This document shows positions 1 through 64,000 of a DNA stretch of 64,000 nt, piece by piece. The position numbers were made by a program, and so were the translations under genes. This DNA comes from Terebella lapidaria (lineage: Eukaryota > Annelida > Polychaeta > Terebellida > Terebellidae). Each line of letters begins with the position of its first letter. Position 1 is the first letter of the stretch. The DNA lies in NCBI GenBank assembly GCA_949152475.1, contig OX424561.1, positions 43,676,802 to 43,740,801 on the forward strand, written 5' to 3'. The notes beneath the pieces were generated by a model. That model was not told the DNA's origin. It saw only the letters and a list, made by a program, of their open reading frames with translations, and did no database searches.

Positions 1-1163
1 CTATGGACGTCATCACAATCTGGTTGATAAGTACACAAAATCTGTGACAAGTATGCAACAAGACCTTTTTGCATGTTAATGTTTTGGAATTCATGACGGA
101 TGCCACATGTGAGGCAGGAAATGTTCACTCTTTTCAGAACACCTGATTTCACCCCTTTATGGCCATATATGGGGGTTCATGAAGTTCCATTAAATGTTTC
201 TCGATTTTGCCTGACACTGGACTTTGAGATTGGATAATGGACTCGGTTTTGTTTGCTCGGACACTATATACTTGGGAATTGTTTCCATGCTTATTGTAAC
301 TATTCCTCTGCATTCTTAAGGATTGATTGCATGTGATCGTCATGAACCTGGCAGTGACCAGCTGTCCATTCACTTATAATGTAAATATAAAGGTAACAAA
401 TTCATGAATTTACACACTTCCAATCAACGTGAAACTTTGCCTTTCTGATTGTTAGCCATCAAGGATTACTAACCGAGACTCTGTTTCTACTAAGCAATAT
501 TAAATTTGTTAAATTCATCGTTTTCATATGTCATTTCCCGACCTAATTCTCAGTCTACAAAATAAACTCTCAACAGGGCGAGTGAAAGGATTATGCTGTG
601 CAGCAAATAGCTAGTGAGGCCAGTAAAACTCACAGGTGATAGGCACTCGGGTGCACCGAGATGTTTGGGATTATGAAAGTTCAGCTCATTGTATTAATCT
701 CACAGAAAGTATAGCACTAGATATTCTCATTATTTTGACGACAACAAGGAATAAATATATGCAACAGCCAGTGCTTGTCAAGCAGAACACTCGGATCTTC
801 GTTTTGGTGAAACGTATAAAATGATTTATCTAATCATCAAATTGCACAGCTTTCGTGATATCATTTATGAAACCATGTCTCGGTTCATCATCCATGAGTA
901 TATGTGTGTGTGCTAGCCAAGTTTTAGGTCAGGGGATTGTATTGTTTTGGCGATTTTGTTACCTTTACTTTCACATTATAAGTCAATGGAAAAGTGCCTC
1001 AGTGCAGTCACCGGTAAGTTACGTGCAATCACACCTTAAAAGAACGGAAATTGATCATAGCACGAATTCTGATCAGTGACCAGGATTAGCGTTCATAGCA
1101 CGAATAGTCACTTGTAATGAAACATGGTAAGCACGACATTATATCCCAATAATATATAACAGA
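1..1163. other. AT-rich DNA, no gene seen
   Basis: Short open frames exist on both strands, but none has a recognisable motif, good splice context or coding-like composition. I see no repeat shared with the rest of the window. Confidence 0.5.
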
Positions 1164-1164
1164 T

Positions 1165-3105
1165 TATTGCATTATGCTCATTGCTCGACATGGCCGCAAT
1201 GTCATGAGTGGCCGCAATGTTATGAGTGTCATGAGTGGCCTGGCACGGGCTGAGTTTCCTGCTGTGGCAGTGACGGGTCGGCCATGATATCGTTCCACCT
1301 TTTGCTCCAAATCCTGAATTGTAGACTGAGCAAGTCTGAGTCTCACTTGCAGCTGGGCATTTTCCTCCAAGAGCAGCTGGGGAAAAGCAGCGTCATGTCG
1401 CTCGTGTAGTGAGCCCATTCCAAATCCTACTGGCTGCCCATTCCTACCGGCTGTTGTTATATACCACCTGGCGGAAGGGGGCGTTGTTGGCTTGCAGGTA
1501 ATACATTCGCGTGGAAGTGTTGGATGCACATGTTGTCGGCCCGAGCTATTGCTAATGTCAGCAGGTGATACTCTGGTTCAGCAGAGAGGAGGAGTGGATT
1601 GGCGTCGTGTGCCATGGTGGCGAGATGCTCATTTCAGAACGCCTCATGAATGCCAATCCTGTTCGGCAAGTTGTTGGCCTCATGATATTGATCTGCCCCT
1701 GGAAATCTGGATTCTCCTATCCCAGCTCTCTCGGCAGCGACTTCTGGTTGCTAGGCACGGTAATCTTGAGATGTGTGCGGCATGGTGCGGTGCACAAGAG
1801 GAGATCTGCTATTTTCCTCGAAGTAGTCTGGAAGCTTAGCTGGGCACGTCATTTGTCGAGAAAGAGTTGGCATGGATTGTGATATCTAAACCTCGCGGGA
1901 CACCAGGCGACTCTCAGTGTCATCTCCGATCTCCCGTAATGGAGGCGGGAGGTCCAACTCTTGCTGACGTAGGAGCTTCCAGGTGCGCAGGAGGTGTCAC
2001 AGGCTCTGTTTGGCTGGCGTAGCATGGAAGGTCACTCCACGACCAACTTCTTTGGGACAACATCCGAGGGGCACTCCCTGACATGGGTGTAGCCATTGGT
2101 GCGGGCTGGAGCTGGACTTGGTGAGGCTCAGTTGGTCGAAGGGGCACACATCGCAGCAGTCCGGTAGACTATTGGTCTCTCAAAGTAAAGGTGGTGGCGA
2201 CCGCTGGGTTGGTGACGGGAGACCCTCGAATTTGGCGTCGCTGAAGTCTAACCCGTTGTCATGAGTCGGGCTCGGTGTATGTTGCACTTTGCGATTGGCG
2301 AGGTGGCACGTCACTCTCTCAAACAAGGTTTCACTTTGTGGAGCTTCAGCGGCTGCCTGGGAGTCGGCATTCTATTCTGGAGTTAGGCACTTAATCATGC
2401 TAGGTTCTTGATCATCGCTATCGATATGACAAGCGGCTTGTCGAGGTCCTCCTGTGGTTGCTTGAGGAGCAGCACTGGCTTCGTTTCTGTTCAGCATGGG
2501 AAGACGTAAAAGCCACATCGGAATTCCATCCCATTTCCGACATGCTTTCCATTTCTGTGTTGCGAGTGGTGGGTTGCGACACCCCTTTGGGAAGGCGTTG
2601 TCCCCGAGGCGAGTGCTGGGAAGAGGCTCAGACACCCCTTCGTGGTGGAGTGGTGGTCGGCACGGAAGTGGCGATGCTCATTTGTTTCACACCCCTTCAT
2701 GAGGTGAGACCCCGGGCGCAGCTTGTTTTGGTGTCGGCTCAGGTGGCGGGACAATCGTCGATGTCTTGGCGTCGATTGGTGTGGAGCTCTGTGTGTGGCT
2801 CTGGTTCCCGGACGGTCCTTGCTCCCGTCTAATTTGACGCCTGTTGCTTGGGTTGCGGAGGGCCTTGCTGTGGCTGGCCTGAGGGTGGTAAGGACTCTGA
2901 CTTAGCTTTAGTTGACTTAGCTTTAGTTTAGTTCTGTCAGATCCAGGGGTATTGGCACGGGGTGTGAATGGCTTCATGCCATTTATCACGTGTATATACT
3001 CAAACGAAAGCAACCTATTCATATGTGTCCCGGTTTCTTGCAAAAGAAACAGATGGCCTCATGTCCAAGTGGCTTGAGTCGGTCTATACGAGCACGAGAA
3101 CGTTT
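1165..3105 (-). pseudogene. Decayed zinc-knuckle (gag/ORF1-like) remnant
   Basis: A GC-richer island in AT-rich DNA. Reading the minus strand from about 3090, the translation gives CFFCKKPGHI followed by an in-frame stop and then I-G-C. This is a CX2CX4HX4C zinc knuckle in which one spacer codon has become a stop. Downstream on the same strand the frames switch, but each piece is rich in Pro, Ser, Thr and charged residues, and near 1340-1400 there is a short Leu/Gln/Glu-rich coiled-coil-like stretch (LLLEENAQLQVRLRLAQ). The pattern fits a nucleic-acid-binding gag or LINE ORF1 that has decayed by stops and frameshifts. No reverse transcriptase, LTR or poly(A) tail is seen with it. A retrogene of a cellular CCHC protein is an alternative. 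Confidence 0.45.
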
Positions 3106-4357
3106 TGCAGTGAATCCTTAGCAGGTTATTTTGTGGAATTATAGAAAACGATTGTAAAGTACGTCTTGTTGTGACCGGACATAGCTAGTAGGATTGTTTG
3201 GATATAAGGGACTATATATCGAAATAACAATATCGGATTACCAAGAATTCCAGTCGTGATCATTCAGTCATCTACATGAGGACATACTTAAACAGTACAC
3301 GTGAACAGCCGCTCTGAAGGTTTGCGATTTTTCCGGGCTCATAGGCCTAAATTTGTCTACACAAATAATGTATAACTAGATTTTGGTTGCAACTGATTTT
3401 GTTTAGTATTAGTCTAGTGAAAATGTTCGAATAATGACAAGAAAATATCGGAATGTTATCTCAGTTTGGCTGATTGTATTACCATTGTGTTATGTTTATA
3501 TCATTGTTCAAACAGATGAATTCATATGATTTAAACGAAAGGAAATTTCAAGGAATATTAAGATAATTATGTACCATTACATACTGGAAAGAATAAAGTG
3601 TATTGGGCCTCTCATGTGTGTGCGCATTATGGTACTGGATGCCTGACAATATAAACTACATGCATACAATTTGACCATTTGATTTGCTATGATTAGTTAA
3701 GTCTCTTCGACAGCAATTGCCTCAAGAATGTTAAATCAGTCACAGGCCTGGCTCTCACACGAGGGGTCAGCCTTGAGTGCAGGACTTGCAATAAACCCCC
3801 ATCAGGTTATGGACCTGTATTGATTTCCTTATATGGTCAAAATGAGGCATCAAAGTACTATATTATTTAAAAACTCCCAGTTTCTCCTCCAAATGCACAT
3901 GTATCACTTTAAAATGTCTCTGTTTTGGTTTGTATAGTGGTATTATGGGTATTCCTCTATGTACATGTGAATTTTCATGTTGATTGGAGCTGTCACTGTG
4001 CGCATGAATACATATAAACAAACCGGCCCTTTCTGGGAGTTTGCTTTCTGAGGAATTCGCCAGGTGTCAGCAGCTAACAGTCAAATGCTTGTAGCGTTTG
4101 ATCTATTCCAACAACATGTGGTGATTTTTTAATATTTTGTAAGTTATATATATTGCTTCAACATACTGAAATTTTATGAAAATTGAAACATTTTGAAAGT
4201 GATTTCTCTCATAAAACGTTATAATGGAGTTAAATGGCAATCCTATATGTGTTCGTATACCATCAGCTGACGAGGGGTCGCGTGACAAGCGGGGTTAAAT
4301 GCGCTGTCTATCATGCAATATCCAGCAATAAAACACCTCAGGCATTAATTAAACTCA
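3106..4357. other. AT-rich intergenic DNA, nothing recognised
   Basis: No ORF, repeat or RNA-like structure could be supported here. Confidence 0.5.
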
Positions 4358-4419
4358 ATAGACTTTTTTCGTGTCAGGGTTATTTCGGGGGTATTTCGAG
4401 GGTGTTTCGGGGTAAAGTA
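4358..4419 (+). repeat. Left arm of a 60-bp inverted repeat pair
   Basis: This stretch (AGACTTTTTTCGTGTC, then a G-rich run with repeated TTTCG) recurs in reverse complement at 7371-7424 with few differences; the left arm has an extra 11-bp GGGGTATTTCG-type repeat. The arms face each other across about 3 kb. They could be the ends of one degraded TIR element or two separate copies of a short repeat. I found no target-site duplication. Confidence 0.5.
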
Positions 4420-4536
4420 CCGCGGTCAAGTGAGTAGGGGTTTTTGCACATTGAAGCATGGCGAATATAACTCAGATTAGTTAAACAGTGCCTGTTAGGC
4501 CACACAAAATAGAGCCGAACTCTAGCAGCCGTTTGC

Positions 4537-4658
4537 GGCCCGAGTATCCTATCATATCCTACGCTTTCCTCCATATCCAGTAAGGATTGAAGGCGGATTA
4601 AATGGCATTAATGTAGTGGTTGAGTAAGTATTAAGGCGCAGTGTATGATACTTGAGCC
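4537..4658 (-). mobile_element. MITE copy, inverted relative to 6758-6882
   Basis: A 122-bp imperfect palindrome with ends related to GCCCAAGTATCATA and an internal stretch (AGTAAGGATTGAAGGCGG) matching the reverse complement of the better preserved copy at 6758-6882. One arm has an insertion and the flanks show no clear duplication, so this copy is older. Confidence 0.55.
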
Positions 4659-6749
4659 AAGTATGCTATGCTGCATTTTCTTTTATCTCTAATGAGGGTT
4701 AAACGGGTGTCAGACAGATTAAATGACATGTTTCCAGTTCTCGCTCAGTGTTCATTGGTAGCACACTAAAGTCTTAGACCACCCTGAAAATATCACTTTT
4801 TGTAAAGTTTATTGCTAAAATGTTATATATTTCATCTAAGTTATCTGTTATTTGCTCTTTCAGTCACTTTCTCTTTGTATGCACAAATAACATCAGAAAT
4901 TCAGCAATTGTGCAACATCAGAATATTTTATTATTATTGGGCGAAAAACACTGAATTAATTTGGATTCGCACTCCATAATAATGGAGTGCGAATAATAAC
5001 ATGACAAGGGTGCAATATGCTTGGTGGTTGTGTATTGGTCAACATCAGTTCCATTGCAACCAGTTATCTTTATGTGTTTCACCAATGTAACACGAGTTGG
5101 TGACATATGAAAAATATGTTACATTTCTATATTTATTTAAGTTTGTCGGTACAATTTGTCGATTTCACCAGAATGAACCTTCTGGTGTGATTTTGAGATA
5201 CTTGTCCATAAAGTAAAGACAAGGGATTCAGTATTATAGACCACCTAAACATATGCCTCCTTTTGTACGACCAAATATTATGATGATACTCTCATTTCTC
5301 AGTCTTAGACTTTCGGACCCCACTTTATGTCTGGGTACTGTTATAATGGGTGAATTATAACAAAATGCCACATACATCCTCCTTACGCAATATTGTCAGT
5401 GTTTGGCTGAGTATGCGATCGGCCTTCCTCATGATTTAGAGACGAAGAAAAAATCTTGATCGTTGTTCTGAAATTCAAGGAAATCATTATTTGACAATAT
5501 TTAAGATTTATTACATAATTTGGACAGTGCAATATACGTCTTCATCTTGTGTCTCCTTTTTTTCGCACTGGCCAGAATTCGTTTCTCATATGATGTGCTG
5601 ACAAAAGTTTTTGTAGAAATACGACTCGTACAATAATCCAAGCATACAGCCTACACCGGGTTTTATTTTGCCCTTGGTCGTTTCTGGACTCCTCGTAAGC
5701 TTGGAATCCGTGAAACGACCGCTCGGTAAATATTCAACATAAACTCTATCGTATGCAGAAAAAAAGTGAGATATTTTTTTCTAAACTTGATTGAAATTGC
5801 ATAATGACATCATAAATACTGATCTATGTCATGGATATAGCAACGAGTTCTGGAGAGTGCAAAAATGCAATGTGAAACTAACCGTGTTCATTCAGTATCA
5901 CTGGTGCGGACTTCAATTGGCACATCAACATGGCCGGACGCGATAAATGTTTTTTAAAAAAAAACAAATCGATCATGTTTCGGTGAAATCGTAACATTGG
6001 CATCTCAGGTGTTTGGCTACAGTCAGATAATTAGTTGATCTGCAAGAATAAAGCAATGACGAACGTGAATACAATCGTGTCATTGAAATAAATTGGTGAG
6101 AAATTTTGATGAGCCAATTAGGCGTTCCTGATGCGCCAATTAATAATTCGGATTCTCAAGCGATACGCCAACATCATATCCTTACTATGATGACAATTGT
6201 GTACAAACATATCATAACATTATTATCCTTTTACACACAAATATTCTCATTGATGGCAGACGATTTGTTTCGTCGTGTACTTGGACACGGCAAGAAAAGA
6301 ACTGACAGAGCGCGGGTGTGCTGGTGTATCGGTTGATACATTTCCCAGTCCAATCATCATAATATTTTGTTATATTTTGCAAAAGATTTTTGCTGGTTTT
6401 AAACCATTTGTCAATGTATAAAATCACTATGAAAAGTGTAACCTGGAGCAAAACATACGACACTGCGGGTTAAAGTTATGTGTCTGTGGTATTGACAGGG
6501 CTATCATTAGGCATATGTCTATCACTTGTCGGATTTGACCGCTCATAATACTGATTTTGTAAATAAAATTTATGAATCGCTCCTAAAATATGGATTTGTT
6601 TGTATCGATATCCATTCGTCAGTAGGACTATACATATGTAACGTGAGACCAAAAAAATTCAGTATCCCCAAAAATCCCCCCAAAAGTGCCCAAAACACGC
6701 TAACTGGCGATTTTTAGTTCCAATGACATTTAATGCTCTGATATACAAC
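4659..6749. other. AT-rich DNA, nothing recognised
   Basis: Only random-looking short frames. A tiny perfect inverted repeat around TTCGCACTCCATAATAATGG occurs near 4965-4995, without other context. Confidence 0.45.
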
Positions 6750-6757
6750 ATTTATCG

Positions 6758-6882
6758 GCCCAAGTATCATACGCTGCGCCTTAGTACTACTCGTCCACTC
6801 AATGAATGTCATTTGATCCGTCTGTCACCTTTTTAATCCTTATTGAATATAAAGGAAGGCGCAGCATATGATACTTGGACCC
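6758..6882 (+). mobile_element. hAT-like MITE with 8-bp target duplication
   Basis: A 125-bp non-coding element. The left end reads GCCCAAGTATCATACGCTG and the right end in reverse complement reads GGGTCCAAGTATCATATGC, so the termini are inverted repeats of about 25 bp. It is flanked on both sides by the identical 8-mer ATTTATCG (6750-6757 and 6883-6890). An 8-bp duplication is typical of the hAT superfamily, which is the basis for the class call. No transposase is present, so it must have been moved in trans. Confidence 0.75.
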
Positions 6883-7370
6883 ATTTATCGTAGGAATAGC
6901 ATATAGCTGTCTATACTTCCAATGAAAGATATTTGAATATAAAACAGCTTTGTGACTACCCCTCCCGACGTGTATAGAACGTGATTGGTTTCACATATAG
7001 ATATGAATATGATTGGTCTCGTATATCAAGTTCTTCTAACTTGAATTCGAATTATAGCAAACGACTCAAATCTCGATGGTGACACACGTTCTTGCCAAAA
7101 ATATATGTGAGGCGAACACTGGACAATTGAGCAACTGACACCCGATGAATCAGAATCCTTGCATACGTCACACACGGAGATCGTAATACAATGAACAGTA
7201 ATAGTGGAAATTTAGATAATATATAAACACTATAAATTGGTTTATAATTTTGTCTGGCCTCAATCTCTGTGGAGTGTCGACTGAAAATCGATCGTGCGGG
7301 GATTAGTTTGCGTTAAGCTGCACGCATCACTGAATAAACCCCTGGGTGCCGAGAGGATGGAATAGTTGTG

Positions 7371-7424
7371 TTACTTCACCCCGAAACACCCTCGAAATAA
7401 CCCCGACACGAAAAAAGTCTAATA
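7371..7424 (-). repeat. Right arm of the inverted repeat pair
   Basis: Reverse complement of the repeat at 4358-4419: it reads CACCCCGAAACACCCTCG, then the GACACGAAAAAAGTCT end. It abuts the foldback element that begins a few bases later. Confidence 0.5.
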
Positions 7425-7425
7425 G

Positions 7426-8294
7426 GTACAAGTTACGGTGGCTTTTATCTGCCAAAACATCTGCCAAAAGTTTTGCTCCCAAGCAAAGATTCAAAGAAGA
7501 AAATTAAAATACAATCAATTTCAACGCGTCTAAAATATTTTGATGCGTCTAAAACTATTTCCGATGCTGCTAAAACATTTTCGATGCATTCACAATATTT
7601 TCGATGCATTTAAATCCATTAGTATTAGACGCATCGAAAATATTTTCGATGCATCTAAAATATTTTCGATGCGTCTGAAACTATTCTTGATGCGTCTAAA
7701 ACATTTTTTTCGATGCATCTGAAACTATTTTCGATGCGTCTAGAATTTTTGATGCACCTAAAATATTTTCGATGCGTCTAAAACATTTTTGATGCGTCTA
7801 AAACCATTTCCATTGCCTTTGAAACATTTCCGACGTATGCAAATAGAAAACACTTCATGCTTAAAGATGCACCTAATAATTTCTGATACATAAACACCAG
7901 AACTGTTTCATACACATCTTAAAGTATTTTCTATGCATCAAAAATATTTTAGATGCATCGAAAATATTTACGACGCATCGAAAATAGTTTTAGACACATT
8001 GGAAATATTCCAGACGTATCGAAAATGTTTTAGACGTATTGAGAATAGTTTTAGACGTATCGAAAATATTTTAGATGCATCAAAAATGTTTAACCACATC
8101 GAAAATAGTTTTAGATGCATCAGAAATATTTCAGACGCATCGGAAATTTTTTAAACACATCTTAAACTATTTTCGATGCGTTTGAAATATTTCCGACGCG
8201 TCAGAAAATGCTGTATTCTATAATTTCGTCTTAAAGCTTCTGCTCGGGAGCAAAACTCAAATTTGTTTGCAGATAGAAGCCACGTAACATGTAC
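7426..8294. mobile_element. Foldback element with inverted arrays of a ~20-bp repeat
   Basis: The two outer ends are inverted copies: GTACAAGTTACGGTGGCTTT on the left, and on the right (reverse complement) GTACATGTTACGTGGCTTCT. Inside each end lies a shared TTTTGCTCCC block. From about 7525 to 7820 the sequence is a degenerate tandem array of a unit close to TTTCGATGCGTCTAAAATAT. From about 7925 to 8205 the same unit runs in the opposite orientation (TTTTAGACGCATCGAAAATA). A short spacer near 7840-7915 separates the arrays. Long TIRs built from internal subrepeats are typical of foldback/Galileo-type DNA elements. The open frames through the arrays are repeat artefacts. No target duplication longer than the palindromic GTAC could be assigned. 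Confidence 0.7.
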
Positions 8295-9517
8295 ATGCTC
8301 CACATTCTGGACAATGTCATTTCTCGTGTAGTTTATTCAATAGTTTTATTGATTCGTCACAGGAGAAAGAGCAAATCTTATCGTTTCTACCCTACATGTA
8401 TGCCGCAAGCAAAACACTTTTGACATTATCTTGGACCAGACAGAGACGACGAAATCCAAGAAGCGATATTGACCGGTGCAGCGGTCGACTTCTCTACATG
8501 CATATTGATAAAGTGGTATTCTGCGAGGCGCTTGTGGCGGATTTCGACTGTTGTGTAGAGCTTATACGAGAGACGGTGGGTTAACAGGCGATATCGATAA
8601 ATTATGTTGATTCGCCGACGTCTACAAGTGCATTCAAACGTGTCGAACGATCAACACAAGTGCAAGCGATGACAGGAAAACACTGGTGATCGAGTCAGGA
8701 TATGGGGGTGGTTACAGGTCAACGGCAACATGGGGTTGGCTTAATTATTGGGCAATATCATTTAATATCTAATTGGACGCCCTCAAACTGACGCTGCTCT
8801 TATCATGTGTGAATTGATTCCATGTCACCGTGGAAATGGAAGAAAATAAATAGTAACGTGCAAAAAAGGCTGAAACAGATAAAAAGACAAAGACGTAGAG
8901 CAGCATGATAGGTCTGTATTGATTTGTCAGTTGGATCCATGGTCGGAATCTATATTCACCAGTCATTCAGTTGTCGGAGATCGATCAAAATATGATTAAT
9001 CAAGAAAGCGTGAGGGATTACACCTCATGAACGGAGCGGAACCGTCTGCAAAAGGAGCATGTACACACAGGATCTATATTATGTCTCGAGATTTCCTTGA
9101 TCCCTTTCATAGACATATATTAGAGATGGATTGGTGTTCTCACTTGTGATAATAACATACGTGAGGGCGTATGCTGGTGGATATTTTGACAAAATTCAAA
9201 CATTTCGTGGATGCGCTGCAGATATTTGGAGATGTTCGGTGATGTTGGCAGGATATTTTCCCCGAAGAACGTCAGAGAATAATTCCGGTTTTGGATATGA
9301 CCACACAACGGCCAAACCACACAACGGCCAAATGGGTTATGCGTGATTTGTAGATGACATTTTTCAGTATGATGTGCCTCACATATAGTACATTAAAATG
9401 GTAACGATGGCTGCTCACGGGTGAAAGGACATTCACAAGTAACGTTCGACGCTGCGTGAAAATTCTTAATTGCGTTCACGAGAACATGACCAGAAAGAAA
9501 TGGCGCTCAATTTTATT
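8295..9517. other. Region upstream of the MOK kinase
   Basis: No gene seen. The promoter and 5' UTR of the kinase should lie here or further upstream. I see no convincing TATA box, and there are several upstream ATGs (for example near 9398 and 9486) close to the first coding exon. The transcription start cannot be placed. Confidence 0.4.
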
Positions 9518-9524
9518 ATGCACA
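9518..9524 (+). CDS. MOK: MOK coding exon 1 (7 nt)
   Basis: ATGCACA followed directly by the strong donor GTGAGT. It encodes Met-His plus the first base of Lys3; the codon is completed by AG at the start of exon 2, giving MHKYRVLGKKGEG. With this start the catalytic lysine becomes residue 33 and the TEY threonine residue 160, which agrees with known MOK numbering to within one residue. An in-frame alternative further upstream was not found. The 5' UTR presumably precedes it directly. Confidence 0.75.
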
Positions 9525-9689
9525 GTGAGTATTTTGATGTGGAATATTGCAAATTACGACAAAATTTTTTAATTTGTGTTAACACTGGAACGTCCACATG
9601 CAATATACTAGTAGTGTCGTTTTGTGAAAAGTGGAAACATATTTTGAATTGTGAACTGCTTGAGTGACTTTATCCGTCTATAATTTCAG

Positions 9690-9804
9690 AGTACCGAGTA
9701 CTCGGCAAGAAGGGAGAGGGAACTTTCTCAGAGGTACTCAAGTGTCAGAATATCAAGGAAGGGACTTACTGGGCCTGCAAGAAGATGAAACAGACTTACG
9801 AAAG
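9690..9804 (+). CDS. MOK: MOK coding exon 2: glycine-rich loop and catalytic lysine
   Basis: Acceptor TAATTTCAG and donor GTGAGC. It encodes residues 3-41, including GKKGEGTFSEV (ATP-binding loop) and WACKKMKQ, whose Lys33 is the ATP-anchoring lysine. The exon ends two bases into Ser41. Confidence 0.93.
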
Positions 9805-10143
9805 GTGAGCAGGGCACATCGTGCGATTCATGTTTACTTCCCCTTTGGACATGAAATACGGAATTGAAAAAAAATTAGCCCAATGGGCTAGAAAGGTTAC
9901 CGGAGAAATATACAGAGTTAAGCCGAGAAAGTTGAAGGTCAAATTCAAGGTGACCACTGAAATCGCCATATCTCTAACCTTGAAAATGGGATCAAAGTTT
10001 AAATTCTAGATCACCAAACTATTCAGCATACATCATTTCCTATATGTTCACTATGGACCCCTAAGCTGTAAATTTGATAATAAGCGAGATATAAGCCATT
10101 TTGTAATCTGACTTTGAAAATAAAATGACTGACCTTGAAATTT

Positions 10144-10156
10144 AGGTCAAAGGTCA
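10144..10156 (+). promoter_or_regulatory. DR1-type nuclear-receptor site inside the repeat core
   Basis: AGGTCAAAGGTCA is a perfect direct repeat of AGGTCA with one spacer base, the classical DR1 site for RXR/PPAR/HNF4-type receptors. It is followed by or close to TTCAAGGTCA, an ERR/SF-1-type extended half site. The same block recurs at 10413-10425 and in most other core copies. Function is inference; only the motif is seen. Confidence 0.4.
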
Positions 10157-10412
10157 AATTCAATATCATTAAAATATTCAGAATATATCATTTCCTATAT
10201 GTTCACAATTGATTCCTAAGCTGTAAAGTCGATAATAAGCGAGATATTAGCCATTTTGTCCTGTTGACCTTGAAAATGAGGTCAAAATTCAAATTCAAGG
10301 TCACTAGAATATTCAGCATATATCATTTCCTATATGTTCACAATTGATTTCTAAGCTGTAAAGGCGCTAATAAGCAAGATATTGGCCATTTTGTCCTGTG
10401 ACCTTGAAAATG

Positions 10413-10425
10413 AGGTCAAAGGTCA
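10413..10425 (+). promoter_or_regulatory. Second example of the DR1-type motif
   Basis: AGGTCAAAGGTCA followed by AATTCAAGGTCA, identical in layout to the site at 10144. Degenerate or perfect versions recur near 12433, 12565, 12719, 14706, 14838 and 14990. Confidence 0.4.
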
Positions 10426-10669
10426 AATTCAAGGTCATGAGAATATTCAGCATATATCATTTCCTATATGTTCACAATGGATTCCTAAGCTGTAAAGTCA
10501 ATAATAAGCGAGATATTAGCAATTTTGTCCTGTGACTTTGGAAATGAGGTCAAAAGTCAAATTCAAGGTCACGAGAATATTCAGCATATATCATTTCCTA
10601 TATGTCCACAATTCATTCCTAGTCTCTAATTTCAATATTAAGTGAGATATTAGGCTTAATGTGTGCCAT

Positions 10670-12951
10670 TATAAAGCATAGGAAAATTTAACATGGGAAA
10701 GTCACATTTGGGCCGAGTTTGGGCCCAGATTGGCCCACTTCAAGCGATTCAAGCGCAACGAAATTTATACATGTCACAGGGGTACATATGAGGAGTGTTT
10801 TTCATCAATAAGAAAAAAAAGTTACTGAACAGATTTTGAGAAAACGACCGTCGAAGTCCAAAATTGGCCATTTTTCGAAGAAAACGGCCGCTCTGACCTT
10901 GAAACCAAGGTCAGAGGTCGAATTCAAGGTCACAACAATATTCAGCACATATCATTTCCTATATGTCCACAATTGATTCCTAGTCTCTAATCTCAATATT
11001 AAGTGAGATATCAGGCTTTAATGTGTCCCATTATAAAGCAAAGGAGAATTTAACATGGGAAAGTCCCATTTGGGCCGAGTTTGGGCCCAAAATGGCCCAC
11101 TTCGAGCGATTCAAGCGCAACGAAATTTATACATGTCACAGGGGTACATATGAGGAGTGTTATGCATCAATAAAAAAAAAGTTACTGAACAGATTTTGAG
11201 AAAATGGCCGCCAAAATCCAAAATTGACCGTTTTTCGACGAAAACGGCTGTCATTTTGAAAAAAATGCGAAAATCAAAAGACTAAAAAATACCTCCCTCT
11301 CGAAATATTTTTAGGCATTTTTGTGCAAAATTTCAGAAAAATTTGATCGTAAACTTTAAAGATAAAATTGTTGATGGACGACGACGACGACGCCGGACGC
11401 ATCGCCATGCCAATAGGTTACGGACCATAGGTCCGGTAACCTAAAAAGTTACTGAACAGATTCTGAGAAAACGACCGTCAAAGTCCAAAATTGGCCATTT
11501 TTCGACGAAAATGGCCCTCTGACCTTGAAACCGAGGTCAGAGGTCAAATTCAAGGTCACCAGAATATTCAGGATATATCATTTCCTATATCTCCACAATT
11601 GATCCCTAGTCTCTAATCTCAATATTAAGTGAGATATTAGGCTTAATGTGTCCCATTATAAAGCATAGGAGAATTTAACATGGGAAAGTCCCATTTGGGC
11701 CGAGTTTGGGCCCAAAACGGCCCATTTCGAGCGATTCAAGGGCAACGAAATTCATACATGTCACAGGGGTACCTATGAGGAGTGTTATGCATCGATAAGA
11801 AAAAAAGTTACTGAACAGATTTTGAGAAAACGACCGTCAAAGTCCAAAATTGGCCATTTTTCAATGAAAGCGGCCGCCATTTTGAAAAAAATTCGAAAAT
11901 CAGAAAACTAAAAAAACCTTTCCTGGAAATATTTTTAGGTATTTTTGTGCAAAATTTCAGAAATATTCTATCATAAACTTTAAAGATAAAAATGTGAACG
12001 GACGGACGGACGGACGGACGACGGACGACGGACGCAACGCCATGGCAATAGGTTATCAGACCAAAGGTCCGGTAACCTAAAAATTAGCCCAAGGGCTAAG
12101 ATAGGTTACCAGACAATATATAATAGCTATTTTGTCCTGTGGCCTTGGAAAAAAGGTCACGGTCAAATTTAAAGTCACGAGATTATTCCGCATACCGGCG
12201 GTATATGATTTCCTATACGTTCACAATTGATCACTAAGTTGTAAATTCAGTAATAAAAGAGAAATATTAGTCATTATGTTCTGTGACCTTGAAAATGAAA
12301 TAAAAAGTCAACTTAAAGGTCATCAGAATATTCAGCATATATCATTTGCAGTATGTCCAAAATAGAATCCTAAGTTGTAAATTTGATAATGAACAAGCTA
12401 TTAGCCAAGTTGACCTGTGAGACCTTGAAAATGAGGTCAAAGGTCAAATAAGGTCATGACAATATTAAGCATATATCATTTCCTATATGTCCACAATTGA
12501 TTCTTAATCTGTAAAGTTGATAATAAGCGAGATATTAGCCATTCTGTGCTCTGACCTTGAAAGTGAGGTCAAAGGTCAAATTCAAGGTCATGACAATATT
12601 CAGCATATATCATTCCCTATCTGTCCACGATTGATTCTCAAGTTGTAAAATCGATAACAAGCGATATTAGCCATATAATAGGTCGATATCAGCCATTTTG
12701 TTCTTTGACCTTGAAAATGAGGTCAAAGGTCACATTCATGGTCATCAGAATATTCCGCGTATATTATTTCCTATATGTCCACAAGCTGTAAAGTCGATAA
12801 TAAGTGAAATATTAGCCATTTTGTCCTGTGACAAAGAGGTCAAATTCAAGGTCACGAGAATATTCAGCATATATCATTTCCTATATTGCCACAATTGATT
12901 CCCAATCTCTGATCTCAATATTAAGTGAGATATTAGGCAATATGTGTCCCA
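10670..12951 (+). repeat. 2.28-kb tandem duplication, copy 1
   Basis: This segment repeats almost base for base at 12952-15222, offset about 2282 bp at the left and 2271 bp further right. The 11-bp change comes from fewer GACG units in the second copy. Matching pairs include 12698-12898 with 14969-15169, whose translations are identical. Both copies start and end at the same place in the repeat (CATTATAAAGCATAGG), as expected from unequal crossing-over. Confidence 0.8.
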
Positions 12952-15222
12952 TTATAAAGCATAGGAGAATTTAACATGGGAAAGTCCCATTTGGGCCGAG
13001 TTTGGGCCCAAAATGGCCCACTTCGAGCGATTCAAGCGCAACGAAATTTATACATGTCACAGGGGTACATATGAGGAGTGTTTTCATCAATAAGAAAAAA
13101 AAGTTACTGAACAGATTTTGAGAAAACGACCGTCGAAGTCCAAAATTGGCCATTTTTCGACGAAAACGGCCGCTCTGACCTTGAAACCAAGGTCAGAGGT
13201 CAAATTCAAGGTCACGACAATATTCAGCATATATCATTTCCTATATGTCCACAATTGATTCCTAGTCTCTAATCTCAATATTAAGTGAGATATCAGGCTT
13301 TAATGTGTCCCATTATAAAGCATAGGAGAATTTAACATGGGAAAGTCCCATTTGGGCCGAGTTTGGGCCCAAAATGGCCCACTTCGAGCGATTCAAGCGC
13401 AACGAAATTTATACATGTCACAGGGGTACATATGAGGAGTGTTATGCATCAATAAAAAAAAAGTTACTGAACAGATTTTGAGAAAATGGCCGCCAAAATC
13501 CAAAATTGACCGTTTTTCGACGAAAACGGCTGCCATTTTGAAAAAAATGCGAAAATCAAAAGACTAAAAAATACCTCCCTCTCGAAATATTTTTAGTCAT
13601 TTTTGTGCAAAATTTCAGAAAAATTTGATCGTAAACTTTAAAGATAAAATTGTTGACGGACGACGACGACGACGCCGGACGCATCGCCATGCCAATAGGT
13701 TACGGACCATAGGTCCGGTAACCTAAAAAGTTACTGAACAGATTCTGAGAAAACGACCGTCAAAGTCCAAAATTGGCCATTTTTCGACGAAAATGGCCCT
13801 CTGACCTTGAAACCGAGGTCAGAGGTCAAATTCAAGGTCACCAGAATATTCAGGATATATCATTTCCTATATCTCCACAATTGATCCCTAGTCTCTAATC
13901 TCAATATTAAGTGAGATATTAGGCTTAATGTGTCCCATTATAAAGCATAGGAGAATTTAACATGGGAAAGTCCCATTTGGGCCGAGTTTGGGCCCAAAAC
14001 GGCCCATTTCGAGCGATTCAAGGGCAACGAAATTCATACATGTCACAGGGGTACCTATGAGGAGTGTTATGCATCGATAAGAAAAAAAGTTACTGAACAG
14101 ATTTTGAGAAAACGACCGTCAAAGTCCAAAATTGGCCATTTTTCAATGAAAGCGGCCGCCATTTTGAAAAAAATTCGAAAATCAGAAAACTAAAAAAACC
14201 TTTCCTGGAAATATTTTTAGGTATTTTTGTGCAAAATTTCAGAAATATTCTATCATAAACTTTAAAGATAAAAATGTGAACGGACGGACGGACGGACGAC
14301 GGACGCAACGCCATGGCAATAGGTTATCGGACCAAAGGTCCGGTAACCTAAAAATTAGCCCAAGGGCTAAGATAGGTTACCAGACAATATATAATAGCTA
14401 TTTTGTCCTGTGGCCTTGGAAAAAAGGTCACGGTCAAATTTAAAGTCACGAGATTATTCCGCATACCGGCGGTATATGATTTCCTATACGTTCACAATTG
14501 ATCACTAAGTTGTAAATTCAGTAATAAAAGAGAGATATTAGTCATTATGTTCTGTGACCTTGAAAATGAAATAAAAAGTCAACTTAAAGGTCATCAGAAT
14601 ATTCAGCATATATCATTTGCAGTATGTCCAAAATAGAATCCTAAGTTGTAAATTTGATAATGAACAAGCTATTAGCCAAGTTGACCTGTGAGACCTTGAA
14701 AATGAGGTCAAAGGTCAAATAAGGTCACGACAATATTAAGCATATATCATTTCCTATATGTCCACAATTGATTCCTAATCTGTAAAGTTGATAATAAGCG
14801 AGATATTAGCCATTCTGTGCTCTGACCTTGAAAGTGAGGTCAAAGGTCAAATTCAAGGTCATGACAATATTCAGCATATATCATTCCCTATCTGTCCACG
14901 ATTGATTCTCAAGTTGTAAAATCGATAACAAGCGATATTAGCCATATAATAGGTCGATATCAGCCATTTTGTTCTTTGACCTTGAAAATGAGGTCAAAGG
15001 TCACATTCATGGTCATCAGAATATTCCGCGTATATTATTTCCTATATGTCCACAAGCTGTAAAGTCGATAATAAGTGAAATATTAGCCATTTTGTCCTGT
15101 GACAAAGAGGTCAAATTCAAGGTCACGAGAATATTCAGCATATATCATTTCCTATATTGCCACAATTGATTCCCAATCTCTGATCTCAATATTAAGTGAG
15201 ATATTAGGCAATATGTGTCCCA
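12952..15222 (+). repeat. 2.28-kb tandem duplication, copy 2
   Basis: Second copy of the unit at 10670-12951, with only scattered single-base differences. The small divergence means the duplication is recent, or that the two copies are an assembly or haplotype artefact. Confidence 0.8.
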
Positions 15223-15650
15223 TTATAAAGCATAGGAGAATTTAACATGGGAAAGTCCCATTTGGGCCGAGTTTGGGCCCAAAATGGCCCACTTCGAGCG
15301 ATTCAAGCGCAACGAAATTTATACATGTCACAGGGGTACATATGAGGAGTGTTATGCATCAATATAAAAAAAAGTTACTGAACAGATTTTGAGAAAATGG
15401 CCGCCAAAGTCCAAAATCAGGCATTTTTCGTCGAAACCGGCCGCCATTTTGAAAAAAATGCGAAAATCAAAAAACTGAAAAATACCTCCCTCTCGAAATA
15501 TTTTTTTAGGCATTTATGTGCAAAATTTCAAAAAGATTCAATGATAAACATTAAAGATAAAAATGTAGACGGATGACGACGGACGACGACGACGGACGAC
15601 GGATGCAACGCCACGGCAATAGGTTATCGGACCAAAGGTCTGGTAACCTA

Positions 15651-16524
15651 AAAAGGTAGAAACATATAATAAAACAAATATGAATCTTTGTGTCAATGAA
15701 CACTCTCGCCAAAAAATGTTGGGAGGGGAAGATAACTACACGTACGCATATACTAGTAGATCATTGGCATAATCTTTTCATACAAAATATTCATTATTTG
15801 ACCTTTAATATAGGCCCACAACTATTATCATCATAATGTGTCTACATGCATGGGGAGAGAGACAGATAGCTATAATTGATCAAAGTCCTACTGGGTATAT
15901 GACGTTGTAGGTATCGACAATTGAGATTGAAAAAAAATCACTCGTGAAGCCGTTGCTCCCCCTACCAAATACCGTAACGCCACCTGACGGGCACCTAGCT
16001 CGGTGGCCCCTCTATCGAATACCGTAGCGCCACCTCCACTACTCCTTGTTTGTTCGCCCAATGTCCCATAGCGGGCTTCAATCGATGGCTGTTCAGTCTG
16101 ATGGCAAGGAAAACGTTGACTAAAACTTGTAGTTTTGACTGAAGCAAATATCACGCGTTCTTCTTGTTCTATTCACTGTACAATGTACGTGTTGACTCTA
16201 TGAAAATATTAAAATAACCTTTTATGCAGGTATCACACGCACTGTATACACAATATATTTGGCCATGTTTTTTTGTTTCCCGTCAGCGGGAGGGTGTAAA
16301 TAACAATTATTTAGAGAAAACAGCACAAGAACTTATTTTGGTCTGAAATTCAACATTTGGGTAGATAGTCAAATTTTTGCATTTTTGGAGATCGATGCCC
16401 TAAATTTGGTGTAAAATTGTCGTTTGACTTTTGCTTCGCTATCTTCGCTGAACTACCAGGTAAACGTATATAAACAGATTGAAACGTTTAGAATATAAAC
16501 ACATCAAGATCGTTTTTGTTTTAG
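15651..16524. other. MOK intron 2, right part
   Basis: No gene seen. An open frame on the minus strand at 15888-16154 owes its length to a locally GC-richer patch in which ATACCGTARCGCCACC occurs twice (near 15967 and 16019). I do not treat it as coding. Confidence 0.5.
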
Positions 16525-16614
16525 TTTGGAGCAAGTGAACAACTTGCGGGAGGTCCAAGCTATGAGGAGGCTGAGTCCACACGCTAATATTGTCGAGCTC
16601 TATGAAGTATTATT
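16525..16614 (+). CDS. MOK: MOK coding exon 3: helix C
   Basis: Acceptor TTTTGTTTTAG and donor GTAAGT. It encodes LEQVNNLREVQAMRRLSPHA and the following strand (NIVELYEVLF), residues 41-71. Glu50 is the helix-C glutamate that pairs with Lys33. The exon ends two bases into Phe71. Confidence 0.93.
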
Positions 16615-16889
16615 GTAAGTCTAATGAGATATAGACCCTAATTTATATCTAAGAATGGCTGTCAATGAATGTGAATTACATTTACATGTAGGCCTATGTC
16701 ATAAAATAATCCTCAGTAATTCAATAAATATCACCAGTTACATGGGTGCATGCCTATCCCTAGCTTGAGAACATCGAATAATGCTTTCATACACAGTAAG
16801 AAGTTAACATTTCAATTACTATATATACATGCATATTTAATATGCCCTTGCAACAAATAGTAAATTGTACTAATCTGATTGTGTTTCAG

Positions 16890-16960
16890 CGATAAGAAGT
16901 CGGGGCAGCTGGTGATGATTTGTGAACTGATGGATATGAATGTGTACGAAATGATAAAAG
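16890..16960 (+). CDS. MOK: MOK coding exon 4: hinge region
   Basis: Acceptor TGTGTTTCAG and donor GTACGT. It encodes DKKSGQLVMICELMDMNVYE, then MIK, residues 71-95. CELMDMN is the hinge with the typical MOK sequence. It ends one base into codon 95, which becomes Gly when joined to exon 5a and Asp when joined to exon 5b. Confidence 0.93.
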
Positions 16961-18421
16961 GTACGTAACATACAAAACATTTCCAATATATTTCGAATAA
17001 TTCATATCGCCAATAATATATAAATGCAAAATGCTACGCATTTGCACGTAAAAGTTTCTATTTCTGAAGGTTTGATTGTATCAGGCATTTTATATATAGA
17101 GCGTTTTATTTAAGGGTTATCATGAGAAACAAATCTCCTGTGTTCTGGGGGGGGGGGGTGTAATTTGGCCATTATTCGGCGATAAATCAGCCAACAAGAG
17201 TGCTTGTCAAGAGTTATTAGATTGTGTGCCTGTAATCAGATTGTGTGCCTGTAATCAGGGACGAGTTAGATACATGTAATCAACATTTGCAAGTCGTGGC
17301 TCTTCCCCATTTACGATAACATAGTGATGTGAACTGAAGAAAAACACGTGATAGCCATAAAGGTGTGTCTTGTGGTGGAACTCCTGTTGTTATCATATTG
17401 AACACTACTTGCATGAAATCATTGCGTGACTGATTGTGATAGTCCACATGGTATTCGATGACGCATGATGAATATCCTTATGCAAGAAACCAAATTCTTG
17501 CGAGGCTTCTCAGATTTATGTGCTTATAAAACATAAATGGCCTTCAGATGATTTGTTTGATCTGTTATGTACAATTTGCTACAAATGTACCTGAATATAT
17601 CTAAAATGTTCCTTCCTTATGGATAACCTGGTAGTTCAGAATTCAATGTTGATTGAGAGCAAACTTTGAGTTGATTGAGGAGAATAGTATTATCGACCAG
17701 CGCGCTAAATAGTCACAAAGCACATGTCCTCAATTTATGGCCAGGCCTGGTCAGGAATTCTACATGCAGATTTGATATTCTGTGACATTCAACAAAGGAT
17801 ATATTTATTTGGAGATCACGTTCTCTTTCACACCAAGTTCACACGCACTGTACATGTCCAAACTCTTTTAAAGACGGGTCATTGCACTGTTATGAAAAGC
17901 TATTTCTGCAACGAAACTGAATATGTAAATGCCGAATTTCTCATGTATATGATGTTCTCATTCGATTCTTGTGATCTGTATAACCTCTTATCGATTATTG
18001 ATCTTATGTGATTGGATGTCACGTTGTCGTTATTGATTATTATCCTGTATCTGAATTGCTGAGATATTTGTGTAGGTCAGCCTGATATGGATTGAAAGAA
18101 CTTTTCATCTTCACTCAAATAACTCGGTTGAGAATGGTTTTACAGTATAGGCCGTGCTTCGAGGAGATACATTATATATATCTAAATATATGTAACGATA
18201 TAATTGGGTTAGTTCCACACAAAAATAAACCATTGGATATCCAAAGGATTAGAAAAGGGGAACACATTTGCGCTGGACTATACTTTTCTAACTTGTTTAC
18301 ACCGTGTTTTTGATGATATTTTTGCGATGTTAAGTGGCATCGTTCAATACTTAACAAACCTCACCTGGGAGTCAAACGGCTTTTTTTTTTACAAACTTCG
18401 GACTTCTATCGCAAAATTTAC
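16961..18421. other. Start of the 45-kb MOK intron 4, nothing recognised
   Basis: AT-rich intron DNA with a G10 run near 17148 and a short direct repeat (ATTGTGTGCCTGTAATCAG) at about 17221-17258. Open frames at 17724-18011 and 18092-18313 have no supporting features. Confidence 0.45.
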
Positions 18422-18839
18422 AGGTTACCGGACAATATATGTTTTTATATTTTAGACATTAGCCATTTTATCCCGTTTACCTTGAAGAAAAGAATAAAGG
18501 TCAAGCTCAAGGTCATGAGAATATTCAGCATAAATTATTTCTCATATGTGAACAATCGATTCCTGAGCTGTAAAGTCAACAATAAGCGAAATATTAGCCA
18601 TTTTGCACTTTGACCTTGAAAATGACGTCAAATATCATATTCAAGGTCATCAGAATATTTGTCGTGTATCGTATCTTATGTCCACCATTGATTCCCAAAC
18701 AAAAAAGTTGATAAGAAACAAGTTTTTAACCGTTTTGTTCTGTGACCTTGAAAATTAGGAAAGTCAAATTCAAGATTACATGAATATACAGCATATGTCA
18801 TTTCCAAAATGTCCACAATTGATTCCTGTAAGTCGATAA
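18422..18839 (+). mobile_element. HINE-like repeat, left half (interrupted)
   Basis: Starts AGGTTACCGGACAATATATG and runs through three diverged core units (ACCTTGAAAAT, CAAGGTCA, CCACAATTGATTCC). It stops inside the core at GTCGATAA. The expected continuation (TAAGC, GAGATATTAGCC) is found, diverged, from 60070. The 41-kb element B was therefore inserted here. Confidence 0.65.
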
Positions 18840-19157
18840 CACGGGGTATAGTCACGGTGACTGGGGAGCACGGTGACTGCTGTCACCGTACTCATTCAAA
18901 CATAACAAAATCCACATGTGAAGCAAAAGCACTGCAACAGTAGGCATTTTCGTGTATATTTATTGCCACAATTATGCCGTGCTGTATATATGAATCAAAG
19001 GTAGCATTTGAACAATAAGACGCGGAGGTTGAAGAGGTTTTAAAATAAATTAAAATAATAAAAGCCGTGCATGAGCACCGTGACTCGGGGTGATCAAAAT
19101 GTTGGAGCACGGTGACGCTGGTGTGGGAGCATGGTGACTGTGTCATATTAAAATATA

Positions 19158-19858
19158 TGTGGCGATTTTGCCCATAGATCGCAGCAGGAGTCTTTGCAAA
19201 ACACTAACCAGTTTTACGGTTTATTTTTGGACGCTTCAGCTCGAAGCATGCGTTGCCCCGGCACCGCTTTGTAATCTTCTTTCGCCCAGTAAACTATAAC
19301 AATGGTTTGACCTAGTTTCCCTTCGTGTCTCGTGTATTGGGGCTTATATACTCTGGTACCGTTTTGATCTGTGAGTTGTCTCAGAGCAAGGGGAGAATGA
19401 CGACGGGGAGCTCAGCCATGAGCTCTACGTCCTCGCACCGCGGCTAAGGCCCTCGCGGGCCCTGGGGACGACTTCAATGGGGAGCCCGGGCTGGGGTAGA
19501 CCTTGATGACTCGGGGGCGCACGCCCTCTGGAATCACCGGTCTTCTCCACCCGGGATGGTGCGACACAGGCTCTGGCATACTGTCGGGCTGTCCGGGGTT
19601 CTATCCCCGAGGCAGACCGCGGCGAGCCAAGCCTCACAAGCTAACACCACAGTGATGATCCTGTATCTGAGTGGTGTCCGTATGTTGGGCTCGTTGGGCG
19701 GGCTGCTACCTGGTTAAAGTTCTGATGATAGAGTAATGACTACGCCTGCAGTGACCCTCGGTGAGCGGACCTCCGCGAGGATCCGGGGATAGCAGGTGCA
19801 CGTCCGCGATGACCTGTGGCGAGAGGACTATTCTCGAGGATCCCAGATAGCGGACGAC
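19158..19858 (+). repeat. Gypsy 5' LTR, copy 1
   Basis: About 700 bp starting TGTGGCGATTTTGCCC, with a TATA-like TTATATAC at 19344. The 3' LTR and the solo LTRs end in ACTTTGCA or ACTTTACA, but this LTR leaves the shared sequence after GCGGACGAC and runs into gag leader. The last ~20 bp of the LTR and the primer-binding site therefore appear deleted. Confidence 0.7.
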
Positions 19859-19917
19859 TATCAAACCCGGCTGGGTGGACTCCTTCGAGAGCCCCTGGTT
19901 CGGATGCCAGACAGTCC

Positions 19918-21681
19918 ATGCAGGGCGTGATGGATTAGCTCACCGACACCTTGGCTGAGCTGGCTCCATTGGGGCGCTACGACCGCGCCCGGTCACCTCA
20001 CCAGAGGCGATCAGATCGGCGGAATCGCTCGCCCTCCCCGAACTCATTGAGCCTTTCGGGGCCAATATCGGAGAGGGAGCAGCGGCTGATAAATATCGCG
20101 CTTGACCAGTACAAGCGGAATCAGCCTGCGGCATTGAGCGTGGATCCTACGATCCCCTACAGTCCGGGGATCTTGAGGAGAATACCTAGTGCCAAGAAAT
20201 TGGCGTGTACCATCCTCGTTAAATAAATATTATATAAAAAAAAAAAGTCCGGGGATGACTGGGCCAGTGGCCCCTCCCCCAGTCCTGCCAAGTCCGCAGG
20301 CGCCAGTGGTCTCCGCAATGGGATCCGTGCCTGCTCCGCGACTTGGAGGTACCACGCTGGCTACCGCTTCGACCGTCAGCTTTTCCTGGCAATCAGGGTG
20401 TGTCGGGCATGCAGTGGCAACCGGCGGCTCCAGCCCCTAGCTATGTCAGCTATGCCACTCCATCTGGAACCTACCCAGTAGGATCGACGAGAGTCCCGAC
20501 CGCACCAAGTCAGGGTGGGCAATTTGTGGGTATGTACCGGCGGCGAGTGTGAGCTTCCCAGCTCACGCACCCGCGGCGTACGGGTCCGCTTCGGTGGACT
20601 CCGCCTCAGGAGCAGGAGGCGCACGGACTCTGCCATCATACACTGCCGACCCCGGAGCGGGATCCATCAATCGGGCACGCTCGCCACGCGACTGGACGCC
20701 AGACCAAACGTCTTGGCGGAAGAAGTTCAACAGGGATAATGCCAATCTGGAGGATTACTTACTCCAGGTATGGCGGACGGCAGTGTACGAAGGATGGGCC
20801 CAGGAAGGAGCTGGGCACATCCTCTCGGGGAGTCTAGAAGGAAAGGCCCTCTGAGTCATGCAGTGTCTGCCGGTGGCGACAGCAATGTTCGGCCAGGTTG
20901 CCCAGCAACTACGCCTGCTGTTCACGCCGACGACAAACAGGCGGATGTTTGAACTAGAGTTCAAAGCGCGGATCCGCCTACCAACTGAGTCCGTGACTGA
21001 GTACGCTCTTAATTTGCGCGTACTCGGCCGGAGAGCTTATCCGGACATGGAAGCCAGTCGGTTTGAACTGATGCTGATTGACCAGTTCATCGACGGCCAG
21101 CCTTACCACATATCATACGGGTTGGCCACACACGAAAAACAGCGATGGAAGAGACGATTAACTCCGCCCTTGCAATAGAGGTAGCTGTCTGTCCCAGACA
21201 GTTGCCTCCGGCCCCGGCTTCGGCCCCGGCTGTTCCGTTGCAAGCGGCGACGCCTGCTCCGGTCAACGCGTCACAGATGGCTCCGTGGCCTGCCCCGGCT
21301 TCCCAGGAACCGGCTGTGGAGCCCAACCCTCCGCGGGTTGGTACACCGGCACCCTCCACAGGGATACCTCTACAAGCGGCACCGACTGTCGCGTCGTGCT
21401 CGTCCTCGGAGGAGTACGACTTAGAGGAATATGATTTCTCCGCAGCGCAGATGATTGCGCACTGCGCAGGAATCGAATCTCCGTGACCTGCAGATTGTTG
21501 TGCGTTCACGTACGGACCAGCTCAGAACCGTCCCTGCTACTTCTGCGGAAAACAGGGACACTTTTGGCTTAAGTGTCCAGAGTTACTGGATCGCTTGCGG
21601 GCACGCGGATATCATGGGAGTCTTCCTGATCCGCGCCGGAGGAATTCCTCCTTTCGGTTCGGTCCTCCGGTCTTCGCGTGA
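19918..21681 (+). pseudogene. Gypsy gag, copy 1 (broken)
   Basis: Structural protein of the retrotransposon. The frame opens at MQGVMD and meets a TAG stop where copy 2 has CAG. An Arg/Ser-rich N-terminal segment is followed by Pro-rich sequence, a capsid-like domain (DWTPDQTSWRKKFNRDNANL; TEYALNLRVLGRRAYPDMEA) and a CCHC knuckle (CYFCGKQGHFWLKC) near 21537-21578. Several frameshifts and a 74-bp insertion at 20172-20245 break it further. Copy 2 is at 24189-25869. Confidence 0.75.
20172..20245 (+). mobile_element. 74-bp 5'-truncated LINE insertion
   Basis: Present in copy 1 of the gypsy duplication and absent from copy 2 (empty site near 24434). It is flanked by the 11-bp duplication AGTCCGGGGAT (20161-20171 and 20246-20256) and ends in TTAAATAAATATTATATA plus poly(A). 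The tail resembles that of the 2A-bearing LINE at 26491-33135 (AATAAATATCATTTATA plus poly(A)), so the same family is likely. Confidence 0.85.
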
Positions 21682-21699
21682 GGGAAACTGAAAGCGGAC

Positions 21700-23355
21700 G
21701 TGGTGGTGACCAACACTACGTCCGGGGACAGTTGTTCTGTGGCGTCTGAGGCTGCCCCCTCTACGGACAAGCCGGACGACTCTCAAGTAGATATAACTTC
21801 TCCGGAGCCAGCGCTCTGCGACATTGTGTTGCGGGATCCCAGACGTTACACTCTCCACGGAACGGGTAACAATAGCATAGCAGAGGCAATCGTTGCGGAT
21901 ATCGGGGCGCCCGGGATCATTGGGATGAACTTTCTCCGGATCCACCGGGTGATCGCCAACTTTAGTGCCGGTGAACTTCGGATGGGAGAGGACACACACT
22001 TTCTCTTCCGCACGGGTCCGTCCTGTTCATTCCAACTGCGGGCGGCGCGCACCACCATCGTGCCGCCTATGAGCGAGATGATCATTGAGGCAGGGCCGCG
22101 GCGTCTGCGCATGCCCCTTGATGGTCGTCCGTGTATAGTGCAACCGGTGAGCAATTTTGCCCGAGGAACGGGACTCGTGCTGGGTGGGGCTCTGGTCAAG
22201 TCCGACACCTGTGCGATGCCTATCCTCGTGGTGAATCCCACGGATGCTCCCGTTGTCCTGCGGTGCGGCTGTGTGGCAGCTACTGCTACGCCCGCTTCAT
22301 CTAGCCGGGTTATCCCTGACGACCCAGTGTGTTGTGCTGCGTGTGCAGCCGCGGACGCCGCAGATGATCCGTTCACCCTGCCGGACCATCTGGAATCTAG
22401 AGTTCCGACGGACCGGCTGGATAAAGATCAGCGTCAAGCTCTCCGCAAGCTGCTCCGGCAGTATGCGGATGTGTTCATGAGTCCGGACGGTGCGGTTGGC
22501 AAGACAGACGTTGCCAAACACCGCATCGACCTCCTGGACGAACGTCCTATCAAGCAGCATCTACGACGAGCAGCGATCGTGCACCAAGAGGTCTTAGACC
22601 AGGAGGTGCAAAAGATGCTCGAGCTAGACATCATCGAACCCAGTGATAGCCCTTGGGCAAGTCCTGTGGTTATGGTGAAGAAAAAGGACGGCTTGTGGAG
22701 GTTCTGTGTGGTAATTGTAAACTTAACGATGCAATGCAGAAGGACTCATATCCTCTCCCGCACATCGAGGATACCTTCGACTCCTTGGCCGGGTCGCACT
22801 ACTTCTGTGCTCTGGATCTGGCCTCCAGATATTGGCAGGTGGAGATGGCGGAGATCGCACGTCCCCTTACTATCCTCACGGAAAAGGGCGCCGATTTTGT
22901 CTGGCAATTTGAGCAGGCTATCGCCTTCTCGGAACTCCGGCGAGCTCTAGTAGCTGCCCAGGTGATGCGGCACCCTCGTCCGGATTGTGAATTCATCCTG
23001 GACACTGACGCGAGTAACTTTGCACTCGGCGGTGTCCTCCCACAGATCGTGGACGGGCAAGAGCGGGTAGTAGCTTATACGAGTGTGGCTCTCAGCTGCT
23101 CTCATATGAACTACTGTACCACTCACCGCGAGCTGCTCGCGGTGGTAACCATGACCAAGCGTTTCCGGCACTATTTGTTGGGACGCCATTTCCGCTTGCG
23201 GACTGATCAAAGTTCGCTGAGATGGCTCCTTAACTATAGTGAGGCCGATGGCTTGGTGGCCCGGTGGCTCGTCAAACTCAAGGAGTATGACATGCAAATT
23301 GAGCACCATGCCGGAAAGTTGCACGGCAATGCTGACGGACTGTCACGTTGTGATA
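21700..23355 (+). pseudogene. Gypsy pol, copy 1 (protease site and RT core missing)
   Basis: The frame shows a remnant of the protease C-terminus (GAPGIIGMNFLRIHRVIANF), an RT start (SDSPWASPVVMVKKKDGLWR), then a frameshift at the RFCV motif, KLNDAMQKDSYPLP and FCALDLASRYWQVEM. This joins directly to IARPLTILTEKGADFVWQ, so the ~150 residues that normally hold the YVDD active site are gone. RNase H follows (CEFILDTDASNFALGGVL; RTDQSSLRWLL; GNADGLSRC). Relative to copy 2, about 224 bp including the protease DSGS site is also deleted at 21791. It ends at the duplication junction, so there is no integrase. Confidence 0.8.
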
Positions 23356-23429
23356 AGTACGGTGACGCTGGTGTGGGAGCACGGTGACGCTGGTGTGGGA
23401 GCATTGTGACTGTGTCATATTAAAATATA

Positions 23430-24129
23430 TGTGGCGATTTTGCCCATAGATCGCGGCAGGAGTCTTTGCAAAACACTAACCAGTTTTACGGTTTATTTTT
23501 GGACGCTTCAGCTCGAAGCATGCGTTGCCCCGTCACCGCTTTGTAATCCTCTTTCGCCCAGTAAACTATAACAATGGTTTGACCTAGTTTCCCTTCGTGT
23601 CTCGTGTATTGGGGTTTATATACTCTGGTACCGTTTTGATCTGTGAGTTGTCTCAGAGCAAGGGGAGAGGGACGACGGGGAGCTCAGCCATGAGCTCTAC
23701 GTCCTCGCATCGCGGCTAAGGCCCTCGCGGGCCCTGGGGACGACTTCAATGGTCAGCCCGGGCTGGGGTAGACCTTGATGACTCGGGGGCGCACGCCCTC
23801 TGGATCACCGGTCTTCTCCACCTGGGATGATGCGACACAGGCTCTGGCATACTGTCGGGCTGTCCGGGGTTCTATCCCCGAGGCAGACCGCGGCGAGCCA
23901 AGCCTCACAAGCTAACACCACGGTGATGATCCTGTATCTGAGTGGTGTCCGTATGTTGGGCTCGTTGGGCGGGCTGCTACCTGGTTAAAGTTCTGATGAT
24001 AGAGTAATGACTATGCCTGCAGTGACCCTCGGTGAGCGGACCTCCGCAAGGATCCGGGGATAGCAGGTGCGCGTCCGCGATGACCTGTGGTGAGAGGACT
24101 ATTCTCGAGGATCCCAGATAGCGGACGAC
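23430..24129 (+). repeat. Gypsy 5' LTR, copy 2
   Basis: Same sequence and same truncated end as the LTR at 19158-19858, preceded by the same TATTAAAATATA flank. It differs by scattered substitutions and single-base indels. Confidence 0.7.
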
Positions 24130-24188
24130 TATCAAACCCGGCTGGGTGGACTCCTTCGAGAGCCCCTGGTTCGGATGCCAGACAGTCC

Positions 24189-25869
24189 ATGCAGGGCGTG
24201 ATGGATCAGCTCACCGACACCTTGGCTGAGCTGGCTCCATTGGGGCGCTACGACCGCGCCCGGTCACCTCACCAGAGGCGATCAGATCGGCGGAACCGCT
24301 CGCCCTCCCCGAACTCATTGAGCCTTTCGGGGCCAATATCGGAGAGGGAGCAGCGGCTGATAAATATCGCGCTTGACCAGTACAAGCGGAATCAGCCTGC
24401 GGCATTGAGCGTGGATCCTACGATCCCCTACAGTCCGGGGATGACTGGGCCAGTGTCCCCTCCCCCAGTCCTGCCAAGTCCGCAGGCACCAGTGGTCTCT
24501 GCAATGGGATCCGTGCCTGCTCCGCGACTTGGAAAGTACCACGCTGGCTACCGCTTCAACCGTCAGCTTTTCCTGGCAATCAGGGTGTGTCGGGCATGCA
24601 GTGGCAACCGGCGGCTCCAGCCCCTAGCTATGTCAGCTATGCCGCTCCATCTGGAACCTACCCAGTAGGATCGATGAGAGTCCCGACCGCACCAAGTCAG
24701 GGTGGGCAATTTGTGGGTATGTACCGGCGGCGAGTGTGAGCTTCCCAGCTCACGCACCCGCGGCGTACGGGTCCGCTTCGGTGGACTCCGCCTCAGGAGC
24801 AGGAGGCGCACGGACTCTGCCGTCATACACTGCCGACCCCGGAGCGGGATCCATCAATCGGGCACGCTCGTCACGCGACTGGACGCCAGACCAAACGTCT
24901 TGGCGGAAGAAGTTCAACAGGGATAATGCCAATCTGGAGGATTACTTACTCCAGGTATGGCGGACAGCAGTGTACGAAGGATGGACCCAGGAAGAAGCTG
25001 GGCACATCCTCTCGGGAAGTCAAGAAGGAAAGGCCCTCTGAGTCATGCAGTGTCTGCCGGTGGCGACAGCAATGTTCGGCCATGTTGCCCAGCAACTACG
25101 CCTGCTGTTCACGCCGACGACAAAGAGGCGGATGTTTGAACGAGAGTTCAAAGCGCGGATCTGCCTACCGATTGAATCCGTGACTGAGTACGCTCTTAAT
25201 TTGCGCGTACTCGGCCGGAGAGCTTATCCGGACATGGAAGCCAGTCGGTGTGAACTGGTGCTGATTGACCAGTTCATCGACGGCCAGCCTTACCACATAT
25301 CATACGGGTTGGCCACACACGAAAAACGGTCGATGGAAGAGACGATTAACTCCGCCCTTGCAATAGAGGTAGCTGTCTGTCCCAGACAGATGCCTCCGGC
25401 CCCGGCTTCGGCCCCGGCTGTTTCGTTGCAAGCGGCGACGCCTGCTCCGGTTAACGCGTCACAGATGGCTCCGTGGCCTGCCCCGGCTCCCCGGGAACCG
25501 GCTGTGGAGCCCAACCCTCCGCGGGTTGGTACACCGGCACCCTCCACAGGGATACCTGTACAAGCGGCACCGGCTGTTGCGTCGTGCTCGTCCTCGGAGG
25601 AGTACGACTTAGAGGAATATGATTTCTCCGTGGCGCAGATGATTGCGCACTGCGCAGGAATCGAAGCTCCGGGACCCGCAGATTGTTGTGCGTTCACGTC
25701 CGGACCAGCTCAGAACCGTCCCTGCTACTTCTGCGGAAAACAGGGCCACTTTTGGCATAAGTGTCCGGAGTTACTGGAACGCTTGCGGGCACGCGGATTT
25801 CATGGGAGTCTCCCTGATCCGCGCTGGAGGAATTCCTCCTTTCGGTTCGGTCCTCCGGTCTTCGCGTGA
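24189..25869 (+). pseudogene. Gypsy gag, copy 2
   Basis: Opens MQGVMDQLTDTLAELAPLGR without the stop seen in copy 1. An Arg/Ser-rich and Pro-rich N-terminal part is interrupted by a frameshift near 24530 and a TGA near 24738. The capsid-like domain has a stop after EGKAL near 25040 and then reads openly from 25045 to the end at 25869, including TEYALNLRVLGRRAYPDMEA and the CCHC knuckle CYFCGKQGHFWHKC (25724-25765). It is better kept than copy 1 but not a single ORF. Confidence 0.75.
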
Positions 25870-25887
25870 GGGAAACTGAAAGCGGAC

Positions 25888-26490
25888 GTGGTGGTGACCA
25901 ACACTACGTCCGGGGACAGTTGTTCTGTGGCGTCTGAGGCTGCCCCCTCTACGGACAAGCCGGACGACTCTCAAGTAGATATAACTTCTCTGCAAGTGGT
26001 CCTTGAGGATCCGTCTAGCTCGTTAGCGGCCGAGGCAGACTACGAGGACTCCTGTTGCCGAGCCCAGTGCTCCGGGTGATTGCGATCATATGACGTGCGC
26101 ACTGGTGAGGGACCCCTGCTGGTACCTGCCCCTGTCTTTCGGACGGGAGCCGGTCCGGTTCCTTGTAGACTCTGGCTCGGAGATTACCCTCGTGGCCACG
26201 GGAACTTTTAAGCGCGAGCCAGCGCTCCGCGACATTGTGTTACGGGATCCCAGACGTTACACTCTCCACGGAACGGGTAACAATAGCATAGCAGAGGCAA
26301 TCGTTGCGGATATCGGGGCGCCCGGGATCATTGGGATGAACTTTCTCCGGATCCACCGGGTGATCGCCAACTTTAGTGCCGGTGAACTCCGGATGGGAGA
26401 GGACACACACTTTCTCTTCCGCACGGGTCCGGCCTGTTCATTCCAACTGCGGGCGGCGCGCACCACCATCGTGCCGCCTATGAGCGAGAT
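25888..26490 (+). pseudogene. Gypsy pol, copy 2, protease part (5' of the LINE insertion)
   Basis: Includes the aspartic protease active site in FLVDSGSEITLVATGTF (about 26160-26205), which copy 1 lacks, and the downstream GMNFLRIHRVIANF. A TGA near 26078 separates it from the gag-proximal piece. The frame is cut at PPMSE by the LINE at 26491 and resumes at 33136 after an 11-bp duplicated target. Confidence 0.75.
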
Positions 26491-26678
26491 TTTTTTTTAT
26501 AAATGATATTTATTAGGATTAACCAACAGGACATGCCTATACAAAGGTCTTTCCAGTGAGAGGGACAAAAGTGTGCAAAGTATATGTAAAATAAACAAAC
26601 TATTATATACAAATGAACAACAACAAAAAAACACTGCTGATACAGCCCTCCACCGACGGCCACCGAAACAAAAGTAAC

Positions 26679-27414
26679 TGTAAAGTTATTGACTACCGTC
26701 CGCTCTTCGGGATCCTCGAGGATAGTCCTCTCTCATCCGAGTCCTTGCGGACGCGCATCCGCTATTCCGGATCCTTGCGGCAGGGCCGCTCACCGGAGGT
26801 CGCTGCGGACACGGTAACTACTTCAGCATTAACGGTAACCAGGTAACAGCCCACCCAACACTCCCAGGCCTACGGACACCGTTCAGAAACTAGTTCATCC
26901 CTACGGTGTCAACTGGCGGGGCCTGGCGAGCCGTGGTCTGCCTCGGGGACGGAACCCCGTACAGTCCGACATGCTGGCCAGAGCCTATGTCACACGTCCC
27001 GGGAAGGGAGAGAACTGGCGATCCACAGGGCGTACGCCCCCGAGTCAGCAACTTGTCTCTCCCAGCCCGGGCCTCCCCATGGAAATCGTCCCCAGGGCTC
27101 TAGGAGCCCTCTACTCAGAACCAGGGAACACAAAGCTCATGGCGAGCCTCGTGTGCGTCCTAGTCACTCTCTCTCGGACAATCTCCTCGATCGAGTCGCT
27201 TCCAGTGTATATATAATACACCACAAGCTGTAGGGCGCACGCGAGGTCTAATCGATCCATTGTTATAGTTTACTGGAGCGTAAATTACAATGCGTCGCCG
27301 TGGCAACGCACGCTCGAACCGAGCGTGTCAAAACAAGGCCAAGTACGAAAAGGCCACATAAATGGCATTTATGTTTACAATCACCTGCCGCGTGCTTAGG
27401 GCAAAATCGCCACA
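26679..27414 (-). mobile_element. Solo LTR of the gypsy family in the LINE 3' UTR
   Basis: On the minus strand it begins TGTGGCGATTTTGCCC and ends AATAACTTTACA, 736 bp, flanked by TAAC on both sides (26675-26678 and 27415-27418). Internal blocks match the gypsy LTRs but with much divergence, so this is a related subfamily. No internal region remains, so it is a recombination product of a full element. Confidence 0.85.
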
Positions 27415-27554
27415 TAACAAAACAACGTATTTACACACAAATAGCAAATGGCAACCGATAAGATTCCAGAACCATGTTCTGTATTTACACCACGGATATA
27501 TACACGGAAATAGATAGACCATACGCAAGATACACAGGACAAAAAGAAGGACAC

Positions 27555-29398
27555 TCATTGATACACATCTAGTAAATTAGTGTTACCATTTCTCGTCTGA
27601 GTGAACAAGCGACGGGAATCTTTGATGTAATCCTGTACTGCTAGTGATATTATAATATTATGAGATATTGATAGATTTTCATCTCCGAAGAGTAATAACT
27701 CAACATTTAAAGGAATGAAATCATTTAACTTACGGAACAAACTAGATCTAATGTCTCGGTATTGGGCACACTCTAACAGATAATGTTTAGGATTCTCATA
27801 AGGCCACCACAATTACAATTTGGCTTTTCAATGACATGCAGATTGTGACACAAATGAGCATTCAAAAAGCTGCAACCGATGCGCATTCTAGCATGATGAA
27901 TATTCGCGAATCGGTCGCCAATCATAAACCATGGTCTTTTGGTTTTACCAATTCTAGCCTTTAAACAATTCTTGAATGTTCCCAAAGTCGGTAAGCTCCT
28001 GACTTCAATGGGCAGTGAGTTCCATGCCACAGTAGTGGAAGGAAAGAAGGACCTTCTTAGCGATTCCACTCGAGTTAGGAACTGAGATACATTATGACGC
28101 GTTCTTAGTTGATAATTCGTGCGTTCCTCAACCGGGGGCGGCATGATATCAATTAGATACGAAGGCGCCATATAATTTTCTATTTTGTATAAGTAACAAA
28201 GTTTATGCATCTCTCTTCTGTCAGCCAGTGTAGCCCACCCGGTATCCAAGTAAAGATTATTTACATTGGATCGCTCGGTAGCCCCCGTGACTATTCTTAA
28301 TGCACGAGTTTGCACCTTATCTAGTTTCAGTAGGTCGCAATCGTGAGCTCCGGCCCAGACCACATCAGCATATTCCAAGATAGGTCTGACAAAAGATAAA
28401 TAAAATCTTTCAAGTGCTGATCTGTCAAGTTTGAACTTGAAAGCATTAATTATGTCAAGGCGTTTCATGGCTTTTGTATAGATACTGTCGATGTGCGGGT
28501 GCCACCACAGATTAGAGCTGAAGATTAAACCCAGATGTTTATGGGTGGCAACCTCGTTCACTGTAACATTACCGATCAGCAATGGAGGCTGCAAATGCAG
28601 ATCACGTTTGTTGGAAATAGTCATTGCTTCTGTTTTGCTCGGACTGAATGTTACAAGCCATTGATCAGCCCAACTTTGAATCGCATGCAGATCTTGATTG
28701 ATGCAATCAGCTGCGATCTGTCGGTTGTCAACTGTCAAAAACAAGCATGTGTCGTCTGCATAAAGACGAATACTGGTGAATTTGACCACTTCGATAATGT
28801 CAGTAATGAAGATTAAAAATAACAGAAGTCCTAGAACAGATCCCTGAGGAACTCCCGACTGAATATTACCCCATTCCGAGAACTGGCCATGTATACAGAC
28901 GCGTTGACTTCTTTCATTCAGGTAGCTAGCCAACCATTTCAATAGGTTGCCACCTATGCCTGTTTTATGAAGCTTGAACAGAAGCCCAGCGTGCCAGACC
29001 CGCTCAAAAGCTTTACTTATGTCCAAGAAAACAACCCGTACTTCTTTGCCGTCATCAACAGCCGAACAGAACTTATGATAAAGTTCAATTAACTGGCTAG
29101 TTGTAGAACAGCCCGGTAAAAAACCCGACTGCCAGACAGTCAATATGAAGTTATCTCGGAAGTAGTTGAAGAGATATTTGAAAATTATCTTCTCAAAAAT
29201 TTTACTGGACGTGTTTAAAAGGGAGACGGGCCGATAATTGGTGGGGTTACTGGCGTCCCCTTTCTTGTATATGGGGATTACATTAGCTCTTTTCCAAGAC
29301 TTGGGAAACACGCCCTGCTGGAGACAGCAGTAAATAGTTTAAGCAGTGGGTCCGTTATGACGGTTTTCATTATTTTTTAGTAAACGTGGACCGACCCC
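27555..29398 (-). pseudogene. LINE ORF2, C-terminal part: reverse transcriptase
   Basis: Continues from the endonuclease half after the DNA element at 29403-30967. RT motifs in order: KKGDASNPTNYRPVSLLNTS, QSGFLPGCSTTSQL, VFLDISKAFERVWHAG, GVPQGSVLGLLLFLIF, LYADDTCLF (catalytic YADD, near 28740) and KHLGLIFSSNLWWH. The C-terminal part has a Cys/His cluster (CNCGG, HYLLEC). A stop near 29340 and a frameshift near 27800 make it non-functional. The enzyme would copy LINE RNA at the nicked target. Confidence 0.85.
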
Positions 29399-29402
29399 AT
29401 CC

Positions 29403-30967
29403 CACCCTGCAACATATCTTAAGGCGGTGACTGACCTAGTTCCTTTGTCTAGGGGTCAGGTCATGTTATTGTCACCGACTTGTGCTCAGATTTTTTGGAA
29501 GGAAGATAAACACAAGGTAAGAAAAATACAATTTCTGCAACATAACGCATATATATAATAACTGAGGTAGATGATACGATGTCCGAGATACTACTACAAA
29601 TTTATTTACTTCACAAATATTTGTAGGGGCTGAAATTCCCCAGAAATAAGGTTTCTTCCATCAATGTTTACCCCAATTTTGAAACGGTGATCACGTTTAT
29701 GGTCATTTTCAATAAATTCTGCACATTGTATTTAGATAATCTGCACACGGGAGATAAGATAATCATCTCATGTTTCATACATCCTGCGCATATGCACTAA
29801 TATCTTGTAATTTCTCAGTTATTCCTAAATTATTCCACATGCTTGTCGTGTCACCGATTTGAGTCAAGCGTCACCGACTTAGGTTTACATTTTGGGTATA
29901 ACATACCCACTGGTTGAATGGGTTGAACTGTACAATGAATTCTCAGGTAAGGGGTTCTCGTGTACGGTTATAGCGATATCATATTCGTGGCATCGTGGAC
30001 CGTACGCAGCAATATATTGTGCAGTTTACATCCCAACAACATTTCGTAAAACCGCGTTATTTGTTTAGGTATGAAAAGTCATCAGCAGCCCGATATTCTA
30101 TGAAAAGATATTCGAGTCTGTAGCCGAGTCGGACCCCGTCGGCGCGTCATTGTCGCATTGCTATCTTCGCCGTTTGTACGTGCACACCTGATTGGACAGA
30201 TACATCTTTCTTTTCCTGCCATGATTAGTGAATGTACAAACGATGGGACTATGCAAATAATTTAGGCATGTCCACGTAATAATTATGATTTGTGTATAGT
30301 GTACATGTTAAATTTGTTCATTTTCAAAATATGAAGACAAGAATATGGAAAGAATATGGAAAGAAACTAATATAAACATTTGCAATATGATGTTGCAATG
30401 CATACCAATGATTGAACATCCGCGGTGGCTAATACTTTATGCGTTTTTCGTGGAGAGATACCAGTCCTTTTCTGGACAACTAACATCTTAAGTCGGTGAC
30501 GCTTGACTCAAATCGGTGACACGACAAGCGTGTGTAGTAATTTATGAATAAGTGCAAAATTACAATATATTGGAGCGTATGCGCAGGATGTATGAAACAT
30601 GAGATGATTATCTCAACTCCCGTGTACAGATTATCGAAAAACAATGTGCAAAATTGATTGAAAATGACCATGAACATAATCACTGTGTCAATATTGGGGT
30701 AAATATTGATGGAAGAAACCTTATTTCTGGGGAATTTCAGCTCATACAAATATTTGTGAAATACATAAATTTGTAGTAGTATCTCGGACATCGTATCATC
30801 CCCCTCAGTTATAATATATATGCGTTATGTTGCAGAAATTGCATTTTTCTTACCGTGTGTTGATCTTTCTTCCAAAAAATCTGAGCACAAGTCGGTGACA
30901 ATAACATGACCTGACCCCTAGACAAAAGAACTAGGTCAGTCACCGCCTTAAGATATGTTGCAGGGTG
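29403..30967. mobile_element. CAC-ended DNA element with ~480-bp inverted repeats
   Basis: Both ends begin CACCCTGCAACATATCTTAA. The arms (29403 to ~29885 and ~30485 to 30967) are inverted copies with modest divergence, separated by ~600 bp of unique DNA. The 4-bp duplication ATCC flanks it (29399-29402 and 30968-30971), and removing it restores the LINE's GPDG codons. CAC termini and a 4-bp duplication resemble Chapaev-type (CMC) elements. No transposase; the ORF at 30480-30791 lies in the arm and is not coding. Confidence 0.8.
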
Positions 30968-32563
30968 ATCCGGACCGTAAGCCTTTGATGGATTTAGATT
31001 ACCCAGCTGATCTGAGACATCTTGTGCGCTTAGATGTATGTCACAAAATGCGTCAGTTGCTGGCAAAATTGGGAGCGTGGCTCCAGTATCATCTAGCTTG
31101 GAATTCGCTAGGAACAAATCGTTGAAGTAGTTGCATTTTTCAACCTCATCTACCAACTTGTTGTCACCAATGACTAATGTTGAGATTTGCGATGAGTTTT
31201 GGTTCATTTTAAAGAAAGATTTGTATATATTCCAGCATTCCTTACGCTGGAAAGAACAAGTAGAAATATCATGCAGTCGATCATTATCAAAGATCTGTTT
31301 TGCATTTCTGCATGCCTGGATATATATATTTCTGGCTTGCCGAAAAGCAGCCCACTTTTCCGGGGTATTGCCCTTTTTTGCAGCCCGATGCGCTTGTTCG
31401 CGTTCACGTTTCAGGCGCCTATGTTCACCTCTATACCAAGGCTTATCATTCGGACGAACAGTTACATGTTTATTAGGAATGAATTGCTTGGTAGCGGTGA
31501 GAATAACAGATGTCCATTTATCAGTGGCAATGTCAACATCAACAAAGTTATTACACTCCGAATCCCAATCGATTCGTTGCAAATATTCTTTCAAGCCATT
31601 AATATCAGCCTTGTCATAGTACCACATTGTCCGTTTATAAGGACGAGCACTTCTGTATCTAAACAACAACGATATCGATACCGTGCAATGATCATTGAAG
31701 AGAAGCGGGTCCAGAACTCCACTGTTTTTAACAAAGTGGGGACAGTTGGTAACTATCCTATCTAACTTTGTTTGAGACGATGCTGTTATACGTGTGGGCT
31801 CATTTATATGTGACGTAAGATTATTGACCTCCACGAAGAAATTGAAGTGTCTGCCGTGATTGGTGTTGTCATCGGCATTGAAATCACCAAGTATCACGAT
31901 ATTTATGTTGCCCATTTCGCGAGCAGTATCCATCGAGGATTGGATTTTATCCCAAAAATCGACGGTTCCGCTCGGTGGCCTATAGACGGTGCATACTAAA
32001 AATTTATTATTATGACACCGTACCTCCAGCCACATAGCTTCGATACTATCAAACTCCAGGTCACGCCGCCGCTTTACAGCAAGGCGGGATGAAACCCAGG
32101 CCGCAACCCCGCCACCGATCGAATTGCAATTTCGATCACGACGAAATATTGGATAATAGTTCGGCAAATCGAAATCATGGCTCGGAAATGTAGAGTCGAG
32201 CCAGGTTTCAGAGACAGTGATTATTTCGAAATTACCGCTCAGTTGCAGCTTTACATGCTCAAATTTTTCTTTGTTATTGCGTAAACTCTGAACATTGATG
32301 TGACACATAGAAATATCACTATAACCGACACTACCACCAATAGGGCCAGGGTTAGACTCTATGTCCCCAGCACGCAATAAAATTATGTACCAAAACTCAA
32401 AACCTGTAACAGCACTTGAGCAAAACAATAAGTGTCTCATACAAATAATATCAACGAGGATTTCAATACATAATAAGTGATGCGTATTTTCAGGAATTAG
32501 ATTACTGCTTACTTCATACAACATAAAACTTGGCGGAATCATCCAACCATAACCAGACGTCAA
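30968..32563 (-). pseudogene. LINE ORF2, N-terminal part: 2A motif and endonuclease
   Basis: Starts at a Met 79 bp after ORF1. Residues 30-63 are hydrophobic, followed by GDIESNPGP (residues 66-74), a 2A-like sequence. The apurinic-type endonuclease follows: HINVQSLRNN, SETWLDSTFPSHDF, GGGVAAWVSS, VCTVYRPPSG, ILGDFNADDN and NDHCTVSISL. A linker leads to NPSKAYGPD, where the element at 29403-30967 cuts the frame. The half itself is open over its full length; the gene is broken only by insertion and by defects in the RT half. Confidence 0.85.
32342..32365 (-). other. 2A-like ribosome-skipping motif
   Basis: Codes for DIESNPGP, which fits the 2A consensus D-(V/I)-E-X-N-P-G-P exactly. It would separate a ~73-residue hydrophobic leader from the endonuclease-RT protein. 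2A-like motifs are known in CR1/L2-type LINEs of sea urchin, amphioxus and molluscs; activity of this one is inference. Confidence 0.75.
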
Positions 32564-32641
32564 TACAAATAGCGTAAAACAAAATAAATATCCATGGACA
32601 GACCGGTTCGTCAGGAGTAATGCACTAGGAGTGGGTCCTAA

Positions 32642-33112
32642 TCATGTGGGAGACTCGGAGGGTGCACGGCCAGAGAAACGCTCCTTCAGATGGAAGAAAG
32701 ATCTGAGGGTTTTTTCCGGCTTCCTACTCTCGGGAGTCTCATCCACATTCACCGGACTGGACGGTTTGCGCTTGCCTGCTTTAGCTGACGAAGATTTTGA
32801 AGCCGTTGGTTTGCATGACTTGTTCACGTTTTCCCGTCGCTTATCCTCCTTAGCACCCTCGATGAATGCATCAGCCTTGTGAAGCAGCTCAGGGGACGTG
32901 CAGGACTGTGGATCCTCGGCCAGGACCTTGGATATCAACGCGTCAGCCAAGCGGGCGCCACATTCGTGGTTGCTAGGGAGGATCTGCGCCTGGGATGCTA
33001 GGGGAGCAGAAGCCTGGTCGGCAGGCCCGCTGGCTGATTTGTCGGTACGGATGTTCATAAGCAAGCGGCCTAGCTGGTTTTCACCGGGCCAGTCCTCAGA
33101 ACGACCCGCCAC
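32642..33112 (-). CDS. LINE ORF1 (156 aa)
   Basis: Begins 23 bp inside the 5' end of the LINE (MAGRSEDWPGENQLGRLL) and ends before ORF2. It is hydrophilic, with a Lys/Ser/Pro-rich basic stretch (KSCKPTASKSSSAKAGKRKP) in the C-terminal half and no zinc knuckle, coiled coil or esterase motif that I can see. By position it is ORF1, presumably an RNA-binding protein. It might instead be a truncated remnant. Confidence 0.55.
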   Translation of the reverse strand: MAGRSEDWPGENQLGRLLMNIRTDKSASGPADQASAPLASQAQILPSNHECGARLADALISKVLAEDPQSCTSPELLHKADAFIEGAKEDKRRENVNKSCKPTASKSSSAKAGKRKPSSPVNVDETPESRKPEKTLRSFFHLKERFSGRAPSESPT

Positions 33113-33135
33113 TGTAGCCCCCGGGGGGAGTCCTG

Positions 33136-34628
33136 ATGAGCGAGATGATCATTGAGGCAGGGCCGCGGCGTCTGCGCATGCCCCTTGATGGTCGTCCGTG
33201 TATAGTGCAACCGGTGAGCAATTTTGCCCGAGGAACGGGACTCGTGCTGGGTGGGGCTCTGGTCAAGTCCGACACCTGTGCGATGCCTATCCTCGTGGTG
33301 AATCCCACGGATGCTCCCGTTGTCCTGCGGTGCGGCTGTGTGGCAGCTACTGCTACGCCCGCTTCGTCTAGCTGGGTTATCCCTGACGACCCAGTGTGTT
33401 GTGCTGCGTGTGCGGCCGCGGACGCCGCAGATGATCCGTTCACCCTGCCGGACCATCTGGAATCTAAAGTTCCGACGGACCGGCTGGATTAAGATCAGCG
33501 TCAGGCTCTCCGCAAGCTGCTCAGGCAGTATGCGGATGTGTTCATGAGTCCGGACGGTGCGGTTGGCAAGACAGACGTTGCCAAACACCGCATCGACCTC
33601 CTGGACGAACGTCCTAGACCAGGAGGTGCAAAAGAGGTCTTAGACCAGGAGGTGCAAAAGATGCTCGAGCTAGACATCATCGAACCCAGTGATAGCCCTT
33701 GGGCAAGTCCTGTGGTTATGGTGAAGAAAAAGGACGGCTTGTGGAGGTTCTGTGTGGTAATTGTAAACTTAACGATGCCATGCAGAAGGACTCATATCCT
33801 CTCCCGCACATCGAGGACACCTTTGACTCCTTGGCCGGGTCGCACTACTTCTGTGCTCTGGATCTGGCCTCCAGATATTGGCAGGTGGAGATGGTGGAGA
33901 TCGCACGTCCCCTTATTATCCTCACGGAAAAGGGCGCCGATTTTGTCTGGCAATCTGAGCAGGCTATCGCCTTCTCGGAACTCTGGCAAGCTCTAGTAGC
34001 TGCCCAGGTGCTGCGGCACCCTCGTCCGGATTGTGAATTCATCCTGGACACTGACGCGAGTAACTTTGCACTCGGCGGTGTCCTTCCACAGATCGTGGAC
34101 GGGCAAGAGCGGGTAGTAGCTTATACGAGTGTGGCTCTCAGCCGCTCTCATATGAACTACTGTACCACTCACCGCGAGCTGCTCGCGGTGGTAACCATGA
34201 CCAAGCGTTTCTGGCACTATTTGTTGGGACGCAATTTCCGCTTGCGGACTGATCAAAGTTCGCTGAGATGGCTCCTTAACTATAGTGAGGCCGATGGCTT
34301 GGTGGCCCGGTGGCTCGTCAAACTCAAGGAGTATGACATGCAAATTGAGCACCATGCTGGAAAGTTGCACGGCAATGCTGACGGACTGTCACGTTGTGAT
34401 AAGTGCAAGAACCCTGACTGTGCCGAGATGACTCCATTCCAGCGCGTCGGGGATTCTTCGTCAGACTCGGAACTGGACCTTCCGGGAAGACCGCAGGCCG
34501 TCGCCCCCTCTAACAACATGGCAGCCCAAGCCACAGGAGTTCACCCCCGTGCGAGAACCCGCCGTCACCGGCGTTGGCGTCTCGCATTCGAAGCGGAGGT
34601 GCGACTCAGCTCCAGCGAGTCTTCCTAG
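33136..34628 (+). pseudogene. Gypsy pol, copy 2: deleted RT and RNase H
   Basis: Resumes after the LINE. It carries a TAA near 33489, a small local duplication near 33615-33660, the same frameshift at RFCV and the same loss of the YVDD segment (YWQVEM joined to VEIARPLIILTEKGADF) as copy 1. RNase H is open: DTDASNFALGGVL, THRELLAVVTMTKR, RTDQSSLRWLL, GNADGLSRC. It then extends beyond the copy-1 breakpoint into a Ser/Glu/Asp-rich linker (SSSDSELDLPG). Confidence 0.8.
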
Positions 34629-34637
34629 AGTCCGGCG

Positions 34638-36333
34638 GTGTACTCCTCGTGGGTACCCTCCGCGTCCTCGGGCGAGTCTGAGTACCAATGGTTCTTACCC
34701 CCTGTGGTGATGGCCGCTTGTGCGCAGTCGGACGAGTCGGATGAGGAGCCGAACTACTTGGGCGGCTACTCTCCGGCACAACTGGCTGCGAAGCAGACAG
34801 CTGACAGTGCTCTGGCTCCGGTAATAAAAGCCCTTGAGGCCGGCCAGAAACCCTTCAAGGATGAGTGGAAAACCTACAGGGAGGAGACCCAGTCTCTCAT
34901 CTCCCAGTGGGAAAGACTCTCCTTGAGGGATGGCCTCTTATACCGGCGCTATGAGCCACCGAGCCCACTGCCTCCCATTTGGCAGCTGGTGCTTCCGGCG
35001 GAGCTGTGCAAAGAAGTGCTCCATGCTCCAGTTGCATGACCTCTGGGTCACGGCCACCTGGGAATCCGGAGGACCGTCCATAGGCTACAACAGCGCTTTC
35101 ACTAGCCTGGTAGCAGTTTGGACGTGCAATGATGGTGCGCAGCTTGCCCTCGGTGTCAGGCTCGTAAAGGAGTTCCGGCTCCTGGACGCCACCCCTTGAC
35201 CACGGTTAAGGCTGGCGCGCCTTTTGACCGGATCGCCCTGGACATACTGGATACCCATCGGGTCACCTCGCATGGTTTCCGGTACATCCTGGTGATCTCG
35301 GACTATTTCACCAAATACACCGATGCCTACCCACTACGCCGCCAGACTGCGGACGAGGTAGCTCGGTTGCTGGTGAATAGGTGGGTGGTTTACCATGGTG
35401 TACCTAAGCAGTTACATTCGGATCAGGGCACGCAATTTGAAAGCAACCTGTTCCGGGGCCTCGCACAGATGCTAGGCAGTACCAAGGTGCGGACCACCCC
35501 TTACAGGCCCCAGTCGGACGGACAGGTTGAGCGCTTCAACCGGTCCATCCTGAACAAGCTGGCGACCTTCGTAAATGATCGTGCGAATGATTGGGATGAC
35601 CACCTCCCGTATGTCTTAATGGCGTACAGGTCGTCGATCCACTCTTTGACCGGAGTAACTCCGCACACGATGTTGTACGGCCGGGAACTCAATCTGCCCG
35701 TAGATATTATGTATCCAACTGCGGCGGAAACCAGTGCAGTACCCCAGTGCGGTCGTAGAACGTTGAGTGGGTTCGCCGCGCCCTGGCGAATGCCCATGAC
35801 TTCGCGCGAGCGCGCCTAGACAAGTCGGCCATTCGGCAGAAGCGTGGCTATGACGCCCATGCTAAGGGCAGGCCTGCTTTTGCAGAAGGCGACAAGGTGC
35901 GCTATTATTATCCGCCGCTTAAGCAAGGCAACAAATTTGCTAAGCCGTGGATAGGCCCGTTTACCGTGCTGAAACAGGTGACTGACGTGGACTACCGGAT
36001 CCGGAGGGAATCCGATCCGGATAAGGTTCTGATGGTCCATATCGACAACCTGAAGAAGTACAAGAGCCCGCTCATCACGGATCCGCTCATACAAGATGCG
36101 GAACCGGATGATGCTCCTCTTTTGGACACTTCCGGTCAGCATTCGTGAACTCCGGACGAGCGTATAAGCTGTATGGTGGGTCTTCCGGACCTCTCTGACC
36201 CGTCAGATGACAGTCTCAACGACAATACACCTGATCTCACCGATCCGCAGGTACCCCCAATCCCTCCAACACCTGCGGACGATGGGCAGCCATGCCGGAA
36301 ACCTCGTGTGCCGACCCGATATGGGTGGGATTA
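34638..36333 (+). pseudogene. Gypsy integrase and pol C-terminus
   Basis: A linker (SPAQLAAKQTADSALAPVIK) leads to an HHCC-type N-terminal domain with stops (HLGIRR near 35055; CAACPRCQARKG near 35135). The catalytic core at 35196-35819 has FDRIALDILD (first Asp), HSDQGTQFES (second Asp) and DGQVERFNRSI (Glu), so DDE is complete. After a frameshift a GPF-type C-terminal domain follows (WIGPFTVLKQVTDVDYRIRR, 35897-36148). The end (VPTRYGWD then stop, ~36333) resembles other gypsy pol termini. Confidence 0.8.
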
Positions 36334-38238
36334 ACGTTCCGCCCATGCGGATGCGTATGCGGTATCCATCTATCACATCAGGGATGGATTTTAGGTCGTT
36401 CCGTGGGAATCCGCACGACTTTTCTTTGTAAGCAGTCACTTTGTGGCTATCTCCGGAGTTGAGGTCCGCGGCTATCTTTACGTCGTAATGCCGCCGCTCC
36501 GCATCCGCCCTCCCGTAGTTTCTAGCGCTAGGGACGTGCGGCAGACCTATCCGCATCATGTGGACTGCTGTCCGGCGTAGTTAATCCAACGCCTACACTG
36601 GCCGGACCACTTTTGTCGATTTGCCGGATGCCCTTGGTCCCGGGACAACCTCTTATATGGCCAGACTGAGGTTGGGATTTACGTCCGCTACGGGGGAGGC
36701 GCCTTCCCACGGAATTGGGGAACTGGCATATGGACGCGGGGAATGTGTCTGGATGTGAGGACTGATGTCCGCCATTCGTCCGCGTGACTCGTCCGGCGCT
36801 CCGGACGCTTCCAGACGACGCATTTCGGTGCGTTGTCAACCGTGAGCCACTACTGTAAGGTTGTTTATAGTAGAATAAGATTTCTAACGGCAGGAAATTG
36901 TTTTACCATTATTTTTAATGGACCGGCTGTTAAGTCCGCATGTGCGGACCAGCCGCGGCAGCGGGTGACGCTCATTTCCGTCCGGATCGTACCTTACAAT
37001 ACACGGTCCGGCCGGAATGACCGGAGCCCCGGCCTCCTTCTAAGAAGGGGGTCGTATTCTACATGCACAGCATACTTTGTGGTTTTTGATCCCTATCAAT
37101 ACCATCAGATAAGGTCGATATGCTATCTTATGGTGCTTGTTTGAATCTGGACTCTGTCCGCAGGCAGTTCCGGCGAGCGCCGGCTATTGACTTCATCATG
37201 TTTGGGATTCTCTAGATTGGGCGCCGGCATGAAGGGTTCGCCCCCTAACCATTGAGGTTACGGACATGCCGGCACCGTGCCTAAATCTATTGGATCCGCG
37301 CTCTGGTGGTCGTTGTATAGGCTCTGGGCTTGACCGGGCGTTGCTCTGTGGCTTTACTGTATGTTGGGGTTGCTAGTGGGCGCGTCATGAACGCCACAGG
37401 GCGCCCAATTGTCTGTGGAGCTACTATGGACATGCTCGATCGCTCTGTAAGTGTACCAGCGGCTATGGGGAGTGTTTATATTTATTTATCCATCTCATGT
37501 TATTATTTACTGAGTGGATTAAATGAACCACAAGTATGCGTGCATTCCGTGGAAACGATATTCTTTCTCATCTGATCATACATTGAGATAAGTTTAGTGA
37601 TATATCTTTTTCCTGGTGCAATAGAGAGTGAGAAATCGGGAGATTTTTTCTTTCATTAGAGGGTGTAGGGGATTGTGTGCTGTGTATCAGAAGCTAGTTT
37701 GCCATGATCTATGAACAGCAAGCAAACGGTGGTGAATTTATTTTCATTATTGTTTGAGTGGTGGTAAATGTATTTTTATCGTTGCTGATTGGTGGACATA
37801 ATCGTAATAGCCACAAGTAGATCGACTTCTGATACATTGTATACAAACTCTATCCTGCTGTGGTGATTAATTTCACGTCATTGACTGCCAGTGCGGCAGC
37901 AATAGCTAATGACTGATTTTAATTACTGTATCTGATTGCGGGATCCCCTCGGGATGGCCTATGGCATGATAAGGAGTCACCGGGGGGAGATGCATGTGTA
38001 TGTATGAGCCTGCAGTGAGAAAACGTAATTCGTTTGTTGGCCTGTATGGATCGATGCTATAAATAGACGTTTCCACGGAGACGCGTTATACTGCTGTGCG
38101 TGCAGAATAACTGCCAGCCTCAATGCTGTAAAAACATTGTAACTGACAGATATTCGTCATTCGAGCACTCGGCACTGGTGGAGACAGATCTGCGGATCTG
38201 ACTCCCAGTGTTAACGCATCTTAGAGCGCTTGAATAAC
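36334..38238 (+). other. Non-coding stretch inside the gypsy element
   Basis: About 1.9 kb between the end of pol and the accessory ORF. The first half keeps the GC-rich TCCGG-rich style; from about 37480 it turns AT-rich. A TATA box lies near its right end. No coding frame is convincing, and I did not find an LTR boundary or primer-binding site that would make this the start of a separate element. Confidence 0.45.
38058..38066 (+). promoter_or_regulatory. TATA box upstream of the accessory ORF
   Basis: TATAAATAG, 173 bp before the ATG at 38239, in a locally AT-rich segment. It would suit an internal promoter for a separate transcript of the downstream ORF. Its use is inference. Confidence 0.4.
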
Positions 38239-38400
38239 ATGTCAGAGTCAAGTGACGGGGAAAGTACGGAAGAGAAGGTGCCTCCGGACAGTGATCGCGA
38301 GGTCCTGTCCGGAGATGAGTCCCTTGAGAGCGATAACTCGCTTTCGGGATGAACCGGCTCTGAGGATGATGGCCGTGAGGCCGTCTCCGGGAGCCAACAC

Positions 38401-39018
38401 ACGGGTTCTGCGGAATCCGACTCCGGCAGCTATGTCGAGAGTGTGGTAGACAGGCAGGAACATGCTGTAGAGAGCAACTTGGCCACTATAGGTGCCGAGG
38501 AGCTCCTCGATCCGTCTTCGCTTCCAAACGTGGAAGTGTTGATGGACTACAGCGAGGCGGGCCCTGTTGGTTTGGATATCGAGTTGCATCCACCTGCGAA
38601 GATGCTTGCATCTTTGGGCGTCGATGAGAGTACTCGTCCGGAAACCCGTCCGGATGACCGCGGTCGTCCGGACACCGTACCCGGCGAGAACTCCTCGGTT
38701 TCCGCATCTGCGGAGCCTGTTCCGCTTGTTGAAGGGAAGTCTGCGAGTTGGTCAGACCAGGTTGATGCGGAACTATCCGTGTCCCAGGCCCAACCGGACT
38801 CCCAGGCGCCCGACTCGGAGAAGCCAACGGAGGAGGATGACGGGTTCGTCTCGCCCGTCTCCAAACACACCCGTCTCCGAGCCTTAAAGGTTGCCGAAAA
38901 GCAGTGGGAGACCCATCTGAAACTAGAGGCCTCCAACCGCGGGCAATGTTCCATCACTTCCGTTGTTCAAAAAACGTGTCAAAGATTCATTCTTTCCAGG
39001 AAGTAATCCACTTTATTC
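38401..39018 (+). repeat. 618-bp tandem duplication, copy 1
   Basis: Repeated at 39019-39636 with scattered substitutions. Starts ACGGGTTCTGCGGAATCC. Its right end contains the first ~70 bp of the LINE fragment, so the duplication postdates that LINE insertion. Confidence 0.85.
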
Positions 39019-39636
39019 ACGGGTTCTGCGGAATCCGACTCCGGCAGCAATGTCGAGAGTGTGGTAGACAGGCAGGAACACGCTGTAGAGAGCAACTTGG
39101 CTACTATAGGTGCCGAGGAGCTCCTCGATCCGTCTTCGCTTCCAAACGTGGAAGTGTTGATGGACTACACCGAGGCCGGCCCTGTTGGTTTGGATATCGA
39201 GTTGCATCCGCCTGCGGAGATGCTTGCATCTTTGGGCGTCGATGAGAGTACTCGTCCGGAAACCCGTCCGGATGACCGCGGTCGTCCGGACACCGTACCC
39301 GGCGAGAACTCCTCGGTTTCCGCACCTGCGGAGCCTGTTCCGCCTGTTGAGGGGAAGTCTGCGAGTTGGTCAGACCAGGTTGATGCGGAACTATCCGTGT
39401 CCCAGGCCCAACCGGACTCCCAGGCGCCCGGCTCGGAGAAGCCAACCGAGGAGGATGATGGGTTCGTCTCACCCGTCTCCAAACACACCCGTCTCCGAAC
39501 CTTAAAGGTTGCCGTAAAGCAGTGGGAGGCCCAACTGAAACTAGAGGCCTCCAACCGCGGGCAATGTTCCATCACTTCCGTTGTTCAAAAAACGTGTCAA
39601 AGATTCATTCTTTCCAGAAAGTAATCCACTTTATTC
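39019..39636 (+). repeat. 618-bp tandem duplication, copy 2
   Basis: Second copy of the unit at 38401, continuing into the rest of the LINE fragment at its right end. Confidence 0.85.
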
Positions 39637-40100
39637 ATACGGCACTGGTCGAGCGCCAATTTTTCAAGCACGTTTACGAATGGGCCTCAGCGGCCTTAAC
39701 TCGCATAGTAAAAAAATACTATTTCATGTCTGATGCATCTTGCAGTTGTGGGTTCCGTAACGAAGATACATTGCATTACTTTGTTGATTGCCCAACCTAT
39801 GTAGCTGCCTGCCAAGTTCTTTTTGCCACGTCCGCCCCCCTTCTTAACAATGTATTGCCCGATTTGAACATACATTCAATGAACACTCAGCAAAAAAAGA
39901 CTGTTGTCAATATATACCTGTTCGCGAACTCATCGGAAAGTAAAACTTGGAATATAAATCTATTCAAAAATGTTCATGAATATATTTTACAAACACAGTG
40001 TTTACCTCACTCGTTCTGGACGAGGAGACTCACCTTGTGCATAAATGCATGTGAAAATCCTCAGAAAATAAATTACGTTTAAACAAACGAAAAAAAAAAA
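39565..40100 (+). mobile_element. LINE 3' fragment with poly(A)
   Basis: A 5'-truncated non-LTR retrotransposon: about 170 codons of an ORF2 C-terminus with CSCGFRNEDTLHYFVDCP (Cys/His cluster of CR1/L2/Jockey-type elements), a stop at 40082 and an A-rich tail. Flanking duplication CGCGGGCAA at 39556-39564 and 40101-40109. The family differs from the 2A-bearing LINE. Removing it rejoins the accessory ORF frame (RGQ to PESG). Confidence 0.85.
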
Positions 40101-42567
40101 CGCGGGCAACCGGAGTCTGGTCTGGACGAGGAATCGGACCAACCAGCATGTGGGAAGAAGAAGAGGAAGCACCGGAAGCGCTCGAAATCTACGGGCTCAC
40201 GCTCCAGCGCTCCTCCACCCGGGTCCGGACCTAAGTCCGGAGGTTCCAAGGCGCTGCCACCCAAGAAGGCTGGCGCCGGAGGGTCCTCCACCAGGTCCGG
40301 AGGTACTAAGGCGCCAAATCCTTCGGGAGGCTTTGCGGACAGTACCTCGGCAAAGTCCGGCCAGGGTGCGGGTGGTTCCAGTAAGGGGGCTCCCTCCGGG
40401 AAGCCAAAAGGAACCACCTCCGGCAAGTCCTCCGGCCAAAAGAAGCCGTCCGGAGCTGTCGAGTGCGGGTCGTCACCAGTCGACAAGGGCCGCCGCATGC
40501 CGCAGGAAGGAGATCTCCGGTTGGAACTCCTCCGCAGGCAAGCGGAAGCGGACGGGGCTTCGGACCTGTCTACGGCCACGTTGGCTGCTGGGTGGCAGGC
40601 TCTCGTTGAGGAGCAACGAAAGGAAGCCGCCCAACGCGAGAAGGAAGCCGACCAACGGGCGAAGAGTGTGCCTAGATGTACTAGGTCGAAGTCTCGTTCG
40701 GGGAAATCGTCAACGATCGTCCTCGGAGCAGCCTCCCCTCAAGAAGCTGCAGGCCGAAATGGGCCTCGAGCTGCCTGGTGTGCGTCAGGGCATCTTGTTC
40801 CTTCCACGGTATGGCAGAGATTCGTACTCCCACCGGTCGGCGGAGGCGGGTGCGTCCGCTAATACGCTTTTTACAAGGCCTCGTCCACTGACGGACGAGG
40901 AACGTGCCGGGCTGCCACCCGTGACAGGAGACGGGGTAGAGTATTGTAGGTAGGGCCTGTATTCAATTATGGATACATTCCACCTCGGGTGGCGCCGATC
41001 ATGACCACGTCAGGGTCGGCGAAGAACCGGATCTACCACTACGGTCCGTGGCGCTTTGGACAACGTGTCATGGACGATAGTTGGAGAGAGATAGTTGGAG
41101 GATTACAAGACGGCAGCAGAGGCCGTCCGGACAGGAGCAGAGGCTGTCCGTCAACCGCCGGATTCCCAACCAGTGGAAGAACGGACCCGGATCACCACGG
41201 TCGTGTCTGAGATGCCAAAGATTTTGGCCAAGACGCGCGTGGCCTCCCCAAAGCCGCGGAGCACTCCCTCAAAGACCAAAGGGAAGAGCTCAACCTTCGG
41301 AACCGCTCCGGAACGGACGACCCCCTTTAGGTCTCCTGGTGCTCTGTCAGCGGAGGAGTATCCGGCCTTGCTAGAGGTGACGGTCCCTGGGGGTCCGTCA
41401 GAGAGGCGTGTAAACCCTACTGCCTCTTCGAGCTCCACGAGGGTGGTCAAGCCCAAGACACCTCTTGAGGCTCCCTCTACAGCAAGTGTATCCGTACGAG
41501 CGCCACCTCTCTTGAGGTCGTCGTCCGCGTCCTCTATCCCGATAGAAGGGACGTCCGTGGGATGGCGAAGCATCGCCTCCTTGACAATGGACCCCTTCAG
41601 TCCGGTAGAGGACGTGCTCCGGCAGTACGGCTCCGAGACCGCCAGCGCCTACTCGACTTTTCGCGAGTCGGTGGGCCGAGCGGTTGGCCATCATCGAGAT
41701 GGTTTGGAGCGCATACCGTCGGACCCAGCGCTGGCCAACCTGCCAGTACCCCGAGCTATCGGTAACTGGGGGTCCGCAGGAGTGACCGCGCTGGTCCACG
41801 CGCGGGAAGAGTACCCCTGGGATCACCTCCAGCGAGGCAGGCTCACCCAAACCACGGAGTACCTCGTTGCGGAGATGGACTGCTCTCTGGAACGGCTCAG
41901 CCGGTACCGTGCGGAGGCCTCTCGTGTCGCGTGCCACCTAGCACACGACCAAGGCCTCATGGAAGGCTACCGGACTCTGGTGGCGGAGCGTGAGCGGCAA
42001 GCTTTCCAGCAAGGGAGAGCCGCCGCCCGAGCTGCCGAGTCCGAACAGTCCTCCACCTCCCCCGAGGTTGCCGCTGAGATGCAGCGACTGATGGCTGAGA
42101 ATGAGGAGCTACGGCGACGCTTATGCGAAGCCGAGCCTGCCCAGACTCGCCTCGTTCAGGGCGTTGATGACTCTGCGTCGTCCGCTCTGAATCAGTCAGC
42201 TGCTCAGCAGGCAGATGCAGCCCTGGAGCTGGCCATCTACCCCCTTCTAGTTAAGAAGTGGAGAGAACGCACGGCCGGCCAGGAGCGCACCCTTGACGTG
42301 GTAGAGATGTTCTCTGCTGTCGCCCACCTGGGCGCGACATCTCTGCCCGCCTCCTTCTTGTTGGCGCCGACAGGACCTGGCACGCAGGGCTCTCCAGTGA
42401 AGCCCGTGCAGCTGCCGCCAGGCCTGCCTCGTCTGCCCGTGCAGCCGGACTTCGTCTTACTGGCTCCGCTACGTAAGCGCCCAGCTCCGTTGCGTAGGGA
42501 CCCGTCTCCGCCGCCCAGCCCCAAGAAGGGCGGCACAGATGAGCAGCCAATGGAGGAGGAAGGCTAA

Positions 42568-42856
42568 GGTAGCCTCGTCACTGCGGGAACGCGGCGGCGT
42601 GCCAGAGCGAGTCTGAGGAGCTGGCCGGTCGGGCAGCCTGCACCCCTTTCTAGAGGTACTACTACTTTTGGTCACTCGGTGTGTCATTTCACAAAATTTT
42701 CCAAATTTAAAGGTTAACCTTAAAGATATTCCAAAAACTCGACACACCGTCCCTTTCGGCAGATGACCTTCCAAGGTCATCATCCTTTTTGGACTACCTC
42801 GGTCAAAATTTTAGCTTGTTTATTAGGGTTTATTCCAAATTGTAGAGCGCATTGTA
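42568..42856. other. Gypsy 3' region between accessory ORF and Tigger element
   Basis: Non-coding. It contains an imperfect palindrome (GATGACCTTCCAAGGTCATC, 42763-42782) and no other clear feature. Confidence 0.4.
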
Positions 42857-43916
42857 CAGGAGAACTCCAGCCTGCGGTCACTCCAGAAATGTGGTCAACC
42901 CATGCAATGTGGTCAGATGCATTGGTCCTGAACGCCAGCATAGGCATTTACATGTTAAGGTTACTCCTATAATGTGGCCACTCCCCTTATCCACAATGCG
43001 GTCAGTGTGTCTGGTTCCAAAGGCCCATAAAATCACACAATACGGCCACCAAGCAGCCAACGTCCCCCCCCCCAAACTCATTGATGCAGTCAATTGAACA
43101 TTAGCCTCATGCGGCCAGCCGTCTGCATGTCTTCATTCACGATGCGGTCAGCTGAACATTTACATTAGCCAAGAGCAGCAGGCCGACCGGTTGTCTGTGT
43201 GTCACTTCTTCACACCTCTCTTCTCTTGGCTTACACAAACGTTGATAAACACACACAAGTAGATTTGTCAGCGAAGATATTGCCTCACATATCTGTTTAA
43301 TCATGTGGAACGAATTTATAAATACCCCGCATTTTTCTGTTAGATATCATTCACTCAATCACATTGTTTTGAATAAATCTACAAATCTATCTATCGACAT
43401 GGCCTCGAAAAAAAGAGTTGATCTATCGCTCAAGCAAAAAGTTGAACTTCTGAAGGAAAGTGACGGCAAAAGTAGCCGGCAGCTCGCCCAATGACGAGCC
43501 ATCACCAGAGCCTGAGTGTTTGATTAAAGACGTGTCCGAAGCTCACAAGTGGGCCACTCAACTCGCATCATGTTCTAAATTCCGCCAAACAACAATCACA
43601 TCTTTCTTCAAAAAGTGACATTCAGTTGTTCTAAATATTTTGGGAGTAAACTGTACTGCCTTTTAAGTATTTGTGTTTCAATTATTACATTTATGATATA
43701 ACTTGGTTCAAAAAAATGCTATTCACATATAAACTACATGTACATGTTTTATCTAACTCATACACAAATTGTATAATATATGTTGAATTTCGCTTGAGTT
43801 AACGGCAGATAAACAATATGGCCGGAGATATGGCTGGAGTCCTATAATGTGGCCACTCCTATAATGTGGCCAAAATCACTGGTCCGATGGGTGACCACAT
43901 TACTGGAGTTCTACTG
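42857..43916. mobile_element. Deleted Tigger/pogo-like DNA transposon
   Basis: Ends CAGGAGAACTCCAG on the left and, in reverse complement, CAGTAGAACTCCAG on the right, flanked by TA on both sides (42855-42856, 43917-43918), the pogo/Tc1-type target. Subterminal repeats of the type ATGTGGTCA/ATGTGGCCA occur at both ends. Inside is a fused remnant of the transposase start and end (see next entry). Confidence 0.8.
43399..43618 (+). pseudogene. Tigger transposase N-terminus joined to C-terminus
   Basis: MASKKRVDLSLKQKVELLKE and SDGKSSRQLAQ is the start of the CENP-B-type helix-turn-helix of pogo/Tigger transposases; a stop follows at 43492. A few bases later another frame gives PEPECLIKDVSEAHKWATQL and ITSFFKK-stop, a typical Tigger C-terminus. 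The whole DDE catalytic domain is missing, so this is an internal-deletion derivative that depends on an intact relative. Confidence 0.75.
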
Positions 43917-44100
43917 TAGTTTACTCTGTAGGTCCAGGGGTCGTCCCCCATTCTTCCAAAATGCACCCTTAAGGTCTCAGTCTTCTGCGCCATGACTGTC
44001 TGGTGTCAGCATCTTGCTTCCTTCCGGTTCCTGCATGCGATGCCTTCATCGTGTTTCCCAGTTTTGGGCGCGGGCAGAGCATGTTGGGGATCAACATTGT

Positions 44101-44110
44101 AAGAAGGGGG
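44101..44110 (+). promoter_or_regulatory. Gypsy polypurine tract
   Basis: AAGAAGGGGG directly before TAA and the 3' LTR start at 44114. Purine tracts at this place prime plus-strand DNA synthesis in LTR elements. Confidence 0.65.
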
Positions 44111-44113
44111 TAA

Positions 44114-44827
44114 TGTGGCGATTTTGCCCATAGATCGCGGCAGGAGTCTTTGCAAAACACTAACCAGTTTTACAGTCTATTTTTGGATGCTTCAGCTCGA
44201 AGAATGCATTGCCCCGGCAACGCTTTGTAATCCTCTTTCGCCCAGTAAACTATAACAATGGTTTGACCTAGTTTCCCTTCGTGTCTCGTGTATTGAGGTT
44301 TATATACTCTGGTACCGTTTTGATCTGTGAGTTGTCTCAGAGTTAGGCGAGAGGGACGACGGGGAGATCAGCCATGAGCTCTACGTCCTCGCACCGCGGC
44401 TAATGCCCTCGCAGGCTCTGGGGACCACTTCAGTGGGGAGCCCGGGCTGGGGTAGACCTTGATGACTCGGGGGCGCACGCCCTCTGGATCACCGGTCTTC
44501 TCCACCCGGGATGGTGCGACACAGGCTCTGGCAGACTGTCGGGCTGTCCGGGGTTCCATCCCCGAGGCGGACCGCGGCGAGCCAAGCCTCACAAGCTAAT
44601 ACCACAGTGATGATCTTGTATCTGAGTGGTGTCCGTACGTTGGGCTCGTTGGGCGAGCTGCTACCTGGTTAAAGTTCTGATGATAGAGTAATGACTGCGC
44701 CTGCAGTGACCATCGGTAAGCAGACAACCGCGAGGATCCGGGGATAGCGGGTGCGCGTCCGCGATGACCTGTGGTGAGAGGACTATCCTCGAGGATCCCA
44801 GATAGCGGACGACGTTAAAACTTTGCA
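44114..44827 (+). repeat. Gypsy 3' LTR
   Basis: 714 bp, TGTGGCGATTTTGCCC to AAAACTTTGCA, closely similar to the LTRs at 19158 and 23430 but with the complete right end. Followed by TATA (44828-44831), matching the 4-mer before the 5' LTR. Confidence 0.8.
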
Positions 44828-45370
44828 TATATGTATTATTTTTTATTTGTTTAATTAAAGCTCACATTCAAAGTGTATTGTTCATACAAACTACATGGCT
44901 GTAAACGGTAATGTCATATTGCTTTCATCAAAACGAAATTTATCATGAAAACATCAGACAGAAGTTTTTCAATGTATTTTTTGCGTGTGTAACACTTTAG
45001 TTCAGCTAGTAGACTCTTTATAACATCAGTTAATACAATATATAATATTATTATTACCAATTATAATATTGATCAATACTATTAGCGTGTTTAGAAAGTC
45101 CAACAATATACCCCGGTAGTCAATGACACTTAAGCATTATGGAAAACAGATATTTTCAATAAACCGCATTACACCACATAAATTTTCAATGAAAGATATA
45201 AGCCGATGTAATAGTTCTGACGGTCACAATTGCTCCGCTACGCAGTGCACGCCGAAGGTCCGCATACAAAACCTGAGGTGGGAAAGTTGTCTTCCTTGTA
45301 CATCAAGGAACACGTGTGCGGACATCTGGCCTGATTGCATGTACATAACTTACATTCGACGCCAGTATTA
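44828..45370. other. AT-rich flank, probably element-B sequence
   Basis: Lies between the gypsy 3' LTR and the recognisable LTR of the next gypsy element. No coding signal. It may contain the left part of the older gypsy's 5' LTR, whose start I could not place. Confidence 0.35.
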
Positions 45371-45726
45371 TTGTAGTTCACATGTATAATCTGTATCGCG
45401 CGCCATAGTGCGCTATTAGTTTTGACGGTGACTTTGGGCCATACTTGTACAATATCGAATTGTCATAAACGCTTTGTTTACAACTTCCATGACTTGTGTT
45501 CGATTGTTTATCGATACTTATCAATGATACATCAGCCTACTGGCGTGGTGGCAGCGGTTTGTTTTCCGGACTAACTTTGGCACAGTATAAGACAGTTAAC
45601 TGACTTTTTCCAACTTAATAGTGGGCTGAAAATATCCACCCGTCACACGCCTGTGAACGATAATTGATGAAAGTGTACATTGCAACGATCCGGTAGTGTC
45701 AGGACATAAACTGTGCAATTCCAACC

Positions 45727-46520
45727 ATGGCTGCCTCACAAAGAGCACCGACACAGTGGTGCCTCACGAAACACGAGTCGGTTAACTCATTTGAGAACTG
45801 GAAGCAGAATATAGTGTATTCCCTCTTACTAGATGCGAACTTTGCACCATTTTTGACTGAGGGTGCAGCATGGACGAAGAAAACTAAAACCACACACAAA
45901 CAGTATTCACTGACGACGGTCCCGATGTCGCTGAAGCCAAAAGACTAACTAAAGAACACAAAACATCTATGCTTGAGTTAATGCTGGGACAGATTTCTGC
46001 CCCAGGCCAATTTCTGTCCTATCATTTCCAGGAACACTATCGTCGCAAACTCAACTTCCATTGACAGTGTATGGCAGACCATCCGTCTGCACTACGGGTT
46101 CCAGTCCACCGGAGCCCACTTTATTGACCTGGCAGACTTCAAACTCGAGTCTGACGAACGCCCTGAAGATCTGTATCAAGGACTCTGGACTTACCCACCA
46201 TGACCAGAAGATCAGTGAGGCTGAGGAGCTTACTCCTACTTTGGAAAACTACATTGTCTTGACGTGGTTGAAGCTGATCAACCCCGAACTACCAAAACTT
46301 GTGAAACAGCGCTATGGTACAGAACTCAGATCACGCACCCTCGCATCAATAAAAACGGAAATATCACAGGCACTTGATTCACTCCTCGGTGAACTCAGGG
46401 TATCGGAAGACGTGAAATCAATGAGCTCCAAGACTTCAAGTCAGCCCAGAAACCAACTTGCCTCACTATGACGGCCACAAAAACCCCGCATCACCAAGTC
46501 GTGTCCCCTATGCAAGCAAG
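45727..46520 (+). pseudogene. Older gypsy gag remnant
   Basis: Starts [20 protein letters not shown], then [20 protein letters not shown] in an open frame to 45948. After frameshifts further gag-like pieces appear ([40 protein letters not shown]). At least four frame breaks. Confidence 0.65.
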
Positions 46521-46789
46521 CAGATCGTCCTGACAATCATTTTCTGAGTGAGTACACTTACTTGCCTGAACGTGACAGGAAGTTCGTCACTCGTGCCCGT
46601 CAGATTGCTTGCAGCCTTGATGAGGAGGACATTGATAACGAAGAAACCCAGGAGGCTTCTGAAGTTAAAGACCGTGACCCTGCCCCACCAACAGCACGCA
46701 CCACGTGTATCATTGAGGCATCGTGACCCTCCCCATCAGCATTGCGAGTCCATGTCAGACAATCACCCTACCTCGACACCTTTCATGGA

Positions 46790-47648
46790 CATCACAATGT
46801 CAGAGTTTCTCTAGATAGTGGGGCGACTGGCAACATGATTCGCGCTAGCACTGCATACAGACTCTGTGCAATTTGCTCACCAGGCTGACGGCTCGCTCCC
46901 TTCACGTGATTGGAGAAACTCGCACTGAGTTCACCAGGGACAGCCATGTCTTACAGTTTGAAGGACTTGTTATCGAGGACCTTGATGTTGAGGTATTGGC
47001 TGGTACTCCCTTCATGAAAGTCAATGACATAAGTGTCCGTCCAGCCAAACATCAGGTCATTCTCAGTGGACATGACATATACCTATATGGAGCCTCCTCG
47101 AGGACAACTAATCTCACTATTAGAAGAGCTAACATTTCGAGAGCACCCAACCAGGCGACCACCCTGTGGCCTGGGAATTCCTCGAGGTAGAGGTTCCCTC
47201 TGACACACTGACTGACTGCACACTAGCACTCGAACCTCGATTTGACACAGTGAAAGTTCGTGCTACTGCTACAGCCAACCCGTGGCCAAACCCATCTATC
47301 GTCTCCAGTGTCGCTGGCAAAGTGAGAATCCCTAACCTCTCTAGTGAACCCGTGGTCATTGAAAAGAACAGTCACCTGTACGAAGTGACCCCCCTTGATG
47401 AGTCTTACCCATCCAACACATGTGATGGTACAGTACCAGCTGTGCCTGTCGTCACTACTGAAGGCTGTCACTCAGATGGCGTCCACCTGGATAAAGATAA
47501 CACCCTTCCACGTGCAGTCAAAAGCAAGATGACCACTCTCCTTCGGGCGTATGATGACGTCTTTGATCCGAATATTAAAGGATATAATGGAGCTATGGGC
47601 TCGTTCACTGCCAAGGTTCACATGGGACCAGTTCAGCCCCCACAGTGA
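46790..47648 (+). pseudogene. Older gypsy protease region
   Basis: LDSGATGNMIRAS near 46808-46850 is the aspartic protease active site. The open piece 46873-47190 (TFMKVNDISVRPAKHQVILS-like segments) and 47166-47648 follow in shifted frames and lead toward RT. Confidence 0.6.
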
Positions 47649-48540
47649 AAGGTAAAGTACCTCAATACTCCAGAAACAAACTCGTGGAGTTACAGACGAA
47701 GTTTGATTCTGTGGAAGCAGCTGGCGTTTTCACGAAGCCTGAGGATGTTGACATTGACGTTGAGTATGTCAATCCCTCATTCCTGGTGGCTAAGCTGTCT
47801 GGTGACTTCCGTCTTGTCACAGATTTCACTGATGTCGGATGATACAGTAAACCCCAACCGTCACTTATGCCAAACGTTGAGTCAACCCTACGCCAGATTG
47901 CTCAGTGGAAGTACCTAATAGCCACAGACTTGACCCATGCATTTTACCAGATACCTCTCTCACGTGACTTTATTGAGTACTGTGGTGTCTCAACATCATC
48001 CAGAAATTGCTGCTGGGTGGCTTCTTCAGTGCCAAGCTGAAAGCTCAACAGGTTGCTTGGTTGCCTTGTGAAGTTGAGGCACTTAGCATAGCAGCAGCAA
48101 CAAAGCACTTCAGCCCATACATTGTTCAGTCAGCACATCATACCTGCATCCTCACTGACAGCAAGCCTTGTGTGCAGGCTTATGACTAACCGTGCAGGGG
48201 CGAGTTCTCAGCTAGCCCAAGAGTGTATACACTCCTCTCCACTGTCAGTCGATACCAGGTATCGATATGCCATGTCTCAGGGCTAGCAATTCTGCCATCT
48301 GATCATGCCAGCAGGAATTCTGAGCCATGCCATGAACCTAACTGTCAAATTTGCCACTTCATCCATGAGACCGATTCATCTGTTGTCCGACAAGTCAGTG
48401 TTGAAGATGTCCTTAATGGATCTGCCAAGTTACCATTGACCAGCAGGTCTGCTTGGCTCCCAATCCAGAGTGATTGTTCTAGTCTCCGACGCACACATGC
48501 TCACCTGTCTCAAGGTACAAGACCCTCGAAGAAGTTGACA
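47649..48540 (+). pseudogene. Older gypsy RT and RNase H remnant
   Basis: RT pieces: VNPSFLVAKLSGDFRLVTDF, then, after a frameshift at 47842, [20 protein letters not shown] and [16 protein letters not shown] (first catalytic Asp). The YVDD region is absent, replaced by a jump near 48005 to RNase H-like sequence ([34 protein letters not shown]). Ends at the SINE. Confidence 0.65.
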
Positions 48541-48543
48541 AAC

Positions 48544-48779
48544 CGCCTCTGTGGCCGAGTGGATGGGACCGGTGGCTCTTGAAGCAACGAAGCTCAGAGG
48601 CGGTAGGTGACGCGGGTTCGATCCCCGTCACCGGCACAAAGTAGGTATAGTTTTCATCCTGTCAACGCAAAGGTTTCTCCATTCGAATATGCTTCCCAAA
48701 TTCTAAATTGTCACCCGACGGGGGAAGGGGAAGACAGGCAGAATTGCCTATCATCATGGACCGTCGTAAAATAAATCTG

Positions 48780-48818
<39 letters not shown>

Positions 48819-48822
48819 TTAT
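48544..48822 (+). mobile_element. tRNA-derived SINE with (ATT)n tail
   Basis: The head is tRNA-like with an A box TGGCCGAGTGG (48552-48562) and B box GGTTCGATCC (48615-48624), the polymerase III promoter pair. The A box and the long gap suit a class II (Ser/Leu-type) tRNA ancestor. A ~150-bp unrelated body follows (TTGTCACCCGACGGGGGAAG), ending in AAATAAATCTG and a TTA/ATT microsatellite. It interrupts the pol remnant of the older gypsy element. No clear target duplication was found. Confidence 0.7.
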
Positions 48823-49863
48823 AATGTTCAGGATGTCAAGCGCTATTCACAAGTGGCATCGATAGCTATAGACGGGTTACTTGTCGTCTAACGACATGAT
48901 CCACTGGCACCCAGACGTGATTGCGTTATTGTCCTAAGACAAATCCTTGATGGCTTCTTGACATCCCTTCATCTGCAACTACAACACCTCTCCTGACACC
49001 AGCTGACGAAGGTGTTCCAACGGTACTTCTTCGCCCTCGACTTTGATACATCTGTCAGTAACATCAGCCGTCAATGCTCCCAATGCAGCTCACTCAAGAA
49101 GATGCCAAAGTTGCCATCCCCACAGTCTACACATGACCCTCCTCCTACAGTCAGTGTTTTGTTCGCTACTGATGTCATTCGACGGGAGCGTCAGTGTATC
49201 CTGGTTACCCGAGAATGTGTCACTAGCTTCACGTCTGCTTTCTTGATTGCCAATGAACGACATGAAGCACTCCGTGATGCTTTGCTTTCTGTTGTGTGTC
49301 CCATTTTTCCCCATTGATGGGCCACCAGTTGTTTTCAGAGCTGATGCTGCCCCTGGATTTCAAGCTCTGACTAATGATCCATTGTTACGTCATCACAACA
49401 TATCATTGGAGCTTGGCCGTCGAAAAAATCCAAACAAAAACCCCATGGCTGAAAGAGCGATACAGGAACTTGAGTTTAAGATTATCAAGCAGGACCCATC
49501 ATGTCGCTCACTCACACCTCTGACTCTTGCTCTAGCAACTGCCACACTGAACAACCAAATTCGTTCATGGGGCCTCTCCGCACGTGAAATGCTCCTCCAG
49601 CGAGATCAGTTCACCAACACCCAACTTCCCCTGTTGGATCAGGATCTCATACTCTCTCAACATCAAGCTCGAGAGCTTAATCATCCATACAGTGAAAAGA
49701 GCAAATGTCTTTCTGGCGTTACGACACAAAGTGACGTCCTTCAAATTGGTGACCTCGTCTATTTGTATCGAGACAGGAACAAGCATAAGCAGCGTGACAG
49801 ATACATCATAACATCGATTGATGGCTCCTGGTGTACAATCGAGAAATTTGCTGGGAACTCCTA
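48823..49863 (+). pseudogene. Older gypsy integrase remnant
   Basis: From 49010: VFQRYFFALDFDTSVSNISR, then QCSQCSSLKKMPK (CXXC of the HHCC domain). The core has FATDVIRRERQCILVTRECV and, after a frameshift at 49317, PVVFRADAAPGFQALTNDPL (second Asp) and NPMAERAIQELEFKI (Glu). The C-terminal part (LQIGDLVYLYRDRNKHKQRD) resembles a chromatin- or DNA-binding tail. A TAG at 49862 ends the frame; proline-rich sequence continues in pieces to about 50200. Confidence 0.65.
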
Positions 49864-50234
49864 GCGCATCAAGGGGTCCAAATGCTTCCGAGTACCACTG
49901 ACAGGCAAGTGCTTACCTCCCTCCCAGAGTGTGGCTGACCATCATGACGAGGTCCTTGACGCCGCCAGTAGCATTCTGGAGCCATTGCCTGATGGTCACC
50001 CTGGCCTAACCGGCCCTTCTGGTTTGCCATGTCCATCGGAGATACCAGAATCTCTCAACACCCGCTGAGTCCACCACTCCTGTCCCATCTGGTGCTACTA
50101 GTGACACAACAACAGCTGTCCCTGTGTCTCGTCCAAAAAGAACTGTCAGCCTGTCTTCCAGATTCCAGGACTGAATCAGTCTTGAATGCATGTGTTCGCA
50201 ATTTTCCCATCATTTCATATGTGTTTTTTTTTTT

Positions 50235-51622
50235 AGGTTACCGGACCTATGGTCCGATAACCTATTGGCATGGCGTTGCGTCCGTCGTCGTCGTCGTCGT
50301 CGTCCTTATTTTTATCTTTTTTGTTTACGGGCGAATTTTTTTGAAATTTTGCACAAAAATACTTAAAAACAATTCAAGAAGGAGGTATTTTTTAGTTTTT
50401 TGATTTTCGCATTTTTTTCAAAATGGCGGCCGTTTTCGACGAAAAATGCCTGATTTTGGCGGCCATTTTCTCAAAATCTGTTCAGTAACTTTTTTTCTTT
50501 TTGATACATAAGACTCCTCATATGTACTCCTATGATGTCAATAAATTTCGTTGCACTTGAATCGCTCGAAGTGGGCCATTTTGGCCCAAACTCGGCCCAA
50601 ATGGGACTTTCCCATGTTAAATTCTCCTATGCTTTATAATGGGACACATTATGCGTAATATCTCACTTGATATTGAGATTAGAGACTAGGAATCAATTGT
50701 GGACATATAGGAAATGATATATGCTGAATATTCTCGTGACCTTGAATTTGACCCCTGACCTCAGTTTCAAAGTCAGAGCACAAAATGGCTTATATCTCGC
50801 TTATTATCGACTCTACAGCTTAGGAATCAATTGTGGACATATAGGAAATAATATATGCTGAATATTCTCGTGACCTTGAATGACCTCAGTTTTAAGGTCA
50901 GAGCACAAAATGGCTTATATCCCGCTTATTATCGACTCTACAGCTTAGGAATCAATTGTGGACATATAGGAAATGATATATGCTGAATATTCTGATGACC
51001 TTGACATTCGACCTCATTTTCAAGGTCACAGGACAGAATGGCTAATATCTCGCTTCTTATCGACTTTACAGCTTAGCAATCAATTATGAACATATAGGAA
51101 ATGATATATGCAGATTATTGTCATGACCTTGAATTTGATCTTTGACCTCATTTTCAAGGTCACAGGACAAAATGGCTAGTTGCTCACTTATTATCGATTT
51201 TACAGCTTAGGAATCAATTGTGGACATATAGGAAATAATATATGCTGAATATTCTCGTGACCTTGAATTTGACCTCTGACCTCATTTTCAAGGTCACAGG
51301 ACAAACTGGCTCATATCTTGCTCCTCTATTAACTGTATGGCTTGGGAATCAATTGTGGACATGATATAGAAAATGATATACATTGAATATTTTGATGACC
51401 TTGAATTTGACCTTTGCCCCTTCATTTTCAAGGCCACAGCACAAAATTGCTAATATCTCTCTGATTATTGAATTTACAGCTTAGCAATCAACTGTGGACA
51501 TGATATATGCTTAATGTTATATATGCTGAATATTCTCGTGATCCTGAATTCAACAGTGACCTGGCTAACATCTAAAATATTAAACATTGTCCGGTAACCT
51601 ATCTTCGGCCCTTGGCCTAATT
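50235..51622 (-). mobile_element. HINE-like repeat in reverse orientation
   Basis: Reads on the minus strand from TTAGGCCAAGGGCCGAAGAT and AGGTTACCGGACAAT through about seven core units, the conserved 3' region, a GAC microsatellite (50281-50306 as GTC on plus) and the hairpin end GGACCATAGGTCCGGTAACC. Same family as the arrays at 9875-15650. It splits the 3' LTR of the older gypsy element. Confidence 0.7.
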
Positions 51623-51818
51623 TTCTTTCAGGAAGAAAGAAGGGTAGCTCCAGTATTTTTGTATTTTACATGTATAATCTGTATCGTGGGCCATAATGCA
51701 CTATTAGTTTTTACGGTGACCTTAGGCCATACTTGTATAATATCGAATTGTCATAAATGCTTTGTTTACAACTTCCATGACTTGTGTTCGTCGATTATCG
51801 TGTGTGGATACTTACTAA

Positions 51819-52317
51819 TGTGGCGATTTCGCCCAAAGATCGCGGCAAGTGATTCTTTCTGAATACTCTTGTTTCTGGCCTTTGTTTTGGACGCTTCTGT
51901 TCGAAGCTCGTGCGCTGCTTAACGCCCTCCAATCCTCTCGCCCAGTATGCTGTAACAATGGTCTTACGTCACTTCCCTCGTGCCTCGTGCTTCAGGGACT
52001 ATAAGTACACTGGATCCACGTTGTTCAGTGGAGTTGTCTCAGAGCTGAGTAAGGCGAGAGGTAGACGGAGGGCTCGGCCATGAGCTCTGCGTCCTCACTC
52101 AGCGGCTAAGGCCCTTGAAGGTCCTGGGGACAATTTCCATAGGGGGCCCAGGTTGGGAAGATCTTGATGACTTGGGGGTGTACTCCCTCTGGTTCACCGG
52201 TCTCCCGCCTGAGATGGTGCGACACAGACTCTGGCGGACCGTCGGGCTGTCCAGGGTTCCATCCCCCATGGCGGACCACGGGGGGATTCGGGATAGTGGA
52301 CGGCGGCAAACTTTACA
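51819..52317 (+). mobile_element. Solo LTR of the gypsy family, short form
   Basis: TGTGGCGATTTCGCCC to AAACTTTACA, 499 bp. Flanks CTAA and TTAA look like a 4-bp duplication with one change. It lacks a ~200-bp part present in the other LTRs (corresponding to about 19640-19830). Removing it rejoins the older gypsy LTR (GATACTTACTAATGATACAT). Confidence 0.75.
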
Positions 52318-52346
52318 TTAATGATACATCAGTCTACTGGCGCCAC

Positions 52347-52616
52347 TCTTGAAGACTGGCTACCTGCCCCAGCTTGGATCCTGGTTTCTCCCATGGGACC
52401 GGCGCTGCATGACCCCAGCTGGTATCGAACCGGGATCAGTCAGAAGCCAGGGTAATTTTTGCATAGAAATAAATTTCTGAATTCATTTATTATATGCTGA
52501 GCAATGGTAATTATTGTAACTCAGAAACTGGACCATGAATAGAATTTACTAGGCAATTCCGTGTTTTTTTTTCGCAAATGCTTGTGAGGACGGTGACGGC
52601 GCTACCGTACTGAATG
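52347..52616. other. Element-B flank left of the BEL insertion
   Basis: Non-coding. It ends with the subterminal motif GACGGTGACGGCGCTACCGT of element B. A B-box-like match on the minus strand near 52425 has no partner A box. Confidence 0.4.
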
Positions 52617-52621
52617 AATAC

Positions 52622-53198
52622 TGTTGTGTGTTGCACTCAAAGTCCAATAGAAGCCAATCATAGAGTAACACGCCATGAGTTTATTCGACGATAGGAATAC
52701 CACAGAATACCACAACGATGACTGTGAGGTGGTGGTGACGGTTCTCTGGAACAAACAAAGTTCCCAGAAGTCAGTTACAGTTTAATATGTACGTTAACTG
52801 TTAACAGCAAACAAACAAACCTCTTCAGAAACTGTTATTGACGAACAACAAGTCTACATTTGGACTATCAAATACACGAAAAAAAATATTTCGCCAGAAT
52901 TATGAAGGGCGCACAAGGTGACCACAGGATGCAACAGAGCTTAACTGACACTTGAACAAAATATTACCTATGGTTATTTTTATATCACACTACAAGAACT
53001 ACACAAGAAGGAAATAATACTAACCAAACATTGGCGACTCAAATTCGACACAACAGAAAATAAAGACTTGGTAACAAACTCTGAGCGTCCATCCATATGT
53101 GCCGCCTCGTGACAGATCGTGTCTTTTTGGAAATTGCGAACAGTAACATTCAATGCTTGAACTTACGCATAATTGCGAACTGCGAAAACAGCGACACA
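52622..53198 (-). repeat. BEL/Pao 3' LTR
   Basis: On plus: TGTTGTGTGTTGCACTC at the left and GCGACACA at the right. Compared with the other LTR it has 7 extra bases (TGTTGTG) at the outer end, which are needed to bring the AATAC duplication next to the element. Confidence 0.85.
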
Positions 53199-53454
53199 CC
53201 GCCCAACAATGAATTTTTACGATAAATTCATTAACATAAATCTGTAGCACCATAGCTGTGTAATACTGAGCAATTAACACACCGAGTGTGAACATACCTA
53301 GTGGAACACATAGTACCAAATTTACAATATAACCCATACTCATGAACTGAACAACATAACCTGTTACACACACTCAAGGTTGATCCATTACAATACTACA
53401 ATGGTACATGACTTACTCTATATCTTGTTCTAACAAACAAAGTTTAGTTACTGG

Positions 53455-56400
53455 TCAGACTTTGACCGAGTTGCCATGTCTTACTTCACACGAGCGTACC
53501 AGCCCATCCCGACCAATATTTACATGAGCAATACGGCCTAAAGGCCACTGACCTCGGGGTGCGTTTTCATCAACAATCAGGACAAGATCATTAACTTTAA
53601 CATTACGATGTGGAGTCTGCCATTTTGTTGTAAGTTGCAGTGTTGGGAGGTAGTCCCTCAGCCACCTTCGCCAGAACACAGTTGCGAGATATTGCACTTG
53701 GCGCCACCATCGGGCACAATACTTGTCATCTTTGTCGAAGACGCCAGCAGGCATACATGAGTTGGGTCGCAGTAACAGAAGCTTACTTGGTGTCAGCGGC
53801 TCCGGATCCCTCGAATCGTTGCTGACAGCAGTAATCGGCCGATCATTCAGAATCATCTCCACCTCGGCCATGAATGTTAACAGAGACTCATCCTTGAGAA
53901 GCTGTTCCTTGACTAACGCCTGGAGAATCTTCCTTGTCGATCTGATGAGTCTCTCCCAGACTCCTTCCATGTGGCTACCAAGAGGGGGGTTGAAGTGCCA
54001 CTCTATACCTTTCTGGAGAAGGTCTGTGTTTATCTTGGCCTGATTCCAGCTCCTGATTGCCTCATTCAGTTCTCGCTCACCGCTAGTTAGGTTTGTACCA
54101 TTGTCACTGAAGATTTTACGTGGCCGCCCTCTTCGACTGATAAATCGGCGGAAAGTTCCAAGAAACGAGTCTAGAGTGTGTGCAATTTCGATATGAACTG
54201 CACGGGTCGTGAGACATGTGAAGATACATCCATACCGCTTACACTGGCCTCTTCCGAACTTGACATACAACGGACCGAAGTAGTCAATGCCGACGCATGT
54301 AAACGGTGGCTCGTCTGGTGTAACACGTTCAACTGGGAGACCTCCCATCTTCTGCTTCATTGGAGCCTGACATCTACGCTTGCAATCGAAACATCGACTG
54401 AGGACTCGTTTCACTGCATTCCGTCCCTGGACTATCCAGTACTTGATTCTGGTCTGTGACAAGGTGTGCTGGAGCTCAGCATGTCCCACAGCTTCATGCT
54501 GTTGGCGTATGATGAGGTCAGTTACGTGGTGTCTCCCCGGCAATATAATTGGATGTTTGATTTCATACTCCATGCTTGCATTTCTCAGTCGACCTCCAAC
54601 TCTCAGTAGATTATTTTCATAGACTGGACAGAGCTTGACCAGTGGACTTGACCTTGCCACCAGACCAGCAGACTTCCGTAGCTGTACAATCTCACTTGTG
54701 TAGTTGTGCAGCTGTGCACGGCCCACAATGCTCTGGCTAGCCTCTTCCATCTCTTGGACTGTTATTGGACCTGTTTGGACAGCTACATCTTTAGCCAAAT
54801 ACTTGTGACAACAGTAGCTCTTGAATCTGTGAAGCCAGACAAATGCCTTCTGAAGCCGGTACCAACTCGAGAACTGTTGAATCACATCATCGAGTGTGGC
54901 TGATGTCTCAACACTGTAGACATGAACAACATCTCCCTTCACTTCAGTGTCATTCTCAGAGACCTCCAGAGTTGTTAACTGTTTTGGCCACAATCGCTCA
55001 TCACTCAGAAGAAAGTTTGGTCCATTCAGCCACATGCTAAGCTTCACGGCGTCATTCGCTGCAGCGCCTCTCGACGCAACATCTGCGGGATTGTGTTCGG
55101 AAGGTACATGACGCCACTGCCGACTTTCAGATGAGTCATGTATTTCACTCAGACGATTCGCCACAAACGTCTTGAATCGCCTTGACTTGTTGCGTATGTA
55201 TCCTAGAACGATAGATGAATCTGTCCAGAACACAACACTGTTTGGCCTCATGTCAAGCTCCAGTTGTACTATCTTGTGTAGTCGACATGCTAACACTGCA
55301 GCTGAGAGCTCAAGGCGGGGAACTGACATAATCTTCAAGGGTGCTAATCTCGACTTCCCCAGCAAGAAACTACATGTCATGCTTCCGTCGATATGGACAA
55401 AACGTATGTAGGCTGCAGCCCCGTATGCATACTCTGAGGCATCTGCAAAGTAATGTAGTTCGATCAGAGTTACTTCATGTTGTTTAGCTACTAGCAGGCA
55501 TCTTGGAATAGTGATCTCGCCTAGGCTCGTTAGAGAATTCAGCCAGGAGGTCCAACGTTCTTGATACTCCACCGGAATCTCGTCGTCCCATCCAAACCCT
55601 AGTTGGTACAGTCTCTGAAGTATTAGCTTCGCATCCAGCACAGCTGGAGCCACAAATCCCAGGGGGTCATATACAGAACTTGTGATGGAAAGGATGCCTC
55701 GCCTAGATTTGGGCTTCTCTTTCACCTTGACATTGAATTTGAACTTATCTGTGTTGACGTCCCATAGCACTCCTAAGGTTCGCTCAACAGAGAGTCCATC
55801 ATCTAGGTCCAGATTTACAACTGAGGGAGCCCTTTCCGAGCTTGGAATACTGTTCAAGACTTCTAAGTTGTTGCTGATCCACTTAGTAAGTCTGAATCCA
55901 CCTTTCGCTAGCAGACCCTGTAATTCTGATGCAAGTTGTATGGCTTGTGACACGTTGTTGACGGACTTCAGGCAGTCATCCACGTAGAAGTTCCGTTCTA
56001 CAGTCCGGACCGTGTCTTCACTAAACTCATCTTTGAAATCTTGGGCCGTCCTTCTCAAGCAGTAAGTAGTGCAGCTTGGACTACTAGTCACACCAAACAG
56101 ATGCACAGTCATACAATGTTCTTCGGGTTCTCGTCCTAGGTCGCCAGCAGGCCACCAAAGAAAACGTAGTGCATTACAGTCATCTTTTTGAACCCTCACT
56201 TGGTGGAACATGGCCTCAATGTCAGCCATCAGAGCGACTGGTGCTTCTCTGAACCGGATGAGGACTCCAACAAGTGAATTCATGAGGTCGGGTCCCTGTA
56301 GAAGATGATCGTTCAGTGACGTCCCTTTGAACTTGGCTGCACAGTCAAATACAACACGTACTTTATTCGGCTTGTTTGGATTCTGTACTGGGTGGTGTGG

Positions 56401-59055
56401 CAAATAGTATAGCTTGTTTGACATTTCCACATTCAGTATGTCCGTCACATCCAGTCGTCGTGCATGACCCTTCTCAATATAACCCTCGACAGTGGCTGTG
56501 TACTTCTTGTGTAACTCTTTGTCTCTTAACAGTTTCCTCTTGAGCGACCGTAAACGTGTTTCAGCAAGGCCTCGATTGTTCTCAAGCTTCACGTTATCAT
56601 CACGCCACGGTAATGCAACCTGGTACCGGCCATCGATACACTTGACTGAAGAGTTCATCTTGTCCAGTGCTTGTCGGTCTTCTTGAGACATTCCCAGTTT
56701 GGATGTCTGTGGTGTATCATTGAAGTCATTCTTCCACATCCTTTCTAACTGCTGGTGTAGCATTTCATCAGTTGACTGTTGAAAGTTGACATTTTGTGCT
56801 TGTGACATGGGCCCTATTATCATCCAACCCAGCAAGGACCGCACTGCATACGGCTCCTTGCGGCGACCACGGCGTTCTTCAAGCCGCCAGAATGCTTCAG
56901 GGGTATCACTACCAATCAACAACATGATTTCACTAGCAGTGATTTCTGGCAGGCAAATATCAGTTAAATGTGGCCACTTTCTGATGTCGTCATTATTTGG
57001 AACACTGTGCAGAGATACAGGCAACTTATCTACTGTCCACACCCGATCCAAGATCACCTTGTCTGAGCCATCTAGTGCCCAGGCAGACACGGTCACCTCG
57101 CTACCTCGTACCGGTTTTAACTGTTGGTTTACAGTAGTCATGGAGAAGTCTTTTGGTTTCCCTTGCACATTCAATGTCTCCACCAAATCTTGACAACACA
57201 AGCTAACATCAGAACCACTGTCTAGCAAGGCATAAGTGTTCACCTCATTACCATTGCTGGCTTTAACCTTGACAGGAAGTACACCAAGACACACATTACG
57301 TTGTGAACTAATATTTGTGACACCACAATGAACATTATCCGTAGTCACCATAGCAACATGAGAATCATCACCAGCGGCTCCAGCACATTCATCAGAACCA
57401 ACAACATCAGGATGCATCACAGAGTGGTGATTTTGATTACAACCTGATACAGTGCATGCATTTGGTTTACGACAATTTCTTGCACTGTGCTTGAAATTCA
57501 AACAATTCTCACACATTCTGAATCTTTTCACAACATTCTTTTTTGTGTCATAATCCAGATGTTTGAATTTGTCACAATCAACGAGCCTGTGAGGTTCCTT
57601 ACAGTGTACACATGACAATTCACGCTTTTTGAATGATGAAACATTCGGTACAGGCGATTCAGAGTTTCCTGCCTGTGTGACCAGTGTTGTGGCCTTGAAC
57701 TCGTGACCTTTGGATAATTTATTCTTGACATGTTTAACACGTGAACCTGAACCTTTAGACTCCGAACTAGCCAGATCCTGACCATACATAGTGTTTGCAA
57801 CACAAGCTCTACTGTGAACAAATTTCAACAAGTCAGAAAAGTTTGGTTCATTACCACTTTCAATGATGTGGCTAGCTTTCTCAGCCCATTTAGACCTGAT
57901 GTACATTGGCAAACGTCTCACAATACGACGCAGGTTTTCTGTGTTATTTATGTCAGCAACATACCCAAGCTGAGAGAATGTAATTTCACATTTCTCCATG
58001 TCCAACGACAGGCCCATCAAACTTTGAACACCATTAGGCCTTAACAGCGGACCATTTACAAGACTGTCAATATGTGAACGAGCAATCAAGTGAGGTTTAC
58101 CATATCGTGATTGCAATATACCCTTTGCACGAACATAACCATCTTCAGGTGACAACATCACACAATCCTCAATACATCTTTTAGCTTCACCTTCACAATA
58201 CTGTATCAGATAACTCAACCTTAGCCTGGCATCAGTTATTGTACATTCTATATTGGTTTCAAAGTTACACATAAATTTACAATAATTACACGGGTCACCC
58301 ACAAAGGCCATCAGTTCTGGCTTTGGAAGGTTGAAACCCTGTTGAATCGCACTCGTCATGGCATGGAAGGCATCCGTACTGGAAGGTGGCGTTTGCATCG
58401 CTTCGCCGAACGTGATCTGGTTCGGCCGGAGTGGCGCGATGTTCTGTCGTCGGTCTGTAGTCGCAGTCGTCGCAGGACTGTGACCCCGGTACCCACCATC
58501 CAGGGTTGTCGACTGGGGCCAGGGTGTCTGAAGCGGGGGCCTGTGAGGCACAGGCGTCTGTGTCTGGAGTGCAGGCGCAGCTGTCTGGGGTGCAGGCGTC
58601 TGCGTCTGGAGCCCAGGCGCCGTTGTCAAGGGTGCAGGCGCCTGTGTCTGGAGCCCAGACGCCGTTGTCAAGGGTGTAGTTTGTGTCTGGAGCGCAAGGG
58701 CAGTCGTCTTGGGCACAGTGGTCTGTGTCATCTCAGGGGCAGGCGGTGTGCGTGCCTGAACCTCGTCGTCATTGGACGTGGTGCGCACCTTGTCTGACTG
58801 TGCTGTAGCTTGACCGAGACTGATGTCTGGCCCTCGCCTTTCGTGCATCTCTGCTTCGTGCTGATAAAAGCTCTCCTCGAGTGTTGCCTCCTCCAGCTCC
58901 GCCACCATGTCATATTCTTCAGCACGTTGCCGCAGCTCTTGTTTCTGCCGCAGCTGTTTAAGCTTGAGTTCTGCTTTAATTTTCTTGAGCTTTGCAGCTC
59001 TAGCTCTTGATGACAAGGAAGATGATGAACTCGAGCTAGTGTGGCGACTTGTCAT
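53455..59055 (-). CDS. BEL/Pao Gag-Pol polyprotein (1866 aa)
   Basis: Replication polyprotein of the retrotransposon. Domains by approximate residue: Ser-rich start and basic coiled coil 19-75; Pro/Thr/Gln repeats 110-180; gag domain from ~245 (PELMAFVGDPCNYCKFMCNF); Cys/His knuckles ~485 (CVHCKEPHRLVDC) and ~520 (CENCLNFKHSARNC); protease ~607 (YALLDSGSDVSLC); RT ~900-1100 with VRVVFDCAAKFKGTSLND and FYVDD ~1021; RNase H ~1195 (HYFADASEYAYGAAAY); integrase with a Cys pair (SRCFDCKRR ~1545), VGIDYFGPL ~1590, FSDNGTNL ~1650 and HMEGVWERLIRS ~1698. All catalytic residues I can check are present and there is no stop, so it may still be able to move. The true N-terminus may lie in the upstream ORF 59082-59408, one frame away. 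Order and YVDD are typical for BEL/Pao. Confidence 0.92.
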   Translation of the reverse strand: MTSRHTSSSSSSSLSSRARAAKLKKIKAELKLKQLRQKQELRQRAEEYDMVAELEEATLEESFYQHEAEMHERRGPDISLGQATAQSDKVRTTSNDDEVQARTPPAPEMTQTTVPKTTALALQTQTTPLTTASGLQTQAPAPLTTAPGLQTQTPAPQTAAPALQTQTPVPHRPPLQTPWPQSTTLDGGYRGHSPATTATTDRRQNIAPLRPNQITFGEAMQTPPSSTDAFHAMTSAIQQGFNLPKPELMAFVGDPCNYCKFMCNFETNIECTITDARLRLSYLIQYCEGEAKRCIEDCVMLSPEDGYVRAKGILQSRYGKPHLIARSHIDSLVNGPLLRPNGVQSLMGLSLDMEKCEITFSQLGYVADINNTENLRRIVRRLPMYIRSKWAEKASHIIESGNEPNFSDLLKFVHSRACVANTMYGQDLASSESKGSGSRVKHVKNKLSKGHEFKATTLVTQAGNSESPVPNVSSFKKRELSCVHCKEPHRLVDCDKFKHLDYDTKKNVVKRFRMCENCLNFKHSARNCRKPNACTVSGCNQNHHSVMHPDVVGSDECAGAAGDDSHVAMVTTDNVHCGVTNISSQRNVCLGVLPVKVKASNGNEVNTYALLDSGSDVSLCCQDLVETLNVQGKPKDFSMTTVNQQLKPVRGSEVTVSAWALDGSDKVILDRVWTVDKLPVSLHSVPNNDDIRKWPHLTDICLPEITASEIMLLIGSDTPEAFWRLEERRGRRKEPYAVRSLLGWMIIGPMSQAQNVNFQQSTDEMLHQQLERMWKNDFNDTPQTSKLGMSQEDRQALDKMNSSVKCIDGRYQVALPWRDDNVKLENNRGLAETRLRSLKRKLLRDKELHKKYTATVEGYIEKGHARRLDVTDILNVEMSNKLYYLPHHPVQNPNKPNKVRVVFDCAAKFKGTSLNDHLLQGPDLMNSLVGVLIRFREAPVALMADIEAMFHQVRVQKDDCNALRFLWWPAGDLGREPEEHCMTVHLFGVTSSPSCTTYCLRRTAQDFKDEFSEDTVRTVERNFYVDDCLKSVNNVSQAIQLASELQGLLAKGGFRLTKWISNNLEVLNSIPSSERAPSVVNLDLDDGLSVERTLGVLWDVNTDKFKFNVKVKEKPKSRRGILSITSSVYDPLGFVAPAVLDAKLILQRLYQLGFGWDDEIPVEYQERWTSWLNSLTSLGEITIPRCLLVAKQHEVTLIELHYFADASEYAYGAAAYIRFVHIDGSMTCSFLLGKSRLAPLKIMSVPRLELSAAVLACRLHKIVQLELDMRPNSVVFWTDSSIVLGYIRNKSRRFKTFVANRLSEIHDSSESRQWRHVPSEHNPADVASRGAAANDAVKLSMWLNGPNFLLSDERLWPKQLTTLEVSENDTEVKGDVVHVYSVETSATLDDVIQQFSSWYRLQKAFVWLHRFKSYCCHKYLAKDVAVQTGPITVQEMEEASQSIVGRAQLHNYTSEIVQLRKSAGLVARSSPLVKLCPVYENNLLRVGGRLRNASMEYEIKHPIILPGRHHVTDLIIRQQHEAVGHAELQHTLSQTRIKYWIVQGRNAVKRVLSRCFDCKRRCQAPMKQKMGGLPVERVTPDEPPFTCVGIDYFGPLYVKFGRGQCKRYGCIFTCLTTRAVHIEIAHTLDSFLGTFRRFISRRGRPRKIFSDNGTNLTSGERELNEAIRSWNQAKINTDLLQKGIEWHFNPPLGSHMEGVWERLIRSTRKILQALVKEQLLKDESLLTFMAEVEMILNDRPITAVSNDSRDPEPLTPSKLLLLRPNSCMPAGVFDKDDKYCARWWRQVQYLATVFWRRWLRDYLPTLQLTTKWQTPHRNVKVNDLVLIVDENAPRGQWPLGRIAHVNIGRDGLVRSCEVRHGNSVKV
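58525..58725 (-). repeat. 42-bp tandem repeat within BEL gag
   Basis: Codes for about four copies of a 14-residue unit close to LQTQTPAPLTTAPG in the linker between the coiled coil and the gag domain. The frame is kept throughout, so copy number may vary between elements. Confidence 0.75.
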
Positions 59056-59081
59056 TGTGGAACTCGTGTCTGTCCGATTTC

Positions 59082-59408
59082 CTATCTCATCCCGCCTGTT
59101 TCATAGCTTTCTCGAAGCTGGCTCGCTTCAGTCTCGTTACTACAGTCCTCCACACATTCATCATGGGCTGTCGTAAACTTCCTCCACTGTCCTTTTAGGC
59201 GATCGGTGTGTTCATTAACGGCACTGTAATTGTCAAAGGACAGCAGTAGCTGCTCTATCTCTCTGTACAGGCGGTTGATGTGCCCCAAGTGTGCAGAGCG
59301 GCTGCGTCGTGACGACAAGAAGCGCTCAACCATCAGGCTCGCTTCGTTGGTCTCCGCTTGCTCCGCTGGCACATCGACACTACTCAGGGTTTTGTCATCA
59401 GTCGACAT
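59082..59408 (-). CDS. BEL gag N-terminal ORF, one frame from gag-pol
   Basis: Opens MSTDDKTLSSVDVPAEQAET 40 bp after the 5' LTR and runs 108 codons to a TAG at 59082-59084. SAHLGHINRLYREIEQLLLS and the rest are charged and helical, like the N-terminal region of BEL gag proteins. The frame overlaps the gag-pol frame by only 16 nt (59085-59100), between a TGA in the gag-pol frame and this TAG. A -1 shift in that window would fuse the two. A single-base mutation in this copy is the simpler explanation. Confidence 0.6.
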   Translation of the reverse strand: MSTDDKTLSSVDVPAEQAETNEASLMVERFLSSRRSRSAHLGHINRLYREIEQLLLSFDNYSAVNEHTDRLKGQWRKFTTAHDECVEDCSNETEASQLRESYETGGMR

Positions 59409-59447
59409 GTTCATCAATGACCATAACTTGTCACTCGAACCACAAAC

Positions 59448-60017
59448 TGTTGCACTCAAAGTCCAATAGAAGCCAATCATAGAGTAACACGCCATGAGTT
59501 TATTCGACGATAGGAATACCACAGAATACCACAACGATGACTGTGAGGTGGTGGTGACGGTTCTCTGGAACAAACAAAGTTCCCAGAAGTCAGTTACAGT
59601 TTAATATGTACGTTAACTGTTAACAGCAAATAAACAAACCTCTTCAGAAACTGTTATTGACCAACAACAAGTCTACATTTGGACTATCAAATACACGAAA
59701 AAAAATATTTCGCCAGAATTATGAAGGGCGCACAAGGTGACCACAGGATGCAACAGAGCTTAACTGACACTTGAACAAAATATTACCTATGGTTATTTTT
59801 ATATCACACTACAAGAACTACACAAGAAGGAAATAATACTAACCAAACATTGGCGACTCAAATTCGACACAACAGAAAATAAAGACTTGGTAACAAACTC
59901 TGAGCGTCCACCCATATGTGCCGCCTCGTGACAGATCGTGTCTTTTTGGAAATTGCGAACAGTAACATTCAATGCTTGAACTTACGCGTAATTGCGAACT
60001 GCGAAAACAGCGACACA
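59448..60017 (-). repeat. BEL/Pao 5' LTR
   Basis: 570 bp, TGTTGCACTC to GCGACACA on plus. Immediately inside it on the minus strand is GTTTGTGGTTCGAGTGACAA, where the primer-binding site should be (TGG at 59441-59443); I cannot name the tRNA. Confidence 0.85.
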
Positions 60018-60069
60018 AATACTGTGCCGGCGTCACTGTACTCCTCAATTACTGTGACTATACCCCGTG

Positions 60070-60800
60070 GACAATAAGCCAGATATTGGCCATTTTGTGC
60101 TCTGACCTTGGAAACGAGGACAAAGGTCAAATTCAAGGTCATGACAATGTTCAGCATGCATCATTTCTTGTGTGTTCACAATTGACTACTAAGCTGTAAA
60201 GCCGATAATAAGCGAGATATTTGCAATTTTGTGATTTGACCTTGAAAATAAGTCAAATTCGAGGTCATGAGAATATTCGGTGTATATCATTTCCTATATG
60301 TCCACAATTGATTCGACAATAAGCGAGATTTTAGCCATTTTGTGCTCTGAACTTGAAAATGAGGTCAGAGGTCGAATTCAAGGTCACGAGAATATTCAGC
60401 TTATATATCTGTTCCTATTTGTCCATAATTGATTCCCAATCTCTAATCGCAATATTAAGATATTAGGGAAAGTCCCATTTATTAGGGAAAGTCCCATTTG
60501 ACCCAAGTTTGGGCCAAAATGGCCCACTTCGAGCGATTCAAGGTCAACGAAACGTATACACGTCACAGGGGTAAATATGAAAAGTGTAATGCATCAATAA
60601 GAAAGTGTAATAAAAAGAAAGATTGTTACTGAACAGATTTTGAGAGAACGACTGTCAAATATCAAAATTGACTGTTTTTCGGTAAAAGTGGCCATCATTT
60701 TGAAATTGCGAAAATAAAAGAAAACTCTTCTTGAAATATTTTTAGGCATTTTTGTGAAAACTTTTAGAAAGATTCGATCGACCAATTTACACATTTTTAT
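60070..60800 (+). mobile_element. HINE-like repeat, right half
   Basis: Continues the copy cut at 18839: ATAAGCCAGATATTGGCCAT, then three core units with CAAGGTCA, the 3' conserved part (GGGAAAGTCCCATTT, TTACTGAACAGATTTTGAG) and loss of the microsatellite and hairpin end. More diverged than the intron-2 copies, as expected for the outermost and oldest layer of the nest. Confidence 0.6.
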
Positions 60801-61400
60801 TTCAGACATTTAGCACTCAAGTTCATCTGAGGTCAGGCTCAAATTTGTTAGTTGTTTCATATGCGACTTATATATGCTCATAATGCAAACTTTATCCGCA
60901 AGACCTCTGTAGAGGTAAACGTGGACATTGTTTTACCCCAAAACGCCTGTTTTGACCTTTCAAATTCATCGAAGGACAAATTAAGGTCACTTCACAAATC
61001 GCCATACATGACTTCCTGTCTGAATGTGCCAATATCTAAGCTCTAACTTGAAGTGTTCTATGAGCACAGCGGTGGCAATGGGTAAATTTTTTTCTCCTAG
61101 AAATTGCCCAAATAACAATGCGATTTGGATCCGAAAACATGTTTTCGCCACCAGTCAAAAATTCACAATGGCCCCCACACGGACACTGGGGATTCAAGGG
61201 CGACAATATTTATACACGTCACAAACGTATATAATCTTTTAAAACAAAAGTCTCAAAACTGATCAGACAGTTTTGGAGAAAATGGCCGCAAAAGTTTAAA
61301 ATTGAGCATTTTTCGACATTAATGGTCTCCATTTTGAGACAATAAAAAATAAAAAATACCTCCTTCTTGAATTATTCTAAGGTATATTTTCCCAAATGTT
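60801..61400 (+). repeat. Highly diverged HINE-related sequence
   Basis: Weak but ordered matches to the repeat's 3' region: GACTTCCTGTCTGAATGTGCC, GATTCAAGGGCGACAATATT, TATACACGTCACAAACGTAT, GGAGAAAATGGCCGC and AAAATACCTCCTTC. No ends recognised. Confidence 0.45.
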
Positions 61401-62103
61401 TTGACAGATGGGACCATACACGAGCAAATGCACAAAATCGTGCGCGGGTCCAGATATATGACCGGGGTAAATCTAGCATTTGGTAGAATGGCTTTTTTTT
61501 TCAATTTTCGCGATAGAAGTCTGTAGTTCGGTGGGAAATTGCTAAATTTTAAATTGTTAATATTAGCCCCGTCATTGAATTTGTGGGTCTGCACACCATT
61601 TGCTGCTTAAGGACAATTTCTAGTGAGGGGCCCACTCAGAGGGGCTAAAATGTAAATTTCCTTTGAGTTTTTTAAGACTTTCAAACATTCGTCAAAATGA
61701 CATTAGTAACACTATACTATTCAGCATCGCACAATTAGGCAATGTCGTTTTTTTTTGTTTCCCGTCAACTTTTTTTGCGACAAGTACCAGCCAGCCAGGA
61801 AAAAACAAACAAACACCGAAAAAAGACCCAGACATTTATTATAACAATAACATCATTATTCTCGAAGTAACTTATGCCAAAAATGTAAAAATAAATGGTA
61901 TTTGACCATTTGCCTAATGACTAAATACTTTATTGACTTTATTGATAAATAACGGAGTGGAAAAAAGCAAATTGGAAGCTTTTCATTATCTTTTCCGACG
62001 TTCAGTGTTTTTAGGATATCTATGCATAACTATAATCATTTTATATTGCTCGATATTGAAATTAGTTTATTTACTTGCATTCTTCCTACGGATACACGTC
62101 TAG
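61401..62103. other. Right end of MOK intron 4
   Basis: AT-rich intron DNA; no element or coding signal recognised. A TTTTTTGTTTCCCGTCA stretch near 61748 also occurs near 16270. Confidence 0.45.
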
Positions 62104-62182
62104 GTCGACGAAAATATTTGTCAGAATCCAAGTGTCAAATGCTTATGTACCAACTACTGAAGTCCATCGCGCATTTACATAG
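62104..62182 (+). CDS. MOK: MOK coding exon 5a (alternative)
   Basis: Acceptor CACGTCTAG, donor GTATGA, 79 nt. With the preceding G it encodes G-RRKYLSESKCQMLMYQLL and KSIAHLHR, the helix D to helix E segment, residues 95-121. It keeps the LSE and MYQL..S pattern expected for MOK. The acceptor's pyrimidine tract is weak. It is paired with exon 5b, which has the same length and the same phases at both ends. Confidence 0.88.
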
Positions 62183-63274
62183 GTATGACGTCACATGTTT
62201 ACATTTCGGAGTGCTGTCATATTTCGTCCTAATAAACCAGAACGTAGAACTGTAGTATTATTTCCTGAAACTTGCGCCATTTTCCGAACAAGTTGACCAA
62301 TCTAAATCACAAGAATTTATATATTTTTTTGCCACGGTGCTTCTGGATGTACAAGATATAACCGATATATATTGTACATGTATTGCCATTTCTTTGTACT
62401 TATTTCTACATCTCACAGATGACAAACATGTTCAAATATTGTTTAATCACGAGGACGATATCTAACCATGAATCAACTGTATTTACGAAATCCTCCAAAT
62501 AGTGATTTTTTTAACTGCGAGTGGATATGACGTAGGACTTCATGCCAAAAACATTCGTGTTACACTTTTTGTTTCGTTATTGGTATTGAGTATTTGGTCT
62601 TCTGATATTTGTCACGTTTGAATACATTTTAATAACTAAAATGTTAGCAATTAACAGTGATATATCGCTCCAGAGAATAACATAATGTGTGTTGAAGCAA
62701 CTGACTTCGAAAACAGGCAATATTTTGTTTAAAAACTATATTTCATATTAAACATGTTGAATAAACTGAATGTGACATACTCGCATGAAATATTATGACT
62801 ACAATGAGTCTTTTGGGAAATTTTGCTCGTTTGAACAGGCGGTTCACGGGAATTTTGAATGTAAATGCAAGAACTGTATTCATAACACGTAGATGGGAAC
62901 AAAGCCAGTGCAAGGTAGACTGACAACTATACGCATACCATGGTAAATCATCGGTTGTTATGTTATTACTACACTATATATGCAGAGCCAATTTGAGCGT
63001 TTGTTTCCATTCGGGTGTGATGAATATACTTCGATTGTTCATATACGACACTCACACGAAATGAATGGTAGAAGGGATGGAAAGACATCTCGAACAGATT
63101 GCAATCCTCAAAATCATTGTGCACATGTTTTACCATATTGTCATAGATGTGTTGCACTAAAATTTTGTTTTGAAAAATGTGCAATATTTTCGAAGACAGT
63201 TGCTTTAATCTTGTGCTCATTAATCGATAATTATTAGTCTTTTAACAAGCTAAATATTTTCTTCTCTTCTCTAG
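62183..63274. other. Intron between exons 5a and 5b
   Basis: 1092 bp, AT-rich. No third exon-5-like copy (no other CATTTACATAG plus donor) and no transposon. Short ORFs at 62729-62926 and around 63000 are unsupported. Confidence 0.5.
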
Positions 63275-63353
63275 ACAGGGACACCTATTTAGAAGAGTTT
63301 CGAGTCAAGCTTTATATGTATCACTTATGTCGTTCAATTGCTCATTTACATAG
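63275..63353 (+). CDS. MOK: MOK coding exon 5b (alternative duplicate of 5a)
   Basis: Acceptor TTCTCTTCTCTAG (strong pyrimidine tract), donor GTGAGA, 79 nt. With the preceding G it encodes D-RDTYLEEFRVKLYMYHLC and RSIAHLHR. The last residues (S-I-A-H-L-H-R) equal those of exon 5a while the first half differs. Both exons are 79 nt, so using both or neither shifts the frame; they must be mutually exclusive. The reading frame is open and both splice sites are good, so it is not an obvious dead copy. Confidence 0.85.
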
Positions 63354-63659
63354 GTGAGAATAACCAGCTACTAATCATGGGACAAAAATCGATAATCACA
63401 AGATAATAAATAAAATAATTTTGCTTCACTTTTCATGTTCTAGTTCAGTAAAGATACGAAACGTGCATTTACACAGCATTAATGTGAAAATAATTACCCA
63501 AAAAGGGCAATTGACTAAAAAGTTAAAAGATTGTTCAGAATATGAGAATTTCGCAACAAGATTATCAAAATACTAGATGCAGTCAAATTTCTTCGTCTGA
63601 AGAGATTGGGAAATTTGAAGATTTTTCCTGGTAAAGCGAATTCGTTTCTTCTTTTGCAG

Positions 63660-63708
63660 AAATGGCATTTTTCACAGAGATGTCAAACCTGAAAATATTT
63701 TAGTAAAA
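63660..63708 (+). CDS. MOK: MOK coding exon 6: catalytic loop
   Basis: Acceptor CTTTTGCAG and donor GTGAGT, 49 nt. It encodes NGIFHRDVKPENILVK, residues 121-137. Asp128 of HRD is the catalytic base, and Lys130 and Asn133 are the usual ATP and metal contacts. Confidence 0.95.
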
Positions 63709-63816
63709 GTGAGTATATTGTAATACAATATAAGTATATTGCATTGTAGGAAAAAAATTGGGACAGTTTGTCTCAACTGCGGTTATACATGTTGTACTGT
63801 TGATAATGTTTCGCAG

Positions 63817-63905
63817 GATGAGAGGTTACTCAAACTAGCAGACTTTGGGTCCTGCCGAAGTATACACTCAAAACAACCGTATACGGAATACATATCCACG
63901 AGATG
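63817..63905 (+). CDS. MOK: MOK coding exon 7: DFG and TEY activation loop
   Basis: Acceptor TGTTTCGCAG, donor GTCAGT, 89 nt. It encodes DERLLKLADFGSCRSIHS and KQPYTEYISTR, residues 138-166, ending two bases into Trp167. The metal-binding DFG is intact, and Thr160-Glu-Tyr162 is the MAPK-like dual phosphorylation motif. The rest of the kinase lies outside the window. Confidence 0.95.
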
Positions 63906-64000
63906 GTCAGTGGTGATTATTTCATCCCACCAGTCAATCAGAACATGACAACTTTGGACCGATTTATAACTTTGGACCGGTTTAGAATTTATGTAGATCT

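Follow-up and report, generated by a model that had tools for sequence, protein, structure and literature searches.

The window, a stretch of 64,000 nucleotides of Terebella lapidaria DNA, is part of a 43.95-Mb contig in an assembly of 761.6 Mb and 438 contigs. Most of the kinase domain of a MOK gene, exons 2–7, was located on its forward strand using tblastn and splice borders (Table 1). The model begins at exon 2, as no exon 1 was found, and a G contributed from upstream is assumed to complete its first codon. The HRDVKPEN, ADFGS and TEY motifs were all present in the spliced translation. The spliced kinase domains scored 229 bits (with exon 5A) and 226 bits (with exon 5B) against the Pfam Pkinase profile, both covering positions 1–263 of 263. 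Three protein searches listed 221 different proteins; two of the searches were large and contributed the best 120 matches each of 4,434 and 2,310. Among these best 120, the named relatives were mostly annotated as "MAPK/MAK/MRK overlapping kinase". Isoform A was 75–81% identical to the 16 non-vertebrate proteins within the best 30, over 164–169 positions. The gene in the window is a MOK kinase (LF4-type, RCK group). No second MOK locus or retrocopy was seen in the genome, all other matches to the MOK of the window being at most 54% identical (150 of 316 candidates scored). A spliced retrocopy, considered as a possible proof of MOK expression, was likewise not seen among the scored candidates.

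Table 1. Features of the MOK locus in window coordinates, continued past the window end for the distal part of the gene
Feature	Position	Strand	Length and phase	Content
MOK exon 2	9690..9804	+		Gly-rich loop and strand with catalytic Lys, GKKGEGTFSEV...ACKKMK (tblastn, splice borders)
MOK exon 3	16525..16614	+		SLEQVNNLREVQAMRRL...
MOK exon 4	16890..16960	+	ends in phase 1 with G	hinge, CELMDMNVYEMIK
Intron 4	16961..62103	+	about 45 kb	repeat-rich; contains a long retroelement frame on the - strand
tRNA-like stretch	48540-48640			ends GGTTCGATCCC..CACCGGCAC (by eye)
Short repeated units	50640-51600			AAGGTCA..TTCAAGGTCA (by eye)
Stretch flanking the retroelement	about 52630-53200			similar to that at about 59440-60000 (by eye)
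Retroelement frame	53455-59100	-	1,881 codons without stop	LTR type by look
Stretch flanking the retroelement	about 59440-60000			similar to that at about 52630-53200 (by eye)
Short repeated units	60100-60450			AAGGTCA..TTCAAGGTCA (by eye)
Exon 5A	62104..62182	+	79 nt, phase 1 to 2	GRRKYLSESKCQMLMYQLLKSIAHLH(R), with the G donated by exon 4
Intron between 5A and 5B	62183..63274	+	1,092 nt
Old dispersed repeat	62690..63209	+	~520 bp	about positions 508-1027 of the 5A-5B intron
Exon 5B	63275..63353	+	79 nt, phase 1 to 2	DRDTYLEEFRVKLYMYHLCRSIAHLH(R), with the G donated by exon 4
MOK exon 6	63660..63708	+		NGIFHRDVKPENILVK, catalytic loop
MOK exon 7	63817..63905	+		DERLLKLADFGSCRSIHSKQPYTEYISTR, activation loop with TEY; gene runs on past the window
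MOK exon 8	64159-64251
Minisatellite	about 64.7-82.6 kb		52-bp unit	fills most of intron 8
MOK exon 9	82642-82743
MOK exon 10	83068 (start)

Exon 4 was found to end at 16960, so that intron 4 is about 45 kb long, which refines the preliminary description. The retroelement in this intron, which we take to be Bel/Pao-like, has flanks that are near-identical by eye and may therefore represent a recent insertion. The short repeated units lie on both sides of it, and the tRNA-like stretch may be either a gene for a tRNA or a repeat that derives from one. The intron 8 minisatellite (loci L009–L011; L010 652-9461) reached 169.7 copies in the one locus scanned, with similar matches from 64.7 to 82.5 kb. 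Its unit includes a 3' splice site and the first bases of exon 9 (CAG/TCTCCGGCCT.TGTTCCC, with the slash at the border), and the true exon 9 lies at the last unit. This would mean some hundreds of decoy acceptors ahead of the true one.

Between exons 4 and 6, the preliminary description had placed two exons of 79 nt with the same phases, intact splice sites and open frames, about 1.1 kb apart, and all of these features, including the coordinates, were confirmed. The acceptors read ctag/G for 5A and ctctag/A for 5B, and the donors /GTATGA and /GTGAGA, respectively. The residue 95 reported to change from Gly to Asp agrees with human MOK numbering. The two exons shared 40 of 79 nucleotides and 14 of 27 residues, including the split last Arg. 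The differences at codon positions 1, 2 and 3 numbered 11, 10 and 18 (26 codons each). Such an excess at third positions is expected under restrained protein change and would fit an old pair under constraint. The Nei–Gojobori comparison of the two exons, made within one genome, gave a dN of 0.47 and a saturated dS. With the window exons used as tblastn queries against 123 kb of joined context, only 5A and 5B were found below E 0.05 among the matches listed, and no additional exon-5-like copy appeared among them in intron 4.

On a rough matrix, the donor of 5A scored 6.45 and that of 5B 9.09, the donors of exons 3 and 7 reaching 7.19 and 6.37. Pyrimidines occupied 16 of the 20 positions ahead of the 5B acceptor and 13 of 20 ahead of the 5A acceptor. 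Judging by donors and pyrimidine tracts, 5B looks like the stronger exon and 5A like the one which would need help.

The reading frame provides a reason for the use of one exon at a time. As anticipated in the preliminary description, taking both exons or neither broke the frame, and a TAG was found in each case. With both exons included, 5B ended in the stop with its three final bases, 138 nt upstream of the exon 7/8 junction at which exon 7 ends; with neither, the stop fell in exon 6, 94 nt upstream of the same junction. According to the usual rule of nonsense-mediated decay, both mis-spliced products should be destroyed. Since the stops lie upstream of later exon junctions, the frame alone would be able to enforce single-exon use. 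Each MOK mRNA would then take 5A or 5B, and if decay operates as the frame predicts, kinase would be made only from mRNAs with a single version of exon 5.

Pairing sequences enforcing exclusivity, for which the preliminary description had proposed a search, were not found in the intron pieces analysed. For six pairs of intron pieces of about 300 nt, 7 to 49 of 60 mononucleotide shuffles paired equally strongly, a weak test made in one species with the middle of the intron outside the pieces. The intron sequence around 5A and 5B shared nothing beyond chance, the sole flank alignment below E 0.1 covering the 22 nt with which the exon ends. Steric hindrance by a too-short intron was ruled out as the exclusion mechanism by the 1,092 nt separating the exons, or about 570 nt without the inserted repeat. 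The incompatibility of U12-type splice sites was also considered and rejected, both donors looking ordinary by eye. The repeat inserted in the 5A–5B intron had at least 40 further matches in the genome, 69–78% identical (40 of 2,045 candidates scored).

From each of the 221 proteins the exon-5 segment was extracted, and 148 unique segments of relatives entered the profile ranking described below. A region search with the B exon matched one protein. In the oyster Magallana gigas, a UniRef model (P0082) carried an A-type segment, then intron-like residues and then a B-type segment beginning with Asp, as in 5B, and another protein of this species, labelled isoform X5 by NCBI (P0156), had the B segment alone. 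In the snail Biomphalaria glabrata, one model (P0124) contained A followed directly by a shortened B with positions 1–3 absent, and another (P0139) contained A only. In this comparison of proteins, the tandem order of A before B was thus seen in two molluscs, in a single gene model each. If real, P0124 could reflect the inclusion of both exons in frame by way of an inner acceptor, and this would argue against strict exclusivity in Biomphalaria.

B-like segments, similar across several bivalves, were found in Mya, Mactra, Ruditapes and Potamilus, and an A-like segment in Dreissena, which nests among Mya, Mactra and Ruditapes in a MOK tree built without exon 5. Due to the use of a protein database with one representative per 90% cluster, such a mixture of A-like and B-like representatives fits alternative isoforms without proving them. 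Two further proteins (P0191 and P0198, with the source label lgn, read as Logan) had a B-like exon with Asp first. They are probably spliced, the longest contig measuring 1,875 bases for P0191 (516 amino acids) and 1,470 bases for P0198 (460 amino acids). Asp at the first residue of the B-type exon was common to oyster, Lottia and these two proteins. None of the vertebrate MOK proteins compared showed a duplicated exon 5, although a rodent (P0085) and a bat (P0103) model carried other insertions at this place. In the MOK isoform X2 of the ctenophore Bolinopsis (P0193), some 33 residues are inserted where exons 4 and 5 meet; the insertion begins with ERRSYMND, which resembles the start of an exon 5, and is possibly another alternative exon.

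The claim of a mutually exclusive pair made in the preliminary description stands in full as regards a tandem duplicated exon in MOK. Its second part, exclusivity, is strongly implied by the frame and stop logic, the oyster and snail models and the oyster isoform with B alone. This worm is thus probably able to produce a pair of kinases distinguished by a single patch of their surface.

The use of both exons has to be weighed against three other explanations. Only one exon may be in use, the other being a decaying copy that is open by luck. Against the family profile, 5A scored 63.2 bits, with 9 of 148 unique segments lower, and 5B 44.6 bits, with 1 of 148 lower, the median relative reaching 93.0 and the ERK2 outside control -10.3; P0124 was left out of this ranking, since the start of its B segment is missing. 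This strong departure of 5B from the profile would fit decay, and at exon position 17 a Gln found in 148 of 148 unique segments of relatives is replaced in 5B by His, which could be specialisation or decay. If 5A were the unused exon instead, its weaker donor and the few T ahead of its acceptor would be accounted for. However, both copies have kept intact borders and frames in spite of 39 of 79 nucleotides differing, with an excess at third positions, the 5A donor resembles those of exons 3 and 7, and low-scoring exon-5 segments also sit in annotated proteins of Lottia and Physella. We therefore regard a decaying copy as improbable.

The position of the two stops ahead of the exon 7/8 junction also suits a second exon serving mainly as an off switch, in which double inclusion or skipping would lead to nonsense-mediated decay and the balance would set the MOK dose. 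A pure off switch would need no intact kinase-like reading of both copies, and the annotated oyster isoform with B alone does not agree with it, which makes this explanation very improbable. An artefact of assembly, either a misplaced haplotype or a collapsed repeat, can practically be dismissed: the exons do sit in a repeat-rich region, but no evidence was found in its favour. The divergence of the pair, flanks that align below E 0.1 solely over those 22 nt at the exon end, and the same exon order in two other animals all speak against it.

In the reading of 5A and 5B as alternatives, both isoforms have the ATP site, the catalytic loop and the TEY activation loop in common; what distinguishes them is the end of helix D, the D–E loop and one face of helix E. 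The location "below the substrate cleft" given in the preliminary description was sharpened by an ungapped alignment to ERK2 anchored on the HRD motif, in which the segment forms the end of helix D, the D–E loop and helix E and includes part of the docking-groove lining of ERK2. Exon positions 10, 13, 17 and 20 aligned with ERK2 His123, Tyr126, Gln130 and Arg133. In an ERK2 co-structure, His123 contacts the docking peptide and Tyr126, Gln130 and Arg133 belong to the upper hydrophobic pocket (PMC11982978). All four of these positions differed between 5A and 5B (hypergeometric 0.041), and two of four differed in oyster and two of four in snail; at position 10, the change from 5A to 5B is merely Lys to Arg. 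In each of the three species with a pair, positions 9, 10, 13 and 19 distinguished A from B (1.2 such positions expected; p 0.011 with a uniform-position null that ignores unequal variability, and with snail B lacking positions 1–3). Positions 9 and 13 also vary among other relatives.

Because the segment is part of the ERK2 docking groove by alignment, the swap of 5A and 5B would likely alter docking partners or an activator rather than catalysis. The choice of exon would change the groove face of MOK and so lead it to other docking partners or another activator. MOK acts to reduce the length of cilia in mouse renal cells (PMC4171540), as the Tetrahymena orthologue does for locomotory cilia (PMC6682161). 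As LF4/MOK kinases shorten cilia in these organisms, the exon switch may tune MOK for different ciliated cell types, to which the change of partner would adapt it. Taken together, we consider it probable that exon 5 of this annelid MOK gene was duplicated in tandem long ago and that the two copies have been retained for mutually exclusive use; a swap of the groove face would alter docking partners or an activator and may tune a ciliary kinase.

The age of the pair relative to the annelid–mollusc split was approached with exon-5 trees, which rest on 27 residues and on searches that were not fully converged (the free tree scored -860.2 in an earlier run and -858.3 in the later one). The set of 12 mollusc B-like exons used in them was picked, like a class of 15 B-like proteins, partly by eye on residues then counted; this makes the count for that class circular, and no conclusion is based on it. 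Relative to the free best tree of -858.3, 5A and 5B as sisters scored -864.2 (p-AU 0.36; -862.8 in the earlier run), 5B with the 12 mollusc exons -868.3 (p-AU 0.32), 5A with them -866.0 (p-AU 0.43) and both exons with them -874.7 (p-AU 0.089). Joining 5B to P0191/P0198 gave -860.6 (p-AU 0.58) and joining 5A to them -869.4 (p-AU 0.065). Forcing the 12 mollusc exons into one clade cost about 9 log units. In the MOK tree without exon 5, the window gene was placed outside the molluscs, near Capitella and Lingula, weakly (support 0.52).

Whether the annelid and mollusc pairs arose independently, one exon having been duplicated more than once, appears to us an evenly balanced matter. The sisterhood of 5A and 5B was not rejected, the mollusc B-like clade was costly, and the fit to the mollusc B set was a little better for 5A than for 5B, a result unfavourable to a common class of B exons. 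The two exons also end alike in S-I-A-H-L-H, in which Ala (A23) occurs in 2 and Leu (L25) in 4 of the 148 unique segments. This rare common ending points to gene conversion or to a duplication that took place after annelids and molluscs had split; long separate histories would account for it less well. For mrp-1, PMC7434440 cites separate origins of its mutually exclusive exons in helminths, annelids and molluscs. Against independent duplication stand the A-then-B order recurring in oyster and snail and the first-residue Asp in oyster, Lottia and P0191/P0198. Neither 5B with the mollusc B set nor 5B with P0191/P0198 was rejected. Gene conversion would make 5A and 5B look like sisters, and 27 residues give little signal. 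That the pair is ancient throughout lophotrochozoans, re-tooling the MOK docking groove into cilium-type-specific kinases while gene conversion keeps the helix E core alike and the groove face stays different, is a broader possibility that we hold to be rather unlikely.

Tandem exons of which only one is used at a time form a well-known class among enzymes, kinases included. The alternative exons 6a/6b of JNK1 and JNK2 (MAPK8/MAPK9) lie in subdomains IX–X. Like the MOK pair, they are alternative exons of a CMGC kinase, and they are listed as changing substrate binding (PMC8699841), but they belong to a different kinase and to a different stretch of the kinase domain from MOK exon 5. MOK has no mention in that review. 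FYN likewise has mutually exclusive tandem homologous kinase exons, and its isoforms FynB and FynT differ in binding and tissue distribution; however, FYN is a tyrosine kinase and its swap concerns the SH2–kinase linker and the N-terminal part of the kinase domain, where the ATP site lies, rather than helices D–E (PMC9741552). Also comparable are coq-2, in which homologous exons are swapped one for one in annelids and molluscs (Capitella, Crassostrea virginica, Biomphalaria glabrata), and mrp-1, with equal-length mutually exclusive exons of repeated origin (PMC7434440). These are other proteins, and the use of the coq-2 exons is backed by RNA-seq and an exon deletion in C. elegans; the question of one or several origins is left open in the coq-2 paper (PMC7434440). 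The mouse and Tetrahymena MOK/LF4 kinases belong to the same kinase family and regulate cilium length (PMC4171540, PMC6682161). No account of duplicated exons in MOK was found in a literature search covering titles and the beginnings of abstracts, with most subscription papers outside it.

How one animal sets different cilium lengths by cell is an open question, with MOK/LF4 among the known length regulators. A kinase in two versions differing in one 27-residue cassette would make it possible to test cleanly if the partners of MOK depend on that surface. It would also add a ciliary kinase to those whose catalytic domain contains a switched cassette and, after coq-2 and mrp-1, another case for asking why annelids and molluscs hold such pairs at the same place.

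Elsewhere in the assembly, many small contigs (e.g. C49, C110, C235, C363 and C417) showed kinase matches in which TAA and TAG occurred in frame but TGA was much rarer. C49 was among the small contigs matching MOK (54%), and C417 carried a second cox1-like gene with internal TGA. These contigs look like those of a ciliate whose stop codons have been reassigned, either one associated with the worm or a contaminant of the sample. The contig C438 (15,973 bases) is a mitochondrial genome whose gene order marks the source as an annelid, with nad4, nad1, nad3, nad2, cox1, cox2, cox3, (nad6), cob, atp6 and nad5 on one strand. Eight of the genes were identified with Pfam, cox1 by a COX1 match, nad2 by reading of the frame and nad6 by position, with no Pfam match; cox3 was recognised from a 50-residue piece with a score of 22.8 against a cut-off of 23.8. 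The genes nad4l and atp8 and the RNA genes were not found on this contig. The order of the protein genes equals that tabulated for Travisia in PMC8924214, where it is given as the common mitochondrial order among Errantia and Sedentaria.
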